Assembly: GCA_001584585.1 (NCBI GenBank)
Contig: LSYV01000022.1
Span: 361,058 to 425,057 of the forward strand
Origin: Gonium pectorale
Lineage: Eukaryota > Chlorophyta > Chlorophyceae > Chlamydomonadales > Volvocaceae
DNA: 64,000 nt
Direction of reading: 5' to 3'
Shown here: positions 1 through 64,000 of the stretch, piece by piece
Layout of the letters: each line of letters begins with the position of its first letter
Position numbering within the stretch: the first letter of the stretch is position 1
Position numbers and translations under genes: made by a program
Notes under the pieces: generated by a model
The model's input: the letters and a program-made list of their open reading frames with translations, nothing else
What the model was told of the DNA's origin: nothing
Database searches by the model: none

Positions 1-3000
1 TTGCGCGTTTACGTCTTGTTCCTGTCCTTTTCTGAAAATGAGCAGGGGCTGCGCAGGGGAAGGAACTGTTCGTATACTCGCAGCCCTTGTGCATCGGTCG
101 GGGCTCCAAGCTCCACAGGCGGTGCACTGGGACAGTGGCATGTATAGAAAAGAGGTGGGGCGGCCGCCGCGAGCGTGCCGCCGTACAACACGGGACTTTG
201 TGTCTCTGCGTGTGCAGGGGCTGTGGGGCGGGGCAGCGGAGGCCACACTGGTTTATGTGGCTGGGGCGGTGCAATGCTGGGCGGGCAGAGCTGGAGTGCA
301 GATGTGGATGAGCGCAGGCAGGATGTGCGGTTTACCGCACGGGTTGGCTTGCCTGGGAGCCTCAACCATACACGCGCTCCAGCGGCCCACGCAGACCGCA
401 CCCCCAGCGGCCTCGACACCGCTGCCCCCGCCGTTGGCCGCAGTCCCCGCATGAACCACCCTGCGGTATCTTGCACAGACATCGGGTTGTGCGTGTGCGA
501 TGTCTACACTTTCGCGACCGGGCGGTCCGCCGCTCCGCAACTCCCGCCTGGTCTGCGGTCTGCAAGCTGCGAATCGGCGCCTGTGGGGGCCATCGCGCAG
601 GCGGCGCTGGAGGGCAGCGCGCGGCATCCCGCGCCTGCCCGCCTCCCGCTCTGCGGCCCACAGCAGCAGCCCCGCACTTGTAGCTTCCGCACCTCGGGTT
701 TGCGGCGGGTCTGGGTCTACCGCCCCGCGAGCTGTTGTTGTTGTTGGCACCACTCCCCGCGATGCTGCGCGATGCCGCACGAGTGCGGGTTTGCGGCCAT
801 GCGCGGGGGTATTGTGGTGGGTGCAGGCGCTGGGGTTGCGTCAGCACCGGCCTGCACCGTCGTCCTAGCTGCGTGGCAGGCAGCCGCTGCCCCGTGACGG
901 CCTCACGGCTCGGCTGCCGCGTCCACCGTTGGAATCCTTTTTGGGGTGGGACAGTTCATCTGATGCCTGCATCCAGCAGTCAGATCATGTCTCGTGGTTG
1001 TCTACAGGTGTCGCGAACACAGCGACCGTTTCCTGACTTCTGACGTAGAGCGAGTGCAGCGCGCGTGCTCCCGTGAAGCATGTGGCTGCGCCCCCGACGT
1101 GACGGCGACAAAATGTGTGGATTGGATTATGAGGGCCGTGGATGGCGTTGTGGTGTGCGGCTGGCCCTCTGGCGGTGGCGGCTGGGGCCTCAATGTGTCC
1201 CAATGGCCGGCCGAGGATTGGCCCCCAGAAGATGGGCCGAGGAGAGAGGAGGCCGTAACTGATATCTGACAAGGCCAGTGGCGGGCGCCCCGTCTTTATG
1301 CGTGTGTGTGGACGGGTCTAGGTGGCTGGCAGGAGATGGGCGCACACAGGGCCACTTTTGGCGCGCTGCGATACATAACTGGTGACAATGACGGGTGGCT
1401 TCGCGTCGCGTTGCCCACCGCCCCGACTGCCAGCGCCGCCAGTCAGCAATCCTCTGCTGCGGCTGGCAGCTTCAGGGCGTGCGGTTTGAGACTTTCTGTA
1501 GGGGTGCGGGAGGCAAGGGCCAGCACACCGCGCGCGGTGCGCTCCACCCTTTGCCCGAGCCCTTTGCGGTTTGGGGCTCGGCACACTTTGTTGGGTTTGT
1601 GCGGTTGTGTGTTTGGTTCAGCGCCCGCCCGCCGGCTCGGATAGAGCTGCTGTGCAGGCCAATGCACGAGGACTGTCTGGGCTTTGGCTTCATTCACTTC
1701 GCCATGGCGGGCCAGCTGGGAGATCCGAGTCGCGGGAGCTGCCCCGCCCGCTGAGAAGGGGGGCACGAGGGAGGGCGCTGTGAGAAGGCGCTGAGATGCG
1801 TGCGGGGTGCCGCAGGCTGGCGACGCCCGACGCCAGTACGGCGCCGCCAGGCGTTGTGTGTGTGTGTGGGGTGCCATTCTGACTCTGTACGCTGTACGGT
1901 ACGATCTGACATGTGTATGACGTATTAAGACGGATGCGGATCATATCCATCCTTTGACGAAGACGAGGATCTCGCGTGTGGGGAGGAAGAACATGCAAAT
2001 GCACGGATGGGCATCGTCGTTGTCTGATGCCGCACCCTCCCGCCCGCCCGCCCACGAGCGGAGGGAGTGGGAGCGGTGTGGCACGGCGGACGTCGAGGGT
2101 CTGTTTATGTGGTTGCATATGAGTGTGTGCTTTTGGCCGGGTGCGAGTGGATCCTGAGGTGCGGTGGTTGTGTTGGGGTTGCCCCCCCCCCCCCGGGTCG
2201 GGTCGGGTCGGGTCTGGCGTGAGGTGACGGCCGGCTACGGCGCACGGGGGAGGCGTGCGCATGTGCCGGAGGAGGGGCCTCCGGGGAGAGTGCGTGGAGT
2301 AGAGTGTCTTGATGCGCCGTGGGCCTTCGGTGCAGGTTGCCCAGGTATCGGGGATCGCGGCGAGGCTCGGAGGGGACTCAGGCTGGGCGCACTGCGCGTC
2401 TGCCGGCAGGTGTGGGACGTTGCGCATGTGGGAGCGGTCCAGGTGGGATGGAGGGCGAATACGGGCTGCATTGTCGCGGGCGCACTCGGCACCCCGGGGG
2501 CCATCGGCGACCCTGACGGTGTCAGGATCCCGGGAACACACACCCTGTTCCGGGCTGGCCTGTTGGGGGGGGGTGTGAGGCAGTGCAGGGTGCTATGCTG
2601 TGTTGCCTTGCGCCGTGCTTATGCCGTGCTGCGTGGCTCCGCCAGCACGTGCCGCAGCTCGGCCCCGCATCTGCACCAGTTAAGTGACGCGTGAGGCGCT
2701 TGAGGACTGGGGCTGGGGGCGAGTTGTAAATGGCGTCCGCCCGGCACTGTATCCCACCGTCGGTCACGGGCCCATGGATCCATTAGGGGAGGCGGTTGGG
2801 CGTTGCAGCCGCCCACCTGGGAAGCCGTTCCTCCAAATAGGCACTGGGGCCATCGTTACAACAGTACACGTAACGAGAACGCTGGTGCCTGGACCACCCA
2901 GCACTGGCGACGCTACTGCATCCGGCAAGCAGTTGAAATGCCAATGCCTTTTGCGTGCGACAAAGTACCACTAAGTACGACAAAGCACCACTAGTCTACA

Positions 3001-4017
3001 ATTCATCAGCACCACTGTGTCTGCAGTCGCCCCCGTGGCCCCCACGGCGCCACGTTCTGCCTGCATACCGTACAGGTCACCAGCTATCAAAGAATTCAGC
3101 AGTTGAGGTTCGCAAGGGCCCTCGGCCGCCCTCCTCGTTTGCAGGGGGTCAACACGCGCGCTTTGGCTTCAAAGCGCTGCTGGTCATGAACCATGGGGTG
3201 CGCTCAGCTCAAGACCACGGCCCACGAACTCGCCACGCCGTCTCCCCAACCTTTTCCGCATGGCTTCTACCTACATCACCACAAAGCGCGCTTATTAGGC
3301 GTGGCGCCGCGTTCAGGCCCCACCGCGCCAATAGCGTACTGCACGTTTGTGGCGTACGTACGTCACCAGAACCAGCTGCGCACCCTGAAGTGCGCCGGAC
3401 TTCCCGTTGCTACGTCTCATTCGCGCAAGCCCTATTGCACGATGCCGCCTTACGCCCCCTATGACCACAGCACGTGCACGGCCCTAGCAACCGGCATTCA
3501 GCATCCGCACAAGTTAAGGGCTGTTTATGAAGATGGGCACGGAACACGCATCACCCCTCCATGAGGTAGGAACCTGCTTTGCTTAGCATAGCATAGCTTT
3601 GCATAGCAGCTAATCTTATTCGGCTAAAACAGTACTCATTGAGCAGCATTGGGCGCCATCACAGATGGTGCCAAAGTCTTAAGGATCCGGTGGAGTTACT
3701 GCCGGCGGTTGCCGGCACCCACACCAAAACCCCATACGGATTGAACTTCGTAGAATGCTCTATAGGTCCTTTTCTCAGATAGGTTTCCGCTCGCCTCAAG
3801 AAGGTGGCCACGACCAAGGGCGAAGGGCCCCGGCGTTTTGACTTTCCCGTAAATTGAGTTTCCCGTGTAGCCACACTTAGCCACGGATCACTCCCGCACT
3901 CTCAACATATACCCCACCGAACGGGCATAACCTAAACAACCCGCTGCAGTGCAGGCACATAACCATGGGATGAAGATTTGCGCTTGGCTGCTCCGCCTGC
4001 CCTTGTGGGAATGCACA
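1..4017. other. Stretch without a supported gene
   Basis: No frame here shows a recognisable domain or a chain of phase-compatible exons. Positions 1-2740 are GC-rich with G/T-rich runs such as the TGTGTG stretch near 1857-1870, which is typical of volvocine 3' UTRs read on the + strand. Positions 2850-4200 are visibly less GC-rich. A poly-C run followed by a short GGGTC repeat lies at about 2181-2215, and a small GCATA-based repeat lies at about 3578-3606. Several long open frames exist but look like chance frames in GC-rich DNA. Confidence 0.5.
2725..2729 (+). terminator. Possible TGTAA poly(A) signal of an upstream gene
   Basis: TGTAA, the volvocine polyadenylation signal, follows a G-rich stretch here. 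It could close the 3' UTR of a + strand gene whose coding part lies left of the window. A five-base motif alone is weak evidence. Confidence 0.3.
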
Positions 4018-4022
4018 TTACA
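4018..4022 (-). terminator. Candidate TGTAA poly(A) signal of cyclase copy A
   Basis: Read on the minus strand this is TGTAA, about 256 bases beyond the stop codon of the minus-strand guanylyl cyclase at 4278. The motif and distance fit volvocine 3' ends. Confidence 0.4.
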
Positions 4023-4277
4023 CCCGCACGCATTTCACCGGCTATACGCAGGGACGGGAAATCCGGAGTTCAGGACCAAGCCCGTTTCTGGATTTCCAAG
4101 TCAGCACGTCGCGTGCATGTGCGCCCCGGGGTGCAAAACCACATCTTTGTACTGTGGGCTCTCTTTCCACGGTCACGAGCGCCCCAGAAAGTAGCATGCA
4201 CATGTGTAAGCCGGCAACACAAGGAAGATAACACATACATCCCGCCGCTTACCGGCATTACCAGCCATGACAAACAG

Positions 4278-7200
4278 TCAAAGGAAATGCGTCCTCGTGA
4301 TGGGCGCGATGTGCCGGTCCCGCGTCAGCAGCAGGCAATCGGCGCTGCTCAGGGCGACCCTTGGGTCGCCCGATGGGGGCGAGGGCAGCCGGGGCTGGCC
4401 GCTGAGGGTCCCAAGCAGCATGGCCCGCTGCTGCTTGCCGCTGCGCCTCCGGCTGGCGCCAGCAGACTCAGAGCACCAAAGGAACTGCGTGCAGCAGGGA
4501 TGCAGGGCGGGTGGCAGCAGGGCGGGAGTGCGCGCCCCGGTGGCATCAATCGGCATGGGGCGGGCCCGCCGTAGGTGAAGGCAGGCTCCACATGGGAAAA
4601 GTTGTGCCTGGGATGGGAGACAGGCATGCTTATAGCCTCTAAAATGCATGCTTCTCCAGCACGACTGCACGGTAGTGAAGCACCGGGGCCACCTCACGAT
4701 CATGCCCTGCCCTGTCCGCGCCAAACGGCAAGCACGCCGCTCCCTCACCGTCTCCATGCGCCCCTTGCCCTTGACTTCCACGCCGCCGGTGGGCGCCCAG
4801 CCCTCCTCGTCCTCCTCAGGCGGCAGGAGGCCGCGCGTGGTGGCGGAGATGTGCACTGCACCAGGGCGGCCCGTGCTCTCCTGCGGGCGTCACGGGGCGC
4901 AAGTACGGGTTCCACAGCTTCTGACCGTGCACGCGAGGACCCAAGGGTCGTAGAGCACGGTGTCATCAAGTATGGACTTATGCAGTCTCCCAGCGCCTTA
5001 GGGTACTCCTGGCGCATGGGGTTGCGGATGCATTCCGACAGCGAAGCGCAGGGAGCTCAAGACAGCTCATGGGCACATATATCCCGCGTAGCCCACGCAC
5101 CATTCGGCTCGCGGTGTTGATGGTGTCACCTGCGGGCAGCCAAGAGTTCAGGGCTTGGAGCGTCAGCATGAGCAGAGCCGCTTTGACCCTCCCGTTGTCT
5201 TCGCCATTCCCCGTCTCTCCAACTGTATCCTTTCCCATAGAAGAAAGGGACCACATTGGCCCGGTCAGACGCAGTGTGAGAGAGCCGGCGCACAGCAGCC
5301 CGCTCACCAAAGAGGCAGAACCTCGGCATCTTGGTGCCCACAACGCCGCTAGTCGCAGGGCCGCTGTGGATGCCGACTCGAAGCTGCAGGCATAAGGGTG
5401 CCAGGCCACAAGGAGCAGCATGGAGTTAGCTGCGGACGCTCAAAACTGCTGGTCATAAACGCGGGAACATTTTCGCATTGAGCTTGATTACCAGACCAAC
5501 CCACCGCCCTAACCCGCTCGCCCAACCGGCTCACGCTGTCTTACTCCGCCCCGGCCTCGACCGCTTGCTCTCGGTCCCGTCTCATCTATCCCATCCTTGC
5601 CCTTCCACCCTTCGCCCTCCGGATTGTGCCCAGTCCTTCCTCCCCTGCGCACCTTGACCGGCTCTCCCGTGTTTGGCATCGCCACCTTGGCCGCCTCCTC
5701 CAGCATGGCCCGCGCGAAGGCCACCACGCGCTGCGGCGCCATGGGGTCGATGTTGCCCTCACCCCGCACCGCGCGGCCGTAGCCGTCCCCGTCCCGCGCC
5801 ACCAGCCCCCCCGCCACCATGTAGCAATCGCCGATGGTCTCCACCTTGTACACGCCGTACACGTCGGTGAGGCTGGGGGACGGAACGGGGGCAGGCGCGG
5901 GAATGAGCACGGCAGAAACCGGTCAGGGATGGTCGAGCAGCAGAGGCAGGCCTGTGCGTGAGACTGCGCTGAGGGCCCCGCCGTCGTGTCTGCCGATCCT
6001 CTCCATGCCTCCATCCAACCCAGCCCACAGCCCTTCCAGTCTTCGCGCCCACCTGTCGAACCGCGTGTAGAGGTTGTTTAGGAACGTCATGACCACCGCT
6101 GCGGACACCTCCTTGGACATCTCGGTGAAGCCCTTGATGTCTGTGACATGAGAGGCGCGAGGCACTGGCGATAAGAGGTCAGGCGGGGCGGGGCGGAGGA
6201 GGCGGGGCACGAGGCGAGGCGAGGCCGCGCAAAGGAGGGCTGATTGCGGCATCGCATTGTGTTACCGCACCGCGGGCGGCCAATGTTAAGCCCACAGCAC
6301 AACTGCAAACGCCATATAAGCTGTGTACACGCCCGGGTTGCCGGTCAAGCGCACGGAAGCCGCACGCTCCCCGACCCACCCGCGAACAGCACAGTGACGC
6401 TCTCGTGGCTGGTGGCCAGGGTGGCGGGGTCCTGGCGGGGGAGGGATTTATAAGGGGGCGGGGATGCGTCAGGGAGAGCCCGAAGCACACTTCAATGAAC
6501 GAGCGGCTGAGAGCCGGTGCAGCCACGCATTCGACTCCGTGAGAGATGGCAAAGTGCGGAAGCTAAAGGGGGGGGGGCTACCGGATGGGACCCCGCGGCG
6601 CTGTGAGCAGGAGCGCCGCACCGAACCTCAACGCGGCGCCCCCCCGCTTACACCGCGCGCGCGGGTAGCCAGGCGCCTGAGTGCACCTGGATGTGCCGGA
6701 GCATCTGCAGGCCGGCGCGCGGGTCCGCGCCCGCCGCCTCCGCAGCCGCCTGCGCAGCTGCCTGCTGCCGGTGCCGCAGCGTCATGTGCCTCAGAACGTG
6801 CACGGGCAGGATGTCGGACAGCAGGCTGTGCTCCGCCTCCAGGGCAGCCACCAGCGCGCACTCGGCGCGGACCTGCGGCGCGGGGCGGGATAGGGGGTGC
6901 CGCGACGCAGTCCGCACCACGCCGGTGTCAGGGATCCCGTGCTGCGCCGTGCAACCAAGCAGGTGCTGGGCGGTGCAACCAAGCAGGTGCTGGGCGGTGC
7001 AACGGCACGACGATGGCACACACACGCATACAGGAGCGGGCGGGCAGCGCCCTAGGCCGCCAGAGTCGGCCCCGCAGATACAATGCGCGCACACGGCTGC
7101 CCCGCGTGCGCTACGCAAGAGCCCCCGCACATGCACAGCCGTGAAAGTTCGTTCTCCCTAACATGTGAGCGACCATACAGGCGAGTGCACCCATTCCCTT

Positions 7201-10200
7201 CGGCAGCAAAGCTGACCGCCCCGCCGGCCTCCCTACGGGCGTAGGCACCGGCGATCCCATCGGCTGTGGCCCCAGCACGGGAGGCTCACCTGGTTGGTGA
7301 CGTCGGCGCACACAACCAGCACAGCCGGCTGACCGGTGGCCGGGTCCACGCACGGGCGCACAATCACGTCGTGCCAGCGGAAGTCAGCGCCGCCGCCACC
7401 TCCCCCCTCCGTGACGTCCACACTAGTCACCGCTGCCTCCGGGCTGTCAGTGGTTTCCATGCCGCCGGCCTCGCCGCCTCCTCCGCCGCCGCTGTCTCCG
7501 CCAAGCGCCACGGCCACTTCACTGCCCCGCCGCCGCAGCCGTTGCAGCGGGCCTACCGCCGCCGCCGCCGGGTCATCCCCCGTCCACCCGCGCCGCCGAG
7601 ACCTGCCTGTCGGATGGCCACCGCGTAGCGCTGAACCCGGGTCCGAGGCCGCGGGCAGCGGCGGTGGCACCGCCAGCACCTCCCGGCTGCTGATGTCCGT
7701 CTGGAGCAGGAGGCCGCGGGGCATGCCCGGGGAGGCGGGCAAGCCGTCCCCGAGGGCCTGCGTCTGCACCTGCCCTGAGCCGTCCATGGTGCTGGTGAGC
7801 AGGTGCATCAGCGCTCGGGTGCGCTGCCGTGCGAGGTGGAGACCTGGGGAGGCGGACTTGGCCGTGAAGGCAGCCGCGTCGGTGCTGCTACGCTGCGGGG
7901 AGGCGCCCCTCGGGGAGGAGCCGGCGCCGGCGGCGCAATCCACCGCCAGGCGGGTTGAACAGGCGCCGACGCCGGTGGCACCGCTCGGACAGGCGCTGCA
8001 CGAAGCACCGGCGTGCGCAGCGCTGTGCGCTTTTAGATAAGGAAAATTGACGCCCTTGCCCAGCTCGGAGGCAGTGGCTGCAGTGATGTCAGCGCTTCGG
8101 CCACGGCCGCTCATCGACATGGGCGCTTGCGGTGGGGAGCTGCTTGCAGCTACAATGGCCGCCAGCGCTGCCGCTGAGGCCAGCTCCTCATTCGAGAAAG
8201 GCGAAGCCGATATACCCAAGCCGCTGCGCAAGCGGCCTGGCTCGGGGCTCTCTACAGGCGGATCGGGCGACGTAATGGCTTCGGCGCCGCCCCAAGTCCC
8301 CCTGGGGCCGGATGGCAGTGCCGCAACCGTATGAAGACCTTCGACGCGTCTCCCAACCGCGGCTGCGGCTGCGGCACTGCCAGTCGCAGTGGAGGTGGCG
8401 GTCGCAGTGGAGGTGGCGGTCGCAGTGGTAACATTCTGGCCAACTGGAGCCAGCGTGCACGGCGGCAGCAGGAGGCAGCCTGCCGCGCGGCTGTGCAGGG
8501 CGTTTGAAGCCCGTTCTTCTGCAGGTCCGGCCCTGGGGCCCTCATGGTCGCTGGGCTCAGCGTGCTGCAGCTGCGGGCCGCCCTCCTGCGACGACCCCAC
8601 CGTCGAGGCGGGTACGGGATTGACGGCCCCGGCAACTACAGAAGGCACATGGGAGCGGGGCTGGAGCGTCCGCTGCAGCAACGCGGCCGGACGGGGGGGT
8701 GAGCGCCGGTTTCCCCAAAGCACGCTGCCCCCACCGGAAGCCGCGCTGCTGGCTGCCAGCCACATCTCCGAAGCGGCAGCCGAGGAGCCCACAGCGTGAG
8801 GGACCTGCAGCAGCCGTGGCGGTTGCGGCCCGTGACGTCCAGTAGCAGCGTTGGGCTGAAATTGGTAACGCATGCTCCCTTCGGAAGGCATGGTTGCCGT
8901 TGCTCTGGAGACTCCTACCGGACACGAACTCTACGCGATCTATCCTCGTGCTGTTTATTGCTTGCCGTTTCAGCGGTCAAAACCTTCAAGTTCAGCCCTA
9001 CGCCTGATGATGGGACCTGAACGCCCTGCCCGTTGCATCGTCACCCCAGACCTCATACAGCCAAATGTTGGAAGATGGTCTTGGGGTGCTCATACACCCT
9101 GGTGCTCTCCCCTGCGCACCTGGCGCCCTGCCCACAGCGCCGCAACTGCAACACGCACCTTGCACAGCATGAAGGACAGCTCCAGACTGGTATCGCTGCC
9201 GTGCCTCGCGACGCCGCAGCTGCTGCCGGGCGCAGGCGCCTTTTCCTCGGCACCGAACCCCTGGTGCTCGGGCGCCAGAGGCGCCAGTCGCTCGTCAAGA
9301 CGGCCCGTCGTCGCTGCCAGCCCCGGGGCCGTCGCACTTGCATTCACAGTCTCGCCTGCTTGGGCCACACAGGGCTGACCCTGTCCGGACCCAGGCAGGT
9401 CTGCGTCCCCAAGGTGTGCCGATGTTCCTTTACGGTCTGCCACCGGCCGCACGGCCTCCGCGCCCGCCAGCCCAACAGCAGCGGCCGGAAAGCCGTCGGA
9501 ACTGATGGATCGGATACTCGGCTCAAGCGTGGCCAGGCTGCCGGGCTGCAGCTCCGGGCCGCCGGTGGCGTCCGAAGAGTAGGGCCGCGGCCTGCGGGAC
9601 GAGGACAACAGCTCCAGAGACAGCTGCGTGTCGAAGCGGTTGCTAGAGGGTTCGACGGGAGACGAGCACGCAAAGTCGACAATCGTGGTGCCTGCGGGTG
9701 GCGGCGTGAGCGGGGCAGCGCGGGTGAGCGAACGCACACTGTACATAACCTGCCGCGAGGGACAAGGCACGCGAACTGCAGCTGGGGTCGTGAGCTCGAT
9801 GCCTTGGGCCTACGTGTCGACAGGCGTCTGTGCTATAGGACGCAGGTGTCCCGTATTTAACGCCACACCGGGAACGGCACGCTGGGCAGCAAGGAGTCAC
9901 CTCCGCCCGGCCCCAGATACCAACCTGGTCCGCTGCTCAGTTGCCCCGTTGCATCCGTCGCTTGCAAGGGCGGGTTTCCAGACCGGCCGGCGTGGGGCGC
10001 AAGCGTGCGCCCAGACCCGGCAAGCCGGCTGCTGTCTAGCCGGCGGCACGGGCTGCGGCTGAGACGCTGGGTATTCGCCGAGAGTTGTGAGTCTTGGGAC
10101 GCGCTCCACGCGTCCCGTCCAGCCAGCTCCAGAAACGGCAGCGTGGAAGCCGCGCTCAGCCCGCCGCTGTCCGGCGGCGGCAGCAGCGTGCGGAAGGGAA

Positions 10201-13200
10201 GCAAGTGCGACGGCGCCAGAGGCTCGCCTGCGCGCGCTGCGGGCGGCCTCCCGTCGGGCCACCCACGGGCACCGCTGCGCGCCAGGGAAACGGCAACGCT
10301 CCCCGCCGAGGCCGCGGCCGACAGAGTTTGAAAAGGGCTGTGCGAGTCCGGATACGCTCGATGTAGTGCCGCAGGAGTACTTGCGTCAACAGCCTTGTCT
10401 GCTGCCGCAGCCTCGTGCCGCCGGCCAGGAGTAGCTCCAGCACCTCCCGCTGCCACTGGACTTTCGGCTGGGGGTGCTGCACTGCCTCCTGCGCCGCATC
10501 CAACGCCGCCCGCGCCGTCCGGCTCCTTGACGGGCTCACCCTGGGCTCCGCAGCCCTGCCAGTCTCCGGCAGCGGCCGCAGGCGACGGTAGGGACTGCGC
10601 GTTGCGCTGCAACTGCGCCGGTGGCGCTACGGGCCCTGGGTGCAGGGGCGCCTCGGCTTGCTGCGCCGATGCACCTTCGCGAAGACGCTGAAGCGACGGC
10701 CGCTGCAGCGGCGAGGGCGCATGCCGCTCGGAAGCATCGCAGACTCTCAAGCGCGGAGGAGACTCCCTCGACATAACCACCGGCTGCACGGTAGGCGCCG
10801 CACAGCCGTTGGCGGGCGTGTCGAGGAGGGTACCGGTGCATGGGTCGCCGCGGCCACTGCCCAGGCCTAGCCTTGATCTCGGGAATGTAGACGTGGGTAA
10901 GGCTGAGCTGCTAGAAGGCTGATCCAGCAACAGTGGTGGCACCCGCGGTATTGGCTGCGGCGAGTGCCCGTTGGAGGACACGTTGGGCGGCAGGCGGTCC
11001 GCCGCCGTCGCAGCGCGTGTCCCTCGGAGCCGTGATGGCATCCTTACGATGCCCCTCCACTCCTGCACACGAACACAATCAGTTCAATGTGAAACAGACG
11101 GATAGCCTGCAGCAGCGAACCGCGTTACGAGCCTTACCTGCCCGCTTTTTACCGCGCGCAAAGCCGCTTCTCCTTTCGCAGGCTCCAGCGCGAAGAGGTC
11201 CAACAGCATGCTGCGGCTGTTGCCCCGCCCTCCGCCCCCGCCTCGTGCGCCCGCATCCTCCTGTGGTGTGGCACCCACGCAGGCTGTCGCCACCGCTGAC
11301 GCATCAACCCCCAGCCCGCTGTCTGCGGCGTTGGTGGTATTGGCTCTGACCGCTGTCCACGCGGTTCGATCATGAAGCCTGTCGCCCCGGTTACTGCGAG
11401 GGCCGCCAAGAGGCGCAGCCGCGCTGTCATCGTCGCCCTGTGTGCCAAGGGCGTTCACGAGGCTCCCCATGAAGGCAACGGACGCACCGTTCTGATAAAG
11501 TACCCGGCTACATGGGCAAAGGGCGGCACAGCAAGCCAGGGAGGCATGTCAAGCATCTCACGTCAGTAAAACGCACTGCTGCTCAGCTGCCTTATCTTTC
11601 GTCGGCAGCCAAGCCGCTCTTAGCATATTCACAGGACTGCCACGGATCTAATGTCAGCCGTGCCAGACCTTCTGGTCAGGCGCAACTTCCGTTTGGAACG
11701 CCCCCCCTTCTATCCGCCCGCCCCTGTATCCGACCGGCTGTAACGCCACCCGTGCCCAATGACGCGGACTTGCTGCACGTACCCTTCCCGGTCATAGAGG
11801 GTCACCATGGAGGGTATTCCCGACGCCACCAGGCAATCCCTCTGCAGCTGTGCAACCAGCTTCTGGTCCTCGCTCTGCGCGGCTCTGAGCCGGGCCCGTA
11901 GCTGGACCAGCAGGCCGGCATGCAGCTCTCCCGTCCCACACTCCGCAGCGCTCGTTTGCCCGCTGCCATCGCCGCTGCCGCCGCCGCTATCCGACAAGCC
12001 TGCCGCTCCAGGAGCGCAGCCGTCGGACCGGTATGCGATCGCTGACACCTGGGCAGGATGCACGTGGCATGTCCGAGGGATGATTGATGACGGGCAATGC
12101 AATTAGGGCGAGCGCCTTCCTGTGGCACCGCCCTGGGTGTCAGGTGTTTGGGCTTTGGACAGACGCAGTTCCGAGCGGGGTTTGCTCATGCAAGGATCCG
12201 CTAACAGGTTCGCTTGAGTGGGCGCCTGGATCGTGCCAGAATGGCCAAGGTCCTACCCTGCACGACCAGCACAGAGAGCTCCGAGCGACCCCAGTCAGGC
12301 GGCCGTCTGCTGTCACGCTAATGCAGCCCAAGTTTGAGCGTCACAATGTGATGTCGTCGCACGCCCATAACAGCTCGTCACAACCGCTACGGCAGTGCCC
12401 CTGCGAGACTAGCCCGCAGGCGCTAGTAAGGGGGAACAACCAAAACGCAAGGAGGCCGCTTCCCTCGTCCCGGAACGCTCCAAATCCTCACCCTGAGGCT
12501 GACGAAGAAGCGGCCGCCGCCATAGCTGGCGGGCAGGAGACGCTCCGCAGATGACGGCTGCCGCTGCAGCGCGCAACTGCATCAGCGAACGAGGGCGGGG
12601 TCGCGGGGAGTGCAGGGGCCACGTGGAAGCACTCGTTGCGGGTTTTTACGTTGCGGTTGCGCATGCTACCATACAGTTACCGTGTCCCCAGAGCTCCCGC
12701 ATCGCCACAGCTTCCCACCTGGTCACTTCGTTCACGAGGACCCTGAGCCCAGGGTCTCGATCGCAGGCGTGGATGAGCAGCTCCGGGACCGTCTGCGGGA
12801 GAGTGGCAGGTGTGAGAGGAGGAAGGGTGATGAAGAGTGCAGTCATGCGGCTCACCAACCGCGGGAGCATGGGCAAAAGTGGCGGGTACGGGCGGTGTGC
12901 TTCGATACCTGGTTGCAGACCAACATCTCCCAGCAGCCGTACCCGAAGCACAGCTTGACGAACGCTTACGACGGCCAGCTGTGCTGTCTAGAGTGCTACC
13001 CGTGTCCGACTCTAGCGTTAGGCCTTGTGCAGTTAGGCCCGCAGTGCACTAGACCGCACCCCTCACTCCGCACCCCTTAGTGTGACCAGCCATCGAGCTG
13101 GGTGCCCGAGCAGAACCGGGTGCTGTTCAGCAGCTAGCCCACCTGCGAGAGCTGCAACTCCACCAGGGCGGAGTTGACATGTTCTGTCGTAAGTGCCAGG

Positions 13201-13464
13201 CACGGAGCATCGCTGCCCAAAACTATATGCCGCACATCCTGCCGCAACCCGTCAGAAACCTGGCATAAGCGGATAAGCGCGATTGGCACCTGGTCTCTGG
13301 TTATCAAATCCTCGAGGACCCTCCTCTCCAATACGCCGTCTGTTCGCACAAACTGCAGGCAGTGGTTTCCGTCCCATGAAATCGCGCTGCCGCCTGCTTG
13401 TGACCTCCTGGTCCGCTCGTAAACGTCACCGCCTGCGACATATTCCCCTGTTACAGAGACCACA
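4278..13464 (-). CDS. PAS-PAS guanylyl cyclase, copy A (5' end incomplete)
   Basis: Class III nucleotidyl cyclase predicted to make cGMP from GTP. Exons in reading order: 13464-13143, 12792-12719, 12576-12492, 12048-11783, 11507-11138, 11062-9901, 9691-9159, 8855-7290, 6872-6687, 6431-6380, 6140-6053, 5872-5653, 5383-5308, 5129-5101, 4880-4749, 4484-4278. All junctions are GT-AG and phases agree. The first three exons resemble a PAS domain. A second PAS starts at [12 protein letters not shown] (about 11800) and ends at [14 protein letters not shown] (about 7350), interrupted by a very long Ala/Pro/Ser/Gly-rich insert. The catalytic core has the first metal Asp in [10 protein letters not shown], the second in [13 protein letters not shown], guanine-selecting Glu (VETIGD) and Cys (RFCLFGD), and Asn/Arg in INTASRM. 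No start ATG or membrane anchor was found, so upstream exons are missing. It is the inverted paralogue of the gene at 37777-48913. The family call is firm; exons 1 and 7 are least certain. Confidence 0.9.
6948..7011. repeat. 24-bp tandem repeat in a cyclase A intron
   Basis: A unit of about 24 bases (GTGCAACCAAGCAGGTGCTG plus GGCG) runs about two and a half times. It lies in the intron between the exons ending at 7290 and starting at 6872. Confidence 0.8.
8385..8432. repeat. 18-bp in-frame coding repeat in cyclase A
   Basis: An 18-base unit (GTCGCAGTGGAGGTGGCG on the + strand) repeats about two and a half times inside the large exon 8855-7290 of the minus-strand cyclase. It encodes an Ala/Thr/Ser repeat in the insert of the second PAS domain. 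Confidence 0.75.
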
Positions 13465-13659
13465 CTGGCAGCGACGTCATTGACTTTGGCCCCGTTAAAA
13501 CCTGCCTTTTATTTGCACAGCCGAAAAACCACAGCAATTACCCATGCGAGATAGCCGATTGGCAACAAGCTGAACTAGAACTGAAAGAGCAAGTGCGACA
13601 GCTGAATCACATGCTGCCCCTACTGAGCATCTAATACTTTCAAGTGCATATCTATTAGG

Positions 13660-14650
13660 TCATGTCAATTACTTGCATAAGGCGGGGCAAGCCCGTGCAA
13701 CGCGCCCACACGGCACCATAGAAGTTCTACGTGGCCACGCGCCGTCTAGGTATGGGCGATATTGGATGAACAAATGCAAAGGACGATGCAAGTGCCCTTG
13801 CCGAAGACAATTACACAATTGTACGAACCCGTGCGTGCCGTGCGTATCTGATGTTGGGGCTCGACAATTCGACAAGAAGAGATCGATGATGGAGATATAC
13901 CTGGGTGAAGAGCGTGCGAGCGGGGTTTGCGCCTGGGAGAAAGGAACCCTGCGAGAGCCGAAACATTATCCAGGACGTAGTACCGACAGTGGGCATCGTC
14001 TAGGTACGCACTACCGCCATTTACACCGGGCAAAGGTTTACGTCATGCATGAAGTGTGGGCTTAATTGGCGTACCATGCTGTCGTGAGAACCGTGTCCTT
14101 GATGACCGTACTGGAATTTCAGTGCCACCCCAGAGCTCCCCACGAGAGCCCCCAGCGGGCTGCTATACCGCTTCTGCGCCCTTCAGGCCGCCGATGCTAG
14201 GGACTTCAATTAGCAGCATACAGCGTGGTTGCATTCACGGACAAAGTTCACCTTTGTTACACCGTGTTACATTGCAAAACAGACAGAACAAATCCGCTTC
14301 AACCCCACAACAATACGACAAGCTCCCCGCTACAACAGACATATGGATCTAGTCATTCATGGACAAGGTCCGCCAGCTCGAACACCATCACGCGCAGCCG
14401 ATGACACACGCTGCAGAGTTTCAAGGCTTTGGCTAGGCCGCCGTTGTGCCGGCCTTCTTGACTTGCCGCACATCCGGTTGGCATCAAAGCCAGGGCTATA
14501 CACACGTTGCAGGTGTCCATGGTTATGGCCCGGGCTGGCATTGCCAACGTGTGGCGCACCAACTCACGGACATGCCCGCGCGATGCCGCAATAGCCCCAT
14601 GCATCGTCTCGTCTAGGCGCATGTCATCGACACTGCAACCGTGCGCCGAC
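13660..14650. repeat. Diverged dispersed repeat, copy 1
   Basis: Aligns by eye, in blocks and in the same order, with 16440-18090. Matching blocks include CTGGGTGAAGA followed by GTGCGAGCGGGGTTT (about 13899-13928 and 16579-16613), GGCATCGTCTAGGTACG against GACATCGTCTAGGCACG (about 13992 and 16693), GAAGTGTGGGCT (about 14050 and 16753), AATACGACAAGCTC (about 14311 and 16957) and ACGGACATGCCCGCGCGATG (about 14568, against about 18025). No clear coding capacity. Probably an old transposable element copy. Confidence 0.6.
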
Positions 14651-15170
14651 TCCGAAAGCGGCTACGGATGAATGAGTTTTGGGGAAGATGCCGCCCTTGG
14701 AAAGGGCCGCTTGGCCCAAGCCATCCCCCGCCGCCCTTTTCTTGCCGGCCGCAGTCACGGTGGGAGGAGTTGGAGAGTGTCAAGATGCTGCTGGAGAGGT
14801 ATCCACTCCCTCTACAATCCATACCCCACGCGAAACGGCTGCAACTACAACGTCAAGTTCGGCCACAAGACCCGGCCGCTCAGGACTTCCGCAAGCGTGG
14901 GAGCCAACTCCAGACCCGCAGCTGTTCACCGCTGCCGCCCTTCAGTCCGCGCACTGGTACCTGACGTTCCTGCGCTGTTAGGAGTACGGCATGAGCTTCC
15001 TGCTGCAGACGTCGGAGTTTGGCATCATCGATCTGCCGGGTCGGTTGGCTATTTACACTTTGTGTACAGGAAAGGACAAGCGCGTCTCAGTATTCAGCGA
15101 GGACCGGGGCGGGCTGCCACTCCCCACCCAAGGTAGAAACGAAACCTGCACAGCCCGGAACACATACTCC
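14640..15170 (+). pseudogene. Degenerate coding remnant, unidentified
   Basis: Two neighbouring stretches read like protein: PDPQLFTAAALQSAHWYLTF near 14915-14978 and MSFLLQTSEFGIIDLPG at 14991-15041. They lie in the same frame but a TAG at 14979-14981 separates them. Just upstream, a third protein-like stretch (NPYPTRNGCNYNVKF near 14817-14862) lies in another frame. The pattern suggests a decayed gene or transposon fragment, or exons of a gene I cannot assemble. The family is not recognised. Confidence 0.3.
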
Positions 15171-15179
15171 CGGGCGCGG

Positions 15180-16139
15180 CCGGTACGCTCGTAAGCCGGT
15201 CATTGGGGGTCTCGCTCTCTCACACCCTCCCGACACGACCGGTATTGTTGGGTGGGGCAGTGCGGGGCAGCGCGTTGTGCCGCCCGGGGATTCAAGGGCA
15301 ACGCGTGCTGTTGCTGGGCGTTTGGTCCCTCCTGTGTATGCATTTTCCAGACGTAGGGTTTGCCGGCAAAGGGCCGTCGCTCGGGGCTCCTCTGCGGCGG
15401 GCCTTGCCGTCCTGTGGCGATCGGTGTACCGTGTAGTGCATGGAAGGGGAGGCGGGCGCGGCAGCAGGGCTTGTGCGGGACGGTGGGAAAGCGGCCATTT
15501 CCTTCCTTGTCTATACAGCTCGCGGCCGCTTGCGGCAAGGCTAGGTTGCGCTCACTGCGAAGCGTGCCTGATGCGCGGGAGAGGGCTTGGTGCTGATCAG
15601 CCTGTGCCTGTGTCGGTGACATTTGGGTTGTAGTCTCTGCAGTTGCTGCGCGTGGGCGTCCTGGTGGGTGTGCCGACCGTGACATTGACAACCGTACCGT
15701 GTTGTAACGGCATGTTGACTGTGAAGAGCCGCACCGTTCCGTTGCCCAAGGGGTCTACATATTGCAGCATATTGCTGCATAAACTCCTAGAATGCTCAAT
15801 ATGCGGGGGGCACGGAGGGGGTGGGGTATTTCTGTGCCGCGGTTTGTCGGACTGCACCTGGTGGAGTGCTAGTTGTCAGGGTTCCTCGGCGGTGGTGTCG
15901 TCACGGCCACCGGTCCGACGGCGCTCAGCAGTCACCAGTCAGCACACTGGCGTGCGCCCACCCCGCCCACCCGGCCGTATACAGACCTTTCCGCCTGTAA
16001 CCTTCCCACAGATTAAAAACCTGGAAGTAAATACGAACTGGGCATCGGTGCAAAGCACACGGCGGCCAGCTGCTGGCAGTACGGGGCCCCGCACAGCCCC
16101 TCATCCGCCCCCGGTGAGCCACCCCCTATTTCCGGCCAG
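15180..16139. other. Stretch without a supported gene
   Basis: Only short open frames. A possible small exon on the + strand follows an acceptor-like CCCACAG at about 16012 and reads IKNLEVNTNWASVQ, but it could not be joined in phase to anything. Confidence 0.35.
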
Positions 16140-16369
16140 CAGGAGAGGGCAACCCGCGCAGGAAAGACAGGGCCATTGGACCGCCTGGAGTTTCCAGGCT
16201 TGACAGTAACTCCGCCCTCGCGGAGCTATACCGTAAGGCGGAGGAGGCGGGCGTTGCCATGGGGGCCGGGGACCTCGGGAGGCGCATTCGCAAGAGCAAG
16301 GCCTTCCATCCCGCGGAAGACCGCGGCACCGCGTGGCGATGGCACTCGATAGCCCCGGACGGACCCTGA
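16140..16369 (+). CDS. Candidate terminal exon, unidentified
   Basis: An open frame on the + strand reads about 75 residues, including SALAELYRKAEEAGVAMGAG and RKSKAFHPAEDRGTAWRW, and stops at TGA 16367-16369. The charged, helix-like composition is unlike the surrounding low-complexity frames. No start codon or partner exon was found. It may belong with the coding scraps at 14640-15170, ending just before the repeat at 16440. Function unknown. Confidence 0.3.
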
Positions 16370-16439
16370 GCGACGCCTTCGACCTTCGCCGCCCCTGCTA
16401 TCGCCTTTCTGTAACCGGTGTTTCTGAACGCTCACCTTG

Positions 16440-18090
16440 TATGGGTTATGCGAGTTCCCATGAAATCAGAGGTGCGGTACGATCGTACGAACCTGACAGC
16501 GCATGCCGTGCGTGTCTAGTTTGGGCTCGGTATGACATACAGAAACCGATACTGATTCATGTAGCAATGCGACCGACACCTGGGTGAAGACTGAAGCGCG
16601 TGCGAGCGGGGTTTCGCACCTGGGAGAGAAGAACCCTGCTGCAAGGTAGAGCTGCACATCGTCTATGCACATACTGTTGACACTTCAATCGTGGACATCG
16701 TCTAGGCACGTTCCACTGATACTTCCACCGGGGAGAGTCGTATGTCACGCAGGAAGTGTGGGCTGTACGGTGCTACGGTACCGTGGAAACCGTCTTCCCT
16801 GCTGACCTGAAGTGCCCGCTGCACCCCCGGGCCGCTCCCCCCCCCCGGGCCGGGTTGAGCGCCTTCAAGTTGACATGAGCGGGCTGCGATACTGCTTCTG
16901 AGCACTTCAGGCCGCCATGTTACCTATCATATACCGTGTCAGTCAACAAATCCACAATAATACGACAAGCTCTCGGCTTCAGCCAACAAAAAATTATTGA
17001 CGGGGCCCAAACCAGATCAGCATCACACACGTCCAATGATCCGCGCTGCAAGGATTTGAGGCGTTGGCTAGCTAGGCCGAAGCTGCGCCGGCATTCGTAA
17101 ATGCCGGTTCATCCGACGCGCATCAATAACTAACCCCCAAGCCATGGCCCAACACACGATGCTGGGGTCCATGCCCAAAATACACACCTCGCACCGGTGG
17201 TGGGACATCACCCCTTCGAATCCCTCTGGAGCTGGGTCCTACCACGACGCCATCACTTTCGCGCTTACGCTCGTCGTATGCTTTTTCCCTTTTCAACACC
17301 TCGCGCCTACCCGCGGCCTCCGCCACGTGGTGGCCACTGGTGCGCAGGCAGGCGGGTGCAGCAGCAAACACTGACCCCAAACTCTACGTGAGCTCAGCCG
17401 AACAAACAGCGAGGGGGCTTGCAGCAGTCTAGTGGCCGCGCTGCACCGCATGCAGGCCCATACGCCCAGCATGCGCACGTGAAAATTTCGTTACTGCGAC
17501 TACGACCCAGCTCTCAGGTGACGCCTCCCATTGCAAACTTGCGCCTTTTTGCAACACAGAGCTGCTGCTTTACCGCGGCAGCAGCTAATCAGCCTCAGAC
17601 TCTACGCCTCCGTCCGTTGGGCAACTCGCACAGTGCCATGCGACACAATGGCGGATCAAACATGAGTGCGACACGAGTACGATGTACGATGGCTCCAATG
17701 GTTGCGGCGGCTTCACTCGTCATTAGCCGGAAAGAAGCGGCTCCTCATGCGGGTGTGCTGAAACGGTTGCGTTGCCGTACGTGCGTTGAGTTGACCTCAC
17801 ATCCACAACCATCAGTCCGCTGCAAGTCCCATTGTGCTTTATGCGGCGAGTGCAGCCAGCCCGGTGCAACCTGCCTCCCAATCGCTCCCGTCCCAATTGC
17901 CCCGTGCACCGCGCCAGCCTAGCCACAATCCTGACGGCTGGCGACCACCCACGCCCATCCTCCCTGGATGTGCGGCAACCTGGTTTAACCCGGGCTGACA
18001 TACCACCGTGCGAGGCACCGACACACGGACATACCCGCGCGCAATGCCGCAGTAGCCCCATGCATAGACGCGCGGCCAAAAGTACGAAAA
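16440..18090. repeat. Diverged dispersed repeat, copy 2, interrupted
   Basis: Same element as 13660-14650, in the same orientation. The first part (to about 17100) follows copy 1 block by block. The last matching block (a CACGGACATACCCGCGCGCAATGCCGCA stretch in two parts, then AGTAGCCCCATGCAT) appears only at about 18020-18065, so about 0.9 kb of unrelated DNA, including the short repeat at 17201-17299, sits inside this copy. Confidence 0.55.
17201..17299 (+). repeat. Short dispersed repeat (SINE-like), copy 1
   Basis: One of four copies of an element of about 100 bp. Read on this strand it runs GGGACATCACCCCTTCGAAT, then GAGCTGGGTCCTACCACGAC, then CATCACTTTCGCGCTTACGC, and ends in a T-rich tail before CAACACC. 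CCTTCGAATCCC resembles a tRNA B box (GGTTCGAATCC), so a tRNA-derived SINE is possible. Other copies: 26066-26130, 53732-53830 and 61134-61231. Confidence 0.65.
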
Positions 18091-18129
18091 CTTCCTGGGG
18101 CCGATTAGCCAACCTCGGTCCACACGCAT

Positions 18130-18134
18130 TTACA
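18130..18134 (-). terminator. Possible TGTAA poly(A) signal
   Basis: TGTAA on the minus strand, about 50 bases past the stop codon at 18182. This is a short distance for a volvocine 3' UTR, so it may be coincidental. Confidence 0.25.
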
Positions 18135-18181
18135 ACCAGGCAGCAGCAATCTCCATCGCGGTTACCCACATGGGCAGCTGC

Positions 18182-21100
18182 CTACTCCTGCTTTGTCGTG
18201 GCGTCGGCGGCGCGCCGGTGTTGGCGCTGTTGGTGCCGGCTGAAGCAGAGCCGCATGTACATGTGGCAAACCACGGTGGTCAGGACGCCGACCACCCACG
18301 TGCGGAGCGCGGCGAAGGCCGCGAAGGAGACGGTGGCGCCGCAGGTGTGCAGCATACATGCGGTTGAGACGCAAAGCAGCGCCAGCGCAACGCAGGCCAC
18401 TGGCGTGGGCAGCTGCGAGGGCCATAATCACCACAAGACGGGGCGGGCCGCCGGCGTCCGTCAGTTTTCGGTACCGGGATGCCGGGAGGGGGCCCAACTG
18501 GGTTCGACGAGCCCACACACGCGGCTCACGGTCAGTACGGTTTCTGTGCAGAGCCGCGTGGCGGTGCGCATGACCCGCTATCGAAGGGCCGCCAGACCCC
18601 CTCCCCGAGGGCAGACCCCCTCCCCCTCCCCGAGGCAGCGGACGCGACGGGGGAGACTCACCAGGGATGCGCCCGGCACGAGGACTCCCTCCATCACAAC
18701 TAGGCCGATGCCCGTCGCGTAGGGCACTACGCCAGGCGGCGGTGGGAAGCCGAGGAACGCCACCATGCACTTGGTTGCCGAGTAGAAGACAAAGCGCGGA
18801 AAACGGTAGGCGTTCACCAGGCGCGCCCAGGAGGCGCGCGACAAGAAGGGCTGAGCCATCATTGTGAGCGCGCCGCCGCAGCAGGCCGTGAGGGCCGTCA
18901 TGTTGCTGGGCGCCAGCAGGTCGCTGCGGGTGCGGAAGAGCAGCGCCACCAGGCTCAGCAAGTCCATCCAAAGCCTGCGGGGCGGGGCGCAGGAGCGGGA
19001 GGGGAGGAGGAGGGGTAGTGGGTTGGAAGGCATGTTCAGTACAGAAGCCCTGGGGCGCATTCCTCTCCCAACCGTCGAAACAACCGGCTGAGCGCTGAGG
19101 GTGGAAGGGAGGGGTCGGGATAGGATTCCGACGTCCCATCTCCCGGCGGTCCGTCGCATTCATGTACCACCATGGCCGGGGTTGTGTAACGGGATTATAA
19201 GACCGTACAAGCCGATTCCTTGCTGACTGGTTGCTCACGCCCGCCGCCCGCCCAGTCCGTCGACCCGAAAGAAGCACCCGACCCGAAAGCAGGGAGTGCT
19301 AAGGGCAACGCGGAAAAGGGCCCGGTCCTAAGGGGCGGCGGTGGCGCATGCCTCGCCAGTCATGGAAGGGTCCGCGAAGGGGCTGTTGTCATTGTTGGAG
19401 AGGAGGAGGGGCGGGATCTCTCAGTGTGTGGCTACGAGTTGTGAGGACAGATGCAATAGACAGGGAGCGAGGGTGTGCGCGATGCTCTGCGCACACCCTC
19501 GCTCCCTGTCTGCTGCACCCTCGCACTGGTTCGTCACAAGGCCACTGGCAGCCGCAAAAGTTGCGGGACTTGAGATGCATCGATTCAAGCATACAAGTGT
19601 TGTACTCCCACATGCAAACAAGGGCACGTGGCATTGTCATGCGCTGGTGGTAGAAGGGTGCTCCCTTGGAAGCGTGTCGGGCGCCGGAGGTCAAGAGGGC
19701 GACAGATGCACCCACGGTGCTCGTGCACCACACCCAAATAAAATTCGCCGCCACTCACAGGAAACGGCCCTGGTTAAAGACCCACGAGTCGGCGTACTCC
19801 TGGAACGCAGCCTCATCGTCCGGCACGGCGCGGCGCCCTTGGCCGGCCAGCAGCAGCAGCGCCAGCAGCCTGTGGCCGCCGTCGCCGCTCCCCACGCTCT
19901 CAGCAGCCTGCAGACACCGAAAGTCACCGCCGTCGCCGCTGCTGCCGCCTGCGTCGGGAGCGGCGCCATCGCGTGTAGCAACACCGGCAGCCGCCACCGG
20001 TGGCGCCGACTCTGCCTGCGCGGCCCGGGCCTCGACCGCCGCGCAGTGGCAGCCATCGGCGGTGGGAGCTGTATCCTGGTCCTGTGCTGCGCGCATATCT
20101 GCTCCTGTTCCCGCACCCGCCGCGGGCGCAGCCTGCGCTTGCGCAGGCCGGGCTCCCGGCCGCGGCAAAGCTGCCGCCCGCACCGCGGCCCACGGCGGCG
20201 CGGCCGCCCCCGGCCCCTCGGCCCCCGCATGCAGAGCGGCCATCAGCTGGCGCATGTGGGCGGCCGTGTGGACCCAATTGCACGCAATGACGTAGCGGAG
20301 GAGGTGGGTGCCCAGGGAGAACAGCCGGGAAAAGGAGATGGCGTCCAGTGACGCGGTCAGAGGCGCAGCCTCCCCTCCCAACCCTGCGCCCGCTCCCGCA
20401 ACCGCCGCCGCCGTTGGGCCCATCACCGCCGTCGAGTGAAACTCGAAAGTGCCGAAGTCAATGAGGAACTCGTCCAGCTCGTTCTGCGCGCGCGGCCAGT
20501 CGGCGATGGCTATCTGCAGCTCGGCTGCGACCGCGGTCGGCCGTCAGCAGAGCGGCACGGTGCGCATGCGCATGCCAGCGGAAGTCGACCTGTGGCGAAG
20601 GGGCGCCTTGCCGCTTAGCAATTGAGCCCGTCGCAAGCGCCTGTCCCAGCGCACGAACACCTTACGGCACGCGCCAGGACGTGCAACTGGAAGCGAATGA
20701 GGAAGAGGGCGCACCCGGGGAACACCGGCGCACCGTCCTCACAAAGCTGGGTGTCCCGGGAGGCCCAGCTTGCGACCCCTCGCGTGCTACCCAGGCTGAA
20801 CCCGCGTGTGATACTGACAAGGCCGTGGGCTTACCAGGGCAAGGCCGGGGCGCGACGGCACCTCCAACAGCTCAAGGTCCAACAGCTGCGGCAGGTTAAC
20901 ATCTGGGCGGGCCGCCACGTCCGTCACAGGCCCCGCGCGCGAGCCGGGCGCCAAACGCAGCTCCGCCTCTGCCTCCATCTCAACCTCGGCCACATGGCTG
21001 GGACCCGGAACCGCTGCTGCGGGCCCCATGCGCGTCCACCGCGCCCGCACGGGGACGTAACGGCTGTGGCTCCGGACCAGCACCTCCAGGGGTGAAGGCG

Positions 21101-23035
21101 GGCAGCCCGGCTGCAGGTCAGCAGCGCACGAGACGACGGCGCGCAGGATCACCGTGGAACCGGGACGGAGGTCGTCGTCCGGCGATGGAGCCGAGGCCGC
21201 TGCTGCGTCAGCAGAGCCAGTCGGCGCTGACGGCTGCGCCCGCGGCGCCAGCCGCGAGCGGTCGTCGTCCTGGGCCGCCTCGCCGTGTTGCGGCGTGCCG
21301 GAGAGCCGGCGGGGGAGGAGTACCCTGGGGTGCAGCGTGATGACTTCGATGCCCGCCTGGCGCTCATAGTCCACGTCGATGAGGTACGCAGACTGAAGCC
21401 CAGAGTCGCCCCGGGACAGGGCACGCGCGCTGAAACCAGGGAAGGAGGGACCAGGTACGGGCACGGGGCGCAGGACTTGACCGGGACAGGTCGCTTACAG
21501 CAGTGAAGGGTGGGGCAGCTTGCTCGTCCAGCTACCAGGGCGGCACATGCCCCAGGGGCGGCACTGAGCCCCAACTCCCAAACGCTCACACCCCGTAAGG
21601 TCTCCCCGTTCCCCAGTCGGGCTTACCCGCGAGGACTTGCTCCAGCTCCGGCGCCCGGCTCCCTCCCCGCCTGCAAGTCCTCCGACATGCCCACATCGCA
21701 GCCCTTGGCGGCCGGAGCCGCATCGTTCCTGAACTGCTCCATGCTCGCGTTCATCTCATCCTCGTCTGCTGAGGCGGAAGCCGAATCCGGATCGTCATGG
21801 AGCTGCAGCGCCCGGATGATCGCTGCCAGGTCCAGGCTCCCGTCGCTGCCCGCGCGTCCGCCCGGCCCCGAGCTGCCGGCGCTGCTCCGCCCGCTCGTGT
21901 CGCGGCTCTGCGCGCAAGCGGCCGGGAAGGAGAACTGCCCCTCTACTCCAGCCTCTGCGTTGGGCGCAGCCGGATAGGACGGCCGGCGGCTGCGGTCGGC
22001 GTGGAGTTGGTGGCCGGCGGCACCGCCGCGTCGCGTCGCGTGCGGCGACAGCGGCGGCGGGGTGCCCGGCAGGCCCGGATCAGGACGCATGGGCGCAGGC
22101 AGGCCGTCAGCACACAAAGCGTCGAGGTCGGCATCGAGGTCATCGTCGTCATCGTCGAACTCTTGTTCGCCTGCGAGGCCGTCCTCGCCCTCCCCGGCAT
22201 CGCCGACGCCCCACTCCTCGGTCTCAATCAGCAGCTCAACGCATCCACGACGAACGTAGACGCCCGCCAGGCGCCGCTGGCTAGCGCCGCTGCCGCAACC
22301 GCCCCCCTGCGAGCTCGCCACCAACGCCGCCAGGCGCTCCACGTATCCCGGCGTCAGCTCGGACGGATCATGGCCGGGGATCTTCGCCAGAAAGGTCGTG
22401 CGCTTGATGAACGGTCGGTAGCGTGCCAGTGCAGGTGCGGTGTCAAGGTACGCACATCCGTATCGTTGGGGGTCCGTGGCTGAGGCCTTGGGCGAAGGGT
22501 GATCGTCGGTGGAGGAGCTGAAATCGATAGCACAGGCGCTGAATGGCCTTGGTGGTAGCGGCTCCCAGCGCGCAAGCGGCCGCGAAACGTCGGACACAAG
22601 GTACATTGAGGCTTCGCGCGAGGCTGGCCGGCTGACAGGAGCCGACACCGGGTATGGGCCAGCACCAGCGCATACATCCTGCCCCGTGCTGGGCTCAGTC
22701 GCTGCGTTCCGCTGGCGCGAGAGGCGTCCTGGGCAACTCTGACAGGCTGTACAGCTCTGTCGACTGGCAGGTTCCGGCGTGCGAGCTGGTAGGTCTTGTA
22801 GCGGATGAACCCCGTTTTCACAGTTCAGCCTTGCGAGCCGGGCCAGGCCAGACCTTGGCGCAAAGGGCCGGCAGCCGGAGAAAGAGACACGGAGGCCTAT
22901 TTGCACGGTATCCAAAATTGTTCCACTCCATTTAGGCTTGAACACCGGTAGCAGGAGCCAGCCAGCGAGGAGTAGCCCAAGGGTGACGCCGACAGCGACA
23001 ACGACGGGGAAAAGCAAAACAAGGACAATACTCAT
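18182..23035 (-). CDS. Large multi-pass membrane protein with an SPL-like central domain
   Basis: Working model: exons 23035-21627, 21429-20835, 20513-19759, 18974-18662 and 18412-18182, in frame for 1,100 residues. The N-terminus (MSIVLVLLFPVVVAVGVTLG and onward, residues 2-32) is a strong membrane anchor. Around residues 215-275 lie FLAKIPGHDPSELTPGYVER and YVRRGCVELLIETEEW, which resemble the conserved YIRPGC region in the C-terminal part of large land-plant SPL proteins. A beta-rich stretch follows (EVLVRSHSRYVPVRARW). The last two exons (residues 921-1100) hold several hydrophobic segments, such as LPTPVACVALALLCVSTAC and FAALRTWVVGVLTTVVCHMY. No SBP zinc finger is visible, so this is not a transcription factor on this evidence. 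Acidic and Ala-rich linkers separate the parts. The interval 20514-20834 may hide a further exon or a frame break. The resemblance to SPL is inference; function unknown. Confidence 0.6.
19458..19511. repeat. Perfect 23-bp inverted repeat with 8-nt loop
   Basis: Arms 19458-19480 and 19489-19511 are exact reverse complements (AGACAGGGAGCGAGGGTGTG plus CGC), with loop GATGCTCT. It sits in the intron between the minus-strand exons 20513-19759 and 18974-18662. It could fold into a stable hairpin in RNA from either strand. Confidence 0.9.
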
Positions 23036-24789
23036 TACGTATGCATCAAGCGTAATGCGCCCCTGAGCGCCAAACCGCAGGGCTAAAGTTCCCGGAGGAC
23101 TTCACACTGAGCCCTTCTGCATTCCCTAGAGTGTGCTCGTTCTTATTTTTAGCTGTGTAGGATGAGGATAGTCGGTAGAGAGCGATTTGGCATGTACGGC
23201 ATGTACGGCATCGGATTTCGTGACAAACCTTTTTGGTGCCGGGCCCCCCCCTCGCGTCCTCTGCCTCCATAACATCCGCATCCAACCTATCAACCATCTC
23301 ATTCGGCCCCGCCCTGAAAGGAGCAACTGCTCCGAACACCTAACCCTGGGCCCCAACCCCCACACCTAACGTCGCCATGAGCTCGACACAGCGCGCCTCG
23401 CGGCCGACCAGCATAGAGGCAGGTCTAACAGAAGCATAATAATGTATTCGTCTCGGAGTTGCCAACCAGAGCACCGCAGTCTAGGTGGCACGAGTCACTC
23501 GTGACCTCTGCAATACTCAGGCCATGGGCAGGGCCAGGCAGGAGGAGCTTTAGGGAGTCGATCTGGCTGCTGTGCTCATGGGTTCAAAGACCCACACGCT
23601 CCAGGCAGACGGCGATGGGCGGCAGTCGGGCCCTGAGCGCGCTGGGCGCCACAGGTGGCAGGCCGCGGGACAGGTAGCTGGGGGGCTGGAACATGCATAC
23701 ACACACCCGCTCGGTAGCTGGGTGGCGAGCCTCTATATTGCGCGGCCCGTGTGCGGTTTTTCTCATGCCCTGCCATGACCCCCCGAAATGGCACCAGGCC
23801 CGTGCGCTGGGGCCGTGGCTGGCGCAAAACAGGTGGGACTAGCAGGGCAGCCCTGGCAGCCACATGTGGCTCTGGGCGGCTGCCAACTGCAGGGATTCAA
23901 CGTCTGCGCCACCTCAACCGCTCAAGGGCATGTAAGTANNNNNNNNNNNNNNNNNNNNCCCCGACCCCCCAAAAGGACTATCTATCACTATCTTTGGAAG
24001 GACCATACAGCGGGGCTTGGGCTTCGGGCCGCCGCCCGGGTACGGTGCACAGGCGGTTGCTCGTTATCCCAGGTCGTTGTCAGTTTGCTGTTAATCTTTG
24101 GCAATCCTAATAGTGAACAGTATGCAAAGTGTCCGCTTTCGCTGCAATGAGGGCGCTGTGCAGAAACCGGTCCTCCCTTGCAGCGGGCGAGCGTGGCTCC
24201 CGAGCGCTCGCGTTTCCAGCGTCGCAGCTAAGGCCATGTAGATCGACAGCAAATCCTTCTAGGTCCACAATATTGAGCTTGCCGAGCAGAAGCGCAGGAG
24301 GCGTGCAATGCGAGCGGAGGCGGAGACTCATCGCTCGCACTTCTGCACACTGGTGGTGAGGCGCTGTGGCTGGTGGTCGATTCCCAATAGCATAGTGATT
24401 TTTGTCGGGGGTACTGAGCGCGCCAATCGATGCCCACCATCCACCCTCCCCGAAACCTCCCACGCCGCTAAACCCGTGAGACGGGCGCATGATGCCATTT
24501 CGGTGTTGCCTCATCCCTGATTGCACCCGACCCCCACCCCCAGAGTGCCCTCGTGATGTGTTTAGCCGCCTCCGCAATCTGGGGCCCCACCACAATCCTC
24601 ACCCCGCCCTCCCTCCATCGCCTACACCCCTCGGCGCTTCGTATCATGCTCCCCTGCCCATCCTCGTCGCAAACCCACATCCAATTGGGCCATGAAGACC
24701 CGTCTCGTCCTTCGCGAGCATCGCCGCGCCGACCACGCCTCCCCCACCCCGTCGCCCCGACCCATGACTCCCTCCCCACATCCCCGCCC
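23036..24789. other. Interval with assembly gap; possible small exon
   Basis: Separates the minus-strand gene starting at 23035 from the + strand gene to its right, so it should hold both promoters. A possible + strand exon of 39 bases (reading GFNVCATSTAQGH) lies between an acceptor-like CTGCAG and a strong donor GTAAGT, right against the gap. It could be a 5' exon of the gene at 24790-27218 but cannot be joined across the Ns. Confidence 0.35.
23939..23958. other. Assembly gap (20 N)
   Basis: Twenty Ns, the same length as the other gap in this window, so probably a fixed-size placeholder rather than a measured distance. Confidence 0.99.
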
Positions 24790-27218
24790 CCTTCGCCGGT
24801 GCTTGTCCCAAGGGAGGACGAGGAGGAGTTCGACGCTCTGACGGAGCTGGTCGTGCCGAAGCGGCTGCATGTGGCGGTGGTGGCCCCCTCGCAGCAGGCG
24901 GCGGACCAGGCCGGAGCAGCCGCCTGGGCTGCAGCCTCGGAGGGGGCCGAGGGCGCCATGATGGCAGCTGCAGGCGGCAAGTTCGCCACGGGGTTCTCGT
25001 CGTCGCGGGTACGGGCCGTTCCGGCGGGGCGTCTGCTGCAGTATGCCGAGCGTGTGTGTGGATGCAACGGGTTGGCTCGCGTCAGGGATGTAGCCCCGGT
25101 GTAGGTCGTGCGCTCTTGCCGGCACGTTGCTGCTCCTGCTGAAGAATCGCCCGGGCAGCGCACCTGATGACGCACGTGACTACAGCTGTCAATCACCGCA
25201 GCTGGGCGCGGTAGTACTGTAGTGTAAGGTCCTCCACTCCGTTCTACGCGTTGGGCACGGATCCCGCCTCCCGCCTCCTGCGTGGTGCCCTTGATACGCC
25301 AGCCATGTTGATCCTTCAGGTTTACCCGCGTGCAATGCCCCCAACCTCCATGTGTGCAATGCCGCCGGCGGTGCCGGCGCCGCCGGCGTTCCCATCCCCG
25401 TCCCCGCCCTCATCATCTCCCATGCCCATGCCCATACCCATGCCCATGCCCATGCCCATGCCCGTGCCCATACCCATGCCCATGCCCGTGCCCATGCCCA
25501 TGCAGAGCAAGCCGGAGGCGGAGGCGCTCTGGCAGCGCCTGCGGCAGGACGGGCCGCCGTTCTTCAAGAAGATTCGCACACGTTCCGCACTTGACACCCT
25601 TGAGGTTAGCCCCCTACCCCCCGACTGGCCCCTGCACCGGTCTGTTGCGCTGCCCTGGGGGTCGGGGCTACCGGATAGAAACGAACACAGACGAGCAGGA
25701 GGTTTGGCTCCGCGTATAGGACCGTGCAGGAGGGCAGGAGGGCGTGCGGGGGGGGCCTGCAGAAAGGGGAGGCGGGGACGGTGGGAGGCCGGGAGGAAGG
25801 GGAAGCGGGCTTTGCAGCCCCGCATGGCGCTGCATGGTGCACACATACAACGCAGCTGGCAATCAGAGTGCAATTGAAGAGGTTCCACACACGCGGTCCG
25901 CACCGGACATCCGTGGGGCGGGCCGGGCCCTCGCGCGCGCCTCTGTGGCGGCGCCACGCGGGGCCCCTGCCGCCCGTCCGCCTGGGAGCCCACCGGGCCG
26001 CTGTGCCTCGTGCGCGTCACGGGCGTTGCAAGTGCACAGGTAGCACCGAAGGCGCAGCTGTGGACGTGTTGAAATGGAACGACGAGCGTAAGCGCGAACG
26101 TGATGGTGTTGTTGTAGGACCCAGCTCCAGCTGTGGACGTGTGGACGTGCATCCTATCGTGAAACTTGGGCCCAGCGGTCCCCCTCAGCTCCGGCAGCAG
26201 CCACACGGACATTTGCGGCATGGCCTCTTTTGCACCCAGCCAGCGCAAGGCGTCACAGAGCACCTCCTGTGGCACACATACGCTACCCCTTACCTGGCTA
26301 ACATCCCGTGCCCGCAAACACGGCCTCCACAAATTCGCGCCACCATACCGTATCCTCTGCCGCCAGGACCCCGCCGCCGATGCCGCGCGCGCCAGCTCCG
26401 CTGCGGAGGAGCTGTGGCGGGAGCTGTGCGGCCAGACGTGGCGGGTGGAGCTGGACTACGGGCTGGCTGGGTCAGAGGAGCCGCGGGACGACTTGTTGCT
26501 TGCGGTCAGCGGGTGGGTGCTGGGCGGGGTGGGGCGGCGGCGAGGGCGGGGACGCATGGGGGTGTGGAACGCAGCCGGCGCCGAGCGGCACGTTGGACAG
26601 GGCAGCGTGTGGTCCGGTCTTTGGCGCAGTTCTGTGTAGGGTGGGGAACTGTGAGTGCAGGCGCTTAAAACGATGGCGGGAGGGGCGGGGGAGGGAAGGT
26701 GGTGTGGTTTTGTGCAAGGGAGGTGTGCTTTGGGGGGCCCCTCGCAGGTGGTTGCGTGCGAGCCGCGGGGCAAAAGGACCTCGGGGTGGCGAGACAGGGG
26801 TGGGAACGCAACAGCGCATAGTGATAGTAGCGGAGATGGGGAAGCAGACCTGCGCCCTCGTGCCGGCGCAGGCGGCTTTAGGCAATTTGTGGTTTCGGGC
26901 TTCGCCATATTCCACAAATAGAAGCCGCGTTGTCATGTCCATACATCCACACGACACTGAATGCACAATCCACCCGTGCGCGCGGCCCTGCCCGTGCTGC
27001 CCGTCTTTGCTGCCTCGCGCCGTAGGCTGGCGGCCACGCGGCTCTTGTCGCATGCCGACTTGGCGGCAGAAGACGCGGCCCGCCGTGGCGGCTACACGCT
27101 CGTGGAGGTGCCCGGGTACAACGCGTCAGAGCAGGGCGGCGAGCCGCTGCGCAGCTGGCGGCAGCTGCAGCCCCGGCTCCTTGCGACCCACGGGTCGGGG
27201 ACGACCGTCGCGGCGTGA
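24790..27218 (+). CDS. Unrecognised protein with (Pro-Met)n tract, 5' incomplete
   Basis: Four phase-compatible exons: about 24790-25008, 25320-25604, 26367-26512 and 27026-27218, ending in TGA. The first reads an acidic start then LTELVVPKRLHVAVVAPSQQ, suggesting a beta strand in a folded domain. The second has a Pro/Met/Val/Ile repeat, then a charged helix (QSKPEAEALWQRLRQDG). The third reads SSAAEELWRELCGQTWRVEL. The last ends RRGGYTLVEVPGYNASEQ before a short tail. The last two exons faintly recall the end of a RAP domain, as in organelle RNA-binding OPR proteins, but key features are not clear and I do not assign it. The start codon and upstream exons are unknown and may lie across the gap. 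Head to head with the membrane-protein gene at 23035 and tail to tail with the ACBP gene. Confidence 0.5.
25422..25504. repeat. CCCATG-type hexanucleotide repeat in an exon
   Basis: CCCATG units with some CCCATA and CCCGTG variants run for about 80 bases and encode alternating Pro with Met, Ile or Val. The repeat stays in frame in the exon 25320-25604. Confidence 0.9.
26066..26130 (-). repeat. Short dispersed repeat (SINE-like), copy 2, truncated
   Basis: Minus-strand copy of the element at 17201-17299. It matches through the T-rich tail, the CGCTTACGCTCGTCG block and GGAGCTGGGTCCTAC, then stops before the B-box-like part. It lies antisense in the intron 25605-26366 of the + strand gene. Confidence 0.6.
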
Positions 27219-28467
27219 AGCTCGGGTGACAATGCTGGGCAGAAGAGCAGGCACCGGCTAAGTGATGAGCTGGTAACCGCTTGAAGAAGGCCCTGGGATG
27301 GCCTCAACACCGTTGCGTTGCGGGTGTGCTTGAAGCAAGAATAAAATACTCCAGGGAAGAGCGGGAGGAGGGAACAAGAGGGAGCCTTTTTGCTGTGAGC
27401 TCGTGCTGCGAGGGCTGGACGCGAGGAGTGACACGGCGGGTATGGTATGGTGGTCAGCCGTGGGCAGTCCGCACGGGTTTGCTCCTGGATTGGATGTGTG
27501 AAAAGGCAGGCGGCCGTATACTGTCGCTTGACTGCACAAGCCCACGTTGAAAGCTTGCTGCGTAGGTGGTGCGCCGGAAATGACGGTAATGCAAGGGCGT
27601 GTCTGGCGTGTTTACCTCATGATACCGCGGGAACACCGCGTGGGGCAGTCAGGTGGCTGACTTACTCATGCTGATGGCCCCCAACAAAATATGTTTCGCG
27701 GAGCATTGCGCGTTTCGCGGCCACCGCAAGCCTCTCGCAGAAAAGAGCTGTTCAGCGGGAATGCTTGCCTGCCGCTGACCGGCAATACAACCTCTCCACA
27801 AATGTCTGCCGAGTCCGAACATGAAAGGCATGTCATCCACATCTCTGCCTGTTCAAGCATGCAGTCCGAGCACCTACTTCGCAACCTACGGTACAGAAAC
27901 ACGGTGAGATAAACACACTTAAGCCGGCCACCAGCCCTGCTCTGTTCTGTTGTGGAGCCATCGGAGTGGCATTCATCCCTCTTCACCGAAGCGACCACAT
28001 GAACGGCATGTGCCGTGGCGCCTTCTCGTCGGCCGCAGTGCCTTAGCCCAGCACATGACGCGGATCAACAAACAGTCGGTAATCCCAACGGCTGCAGCGG
28101 TGTATCTCGCGCTCACCCGCTCGTGAGTGTCGAAGCCACCTGTAGTGCATTGCGTGACTGTGCTCCTCACACGGTCAAGTCCGCTAAACAATAAGGGCAA
28201 TGACTGCCCATGAATCTGGCCCGGATCAACACTACGCGCATACTGAACAAAGCCCGCCTCGTCACGGCATTCGAGGCCCTGCCGAGAGCCCCAACAGAAC
28301 TAAAGGCCTAAAGCGGCCACGCGTCAGCCACATGCAACTGCACACCAAGGACAAGCACCCTCGTTCGTGCGTATTTTCGCCTCTTTGCGCAGTGCACACC
28401 GGCAGTCATAAGGATGGACTCCTGCATGGAGGAGGCGATGCCATTATCCGGTAAGCCAGACAGCTCC
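27219..28467. other. 3' intergenic interval between convergent genes
   Basis: Lies between two stop codons facing each other (27218 on + and 28468 on -), so it should hold both 3' UTRs. I see no domain and no clear TGTAA on either strand. A 110-residue minus-strand open frame at 27998-27666 shows nothing recognisable. Confidence 0.45.
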
Positions 28468-31400
28468 TTAGGACGAGCCGCTGCCGCCTCCGGCGATGTA
28501 GCCCCACAGGCCTCCGCCGCCCTTCTTGGCGGCCGCTTCCCGCTCCGCGGCCGCCTTGGCTGCCTCCTTCTCCGCCGCCTCCTTTGCCGCGCGCACCTGG
28601 CTCAGCTTGGCCTGGTGGGAGTAAGGAGAGCACGAGCGGCGGGAAGAGAGCAAAAGCTGCGTTTCAGCCAGAGGTGCCGGGGCCCTATAGCATATGGCAT
28701 CTGAGGCGAGGCGAGGCCAAGCACCAAGCCGAGGTCCCTGCGCAACCCTTGGCCCAACGACCCATGCAGCCACCAGCAAATCGCGGGTCCCTTTCATTGC
28801 AGTATCGATGCAACGAAGATACTACTCCGAAGCACGTACGACCGTTACCCAACTTCCGCTGGCGCCCCTCGACGGGGAGCTTCATCTGCTCATGAATAAG
28901 AACACCGTACAACGGAGCACCCAACCCCAGTGTTCAACCGCCTGGGGACGTGTGATGCCACCACCCCGCCCCCTTGCATTTGATCCCGCCCTCGCACCTG
29001 CATCTCGGCTGACTGGGCCTCCAGCTTGAGCACCTTGGACTGCTCGGCGCCCAGCGCGGCGCGCGACTCCTCCAGGGCCTGACGCAGGTGCAAGCGGACG
29101 GCGATCCTTAAATTCCAGGCCCCCGACACGACCGCCGCCGCCATCCAGACGCCCCATGCAAGGCATGTCGACCCGCCCAACATGACGCCCACGCAAGCTC
29201 AGACTGACGAACAGCAACACCTCACCCCAACCACTCCAGCCACCACACGTCAGCATACCTTGTTCGCCTCCGCGAGCGCCGCCTGTGCGGTGGCCAGCTG
29301 CTTACGCAAGACCGCCAGCTCGTGCGCCGCGCCCTCCTTGGCCGCCACTGACTCCCGAATGGCTCCCTCCGCCTCCCGCCGCGCGCCCTCCAGCTGCGCC
29401 TTGAGCTCCGCCACCTGTTGCCGCAGGTCCGCGATCACGGCTGCGTCCGTCGGCGGCGCCGGCACCGCCGGGGCGGCCGGCTTGGCCGGCCTGGCGGGAG
29501 CAGCCTCTGCCGCCTTACCGGCAGATGCGGCCGCTGCCTTGCCCTTGTCGGAGCCTCTGGCCGTCGCGGAGGCCTCCGTTGCTTTCCGCGACTCGACATT
29601 TGTCGCCGCCACGGCCGTGGGTCCGGCCAGCAGCGCCGCCGAGCCCTCGGGCGCGCGGAAGAGGCTCACCGCGTTCTGGTACTTTCCGTTGTAGCCTCCG
29701 AACGCGCACAGGACCCGCTCCTTGGGCAGCACCACCAGGCTGATGCCCTCGCTGCTGAGCGGGTCGCGCAGCGCCACCTGCCAGTGGGTAGCGCGTTTGG
29801 TTGACGGTTAATGGGTCCAATACGTCGCCGAAACGTTGAACATGGACTTCCGAAGGACGGCTTGCAGCCCTACAACAGCGAAGGGCTTCACACCCTGCGG
29901 CGTACCAGGGACGCTATTGCGCGGAGGCGCGTGACCTCCCGTCACTCTATCGGCCCGTTGCGCTTTGTCCCGCCCCGCGCTGCCCCGCCCACTGGCCACC
30001 CACCGACGTCACCACATGCCACGTCACTCCGCCGCCCTCCGCCAGGCGCGCCAGGTCCGCCGCCAGAAGGTCGGTGCAGCCGCGCACGTTGTTGCCGCCG
30101 CCCACGATGTACCAGATGTCGCCCAGCACCACGCCCGAGTGGCCGGCGCGCGGAGCCACCTTGGCGCCGGCCTGCGGCGGGCATGCGGGCGAGGGCACCA
30201 GGCAGGCACGCGGCGCGACGGGTTCAAGGACTGAGCAGGCACTTACAGACGAGGCACCGCATGTGTTAATGCCCGTGAGAGTTGACAGTAGGGTGGGTGC
30301 CGTGTGGGTGCCCCAAGACTCGGGTGCACGGCAGGCGGCATGCCCCGCATTCCGCATACGCCAGCCCGTGACCGCACCGTACACCGTACACCGGCGAAGC
30401 ATGTTCGCCTAGACTTGCTGGCCCGCCTAGACTCGTTGGTCCGTACAGCGCGAGGCTGCGCCCAGGCCAAGGCATCCCAGTAGGAGGTGACAGGCCGCCG
30501 GCGACCGCACCTGCGGCGGCTGCGACCAGGCCAGCTGCTCCGTGTCGAGCATGTGCAGGTCGCTGTAGCATGTGGCGACGGAGCCGCCTGCGCCGTGAGT
30601 GGGGCAGCCACAGCAACTTGTGATAGGGTTCGAAGCATGGGGTTGAATCCAAGGTTCGCGACCGAAGGTCTCACATGCATACAATGTCCATGAATGCGTC
30701 GGGCCGGAGATGATATCGTGTGTTCTCAACGCGCAGCGCGATGCCCTATTGTCGCGGTTCACAGCATCCAAATTACAGAGCTCCGTATGGCAGGGCGGAC
30801 GACGGGCGCGCCGCTCAGCCCCTTCCATCGCCACCAAGCGTGTGGCCCACTCACGCGGACCGGCCCGGGGGGAGAGCCTCACCTCCAAAGAGGAGCACGT
30901 AGCGGTCCCCGAAGGCGGCCGCTGCGCTGGCGGACCGGGCCGCCGGTGCCTTGCCGCTGATCTGCGGGCAAAGAGGGAGCCCATTTGCGCGGTCAGTGCT
31001 TCCATTTTCACCGTAGTCGGGCGCCTCGCTTGCTTTGGCGATGCATCGACGCGCAACGGCAGGCGGCAGCCATGGGTCAGCGCGCGGCGGGTGTGACCGG
31101 GGTATCACCGGGCGCTCAACGCAGCTGCGTTGCCGCAGCTGGGCTCTCGCATTCCGCCCGACGCATTGCTGCCAAACAGCGACGCCGTCTAGGCTACTGT
31201 CGCACCTCCGGGCTGCTCCATGTGAGGGTGGCCAGGTCCAGCACGTGCACGTCCGACAGGGCCCGCCGGTGGCTGTCCTCGCCGCCAATCAGCCAAATCT
31301 TGTTGCTGATGAGCGTCGCCTGCGGGTACCGGTACACCGGGCATGACGACGATTCGTCAGTCGGGGAAGAGAGATACGACGGACGACAAGATCACGCACA

Positions 31401-33748
31401 CGTATGCGGCATATGGGAGTGGCTACGCGGCCTTGGCAGCTTGCGTCGAGAAAGGACACCGCGCGCAAGCCACAGGAGGGCACTTGAGGGCGCGGACATC
31501 CTTCAGTAGTGCCGCACAAGGGCTGCGAGTTGACCCTCAGGCGCCTCACCGTATGGCCCCCGCGCGCAGGTGGCAAGGCGCCCGACATTTCGGGCTCCTC
31601 AATGGTCCGGGCCACGGGGTCGATGACGCGGAGCGTGATGCTCGTGGCGCCCTTTGCCTGTGGAGGGATGGAACCAAGGGCACAACGGCTAGAAGCGCTC
31701 ACCGCGGGCCGACTCAGCAAGAAAAATCGCCCGATTGCTGCACTTGCGGGTCAGCCATCCCGCCCGCCATCAGGGAGAGACGCAGGAGCAGAAAAATAGC
31801 AGGCAAAGCAGTTGTCAGCGCGGAGTTCAGCCATGGCCCATTGGTGTGCGCCCTGGGGTGCAACGCGGCACAAACCGCACGCAAACAAAGTGCAGGATGT
31901 GGGCAACCTGTGTGAGCCTGATTACTCGGGACCGAAAGTCCCACGCTCTTGATACCGGCGGACATGTACCGCCTGGCAGCCAAGGAACGCCTGACGCGAC
32001 GGCGTACAGACCGACCTTGGTGTGGCCCCCGAGGACATACAGCTTGCCGTTCCACGCAGTCGCCGAGTGCCCGGCCGTGGGCGGGAACGCGGACGACGCG
32101 GAGGCCGGGGCCGCCGCCGGCTCGCCGGCTGCCGGGCCGCCGGCTGCGGGCTGGAATTGCACCGGCGACCACGCGGCCGTGGTAAGGTCCAGGGCCCACA
32201 CGTCGGACAGGTAGCGCCCACCTGAGGCCGCAGCAGGTGGAGGCCATTCTTGTGGAGGAGTGCACATCAACGATCTTCCCAGGCCCATGTTTGCGTGTAC
32301 GGGACTGGAGGCGGCCAACTAGCTTGGCGCCGTTGGCTCTTGGCTGGGCCCTGTCCTCGCACCCCGGCCCCGTACCGAATGCACCCACGGGCGCTGAGAC
32401 GGTGGCAGGCGCACAGCGCCTGTGCACTGAGCCAGGTACCGAGCCCTCCCTGCCAGCTGCTAAACCCCTTTTTACCGTAGTTGCCGCCCAGGACGTAGAC
32501 CGAGCCTCCCACCAGAGCCGCCGCCGACTCGTAGCGCGGCAGTGGCTTCTTGCCGCCCTCGTTGCCCGCGCTGTCCAGCTGCGTCCACAACCCCAGCACC
32601 GAACGCTCAGCGACCGAGCGCGCCGCTGCGTTGCCCGAGCCTGCCACACAAGGCAGGTGTTCCTCAGCCAGGTGGCCCGAGCTCAGATGCAGTTATGGCG
32701 CAATGCGTGAGTGGCCCCATGCGCCTGATAACATTGGAAGGAGTGAAATTGCTGTTGGTACCCAGGTGACCGCTTTACGTCTCCCCCGCTCCTCCATTGC
32801 CGGCGTGCAGAGCGTCCTTCCTGGCGTCGCCAAGCGTGTTGGACCCGCTTGCACTCACCCGCGCCCGACTCCTCCTGCTGCAGACGCGTCCACCAGTCCG
32901 GCTGCGGGCCAGGGCACCAGCAACATGGGCGCTCTTGGGCATCAGGGTGTACGACCATGCTACTGTAACCTCACAGAAGCCCGCAAGGTGTCGGAACAAT
33001 GAGGCCCGTGCAGTTGCTTGGCAGTCTCCTTCTGCACGTGCCCAACCAGAGATAGGCTGCGTCGCATCCACGCTGCCCCAGCCCGTGCGGGCCACCGGCT
33101 TTGCCACTCATGCTCACCTGCTCCTCGTCCAGCGTCCTGACGAACAGACGCATGGCCTCAATGGTCGTCATCTTGCCAAGCTCCTTCCAGCCCTGCCACT
33201 TCGTTGACTCAACTACATTCCAGCCCCTGGCAGGAGGCGGCGGGCGTGCAATCAGCGAGAGCGTGCGCTGTCCTCAATGATCTGGGTTAGTGCGCAGGCT
33301 TTGGAACGAGGCCACGACGAGCTCTCGCCAGAGGCCTGTCGCCAGGCGCCAATGAGGCATAGGGACGTCAGTGCTGGTGTGTAGTACTGCCGGGTGCTTC
33401 GGGTGCACTCACCATGGCTTTGGGGTGGTGTTTGGACCGACGGTAGCCTGCTGGTTGAGGGCATACAGCAGCAGTTGGTTCTCCTGCGACAGGGCCTTGG
33501 CGCCTGCACCACAGCGCACATTAGATCGCAATTAGAGGGCGTGAAGGGAGGGATGCACAGTGCTACACTTGGGCCCGCAGGGACCTTGAGTAGAGCAAGG
33601 CACAGCCAGGCGCAGGTCCGCAACAGCTGTCAGCCCGGACGATGGACGTAGCCAAGGCCCACTCACCGCTAGGCTGCAGGTTCCAGAACTTCGCAGCAGC
33701 GTGAAATTTATCCGGGTACGCTAACGGGCACTGCTGCTGTTGTGGCAT
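28468..33748 (-). CDS. Kelch-repeat acyl-CoA-binding protein (land-plant class IV type)
   Basis: Binds long-chain acyl-CoA esters for lipid transport, probably in the cytosol. Exons: 33748-33667, 33503-33413, 33226-33118, 32901-32859, 32640-32476, 32221-32016, 31657-31550, 31319-31206, 30961-30883, 30587-30511, 30171-30004, 29777-29259, 29078-28998, 28611-28468; 661 residues, in frame throughout. Residues 9-95 form the ACB domain: YPDKFHAAAKFWNLQPS, then LLLYALNQQATVGPNTTPKP, KWQGWKELGKM and EAMRLFVRTLDEE. Kelch blades follow (residues about 110-415), with VYVLGG, LYVLGG, IWLIGG, YVLLFGG and IWYIVGG strands and a last one in exon 12 (CAFGGYNGKYQN). After an Ala/Pro linker, residues about 515-645 are a coiled coil. 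The order ACB, kelch, coiled coil and the total size fit Arabidopsis ACBP4/5. Starts 344 bases from the DUF493 start codon, divergently. Confidence 0.93.
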
Positions 33749-34092
33749 GCTGTTGGCTTCTCGATGATGATCGCGTGGGTCTCGCGTCTGTCAACGCCGA
33801 ATCAGCCCCTTCACACTTAGAATGCTATATGTGAAGCAGTCAAGCAGGATGTCGGGGTCGACGAAGCGAACAAGAATAACACCTTCAAACCGACGAAGAC
33901 TTCAGCAGACGTAAGCTGCGCACCTATGGACCTATGGTGCGTACACTGCGTGCCTATATTCCACAGCTGCTGCAAAGTCCATATCAAACTGTGGGACTGG
34001 CTCGGCTCGTCCACTAGCAGTAGTACCCAATTTGTGGCTTCAGCACTTCCGCCAGCATTACAAGCCCGTTCGTTATTTACTGCTCGATAACC
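33749..34092. promoter_or_regulatory. Shared divergent promoter interval, ACBP and DUF493 genes
   Basis: Only 344 bases separate the ATG of the ACBP gene (33748, minus) from the ATG of the DUF493 gene (34093, plus). Both promoters and 5' UTRs must fit here unless a gene has a non-coding upstream exon. No clear TATA box is visible. The interval is less GC-rich than the neighbouring exons. Confidence 0.6.
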
Positions 34093-35806
34093 ATGCACTG
34101 CCCCATCTCCTCGCGGCTTCGGCCTTCGTCTGCCACTGCGCCGTGCGGCGCTCGGCATTCTGTAAGTGTACAGAACCGCGTTGCAGTAGGCTTTCGCTCT
34201 CGGTCGCTTTGCAAGGCTCTTGAGGACGGGCAGCAGCCAGAGGTATCCCAAGCCGCCAGCGCCAGCGCCAGCACATCTGATTCGTCAACGGGCTTGACAA
34301 GCGCGATCAGTCGGAGCCTAACAGGTACAGAACATTGCGGCAGTCCTGGTGGCCTCGTGCCTTGAGGGCGTGCATGCGCGTAGAATATCATTTGATCGCG
34401 CGGGTGCTTACTGCAATGAGCAAATAGGATGACGCGCTCTTGGGGTCCGCAATGGGATCGGACGGCGTTCCGAGTGTGCCGGGATGTAGGGTTTTCTCTC
34501 CCGAGACTCACCCTGCATACCCCGCGCTGCCGGTCTGGGTCGCGCGTGCGTCTTGCAGTCGTCTGAATCTATCGGATTGTTTGTGAGCTGTTGCGTCCTT
34601 CTTACCCACGCCCACCCCGTGCTACAAGAGTTGTCGAAGGGCAACAACCGCGTGGCGAGCTCCACCAACCTCTTGCTATGTGGCGAGTCCGAAGAGATGT
34701 GGCGGAAACTAGACTTGAAGGTGAAAGCTGCCACGCGTGGCCCAAGCCATACCCTGGGAGTTGCCACGTACCTGCCACATACACTTCACGGCACGTCACC
34801 TGGATCGGGCAGTGAAGCACGTTAACACAATGGACGCTCGTGGCTGCAGGGGACGAGGGCGATTCAACGCCGCTGTGTCCGATTCCTGAGACGTTGCCAC
34901 GATGTAGTTGATTTTTAGCTCACCACTTGCTGTGTCCCCTCTGCGCAGGTAAACAAGTACCCCATTCAGCGGTCCTTCACGGCGATCGGGACGGGCGGGC
35001 AGGAGTTTAGGAAAGCGATGGTAAGCAGCCCGCTGTTGGCAGGGTGAGCAAGGCACCTGGCAGTGCCGCTTGTGGCTTTCGGTTCCAGCATTGATGCACG
35101 TGCAGCAGAATGAACTGGTTAAATGATGAGCTCCTCCGCGCCCCACGATTGGGCGCTTGGGCAGCCCTGTGTACCCACGGGTCATTGCGTATCACCGCCC
35201 GGTCCCGACAGGTTGCGGCCGTCGAGAGCGTGGTGGGCTCGGTGCACACCGAGTGCATATCGGAGCGCCACTCCAGCGCGCGTAACTATATCAGCGTCAC
35301 CGTGGGCCCGGTCTGGGTGGAGAACGGCGACCAGGTGGGCCTTGGGAGCTGCGGCAGGAGCGTACCGCCTTTGCCAGGAGGAGAGCAAGTCTGTATGTTG
35401 TGCCGGCAAGCAGCTGAGGGGCTGACGTGCACGCATTGCGCGACCCGCTAGGTCGCGTTTTGGGTATATCTGTGGTGGCCGGTGCCTGACATCTGCCGTT
35501 TGCGTCTGGGCTGGGGTGAGCGTGGAAGGGCTGGCCGCGCGCATCGGCCGCGCGCATCGGCCGCAGCATGATGGATTACCGTAGTTGGGTTTCACGAGTC
35601 CGGAGCGAAGCTGCTGGACAAGTCCTGACTTAAAGCGACCCACAGCTAGATTGCATTCCGGTGTCAGCGATGGGACCCAGGAGTGATCCTTGCAGGCGGC
35701 CAGCGGGGAACCTTATGTGGTGGGACATGCCGTCCTTGTTGCCGCGCAGATCATCCGCATATACGCTAACATGAAGGAGGACTCCCGCGCCCGCTGGATA
35801 ATTTAG
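34093..35806 (+). CDS. DUF493 (YbeD-like) protein with probable plastid transit peptide
   Basis: Small ACT-like-fold protein of unknown biochemical role; plant members are usually plastid-targeted. Exons: 34093-34324, 34629-34720, 34949-35020, 35212-35334, 35750-35806. They give 191 residues with matching phases and a TAG stop. Residues 1-75 are rich in Ser, Ala and Arg and poor in acidic residues at the start (MHCPISSRLRPSSATAPCGA), as in chloroplast transit peptides. The domain fills the rest: STNLLLCGESEEMWRKLDLK, then KYPIQRSFTAIGTGGQEFRK, VAAVESVVGSVHTECISER, NYISVTVGPVWVENGDQ and finally IIRIYANMKEDSRARWII. The start is the first ATG that gives the transit peptide in frame. Its 5' neighbour is the divergent ACBP gene. 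Confidence 0.9.
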
Positions 35807-37776
35807 GCGCTTCAGCCGCTTCTGCGGACGACAGGTACAAGTCGGAACCTCGGACCGGGCCTCTCTGCTACCCCGGATGGTTGGCGGGATGCCGAAACAT
35901 ACGTATGTGACCAGCACTTGTCGTGTGGACAATCATGACTCGTGCCTTTGCGCATGTCGCGTGTCATGCACGGGCGTCATGGCCGGCTGATGCAAGTTGA
36001 GGACGTGACGTATGTGGCGGGTCGCCACTGCACGTGAGAAGACTGTGCGGGGTGGGTGACACCATGCCATGTTGCACCGAGGAGCATTGTGAGTCGCAAG
36101 CGGGCATTATATGGTGCAGAGGCTTTCTATGTATAGAGGGGCCATGCGTGGCTGGCTCTCAACTATGCTGGCCACGCGTGGCTGCCTGGAAGACTGTCCA
36201 GCGCTTGTACTCTTATCCTTTGTGGACTTTTGGCACTGGCCTTTTAATACTTTGATTGCCGCTTGTCAAGCTGACGGTGAGGGATGCCCAACACCACTCA
36301 CCGTGTGCGCGACCGTTTCAAGATGGAACGCTGCGTTCATAACGTTTGTTGTGGGGCTTTTCCTGCATTGCACACGTGCATTCTTCCCTTCCAAGGCAAG
36401 GCCACGCAAGGCCGAATGGCAGTCATTGCCCTCGTGTTTGGATCATGAGCCCAGTTGAGTCGCGTGTGCTGCGTACGTGTGTCCTGCTGTGGCCGTCGTG
36501 CTGGCAGTGGGACTCCATTGGATGCGGGGCCGTGTGGCCCTGCGCCCTGGCTGCTGGACGGAGAACTGACGGAAGGAGCCCCCGGCGCAGGCAGTGAAAC
36601 TAGATGCGCTTCGCGTATCCTTTGCGGATGCATTTTTAGGATATCTTGTTGTTGCTGGAGATGACTCCCGTGACTCCTCAAGAGAGCGCAGCGGCCCACG
36701 TGAGATCACTCCGAGCACTTGTGTCTCCAATGATACGGAGCACTCACCTGCGTGCTTTGTGCGCTGTAGGGCGCCGCATGTAAGGTGGGCGCACATGAGT
36801 GATGACCAGGGAGAACACGGTGTAGCCGTCGATACGAGCAGGCGCCCATCACGCTTTGTAAACTAGCAGCGGTGCCATTCACCTTTTCCATAAATTACCG
36901 CAGCCCAGACGCACGGAGAACAGCCACATAGACCGCGCTTACTCACGGCGGCCCGACCTCCCGGCCCTACCCGGTGCTACCCCTCACCATACCATAGGCC
37001 ATCACCATGTTTGTTTGTATTGAAGCACAAAAGCGACTAGCTGACGTCTACGACAGGTCCGTAATGCCTGGCATGCCGCCGGTTTACGCCCTTTGGCAGG
37101 CTCCAGTGTTTCTGATCATCTCAGCCTATGTGAACATAAAATTTACCTAGCATGCGTGGACCTTGACCGGCAGCGTTTCGAGTTTTCATGTGCCATTTCG
37201 AACCATTGCCTGTAGGTTATGGGCTTTATGTAAAATAAGCGTCGCTCTAAGAGTGGCGCAGCGAAATGGGCGCCTTGCCCTCATGTTGTGGAGCGCCAAG
37301 CAGAGAGGCGAGGAAGCATAGTGTTTCTACTGCAATCCACGGCCATGGATCGCGTGCTTCTCAGCATATTGCAAGGCGCGCGTCGCAGCAGGCCGTGTTG
37401 GAGCAATCCACCAGTAAGCTGAGGCCGGCTGCTACGATGGCGTTTATATATACAGTGATGAGCCGCACCTCACCGCAGGCGAAGCTGTGGCACGGCAGGC
37501 ATCGGTCAGAACTGTGAAGGCCCAGCCCAGCAATGACACCACAGGCACCACCGTGGACAGGCTGTGCCAGGGGACCGGCAAGTGATGATCTGAAGGGCTC
37601 GGGCCGCAGCTCCCGCCAAAAGCACCGCCGCAAGGGCAGCAGCGGGTGAAACCCCGACTTGAGGGGTTTATGGTGAACAAACCAGGCGGCACAGCCCTCC
37701 ACCCCCCCGGTCGCCCTTCGTCACCCTCTTTCACACGGGGTCTCACATCCCTCCCCACCCGCCACGCAACCCGCAG
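35807..37776. other. Interval between DUF493 gene and cyclase B
   Basis: Probably holds the DUF493 3' UTR (TGTAA at 36779-36783 and 36856-36860) and unrecognised 5' exons of cyclase B. Minus-strand frames at 37444-37700 contain a hydrophobic stretch (STVVPVVSLLGWAFTVL) and, in another frame, INAIVAAGLSLLV. These recall the C-terminal membrane segments of the gene at 18182-23035, but no consistent exon model emerged. Confidence 0.35.
36779..36783 (+). terminator. Candidate TGTAA poly(A) signal, DUF493 gene
   Basis: TGTAA about 970 bases after the stop codon at 35806; a second lies at 36856-36860. Either would give a 3' UTR of about 1 kb, common in volvocine genes. Confidence 0.3.
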
Positions 37777-40700
37777 AGCACGGCCTCGCGGTCCTCACCA
37801 GGGAGACTCTGGCCGCCGAGCTCGGGCCGGAACGACAGCCAATTGCCGTACTGTACGTAAGCTCCGTGACGCCGCCCGCTGGGTACGACACAATGTACAG
37901 CAGCATTGCTGGTCATGGGCCGGATGATGGCCTGGCCATGGCCGTCCGTCGAAACAGCGAGGACGGCGGCGAGGGCAGCGAAGGCGTGCTGATTTTCACG
38001 ACGGAGCAGGGCTCAACCGCCATGGGTTGCGTGCTCGCTAACAAGGCGGCAGTACAGGCGTTGCAGCTGCGGGACGAGCAACAGGTAAGCCCGGGGCGGG
38101 TCAGGGCACGAGTGAGCGCGGAAGGGAGGGGGCAGGCGGGCGGTCGGAGGGGGGTTGCGAGGGTGGCGGTAAGGAGGACGGTTGATGACCGAGCTGCAGG
38201 GCGGCCAGCAGATGGGGGTTTGTTGGAAGGCAATGGCAGGGCGGGGGCAGGGAAGGGGGCAATGGCTCGCGGAAAACACGCTCCACCTCCTGGCGCCACC
38301 TCGTGGTGGCCGCTGCTCGAAGGCGCCACATGCGCCGGGGCTCCGCATCTGAGGGGTGGGCCCTGCCCTCCGACCTCACCCGCCCGCCCGCCCACCCGCC
38401 TGCGCGCTGCCCACCGCAGGACATGCTGAACTTCCTCGCCCGCAGCTTCTCAAAGGACCCCGGCCTCAAAGTGCTGTTCCAGGACCTGGTCAAGTGCGTG
38501 GGCCGTTGGCGATTGGCGATTGGGGGCTGGGAGGTGGCACTTTGGCGGTCGATAGTCAGGGCGTGCCCCCGACAACCGCCTGGGGGCTGGGGCTGGGCAC
38601 TCGAGTTATCAGCTGTGAAGGGGCAGCCCGCTCGCCGGGGTGAACTCGCACCCTTGGCAAGCCTTCCGGGCCCTTGCTATGACCTCAAGCCCGCAGGGCC
38701 GAGGGCCTTCACACGCACTCCCTCAGGCCGCCCTCCCTACTGCCGCTCCGTCGCTGCATCGCACCCACGCCCCCGCTCTAGCTCAGCTTGCCCCCGACTG
38801 GGCAGGTAATCAGATCTCCGCCCTTGCCGTGCCATGTGCAGGCGGCTGCTTCAAGGGCAGCTGAGTACGGTGCGGCACTTCGTGCCGGGGGACTTTGGCA
38901 AGGACCGCTACTTCCTCAGCATGCGGGTAGGGGACAGGAAGGGGGGACCGGGCGGGCCGGAGCGGGGCAGGCGACGTGAGTGGTGTGGAACCGGGTCCGG
39001 GGGCGAGCGGGAAGGCGGGACAACGAAGACAATGGTGGTGGGCACAGGACGCCGGTGCATATGTGAGGATGGGACGGGGCCACGACAAGTGAGGCGGAAC
39101 GAGCAGGAGGCCGTGGTCGCGGTCTGTTGGACCGCCGCACATTCAGACCCAGATCCGCAAGGGCGCACACTTGTGACATACATGACTTGCGCCGTTGTGC
39201 GGGACCCACAGATCACGCCCTTCGCGTACCGCCGCGAGTCGACCGACGGCGGCTTCGACCCAACAGCCAGCCCCAGCCCGCTCAGCACTCAGGTCGACCC
39301 CGCCGCCGCTGCCAATGACGGCTGTGGCGGCGGCAGCATCACGCCGGCCATGATCCTGGAGCTGGACATGCCGTACGAGGGGAAGGAGCTGGCAGCGCGG
39401 CTGCAGCGCGACTACATGATTATCTCGCACATCCCCTCTATGGTCACCATGTTTGACCGGGCAGGGTAAGGGCGAGCATCACTTTTGACCGGGCAGGGTA
39501 AGGGCCCAAGGGTTTGATCGGCATGGCACGGATTGGACCGTCGCGGAAGGCCGGGAAGGCTGAGGGGCAGCAAACAAGTCAGCACCCATGCCCTAGGCCG
39601 CACCGGCCCCGTTGGCTCCTTTCGCCCGCACCCTCTTGACTGCGCACATCGCTGACTGCGCCCCCTGTGACCACCACCCCGCGCAGTCGCGTGCTCCATC
39701 AAAACCGCTCCAGCGTGGCCTACATGGGCTACCTCGTGGGCGCAGACGAGGACTGGCCACCGACCCACGGGTCAGCAGCCGGGGGACCCGAGCAGCCACG
39801 CGGCCAGGGGCACGAGGTGGATGCCGCTGCCACCGTGCAGCCAGTGGGGCTCGCCGGCGCCGGGGCCGGCGCCGGCGCCGGGGGAGCCGGCCGCTCCACG
39901 GCGTCACCCAAGCCCGACTGGCAGGCGGGTGTGTGGGCAAGCACCGGTGCCGGAGCTGGGGCTGGCACAGGCGCGTCGCCACGCGCGGCACCAGGGTCCG
40001 GGCATGGCGCGCGCCCCAACCGGCTCCAGCTGCTGTTCATGCAGGACCCTCCCAAGCTGGTGGAGGTGATCAGGGCGGTGGCGGAGGGCACGGTGAGTGG
40101 CCCGTGATCGGGGTGACAGAGGTTGCAGGGGCTCTGAGGGGGGCGAGGCGGCTGCGCCCTCGGGGCTTGCGGCCGCAGGCAAACGATGGCGACGTCTTTG
40201 CTGCAGGCTCACTCATGGGCCTTCCTCCATGTATGATAATAAACCGAAGGTCCCGTGTGTGGCTGTGGTTTGAGGTAAGTCTTGAATGGAGACAGGTGCA
40301 CGTCGTCTTGTACCACACACTTGCCTCCTTCTGTCGGCGCTGGCTGGCTGTTCGGCTTACCTCCCGCTTCCGGATTCCGGCCCACTGCACAGGAGTGGCG
40401 CGGACTGGTGAAGATGCCGGGGAAAGCTTTGTGGGGCGCCGCGGAGCTGGCGGAGCCGCCGTCAGAAGTCGCCGCGGCCGTCGCCGCAGCCTGCGGCGCC
40501 AGCCCCTTGCCGTCCGGAGTCTCGCAGTGCGACACGAGCGGGCCCATGTGCCCGCTGCCCTCCCCGATCTCCCTCTCGCAACCGGCTGAGCCGCGCCGGG
40601 TCGCGGCGCAGCTCCTGCGCGAGCTGCAGGCCACAGTGATGGCCCCGTCCGTCCCCGCCAGCGGCGCCGCCGCTGCCGCCGCGCAGCGCCGGCGGTCGAG

Positions 40701-43700
40701 CGCCTACGGGTCAGGGCGGCCGGAGGCGTTTGGCAGCGTGGTGGGGCCCCTTGCGCGATCCAGTGTTGGCGGAGTGCCGCCAGCGCCGGCATGCAGCCGA
40801 GACGCTGCCCAGGGCGGAGCGCGGGGCCTGCCGGCGGGGCTCGCAGCCGCAACAGAGCCGGCCATCGAGCGGAGGAGCATGCCAAGCGGAACGACCTTAT
40901 CGCGGGTCAGCGCGCCGGCCGTCCCTTTGGGAATGCCTGCGCCTCCTGCGGCACTCGAGGCTTCAGCCGAGGCCGCAGCCAGCGTCGGGGGCGGGTGCGA
41001 GGTGTGGGGTGGGAGGCAGCTCCTGCCGCAACCGCTCCAGCTGTCCGGCGGCCCGGCGGGCAGTGGCGCGTCTCCGGCGCTGGCGCTGCCGCCAAGGTAC
41101 CCCAGCGATCCGCCCGAGGATCCATGCTCCGAAGCCAGCCCCAGCCCCATGCTAGGGACAGGCACATGCAACAGCGGGAGCCGCAGCGCCAGTCGGAGCG
41201 AGGCTCATGCCGCCGGCGGCGTTGCCCATCTGCAAGAGTCACCCCTTATCACCCCTGGGGCGTCGCCGCCGCAGCCGCCGCGGCTGTTGGCCCCGACCTG
41301 CGACGCTGTGGCATCGGGGGCTGCAGACGGATCGCGCCCCGCCGCTGGGGTCGAGGTCAGCGCAGCCCTCCCGAGCTGCAGCCATCCCGCGGTGACGGCG
41401 GCGAGCCTTGCGGCGTGGGGCAGCTCAGGCGGGCCCCCGGCCAGGGCGGGCGATGCAGGGCCGGGCCCCGATGCCGCCACTGCTGCCTGGGTCCTTCCCC
41501 CTGCGGGCCCATTCGGCAGCGGCTTCAAGGCGAGCTCGGTGGCTGGAGCCGGCGACGGCCCCGGTGACATCAACGGCGACGGCACCGGCCCGTACACTGG
41601 CAGGAAAACAGGCGGCGGCAGCGATGGCGGCGACAGCGGCGGAGGCATGGGCCTTGTGGACGACGATGACGACGAGGAGGGAATGCTGGGCCCCCGCGCG
41701 TCGTTTTCGGGTAGGGAAGGGAAGGCTCGTCAGAGAGCGGCGGGCGGGTGCTGCAAACCGCTTCCTGTGGGCCGGCCGCGGAAGTGCGTTGGAGGCACGG
41801 GAGGCCGCACTGTGGCGCCTAGTGGCATGGGAGGGCGGCGCGGGCCGCGCCTTGGGGACCTAGGTTTCGTTCCGAGATCTGCTGCATCTGCCAGATCGCC
41901 CAGTCGGCTATTGCGACCGCGTGCTCACCCGGTCCCAAACGTCCAGTAGCCCCAATCCGCCGCTGTCCCCCGTGACGTGGGCACGTGTTTGTGGGCACGT
42001 GCCCACGCCACGGGCTGCTTCACCCTCATGCCGCGGTTGGGGTTGGGCGCCACACGCTGCGACCACCCGTCGCCCACCTGCTTGATTGCCCCCGTGGCCC
42101 CACGGTCCCGCGCGCCTCCTCGCAGCGCACCACGGGTCCGACTTCGCGTCGGCCAACTTGTCGGTGGAGCTGATGCCCCACGAGATGCGCCCCGGGAGCG
42201 TGCTGGCGTGGGGGCGCGGCAGCAGCTCGCTGGGGCGAGCCAGCACGTTTAGCCCCTTGCAGGTGACTGGGTCTGCGGGTCGGTGGGTCGTGGGTGTGCC
42301 GGCAGGGGTGAAGGTTCAGTGCGGGGCCAAGGCCCGTGGTCGGCTTCCGCCCGCATGGGTGGGACTACCGCCATCATCCCATGGCGGGGCCTATCGTGCG
42401 GGGACGAATGCGGCTGGCATCCAGCCCCAACCAAACCCTGCATCTCGAACTCCCCGGGGCCTACCGTGTGAAGCAATCTTCCATTGCGCATGAGGCATGC
42501 CCCCTCGTGCGGGTCGGTCGAAGGCCCACTTGCAGTCCTGCTCTGTGCCTCTCAGGTATGGTGCTGCGCGCGCCCCTGCCAATGTCCCTCTCCTGAAGGA
42601 GGACGCCCGCGCAAAAGTCGTTTTTCTCCCACCACCGCCGTTTCTCAACCTCCGTTATGCTGCCCCCTAACGTGTGTCCCACCCACGTCCCAGGCTGCCC
42701 CAACCCTGTCGTACATCGACGAGGAGGGCGATCACAACGAGGGTGCCGAGGAGCTGTCGTTCCTGCTGCCCAAGGTGTGTTATGTATGGGCGACGGTATG
42801 CGCAAAACAGTGCTGTAGACGACAAAGAAATTCTATAAACGACAAAAAACCTAGCCGGCAGCCCTTGAGCCCGACCCAGCTAAGTGACCCTCGAAGTACT
42901 TAAGGCTGGGGCGCTTGGCTGGATATAATGAGATGAGCTGGGCTGGGTTGACCTCCAGACAGCGTGGCGGGCAGTGCGGAGATCGCGGCCGCGCGCGGAC
43001 GCTCGTAACGACATGCACACACACCTGCGGACGGGGAGCGCCTCCTGGTGAGCTGCGATTCAAAGGGAGCTGTCGATATGCAAGGTGCCCAAGGTGTGTG
43101 TGTGTTTTATATGATCTATGCTCCCCGTCCGCAGGTGTGTGATATGATCTAGAAGATCTATGCATGACAGTGTGAGGCAGTCAGGCATGCAGAGAGAACA
43201 TCCTAGCCGGCAGCCCATGTACCCAACAAAGTAACCCCGGCGTCAGGAAATTAACGTTGGAAGCTGGGCTGGGCTGTGATAGTTGCGCTGAGCTGAGCTG
43301 CGATGGTTGCGCAGAGCTGAGCTGCCAGTGTGTGTGTGTGTTACGTATGCGACAAGGTGTGTTGAAAAGGAACAACGACAAGGTGTGTGTGTGGCATTGG
43401 AGGCACGGTGCGCTGTGTGTTGAGGATGCGAAAGGTGTGCTCAAAGAGTGCAACCAGGCGAGCCAGCAAGAAAGCATCCTGGCCGGCAGCCCATGTGACC
43501 CCCCAACCCGACCGACCCAAAAGGAACTTGACCCAGGCCCGGATAGCTGTGCCGCAAGCTGGGGGTGGTCTGAGCTTGGGCTGACCTCCAGACTGCGCTG
43601 TGCATTTAGGCGGGGTGCAACGCGGCAGGATTGTGTGGGGCGAAGCGGGCTAGGCAAAGCTGGGTTAGAAGGCGCAGGCGCGACGTTACCGTTCCGATGT

Positions 43701-46700
43701 GGGGTGTGCCGTATTTAGTGTGGGGCAACGCGGGGGGCGGGGGCGGAAGGGAGGGGCAAGGAGGAGTGATGCGCGGGGGACGGCAAGGGACGGGGAGGGC
43801 GGCGCGGGCCGGTGTGGTCGGCGGAGTAAGCTGACGAGGGGTGCTGGTGTGTTGCACGTTCGGGTGCGTTGCGCTGATGGACAGAGCGGAACCAGCAAAT
43901 GCACCTCCGCCGCTCTGCTGCCCACGCCGTCGCTCCCTCTCCGCCCCGACCCAGCCCCTCCTACTGCCCTTCCGCAACCCCCGCCCAGCAACGTCCTCAA
44001 ACGCGCATCGGCTCGGAGTCTGGTGGTGCACCCGGCGGCAGCTTGCTCGGAGGACCCAGCGGCAAGCGCGGCGCGGCGCGGCCGCCGGGCCTCTACACAG
44101 TAACCACCACCACGTCCAGCTCCGGCGCCGTCGCGCACTCGTCCTCGACCTTCATCGACACGCCCAGTCCCTACCCACCCTCTCTGGCGCATCCCGACAC
44201 GCCGCGACGGGGCAGGGCCAGCGCCAGCGCGCAGGTGGTGACGGGCGCGCCCCAATCCCGCTCCTGCTCGGGCTCGCTGCCGGGTCAGGGCCAGAGCCAG
44301 GAGCGGGAGCAGGACCGCCCCAGCGGTGACTCGCCGCCGGCTTTTGCACGCGTTTCAGCCCCCCTGGTGCCCCTGCCTGGCCCTCCGTCGCTGGCGCCTG
44401 CTACCGCACCCGGGCACGGGGCGGGACACAGCCAGCCCGCCGTCTGCGTCCGGAGCCACTCGAGCAACCTGCCGTCGAACACCAACGTGATGGCTGGCAG
44501 CGGCGCCGGCAGCGCCGCTGTGTCGCGGACGCGGCTGGTGCACGCGCACTCCACCCCTAGCAGCCGGACCACGACTTACCTCCAGCACACCAGCCAGGAT
44601 CACGGCCGGCGGCTCCACTCGGTGCTGCGCGCGCTTGTCCACACCGCCAACAGTAGCGGCGCCGCGCCCTCCTCCTCCGCCACAGTCGCGTCGGCATCGC
44701 TGGCGGCGGCGGCTGGCGCTGCCACCGCTGCCGCGGCGGCGCTGGGCTACAGCGCAGCGGGCAACTCCCAGTCCTTCGCCAACAGCGCCGCCGCCAACTC
44801 GGCGGGCCGTGGCGGCGGCAGCGGCGTCCCCAACTGGAGCGACGGCCAGCTTCGCCACGTGCAGACGCTGGCTGGCGGCCGCAACAGCGCCTCCTCCGCC
44901 GCGGGCAGGAGCACCGCTGATCAGGTGGTATCCGGGCCGCTGGGGCGCCAACTAGCTGGCGGAGGCGGGAGCAGCGCTGCTTGCGGAGGCGGCGTCGGCT
45001 TCTTGGCGCCGGCGGCGGGATCGTTGCCTCTGCGACCGCTGCGGCTGCGCAGCGGCGCGTTGGTGGACCCCGACCTGGATTGCCGCTGGCACGAGGTGAT
45101 CGTAAAGCCGTGCTTCGACCCGATGAACAGCCAGCCGCTGGTCATGGTCATCCAGACGGACGTCACCAGCAAGGTGCGTGCATGCGTGTAACGAGCGGCA
45201 GTGAGCCGCGCGGGGTTCTGCCCGGCCCGGATGCTGGGACGCCGCGGGCCACTCTAGCTGGCTGCGCCTACGTGCTCTCCCCCGCTCCGCCTCGTCATTC
45301 GGGGACGCGGCCAACGCTGCTGGCGCCCAGCCCGTTGATATCCACACCCTGGTCCGCACACTTTCCGCCTCGCGGACGCCGGAAACCTTATCTGTTCTCT
45401 CGCGTTGGGTTGTCCGCCGGACGTGAAGCGGACGGCATGCGCCTCGGGCTTCTCCAGTGACCACGCTTGTCAACCCCATGTGACGCACCCCCATAGGGAG
45501 AAGGCAAAGCCCGTTATCGTCACACCTTGCTGTCAGATTTCCCGTCCTGCAGGCTCCGCGTCGCGTGTTCCCAAAGACCTCATCCAATCGTGCACGCTTC
45601 TCTGGTGAGAGTTCGTTCCAAGCCCTTGACCAACTCGTCCCGCTCCGCAGGTTCGCGCCGAGGTGGAGCTGGCTCAGGTGCTGGAGGCGGAGCACCGCCT
45701 GCTGGCCGACATCTTCCCCCGCCACGTGGTTGCCCAGATGACGCAGCGCCGCAAGGACGAGGCGCAGTTGGAGCGGCACGGTCTCATGATGCTCAAGAGC
45801 ATACAGGTAAGGCGGGTTTGTTACGTATGCGTGATGAAGTGCAGAAAGGGTCGTAGGGGTAGCTAGCAGGGGCATCCAGGGAAGGAGGGTGTGTGTTTTG
45901 GGGTTGTGTTGGGCTCAGCGGGGCCCGGGCCCGAGGGCGAGCACGGAAGGTTGCTTACCGTTTGTAGGTTGCAGGTTGCCAGCTGCAAGCTGCTGCCGTT
46001 TAGGACGCTGCTGCAGGCCTGTAGGCCTGTAGGCCTGTATGCCACGGCGGACGGTACCTTCGGCCGGTGTGTGATGTTGAGTTGGTGACTGTTGCGTTTC
46101 TGTGAAGGAGGGTTGCCACCTCGCAACCCCGACTCCTAATGAATCCCTCCCCCGCCAGGACCCCGCCACCCTGGCCACCAGCCACGAGAGCGTCACAGTG
46201 CTGTTCGCGGGTGGGTCGGGGAGCGTGCGGCTTCCGTGCGCTTGACCGGCGGCGGGGCGTGTATCCAGCTTACATGGCGTTTGCAGTTGTGAGGTGGACT
46301 CAACGTTGGCCGTCTGCGGTGCGGTAACGCGGTGTGATGCCGCAATCAGCCCTCCTTTGCGTGGCCTCGCCTCGCCTCGTGCCCCGCCTCCTCCGCCCGC
46401 GCCCCGCCTGACCTCTCATCGCCAGTGCCTCGCGCCTCTCATGTCACAGACATCAAGGGCTTCACCGAGATGTCCAAGGAGGTGTCCGCAGCGGTGGTCA
46501 TGACGTTCCTAAACAACCTCTACACGCGGTTCGACAGGTGGGCGCGGCGGAAGGAAGGGCTGCGGGCTGGGTTGGAAGTAGGCATGGAGAGGATACGAGG
46601 CACGACGGCGGGGCCCTCAGCGCAGTCTCACGCACAGGCCTGCCTCTGCTGCTCGAGCATCCCTGACCGGTTTCTGCCGTACTCATACCCGTGCCTGCCC

Positions 46701-48913
46701 CCGTTTCGTCCCCCAGCCTCACCGACGTATACGGCGTGTACAAGGTGGAGACCATCGGCGACTGCTACATGGTGGCGGGGGGGCTGGTGGCGCGGGACGG
46801 GGACGGCTACGGCCGCGCGGTGCGGGGTGAGGGCAACATCGACCCCATGGCGCCGCAGCGCGTGGTGGCCTTCGCGCGGGCCATGCTGGAGGAGGCGGCC
46901 AAGGTGGCGCTGCCAAACACGGGAGAGCCGGTCAAGGTAGGCCGTGGGCGAGAGAAAACTGGGCGTGTGGAGCGGTGGGGCGGCCGGTGCGGAGCCGTCC
47001 CCCGTCTGTGCCCGCAGCGTCGGTCCGCGCTGGCACGCGCCCGGCGGCGCGCGCAGTTCGGCCATGCCCATGCCCATACGGTGCAGCGTACACCATCCTT
47101 TGGAAGCTCTGCCTTGGTAACCGTCCCAAACCAGGAGGGGGTCGGCTCCTCGTGAGCTCCGCCACGCCCTGCTTGCGTCGCAAAGGCGTAAGATCGCAGA
47201 ATGGCGCGACAATTTTGTCGGCGGGCGACATCCGTACCGCTGCCGCCTCGCCCGCAGGTGCGCGTGGGCATCCACAGCGGCCCTGTCGTCAGCGGCGTTG
47301 TGGGGACCAAGATGCCGAGGTTCTGCCTTTTCGGTGAGCGCGCGGCGTTGGGGCGGGGTTTGTGTGGTCGTGTGTAGGAATCTGGGCGCTCGGGGGCGCC
47401 AAGCGGCCAATGTGCTGTGCATGCCGCCGTGCCGTTGACCTACCAGTGGCGTGCCCATGCCTCATTATTGGCGTTTCAAGAAACAAGCCGTTCGGGTCCT
47501 CTCCTTTCCCCTGCCCTCCGGCCGCAGGCGACACGATTAACACTGCCAGTCGCATGGTGGGTGGTGGGCCTTAGGGTGGGGTCGGGCGGGGCAGCATAAA
47601 GGGCCGAGGGGTCAGGCTATCCGGCACCTGGCGGAGGGAGGGCTCCCGTTTCGGCCGTTGCGCTTCGGCGGTTGCGCAGCCGGTCCTGGCGCTTACCCTC
47701 TCCCGCCTGTCCGATCATCCGCCGTCGGGGCGGAGGTGGCCGGCAAGCTAGCCAGGCTACGTGTGCGGACTCGCTGCAGAGTCGCTTCAGGGGTGCCCCA
47801 TGTCTTGCTAGACCCACCGGTCACTAAACGCATTCACCCCACCGGGCGATGGGCTATGTGGACGCCAGCCGCCTCTCATTGCCTGTCCATCTTGCAGTGG
47901 TGGGTGCCTCGCCATGGCCCCAGCTGCATGCCGTATCCTTACGCTCTCCCCGGCCTCACGCGCCACGCATGCTGCACGTGCCTGCGTCGCCCGCAGGAGA
48001 GCATCTCGGTTACCGGCCCCTTGAGCTCTCTGAGCTTCCCTGCGGATTGCTGTCGCACCCGTAAGTGCCCCTCCATGACACGCGCAGGAGAGCACGGGCC
48101 GCCCCGGCGCAGTGCACATCTCCGCCACCACGCGCGGCCTACTGCCTCCCGAGGAGGAGGATCAGGGCTGGGTGCCCACCGGTGGCGTTGAGGTCAAGGG
48201 CAAGGGGCGCATGGACACGGTGAGGGGGCGGCGTGCGCAGCGCAGGCGGTACCTGTCAGGGGTTTCCGCAGGGGTATACGCTTGGCAGGGATAGGACCGA
48301 TGCGTTAGGGACTTCGGTTATGTGAGCACGGCCATTCGGGCGACAGTGGCTCTGGCCCCGTGACCACGCCCACGCTCGGGACTGTGGCGTGGTTTGAACA
48401 TGTAGCTGCGCCAATTGCAGGTTGATCTTGCGGTAACGGGCTGGGCTGGGCTGGGGAGGGACGCAAACCTCTTCGCTTCCAAGCCCCCCTGCTTGTTCTG
48501 CCCCGCTGGCCGTTCCGCGCCCGTACGGCCGCCTTGCGCTCCCATGCTTCCTTGCCCTCACGCTCGGCGCCCCGCACCCCCGCCACCACCCGCCACCACG
48601 CCACCACCCGCGCCCCCCCCCCCGCCCCCAACCGCCACCACGCCATCACCCGCCACTGCGCCCCCAACCGCCCGCGCTGCAGTTCATGTGGTGCCCCCAG
48701 ACACCCGACGCGGGCCGGCAGCGGCGCGACAAGCAGCGCCAAGCCATGTTGCTGGGCACGCTGAGTACTTTGTTGCCCGCCTCGAGCTCGGTGTCGCCGC
48801 CCGCGTCCGGTTGGGGCAGGCGGACGGGCGGGCCGCCGTCCGGGTCGGTGCCCGCCGCCGCGGGGCGAGCTGCGACATCCTCCACCTTCGACGCCACGAC
48901 CACCATGCTCTGA
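37777..48913 (+). CDS. PAS-PAS guanylyl cyclase, copy B (5' end incomplete)
   Basis: Predicted to make cGMP. Exons: 37777-38084, 38420-38493, 38842-38926, 39212-39465, 39687-40092, 40393-41710, 42126-42262, 42694-42774, 43989-45173, 45651-45806, 46159-46210, 46450-46537, 46717-46936, 47258-47333, 47528-47556, 48088-48219, 48683-48913; stop TGA at 48911-48913. The first PAS reads [20 protein letters not shown] through [19 protein letters not shown]. The second opens at [20 protein letters not shown] and closes at [19 protein letters not shown], split by a low-complexity insert of several hundred residues. A linker helix ([20 protein letters not shown]) leads to the catalytic domain, with [23 protein letters not shown] and RFCLFGD/INTASRM: both metal Asp residues, guanine-selecting Glu and Cys, and Asn/Arg are present. 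The coding part shown is about 1,610 residues; no start ATG was found. Inverted paralogue of 4278-13464. Confidence 0.92.
42849..43625. repeat. Three-copy tandem repeat of about 280-350 bp in a cyclase B intron
   Basis: The block CCTAGCCGGCAGCCC (third copy CCTGGCCGGCAGCCC) recurs at about 42850, 43202 and 43480. Each is followed by a related stretch ending in GCTGGGCTGGG- or TTGACCTCCAGAC-like sequence. The units have diverged and also carry GTGTGTGTGT runs. They make this intron (42775-43988) about 1.2 kb long. Confidence 0.7.
43018..43141. repeat. Perfect 22-bp inverted repeat with 80-nt loop
   Basis: Arms 43018-43039 and 43120-43141 are exact reverse complements (CACACACCTGCGGACGGGGA plus GC). 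They lie within the intron 42775-43988 of cyclase B, inside the tandem-repeat region, and could form a long-loop hairpin in the primary transcript. Confidence 0.85.
46012..46041. repeat. 8-bp tandem repeat (GCCTGTAG)n
   Basis: About three and a half units of GCCTGTAG in the cyclase B intron 45807-46158. Confidence 0.8.
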
Positions 48914-51900
48914 GCCCACCGGAGAGGTGCCGTGGGGGAGCGGACTCATGTGCTTGCCCAAGAACGGCGCAACATGGCGCAGCGCCTCGACGCCAACAGC
49001 GCCGTGTTGCATCATAATGGATGTACATGGGCCAGTGCCCCGTACGGCGCACGTTCATCCGTCTCTTGGGGCGGTTGACGGCATGCTTGGGCCGGCTGGG
49101 GCCGACTTGTGCAATAATGATCGCGACGACGAGCAGCTGCGGCAGCTTGTGTGACTGTCAAAAGAAGCATCGAGCCTGATGTGCACCGCCCGTATCGCGT
49201 GCGGGCGCCGTGGCATGCTGTTGGCTGGTCGTGCTATCGGGCGGCTGCGCAGGGCGGCATGCGGTTGCGTGGATAGCGATGAATGCCTTGTGATGACGCG
49301 GACAGTTGTCTGCCGCTCAAGCAGGGATGCGGGATGCAAAGCGGGACGATGGCAGGGAGATGGCGAACGTGGGAATTTTCAATCTGAATTCAAGCTGCGC
49401 CCCAACGGCGACGGTGGTGGGAAGTGGAGATTTGGGTGTGAATGCTGGGCGGGGGTCGCGCGATCCGGGGACTCACAGGCGGTGAGGGTTGAAGCCAGGG
49501 GAGATGGCCGATTGAAGCCATCGTCGCCTCCTGAAGTCCTGGGGGAGATCCCGTCGGAAAAGTGATAATCATGGCGTCTGGGGAAACCTGTTAGATTCTG
49601 ATTGCACAGGTGAGACTGTAGTCCGTGAGGTTGGGTCCCGCGCCCTATGCTGCGTTCTCGGGGAGGAGGCACGGGGAGGAGGTGACTGTGCACACCACGA
49701 GATGCGTTGCGCGGGGCACGTGCAGCGGCGCGTGCTGCCGGTACGGGATGCACACCGAATGGGGCACCGAATGCGCGCGGGATTGCTGCCTTGTGCGTGC
49801 ATTACGCCGAATCTTCCAAATTTGACCCGATTTTTGCCTGCTGCGTGTTTATGTGTATGTGTTGTGGCCGCCTCGCGTATGCCATGCGGCGCCGCGCTGT
49901 GCGCCTCGGGATCCTGGTCTGTGATACCGGGGCTTGCGACGGGGGCCGTGTTCGCTTGTGTTTGGGCCGCCCACATGTTCCCTCTGTTGTGTTTACCGGT
50001 TTGCTGACAGCAGCGGGGCCGCTGTCGTCGTCACGAAGCTTTACAAGAACAGCGGCAGCCCGACTGACTGCCGTAGTGCTGGCATGGTGCACGCTGAGGC
50101 ATCATTCGGTTCTGATATGTTTTATACGTAGACCCGAAAACGCAGGGCTCGGGAGAAACGCCCCTTTGGGGCACGATCGGGTGCCTACCCCCGCGGCCCC
50201 CTGATCTGCACTTCACCCTGATTTGTGCTAGGCGGCCGGTCCACTGACCGGCGTCATTGAACTGCGTACGCGATGGCCCGGCTGCACCCAGCAGGCTCCC
50301 CGACGCCCGACGCGGCGGCCGGTCACGTTTGGCGGCGGCCCGTAACCCGCACTGCACGCGCCCCTGTTGTACTGAGTTAGTATTGATTCCGCTAATTGTT
50401 GCGTCGCAACATTGCTGCAGCTGCGGCGCGAAGATGGCAGCGCACTGTTGACTTGACACCGTGATTGGTGCGGACTTCTCCGGTGTGCCGGGTGCCGGGT
50501 GCATGGGGTCCCGCGAGCTTCGCCGTTGCTCTTGCAGCGCGTCGAGCGGGCAGCTCCTTGTGGCACGCCACGAGGGCCACCACCTGGGGCGTCACCTGGA
50601 CCTGTCTAATTGAGGACCAGCTGCAAGGCGCAAAGCCGTTTTAATGAGCACCGCGGCGAGTGTTTTCGGATAGGAGTGCCGCCAGCCTTTGCAGTCGCGA
50701 CCCCCCATCTGTATGTAAAACGTTGCCTGGTCGTCTGGAGATCCTTGCAGCTTTTGAGTGGTTGCCCCGCTGCATCGCAATTTTGTGCCCTGGCGGCAGC
50801 ATGGTGGACTGGCGTTGGCGTCGGTGCTTTTGGGGGCGAGTAGCGCCCGCTCGTTGTCTCTCGGTTCGTATTCGTCTTCGTTGTGATTTTTAAGGGGGAG
50901 GAGCGGATGCGGGAAGGGACTTAACCTGCCCGCGGCCTCCGGTCCTTGCAAACGGCAGTCTGCACAGCGGGTTCTGATGCCGGGAGAACTCCAAGGAGGG
51001 TGTCTTCGGATTCTTGTTCCCCCAGTTCTGCCTGCCTGCGGCTCCGGCGCGTTTGCCCTCACAGGCGTGGGAGAGGTCCATAGCAGCACGGGCTTGACAG
51101 CAGTACTGAAATGGATGCGGGCCGATGCAAACACGAGAGCTCCTGGTATGGATTATGGCGTAGCAAAGAGCATGGGGATGGCCTCAATAGGTTGCGGTTG
51201 CGGTGGGCCATGGATGCTGTGACGGAGTTGGGTGGGTTCAGGCTACCCGTCTTATGCTGCGGCCGTCGCGTTAGGGCGTTTGTGCGCTGCAGCCAAGTGG
51301 CGGGGGCGAGTCGGGCAGTGCCCTCTTGAGGGATGTCCGAACGCTGCTGCTGTGTGCCTGTTGTATCGGCAGTCGGCGAGCTGCCTGTCGGGCGCGGCGG
51401 ACTGAGCTGCTGCCCCACGCCGCCCCGGGAGGGCGATGCATGCATATTGGTGGGCTACTCTGTTATCAAATGGACACGCCCTGACACAAAAGGTTGTAAA
51501 CCGCAGGTGGGGAGCCACACCTTCGGGCGTGTATGGCCGTAGAGGCGGGCTCCCTCTTTCTGTGCAGGTTTCTCTTTTTTCACACCTGTACGGACAAAAA
51601 CACACGCAGCGNNNNNNNNNNNNNNNNNNNNTCCCCGTTTCTGGTTTCTTTTTTAGTGGCGTGCCGTGGCGTGGGTGCATCCGGGAGGGCTTGGGAGGGG
51701 CCAGATCGTCAACCACTCCCAAGGTGCCCCATACCCCAGCCTCAGGCGCCATCCAAAAGTGGGCTGTGGGCACCCCGTGCCGGAGCCGTACGGCCGTACA
51801 GTGCAACAGGCCAACAGGACGACGCGGCAGCGCTTCCCATGGGCACACAGTACCAAATCACAAAATATGATTTCAGGCTTCTAGGTAGACGAGCAAGAAC

Positions 51901-52073
51901 ACTGGGACGCAGTGCACATTCGGCCTTCGGCGGTTGCAGATGGGTAGCGCGAATACAACGCCAAATGCAGCTCCATCATCATAAGCATTAGCCTGGGCAC
52001 TGGGTACCTCAGTAAACCCAACAAGAGTCACAGAGAGGCGATACTTGTGACAGGGTTGTTGCTTGCCCAAAGC
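48914..52073. other. Cyclase B 3' flank and PPPDE gene 5' flank
   Basis: No supported coding exon. TGTAA motifs on the + strand at 50714-50718 and 51495-51499 are candidate 3' ends for cyclase B, but both are far (1.8 and 2.6 kb) from its stop. The promoter of the PPPDE gene should lie toward the right end, near or across the gap at 51612-51631. Confidence 0.4.
51612..51631. other. Assembly gap (20 N)
   Basis: Twenty Ns, the same size as the gap at 23939. It lies about 440 bases before the start codon of the PPPDE gene. Confidence 0.99.
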
Positions 52074-55000
52074 ATGCAGGTGTCGCTGAACGTTTACGAT
52101 GTGAGTAACGTGATAGTGTACTTCTGCTGCTCGAACTCCCTGCCTGCGCGTTCGAATCGTCATTCTGAACTTGTGAACCTGTGCATTTGCAGGTCACGAA
52201 TACGAGCAGCGACAATACAAATGGCATGATTCTGCGACTGAATAGCATAACGCGCGAGCTGAACATCGGCGGAGTGGTGAGTCCGGGCTCGCGAACCCCA
52301 CCTGCCCTTCCCCCGCCCAACCCCACCGACTCGCTGCACGCCCCCGTGCACTCTGTAACGCTCATACGCTTCCATACACAATTGATTATGTTTGGAGTCA
52401 TCGCTTAATCACCGTGCCGGACCCGCGAACCGTGCCCCCACCGCTGTGCTGGCACAGTTCCACGGAGCGGTGGAGATTGACGGCTTGGAATGGAGCTTTG
52501 GATACTGCGAAAGGTATCCGTGCCTTGCCTGCAGGCTGCGGGCATTCGTCGCGGGACGCCGTCTGTTGGTTGGGGCCTTGCACGCACTCGGGATGGCTCT
52601 TTGTTGGCGCACAGGCCGGCGCATCCGCAACAGTCCATTGCTACCCTTTGCCTAACGTCCCTTGCCTCCCGCGTGCCCCCTGTGCACACCACCACCCCTG
52701 CCCGGCACCTCCGGCGCCTGCGGCCGTGCAGCGGCTCCGGGGTGTACGCCTGCCACGCGCGGAGCAACTCCATGTACACATTCAGGTGGGTGGTGGAGAA
52801 GACGAGGGGAGACGGGTCACAAATTGTGGCACCAGACCGCAGTGGCACCAGACCGCAGTGGAAGAGCTTCTGGCGGTCTTAAAGTCGTGATGACATGTGT
52901 TCCTGGCGATGTCAGCGCGGATGAATTCTTGTGGCGTGCCTCACCGGAGAGCTGCGCACGCCGCAGGGAGAGCATCGAGCTTGGCGTGACGCGCCGCAGC
53001 CGTCACGAGGTGGGTCGTGGCCCGGGGGGTGGCGGGGGCGGGGGACGGGGCGCCGCGGGCATCACAGGGGCGGCGCGGCGCGGGATGCGGGGCGCGCATG
53101 CCCGCGCAGGCCTTGAGCACCGTGCGGTGCGCAGCAGCCGTGGAGGACACCGCTGAGGTGCCTGGGCGATGGCCCTGCGCGGGTCGCAGCGCAGTCGCGA
53201 GCGGGTTAACACGGCAGGCGAACTGCTGCTTTTAGTTGCAGATGCGGTTGGGCGTTGATCTGATGGCGCCGGGCGGTAGCCGTTGGCCGTCGGGCGCCGC
53301 CTGATGCCATGAGCCTGGCGTCGTTTGGTCCAGGGGGGAGGGCGTGAACTGGCGCCAAGCTGAGGTCCGTGCATGTTACGGGTACGGTACCGTTACTCCT
53401 TGAGCATCCCCACAAAGGAACCGCTACTCCATGCCGGGGCTGTAGACACGCCTTTCGGGCCCTGCCCGCACCCCGCCGCTGCCGATGGTGTCCAGATCAA
53501 GGAGATCATTGGCCGCCTCAAGCGCGAGTGGCAGGGCACCACCTATGACCTGCTGCAGCGCAACTGCTGCCACTTCTGCGAGGAGCTGTGCGCCCTGCTC
53601 GGGGTGGGCAGCCCACCAGGTGCGGTCTGCCGGGGAACGCGACGAGTGCGGTCGGTCGGGGCGTAACGCACGGACGCTGGATTGCAGTGGGGGCGAAAGA
53701 TCCTGAAGAGGGCCTTGGGGTACCGAAGTGGCGGTGAAACAAAACGACGCATACGGCGAGCTTAAGCGCGAAAGTGATGGTGTCGTTGTAGGACCCAGCT
53801 CCGGAGGTAGTCGAAGGGGTGATGTCCCTGCATTTTAGTCGGCGGCGGGGTGTGTGTGCCAAAAGGCATGCGGAGCCTGCGGAGGACGCCGCGTGTAATG
53901 ATCGACTGGGCCAGTGAGGGTCATACGTGGCTGTTTCATCCCACCTCGTGCATGCCGACGGGCAGCGAGATGCTAGGGGGGTGCTGTACCTGCCCGGGTA
54001 GCGGCACGGCGTGCATGGGCTTGGGGCGTTTGCGGCCACGCCGCGCAGATTGTTGAGCCTTTGAATCGCGAGCGCTCATCTGAAGTGGAGGGGTACGCAC
54101 GGCCCATGGGTTCGCACCGCCGACTCGGATCCAGGCGCGCCCGCTCATCCCAGCACCCATGCGACTGGCGCCAGTAGGAACCCCCGCCCTGCTGCTCCCT
54201 CTGCCGCGCAGCCTGGCTAAACCGCTTCGCGCAAGGCGCGGACGCAACAGTCAAGTTCACCAACGAAGCATCGGCCTGGGTGAGCCCCGATGTCGCCGGC
54301 GAGGCCTCGCGGGCGTTGGGGGGGCTGACTCGTTCCGTTGAACGGGCCGGGAGGGTTGGCGGGCGCGGCTGCTGCTTTCAAGCGGACTGCCTGCCGAATG
54401 CCCGTCAGCGGCTGAACGGAGCATGGTGGTTGGGAGGGCCGACCAGCGCCATTGCTCGCGATCGGGCCCAATCTGGGCTGGCGTGGTGTCTCCAACTCTA
54501 TCCGTCGCGTCAGTTCGAGGCCACTACCGGCGCTGCAGGAGCGATGCACGTCGACCCCACGTGGCTCGAAGCCTCGAACCATTTCCACGGCTACGTGCAT
54601 ACCGGTGCTCGGGCCGCCCGTGCTGGCCTCATGGGTGCGCGCCGACCGGCTCCATGCTGACACCCCGCGCTACGCCCCCCCTCCCCACCCCACCCCATCC
54701 AAACCCCATCCCGCCCGTGCCGCAGTTCAAGCGGCTGAGCAGCAACGTCTCCATCACCGCGCAGCAGAACGCCGCCTGGCTGCGCGACATGCTCCTCTCC
54801 GTGCAGCGCTCCGGCTCCTCGGACACGCTGGACTCGGGCCTCGACGACCAGGGGATGCCCCTGCCCGCCAACCCCCTCTACGCCGGCCTCGTCGCCCGCG
54901 GGCGGATCGCCCCGGGCGAGGACGGGCTGCCGGCCGGGTCGCCACAGGGGCTCCGCGCCGGCGGCATATCTCCGGAGTTCGGCTCCGGGACCTCCCGGAT

Positions 55001-56109
55001 GGACGCGTCGGCCTCCTCCGGGCCGTGGCGGCAGGGAAGCCGGCTGCCGGTCCTTTCCCCGCAGCAGCAGCAGCAGCAGCAGCAGCCGAGCGCGGGTACA
55101 GGTACGGGGCCTGGCGCGGCAGGCAGCGCTGGCGGGCCCTGCCTGCCGTCGTCCTCTTCGGCCACCTCGGCGCCGGGGTCGCCCTCGGGGCTTGGGGTCC
55201 GGGAGGCGGTGCAGACGCACTCGGCGCGTTTCGCATCGTCGATGCGGAGCAAGCTGCAGGAGCTGGAGGCCACGGCCGGCGACGGGACGAAACAGTTCCT
55301 GGTAGGCGGGGTGCGCGGGCGGGGCGTGCGTGGGCCCCCGCCAATCTTGCTGGGCTCGCGATTCGCGACTATTCCGGGCTCTACGCGCCATGGAGGGGGA
55401 GGAGGGCCCGGGCCTGCTTGCGCCGCCTTGCGCCGCTGGCAGCATGTGCTCTAGGCGAGTCAGCCAAGTAGCTGCGGTGATGTCCTGCTCGGAACGACAG
55501 CAGGCGGTTGGCGATGAGCTTGCATGTGGTTTGGGGCGCCGCTCTCATAGCCGTACGTCGTGCGTGCCTCGCGGCCTCATGATCTCGGTAAACCGCTCTC
55601 GGGCTCGCGCTCGTGCAAAGACCCTATCCCCTTGCAGTCCTACATGGTATCGCGGGGTATCGCGGTGTTTGGAGCCGGGTGTTGTTGACTTCCCAGTCCC
55701 ACCTCCTCAACCGCCTCGGAGCCTGAAAAGCACGACACCTTCAGCGCGCGAAACCTGTTCCTCCCCGCCTGTCCCGCAGTTTGGGCTTATCAAGACCCGT
55801 CAGTCCCGGTTGGGCGACGACGAGCCGCCGCCCTGCGAGCTATCCGGCGACAGCAGCGGCCCCACCCCGGATGCGGCCCGATGCGGCGGGGCGGCTGCGG
55901 ACGGTACCGCGGCGGCCCATGCGCCGCCCATGCCCCAGGTGATCAGCCACTCCCTCCTGCCCGCGGACGTTGTCGGCTCTACATCGTTGGATGGCTCCGC
56001 CGCGGTGCCGGGCGCGTCCCCGTCGGCAGGCGGGCGAGCGGGCGCACCACCCCTGTCCGGAATGGGCTCGGGCGGGCACGCGAGCACCACCCATCTCCTG
56101 GACATGTAG
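52074..56109 (+). CDS. PPPDE (DeSI-type) cysteine isopeptidase with disordered C-terminal tail
   Basis: Thiol peptidase of the PPPDE superfamily; animal members remove SUMO or ubiquitin. Exons: 52074-52100, 52193-52276, 52458-52513, 52732-52785, 52967-53009, 53496-53619, 54212-54279, 54726-55301, 55780-56109; 453 residues, all phases matching. The domain covers residues 2-135: MQVSLNVYD, then LNSITRELNIGGVFHGAVEI, WSFGYCE, GVYACHARSNSMYTF and TYDLLQRNCCHFCEELC. The catalytic pair is His39 (VFHGAVEI) and Cys112 (first Cys of RNCCHFCEEL), both present. Residues 136-152 (ADATVKFTNEASAW) continue helical, then residues 153-453 are Ser/Pro/Gly/Ala-rich with eight Gln in a row near 265-272. The family is usually only about 150-250 residues, so the tail is an extension. 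ATG 52074 is the usual start just before the first beta strand. Confidence 0.93.
53732..53830 (-). repeat. Short dispersed repeat (SINE-like), copy 3
   Basis: Minus-strand, nearly full copy of the element at 17201-17299, with GGGACATCACCCCTTCGACT, GAGCTGGGTCCTACAACGAC and ACCATCACTTTCGCGCTTAA. It lies antisense in the intron 53620-54211 of the PPPDE gene. Confidence 0.65.
55062..55085 (+). repeat. CAG repeat encoding eight glutamines
   Basis: Eight CAG codons in the disordered tail of the PPPDE protein, exon 54726-55301. CAG expansions in low-complexity tails are common in volvocine proteins and vary between strains. Confidence 0.9.
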
Positions 56110-57384
56110 GGATTGGGGAGTGCGGGTGGGGAGTGATTCCCGCATCGGAGTGCGCGATTGGACAGCGAACTGGGTGGCCGTGAGCGCTGCGGGCGTGTGT
56201 ATGATGGTGATGGTCGCCGGCGCGTGAAGAGGGGCGTGGCCCACCTGCACCTGCAACTGCAAGCACGTATGCGGGCGTGGGGGTTGCACGCGCGCGCGGG
56301 GGCAACGCATATCAGCTCTCCGGGTGGCGCGGTCGCGACGGGTGCGGGTACGGGGTGGCGGGAGACCGGGGGGAGGGCGTTGGAGGGACGGGGAGGAAGC
56401 CACGAGAGCAACCATACTTGTCGACGCCCCGGGCTGGGCGGCCATCGAGCGGGATCGGAGCGGGCCCGGTGCAACAGACCCGAGCCTGCGGTAGAGCTTC
56501 CACAGCAGCGACGTGGTTGAAGGCTGTGCTCGTGTGTTATCCAGCCCGCAGGGGCCCCTCCCGGTTCGAGTAACCTTTTCGAGACGCTACAGCGATCCTG
56601 TTGGTGGGCTCCGGCGCGGGGTCGTCTGCAGAGCGTGCGCGGGCATTGGATGGTTGCGGCCACCGTGGGGTCAGTTCCGATGGGCCCTGGGCCCGGTATG
56701 CGGGCTTGCACAATGGAGGGGCGGGTAGGGTGTCGGGAGCTGCGTGCCCGGGCGAGCGGCGCCGGCCATCCCGACGTTGGCCTGCGGAGCCCTGGTCCAT
56801 GGCTCGCGGTGGGGGTTCCTGCGTGTCTCCCTTTCGCGTCGCCGTGATCCTGGCGCGCCGTGGGCCTGGCATGATGGAGTCGGAACGGGGGTGGTTGGCA
56901 TTTGCAGAGATTAAGCGTGATGACGCTGCTATCCTGCCATTACGGTGCATACGTTGGAGTTTGGACAAAAGGTTCGCAGCGATGGTGGATGCGGATGCGT
57001 TGTTGACGCGGTGGCTGAAGAGGCACTGAGGGCTTGTGAGGAGAGCGGCTGCATGGTTGGAGCGCCGCAAGGTGGCTTGCGGACTGGGGTCGCGAGCGTG
57101 CGTGGTGGGGCCAGTGCTTCTGCTGCGGTGGCTGCCAACACTTGTGTAGCCTCACGCCCGCACACGTCCTCGGCTCACCTTGCGTGCCCCACCCATGAGT
57201 CGCTGTGGGCGGTCTTGCATTAGGCACTTGGTCCCGGCAACAGATGTTACAGGTACCCGGTGTGGCCAGGTGTAGATGGTGAGTAGTCCGTCTGAGGGCA
57301 TAGCTCCCTCCCAGGCAAGCCAGCGACTCCCAGACGTCAACGACACCCCGCCCATGGCGCTTCATGCCGAGGGCGTGTGGGGAA

Positions 57385-57389
57385 TGTAA
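57385..57389 (+). terminator. Candidate TGTAA poly(A) signal, PPPDE gene
   Basis: TGTAA about 1.28 kb after the stop codon at 56109, at the end of a G-rich stretch without supported exons. This fits a long volvocine 3' UTR covering 56110-57400. Confidence 0.5.
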
Positions 57390-57399
57390 AGGACGTTGC

Positions 57400-59129
57400 T
57401 CAAGGCAATTACAATCGGTTCTGAAGCGCAACAATGATGGTTACGGCTACGACGGGCTTCATTGATTTCCTGGAGGCTTAGACTACATACGGTAGGAACC
57501 ATGTAGCAGCTCTGCCTCCAGCTGCACCTGGACTTCAGAAGCCATCACACGGCTGTACCCATGTCCCGTCATCATGTGCAGATAGGTGCCGTCCATCTTT
57601 CCTTATCTCAAGTCTGTGCAGTTCCAGGCGCACGTCCAAATACGGACGGGTGCTGCGGATCGTCCCAACCGTGACTCGAATCCGTTGTCGCTTCTGAACT
57701 GGGTGCGTGAACAGCTGTTGACGTCGCCGCTTACGTACTGGGCAGCTCAGGGCTAGCCTGTAAACCTCCCCAAACTGGCGGTTGTGTAACTGCGCGACCG
57801 AGTTCCCGCGCCGTCCGACTGTTCCGTAAGTGCCTAACATCAGTGCCACGTTCCTGCTGACCCACTTTGCCTGCCTGACGCCTGACCCTGCTACCGGTTC
57901 AGACCAAGACGAGACAGACTAACATGACCTAACAACGACCTAACTCATATGGCATAGGGCGGCAAACCTCAACGACCGGTGGACCGCTGGTAAACGCTTT
58001 CCCTTGGCACGTAGTGAAAAAAAGAGAACCAGAAACGGGGAAGGCAGCCTCTATGGACATACACACCCGAAGGTGTGATGTTTCCAGCAGGGCGCCGAGT
58101 ACAGGGCATGCATGGCGGGCGAGGTATACGAGCAGACGCCCCCCCCCCCGGGTGTGTTACCAGAATAGTTACCTGACTATAAGTAGACTAGTAGTAGTAT
58201 AAGTAGTGGCAGCAAAGCCTGTAGACCTCGCGGCAGCCTTATATCCCGGCTCCTATCGCCGGACCCCAGAGTGCTTAGCCCGTGGCAGGGGTACAGCATT
58301 TAGCTGCCTCAGCAGGATGTAGGCGGACGGGGGTTTGACCCACACCATCAAGACCCGTCCCCTGGGTCTCACCAACGTGCAAGCGGCCCGAAAGCTTATC
58401 GTTGGCTTGTATTGAGAAATGTCCAGTTGCATCATGGGATGTAAGGAACGGAAAGCAAGTGCCGGTCTCAGCGCACACTTCTGCAGGCGGTAGAGTTGAG
58501 CACGCAACCCAAGCCACATCTGAAAGACCCTATGAAATGGTTATGGAAGCGTCGAGGCTGAGCCCCCCCGCCGAATCACCGTCCTCAATCATTAGTAATC
58601 CCAGGGGCCGCACGAGGTGTAGGACAGGGCATTGAAGTACAGGGAATACCTTGTTGTTAGGCATATTGATTGCGCCCTCTGTCAGACGCCTTGACCTCAT
58701 GTTCACACCGACCGGTCTCCCAGGCTGGAAATTCAGGTGTACATATTCAAAAGCCACACGTCTGTGGGACAGACGGCATGGGCTAGACAATGGCACTTGC
58801 GGCCCGGATATATTCATCGTACTGTTCGAGTCCGGGGCTTGGCGTCATAACCCACCCCTGTTCCGTGCAGTGTATTTGCTCACAGTGCACGCAGTACTGT
58901 AGGCTGGGGGGGAAAGGCAGACTGGGGGCAGCTGGGCGGGGTTCTGGAGCATCCTTGCAGTACCGCTGCGCTAGTTTTCCGACCCAAATGCTGCCGGAAG
59001 CAGATATTCGATACATTAGAAAGTACTTTGCACTGCCCCCGCAGTTACCCTCACTGAATTAGCTTGTTGCCTTGCGGTGCTGGTCTTCCGCCGAACGCCC
59101 GGCGCAGTTCTTAAGCAGCTTAAGACGCC
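57400..59129. other. Intergenic interval upstream of the KH gene
   Basis: Less GC-rich than its neighbours. It should hold the KH gene promoter and perhaps further 5' exons. The one open frame worth noting is on the minus strand at 57849-57535: 104 residues, basic, reading RKRRRQQLFTHPVQKRQRIR and RPYLDVRLELHRLEIRKDG. It could be a transposon-derived fragment; the family is not recognised. Confidence 0.35.
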
Positions 59130-61534
59130 ATGCGGACACAGTCAAGTGTGATGGAGTGCCCTCGCTCAATGGTTGGGCGAGTTATTGGTGAGGACCCTCA
59201 GGCAGTACAGCCGCCCATGGGCGTTTGGCTCTTTCCTCCACGTTCCTGCTGAGAGGTTTGTACCCCCGGATGTAGGGAAGAATGGCGAGACCGTCAAGGC
59301 GCTGCAGACATACACAGGCGCCACCATCCAAATAGATCAGAGCGTAGACCCTACGCGCGTCTCAATTTCGGGTGCGCGAAGGTGTCGACATGTTTCGCTT
59401 ATTAGAGCGGTGAAGGGTCCTGCTTTAGCCACTCGCCATTTCGCCTCGCACTCGGTCCTTCGTCTCCGTCCGACCCTTGGGCTACCGCTGTGCAGGAGCG
59501 GCGTACTCAGTGAACCTCGCGGTTAGCATTATTACCGATATCATCAGAGGTGAGCTCGTGGGTGGCCGGTGACCTGTCAGTCGGGTCGTCCGGCCGGAAG
59601 CTTTGCTTTGCGCTTCTGAGTGCGAACTCATAAGTGCTCTGTCCGTATGGTTTCGTTGACTGGCATGTGCTGTTTCCGGCGCGATGACTTGCGGCTGTGT
59701 TTCGACTCGCACCCACTAACCGCGCTTCCATGGAAACCCCGTGCCTCGCAGGCAGCTTCAAGGGCTTTGCCCTCCTCCGGCAGGCCACCCGGCCACCCAA
59801 TGGGCGCAGCGGTTACCCAGCGTTCACGGAGCCGCGCCCCGTCTACGCTCCCGGGTAAGTCGGTGTGCACGAACCCGTCGTGGTTTTGGTGTCGATGTCG
59901 CTTGCACGGGGGTGACCCTGCACCCCGTACGGCATCGCCGCATCTATGCACCTCCCTCATTCAGTCCGCCAAACGTCCTGGTCACGTCGAAACCATTGTC
60001 GGGAGAACGGCGACGACACTTGAGCTAACCTGTGGACCGCGTGCAAACGGTGCCGTCCCTTCGTCCTCGTGCCGCCCCGTCCACTGCACTGTCGTGCAGG
60101 TACGGCCTCATCCCGGCGTCACAACTGTACGACGACCGCGCCGTGCCGCCGCCGGCGATGGGCACTCCGTACGGCCTCCGGCCCGCGGAGACGCTCCAGC
60201 ACGTCTACCCGCTCATGGCCACTGGGCTGCCCGGGCAGAGCGTCCTGGTGAGCCCCGCGTGCGCGCCGGCCGCGCGTTGTGCATTGTCGTACGGCGTCCG
60301 GACGTTTCATGGCTGCGCTAGCGGTGGTTGGGTTACGACTTTGTCCCGAACAGCTTCTAGATACGCCAAATACCGTAAGGCCCATGCAGCATCCCCCGAC
60401 AGCGCATACCCCATACCCGAGTGCATGTCCGTGAAAGCACCTACGAGCGGGGTAGCTGTGTGTGCGTGTGCGGGGATTCATGTTCATTCGTGGCGTGGGG
60501 ATGACGACACGCTGTGAAGCCGCTCGCGGCTGTCCCCCTCGATTACTCGCGGCTACGGGTTGCGTCGCCGAGTGCGGTGTGCGGCCCCGCGCCCCGGCGC
60601 CCGTGATTCCCTGGCTGAACCTCGAATGGTCATCTGTCGCGTGCCGTGCCGCGCGCCCTGCTGCCTGCCTGTCGCGGCTCCCGACCCGCCCCGTCAGACT
60701 CTCCAGCAAGATGCGACCCTGGGCCAGCAGGGGACCATGTCGCTGGTCAACGCGCAGCTGCAGCAGCTTGCCATGCCGGCGGGCGACCTCGGAAGCCTCG
60801 CAGGTAGGGTGGGCTCGAATGTGACTGACTCGCATTAAAATCTGGATTGGGGCAGTGTGCGGCAGTAGGTGGGCCGTGTATGGGGTGGGACGCGAGAATG
60901 ATCAGGACCAGTGATGCCCAGGCGGGCGGGGAAGCTGTATGCGCTCTCAGGGTGGCGAGGGCCGTCGGTCTGTGGCGCGTTTTGCATGGGGCAGGCGGGA
61001 GGGAGGCCGACCTGCGCCCGCATCGGGTGCCCGCGGCGGTTGGTGCCCGCTCCGGGGCAGGCCCAGCCCAGCCGCAGCGAGGCTTCCCGCAAGGCTGTCA
61101 GCCCTGCGCTCAGTCGCATGTCGGCAGTGGTCTGTGTTGAAAAGGAAAACGCATACGACGAGCGTAAACGCGAAAGTGATGGCGTCGGTGTAGGACCCAG
61201 CCATCGAGGCAGTCGAAGGGGCGATGTCCCTGTGTGCGTGTGTGTTTCATTGCGCACGCCGGCAACGTGTGTGCGTGCTTGCGTGCCGACGTACCTGACC
61301 CTCCTGACGTACTGCCGTACACACGCGCGCGCAGGTGGCGCCATGCAGTACCAGGAGGCAACGTACATGCCCGTGCTGCCCATGGCGGCGGGGGGCGGCC
61401 ACGGTGGCCACGGAGGAGGCGGCGGCCTGCCCATGGGCAACTCGGAGGACTTCGCCGTCAGCGCGTCGCACCGCCTCATCCAGGCCGCCGGCGGCGGCCG
61501 TGGCAACGTGCGCCCAAAGCCCTGGCTGGGTTAA
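59130..61534 (+). CDS. KH-domain RNA-binding protein
   Basis: Predicted single-stranded RNA-binding protein of the PCBP/hnRNP K-like KH type. Exons: 59130-59187, 59276-59371, 59496-59549, 59752-59854, 60100-60247, 60698-60803, 61335-61534; 254 residues, every phase matching, ending in TAA. The KH domain fills residues 8-68: MECPRSMVGRVIG, the GxxG loop GKNG (residues 20-23), ETVKALQTYTGATIQIDQS, RVSISGAAYSVNLAVSIITD. The remainder is disordered: Tyr/Pro/Gln-rich (PYGLRPAETLQHVYPLM), then a His/Gly-rich run (GGGHGGHGGGGG), and an Arg/Gly end (GGGRGNVRPKPWLG) that may add RNA affinity. A stop codon lies in frame just before ATG 59130, supporting that start. The domain begins almost at once, so an upstream exon carrying further KH copies cannot be excluded. 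Confidence 0.9.
61134..61231 (-). repeat. Short dispersed repeat (SINE-like), copy 4
   Basis: Minus-strand, nearly full copy of the element at 17201-17299, with GGGACATCGCCCCTTCGACT, GGCTGGGTCCTACACCGACG, CATCACTTTCGCGTTTACGC and a T-rich tail before CAACAC. It lies antisense in the last intron (60804-61334) of the KH gene. Confidence 0.65.
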
Positions 61535-64000
61535 AGCCTCCGCCGGGGCCGGGGTGGCAGGTGCCGCGCCGCCATCGTGCGCGCGCGCAGCAAAGCGTGC
61601 GCGGGTGTTAGGGGCTGGTCGCCTGGGCGGATGCGACCCGCGCAGGAGCCGCCGACGTTGCCGTGGCGTTGGCTTGCTGGCGCATGGCTGACTTTGGCGA
61701 AGGCGGGTAGCGGAGCTGGATCTGTTACGCTCTAATGCACGTGAGGCAACGGCTATGTCGGGCGGCAACGCGTGTGTCCCTCAGTGGGTGGCGTGTGTCC
61801 CAACGAATGGACTCAAGTGGCGCCTGCCCTCTGCCCAGCAGCGCGGTCAGGGCGGTTGGGTAGCCAGACTTCGTGCGCAGCGCTGCTGTCTTTCCTTCAC
61901 GTGACCCGAACCACAAATCCTCCAATCGATCAGGGTTCAGGGATCAGGTAGTCGGCTGCGAAGCGCTAACGCTGGAGCATGTAATGTGGGAAGGTACTTG
62001 AGCACCTGGCGCTTGAGCACCCCTGCACGTTTTGGATGGAGAGGGGTTACCTGAATGCATCGCCCGCTGAGAACTCGGCATCACGCCTCGCGCAGGGCCG
62101 GCGCCTGAAGGGCAGATGAGCATTGCCATGGGGCCCCGTTTAGTGCGGCTGCGTGTCTCGTCGTGTTGTGTGCGTGAGCACAGTTCGTACCCGACAGGCG
62201 GGACGGAAACACGCGAGGCCTTCTACGCTGTTGCAAGGCGTTGGCAGGGCGCGTATGTGTGGATGTATGTAGTTTACATGTTTGCACGCACTCGCGCACT
62301 CTCAAATGCCAAAGTGCTAAACGCGCCGATAAGCCCGACGATCCGGGGTTGGAGGACAGAAGAGGACCCAATGTGAGAGAGAGTTGCGTGGGCAGTTCGG
62401 GGGCTCGACACATGTGTCATGTGCCGCAGTCGGGGCCCAGTCATGCTGCTGCTTCGCTGCGTCCTGCCGCTTACTGCAAGTACGCGGGGCGACAACAATA
62501 CCAATAAATTGTCGGTTGCGTCGCGGCCCTGCTGTCTATCTACAAACTGCATCGCGGCGCCCGTCTCTTTGTCGGTTGTCGTGGCGCCTAAATGGGGAAA
62601 CTGAGCCGCGCTTACTAATGGGGATGCGTTATCTGATTCCGGTTGGGGGCACTTGTTCAGCGCCAGGCGTGCAGTCCCCCTGCCTCCGGCGGCTGCGGAA
62701 CGGCTTGAGGCTGTTGTGCTTTGGTGGGAAGTTGAGGCTGACGGGCCCGGAAAACACGTGCAAGAAATGATAAGGGACCGGGGCCTGAAAAACACACTCA
62801 TGTTGCCAAGGTCCGGCCATGATCATGACGAGATATCCATGTTGCGCGGCTCCGTACACTTCCGGACATCTTGCGGGTTGATGGCTAGTAGTCTCTCAGG
62901 GTGTTGCTGCATGCGGGTTTGCGTAACCCTGAGCTGTGGCTCGTGTGTGGTAATGTGCACGAGCGAGGCCCGGAGTCGCGGTGTCAGAGCTGCTTTAGTT
63001 TGTTCCGACGTTTGTGTGTCTGCGACTTCGTTGCGCTCTATATCTAGGGGGTTACTTGCCTTGCCTTTCGCTGCCAAACAAAAAAGCTAAGCTCACGTCT
63101 AATTTTCGGGGGGCCAGCATGAGATTCCAAAGCGCCGACGGCCAGGTGTTGAGCATTGTGATTGGTGCATTTGTCCCCTGGGGCAGGGCGGACCTGGCCG
63201 CGGCTTAAGACATATGAGGCAGTGCTGTAGTTTGTGTTGAAGGCCGCTCGGGCCCTTCCCCTGTTTGTCGCGAGCGGGATTGTGTCCCGGTAGAAGGGAC
63301 AGCACCTAGCAGGAAACTTGCAACACCGTGCCGCAGAGGGTGCCGTACGCAGGTGGATTTTGGGTAATAGGGGTCCTGGCTTAACGGAGGGCTCGAGCGC
63401 GCGGTGCATGCAAGCGCCTGCGATCGGCTGTTAATGCTATGCTTGAATACCTGTTGACCGGGCGGGCCGGCGTGACAAAGCGCCCAGTCCGTGGACCTGC
63501 GCCCCGTGCGTATGAAGAATGATTTAATCCACAGCAGCGTTGTTCATTCGCCTGCCCAGGCATCCCAGCAAATCTGTAACCCACGGTTGACAGGTTGAGG
63601 TCTCGTGTGCCTCCCCACTCCACCTTCTTCATTTGCCCACTCCGCACGCGGGTAACCGCGCTGGCCTCCGTGTGCTCGCGCCGGGCGTGCAGCCGCGCCA
63701 GGGGCTCCCGCATACCCCCCAGCCCCGCCTAGTGCCTCTGGCCCCGAGGCCCTCTCTCGCCTACGAAGTCCCTCGCACGGACCACCAACATCGTCCAACA
63801 CCGTCGGCACGCACGCGAGGGGGAGCGCGGCATCTCGAGCCCCTGAAACCCCCGCATTGCTCGTTTGCTTGGATGCTTGCACTCTGCACCGAGTGATGTG
63901 GAACTCGAAGGGCCCGTCTGCTCGTCTCCGTCGCCCACTAAGCAACATCCCCGGCGCCCTACTGGCAATGTTGCACATTCGGGTGCATATGACCGTGGAG
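61535..64000. other. KH gene 3' flank, no supported gene
   Basis: The first 450 bases are probably the KH gene 3' UTR. Beyond that only short frames are open. A + strand frame around 62690-62800 reads ERLEAVVLWWEVEADGPGKH and looks slightly protein-like but has no splice or start context. A further TGTAA lies at about 63577. Confidence 0.4.
61980..61984 (+). terminator. Candidate TGTAA poly(A) signal, KH gene
   Basis: TGTAA 446 bases after the stop codon at 61534, a usual distance for volvocine genes. Confidence 0.5.

Follow-up and report, generated by a model that had tools for sequence, protein, structure and literature searches.

Two genes for class III nucleotide cyclases, here called A and B, lie as inverted neighbors about 40 kb apart in a 64,000-nt stretch of the Gonium pectorale genome (the window; contig C22, positions 361058–425057, in a searched genome of 128.9 Mb and 352 contigs), and they raise the question of why a single segment of their catalytic core, introns included, is alike in both genes when the introns on either side of it are not. 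Throughout, C-numbers denote contigs, L-numbers fetched cyclase loci, and P-numbers protein records. Gene A, on the minus strand, corresponds to GPECTOR_21g633 (P0121, a record of 502 residues), which it matches at 100% over a 420-residue query, and gene B, on the plus strand, to GPECTOR_21g638 (P0002), with 99.6% identity over 284 residues. Pfam profiles place the PF00211 class III nucleotide cyclase domain in both proteins (E 4.4e-54 in A and 9.3e-55 in B). Class III cyclases act as dimers. The region upstream of the core in A and B is presumably PAS, a label that we use for it here, and Pfam reported no PAS there. Gaps of 20 Ns occur at 23939–23958 and 51612–51631; because the first sits between A and B, both the inversion of the two genes and the distance between them hinge on the scaffolding.

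Self-BLAST of the window revealed one long A–B block, in which 5651–6468 (minus strand, gene A) aligns with 46122–46938 (plus strand, gene B) over 819 columns at 94.261% identity (E 0.0), with 44 substitutions and 3 gap columns. The remaining A–B blocks are short (188 bp at 87.8%, 98 bp at 86.7%, and 113 bp at 74.3%). The original prediction had matched 6455–5653 to approximately 46135–46936; this core is borne out, but the block continues into the upstream intron for another 13 bases, at lower identity. Base-level alignment shows that the tract opens about 37 bases upstream of exon E1 and closes at the junction of exon E3 with its intron, that alignment is lost abruptly on both sides, and that only diverged exons align beyond. 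The introns bordering the tract (255 and 352 bases upstream and 269 and 321 downstream, in A and B, respectively) fail to align, as had been claimed. A genome search with the tract returned at least 40 scored matches, of which two, A and B themselves, were full length and the others were partial and no more than 95% identical; these match counts are lower bounds.

Within the tract, exons and introns pair from end to end. The 3′ end of the upstream intron differs at 5 of 37 aligned positions, followed by exon E1 (DPATLATSHESVTVLFA; A 6380–6431, B 46159–46210; 1/52), where the A model matches P0121 at 100%; intron 1, of 239 bases in both genes (A 6141–6379, B 46211–46449; 19/238); exon E2 (A 6053–6140, B 46450–46537; 0/88); intron 2, of 180 and 179 bases (A 5873–6052, B 46538–46716; 16/179); and exon E3, which is unsplit in both genes (A 5653–5872, B 46717–46936; 3/220). 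The original prediction had intron 1 aligning along its length and intron 2 sharing long identical runs; both pairs align from end to end here. The tract introns are alike rather than nearly identical, with 35 differences in 417 positions (8.4%) compared with 4 in 360 (1.1%) for the tract exons.

The tract exons are also nearly identical at silent sites, with 3.0 synonymous differences in 88.7 sites by the Nei–Gojobori method, compared with 40.4 in 105 for the flanking exons Em1, E4, E5, and E6. In these flanks the in-frame segments compared were Em1 upstream (A 6687–6872, B 45651–45806; 16.2/39.2 silent differences) and, downstream, the RVGIHSGP exon E4 (A 5309–5383, B 47258–47332; 8.0/18.8), the DTINTASRM exon E5 (A 5101–5129, B 47528–47556; 6.0 differences at 5.8 estimated sites), and E6 (A 4725–4880, B 48088–48243; 10.2/41.2), the E6 segments running a few codons beyond the splice site implied by P0121. 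Fourfold sites show the same arrangement, with 2 differences in 70 in the tract, 20 in 48 in the upstream exons (Fisher p 1e-7), and 17 in 49 downstream (p 3e-6), and none of 20,000 random orderings gave a window with so few fourfold differences (permutation p 5e-5). Silent divergence thus changes about tenfold at both tract edges, in a step with no gradient. The silent differences in the flanks, the near identity of the tract exons, and the step were all anticipated correctly.

We consider it very probable that interlocus gene conversion put the catalytic-core DNA of one gene, about 0.8 kb of it, over that of the other, with B the more likely recipient. The best-surviving alternative, that one copy was patched with the sequence of the other during assembly or that a repeat was collapsed, is very unlikely. 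In its favor are the 20-N gaps noted above and the way the assembly was made: the window appears to come from that of K3-F3-4, for which 454 and MiSeq reads were combined with end sequences of fosmids and BACs (PMC4844696). A patch or collapse, however, would not create the 44 substitutions and 3 gap columns by which the copies differ, and a similar protein pattern is found in two other species, in one of which, Volvox reticuliferus, the pair comes from female and male assemblies, judged by the protein names.

To place A and B among their relatives, the nearest sequences were taken from two protein searches (best 120 hits each), and trees of 12 sequences were built from 539 upstream flank columns, 102 tract columns, and 76 columns of E4–E6. 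In the flank tree, where the A and B entries are concatenated translated pieces rather than complete gene models, B groups with its orthologs from V. reticuliferus (10317), Volvox africanus (3375), and Edaphochlamys (2551) at SH-aLRT/UFBoot 89.7/90, and by identity in PAS–Em1 it stands close to its Astrephomene ortholog (10364; 66/84). Because B clusters in its flank with its counterparts in other genera, the duplication predates the exchange, and since exon order and intron positions are common on both sides of the tract and the divergence there is old, A and B were already homologous before it. In this reading, A and B are old paralogs in the class III cyclase family of G. pectorale. The same observations bear on the duplication or transposition of a catalytic cassette, and on a recent whole-gene duplication with fast-diverging flanks: A and B have homologous, collinear flanks on either side of the tract, with common intron positions and old silent divergence, and the B flank has its relatives in other genera, so that we regard such an explanation as extremely improbable here, although in an inverted pair on C14 almost no flank DNA aligns and insertion is harder to exclude there. 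A reciprocal double exchange rather than one-way conversion seems equally improbable. Its intermediate would not be visible from present-day sequences alone, but a swap would leave two different segments, and near identity would then require the loss of one version.

For one-way conversion, exon E1 offers a hint of the direction. The motif DPA-x-V is present in all four of the other B orthologs, whereas Gonium B reads DPATL, and the diagnostic L is found in 12 of 12 aligned non-B sequences, Gonium A included. Because Gonium B has L where the other B orthologs have V, B probably received the tract from A, the putative donor, a polarity given by one E1 residue. A comparison of silent sites in A and B with paralogs on C81 and C17 was uninformative as to direction, since many of those differences approach saturation and rates vary between regions.

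In the tract, the protein trees pair paralogs of the same species, in Gonium (98.1/99), V. reticuliferus (93.4/87), and, with modest support, Edaphochlamys (77.4/67). Tract columns reject the topology that unites the B orthologs (AU 5e-7), and flank columns reject the topology with all same-species pairs (AU 0.001). When each pair is tested singly on the flank, AU rejects that of Gonium (0.0018) and that of V. reticuliferus (3e-9); for Edaphochlamys, AU rejects the pair (0.014) and SH does not (0.129). The tract columns reject a clade of Gonium B and the Volvox B orthologs (KH 0.0001; the AU value of 7e-76 is too extreme for literal use), and they reject a grouping of the two Volvox B orthologs marginally, by AU (0.048) but not by KH (0.096) or SH (0.36). 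In E4–E6 the B-ortholog grouping is rejected as well (AU 0.003, SH 0.014), the all-pairs topology is marginal (AU 0.041, SH 0.36), and the protein tree pairs Gonium A and B despite their diverged silent sites. The rejection of the B grouping in E4–E6 indicates that the protein conflict extends beyond the Gonium DNA tract; it may reflect older exchanges over E4–E6 or the weak signal of a 76-column alignment.

Protein identities give the same picture region by region. Gonium A and B share 45/84 residues in PAS–Em1, 18/18 in E1, 101/102 in E2–E3, and 69/76 in E4–E6; the corresponding values are 44/82, 13/18, 101/102, and 69/76 for V. reticuliferus 1176 and 10317, and 38/77, 16/18, 102/102, and 74/75 for Edaphochlamys 2553 and 2551. 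Between genera, B orthologs are 81–92% identical in E2–E3, and the two Volvox B orthologs share 97/102 residues (95%). Thus, at the protein level, paralogs within a species are more alike in E2–E3 than orthologs between species in three lineages, which suggests that the same kind of copying took place separately in other green algae. The borders of homogenization differ between lineages, as expected from separate events. The B core was probably homogenized with another paralog of the same species in both Edaphochlamys debaryana and V. reticuliferus, and such events probably recur. In E2–E3, V. reticuliferus 1176 and V. africanus 3375 have 98/102 residues in common; some of the Volvox homogenization may thus predate the split of these two species, and the sequences give marginal support to a V. 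reticuliferus event after its separation from V. africanus. A candidate A ortholog in V. africanus, Vafri_21023, was dropped, as it resembles the C81 type by eye. The locus tags of Edaphochlamys 2553 and 2551 differ by two and their contigs are equally long, which suggests that they are neighbors; 2553 is weakly placed in the tree (37.3/56), and this non-B partner may thus not be a strict A ortholog. Across species, the orthology of the non-B partner has weak support. These parallels, together with some of the other Gonium clusters described below, run counter to the uniqueness of the copy event that the original prediction implied.

Strong selection on exons and intronic elements since the original duplication, for which one could cite family-wide conservation of the catalytic core and a silent divergence to the C81 paralogs of about 0.33–0.37 in tract exons against 0.48–0.59 in flanks, is rejected as practically negligible in probability, since adjacent introns of the same genes are unalignable, tract silent divergence between A and B is 0.034, tenfold below that to C81, and same-species paralogs are 99–100% identical in the core, above B orthologs across genera and within Volvox.

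The original prediction was of a recent copy event. Localized copying remains the simplest reading, but recency does not: with an intron divergence of 8.4%, the tract is not very recent, and its differences are clustered, lying in the intron cores and the first 20 tract bases, with identical runs of up to 147 columns. The densest window has p 0.003 for the whole tract, 0.008 for intron 1, and 0.047 for intron 2, and the longest run has p 0.006, 0.14, and 0.03, respectively, where the whole-tract tests pool exons with introns. Such clustering would be explained if shorter conversions had later refreshed parts of an older one, and the sequences hint at this. As proof of two events the clustered differences were rejected; they are suggestive only, and clustered mutations could produce the same arrangement.

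Conversion of this kind may proceed as follows. The catalytic exons would be the main DNA homology islands between old paralogs. Strand invasion would start in these conserved exons, repair synthesis between two homology islands would copy the introns between them as well, and the tract would end where homology allows, with repair completed without crossover. Because these exons are the main homology islands, invasion would both start and end in them, yielding domain-shaped tracts without selection. The core would in this way evolve in concert as the remaining gene diverged. For mammalian gene pairs, Carson and Scherer raise the possibility of selection that keeps pairing domains alike (PMC2720389, in the part drawn on here), and by analogy such selection in the Gonium cyclases is an added possibility.

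Other cyclase clusters of Gonium were compared in the same manner. Besides A and B, 25 cyclase loci were picked from 105 matches for lying mostly in pairs or clusters, and all 351 pairs were compared. HSPs of at least 100 bp and at least 92% identity link 14 same-cluster pairs (5 of the 7 inverted ones and 9 of the 13 direct ones), and after an orientation filter they link 4 of the remaining 331 pairs (5 HSPs unfiltered, 2 of them between distant C10 loci). Local duplication alone predicts similarity within clusters, so this count does not by itself show conversion. Indeed, L031/L032 on C50 and L018/L019 on C87 align over kilobases at about 81–90%; these are plain recent duplicates and fall outside the 14 pairs. 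More informative are clusters with isolated blocks, and some other same-contig clusters do show step-edged identity in the catalytic core. The inverted C14 pair, about 51 kb apart, shares a single block of 750 bp (95.3%) that contains an intron; the block begins at the LATSH motif and stops close to the apparent end of the catalytic exon. Beyond the block, protein matches in the correct orientation are 23.5%, 47%, and 76% identical over 336, 34, and 21 residues. In the C63 trio, core exons are mostly 92–100% identical per 50-column bin and adjoining introns about 55–79%, and these exons look homogenized without the intron. The inverted C3 pair (299 bp at 99.7% and 181 bp at 97.8%) shows a similar pattern but abuts an assembly gap and was not used as an argument, though it is among the 14 pairs counted.

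Short blocks, apparently exons, reach 95–99% identity among L022, L023, and L024 (C63), L025/L026 (C10), L027/L028 (C19), and L032/L033 (C50); lying beside stretches that barely align, they suggest exon-limited conversion tracts. Gene structure also varies in the family: in L009, L011, L012, and L013 (C81 and C17), E3 aligns as two pieces with the break after GDCYMV, and E4–E5 is contiguous, whereas E4 and E5 are separated in A and B. In L015, two adjoining 81-residue parts of P0015 (GPECTOR_2g1209) match the same 243 bases (3264–3022) beside an assembly gap, which may point to a mistake in annotation or assembly.

Domain-limited concerted evolution is a known kind of process, here found in an algal cyclase family. 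The following comparisons draw on parts of the cited reports. In methanogens, ancient mtrA paralogs have undergone convergent conversion limited to one domain (PMC4632066); mtrA-1 and mtrA-2, like Gonium A and B, have distinct accessory domains and a shared domain homogenized convergently in separate lineages; they are archaeal operon genes, whereas A and B are nuclear, inverted, and about 40 kb apart, with introns in the tract. Recurrent concerted evolution is described more widely in prokaryotes (PMC6053082). The mammalian pairs BMP8A/B, DDX19A/B, and TUBG1/2 (PMC2720389) resemble the Gonium genes in the long-lasting concerted evolution of specific segments and in the use of intron similarity as an argument against purifying selection, but are not cyclases. 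Among cyclases, conversion has been described in the transmembrane adenylyl cyclase family of Trichomonas, with one direct case and indirect evidence for the cyclase domain (PMC2914791); unlike the Gonium genes, these are intronless and include many pseudogenes, and the part of that report drawn on here mentions no parallel events between orthologous pairs. Among volvocine algae, conversion has been invoked for low divergence of mating-locus gametologs in Chlamydomonas and considered for Gonium (PMC4856071), although gametologs belong to different mating haplotypes and A and B are paralogs on one scaffold. Conversion among algal cyclases was not reported in the titles and abstract openings searched, a set from which subscription journals were mostly absent.

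The A–B tract is a clean natural case, as the edges of the conversion can be located to within tens of bases, with the introns serving as a near-neutral marker. In addition, because the B core was apparently homogenized in separate algal lineages, one can ask whether homology islands alone, or selection for a uniform pairing domain, account for it. It is conceivable, though we hold it doubtful, that the volvocine cyclase core is a shared, repeatedly overwritten cassette, subject to ectopic conversion between neighboring, often inverted paralogs in parallel across lineages, perhaps favored by pairing of the catalytic domains, with the rest of each gene diversifying freely. The findings also carry a warning: catalytic-domain trees of algal cyclases can show species-specific duplications that never happened. 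Among the database proteins, the cyclase region of gene A matches three separate parts of P0001, a 2111-residue protein of Tetrabaena socialis, which possibly represents fused neighboring genes.

Several repeats lie elsewhere in the window. A dispersed repeat occurs at 17202–17299, 26079–26130, 53747–53830, and 61134–61232; a 99-base query from 61134 found at least 40 further full-length genome matches at 95–96% among 42 reported, a lower bound given that 40 of 1167 candidates were scored, and two copies on C10 are only 139 bases apart. Short collinear direct similarities of 70–90% link 13906–14604 with 16592–18065, perhaps an old tandem duplication. Finally, the 66 bases at 19452–19517 are 84.8% identical to their own reverse complement.
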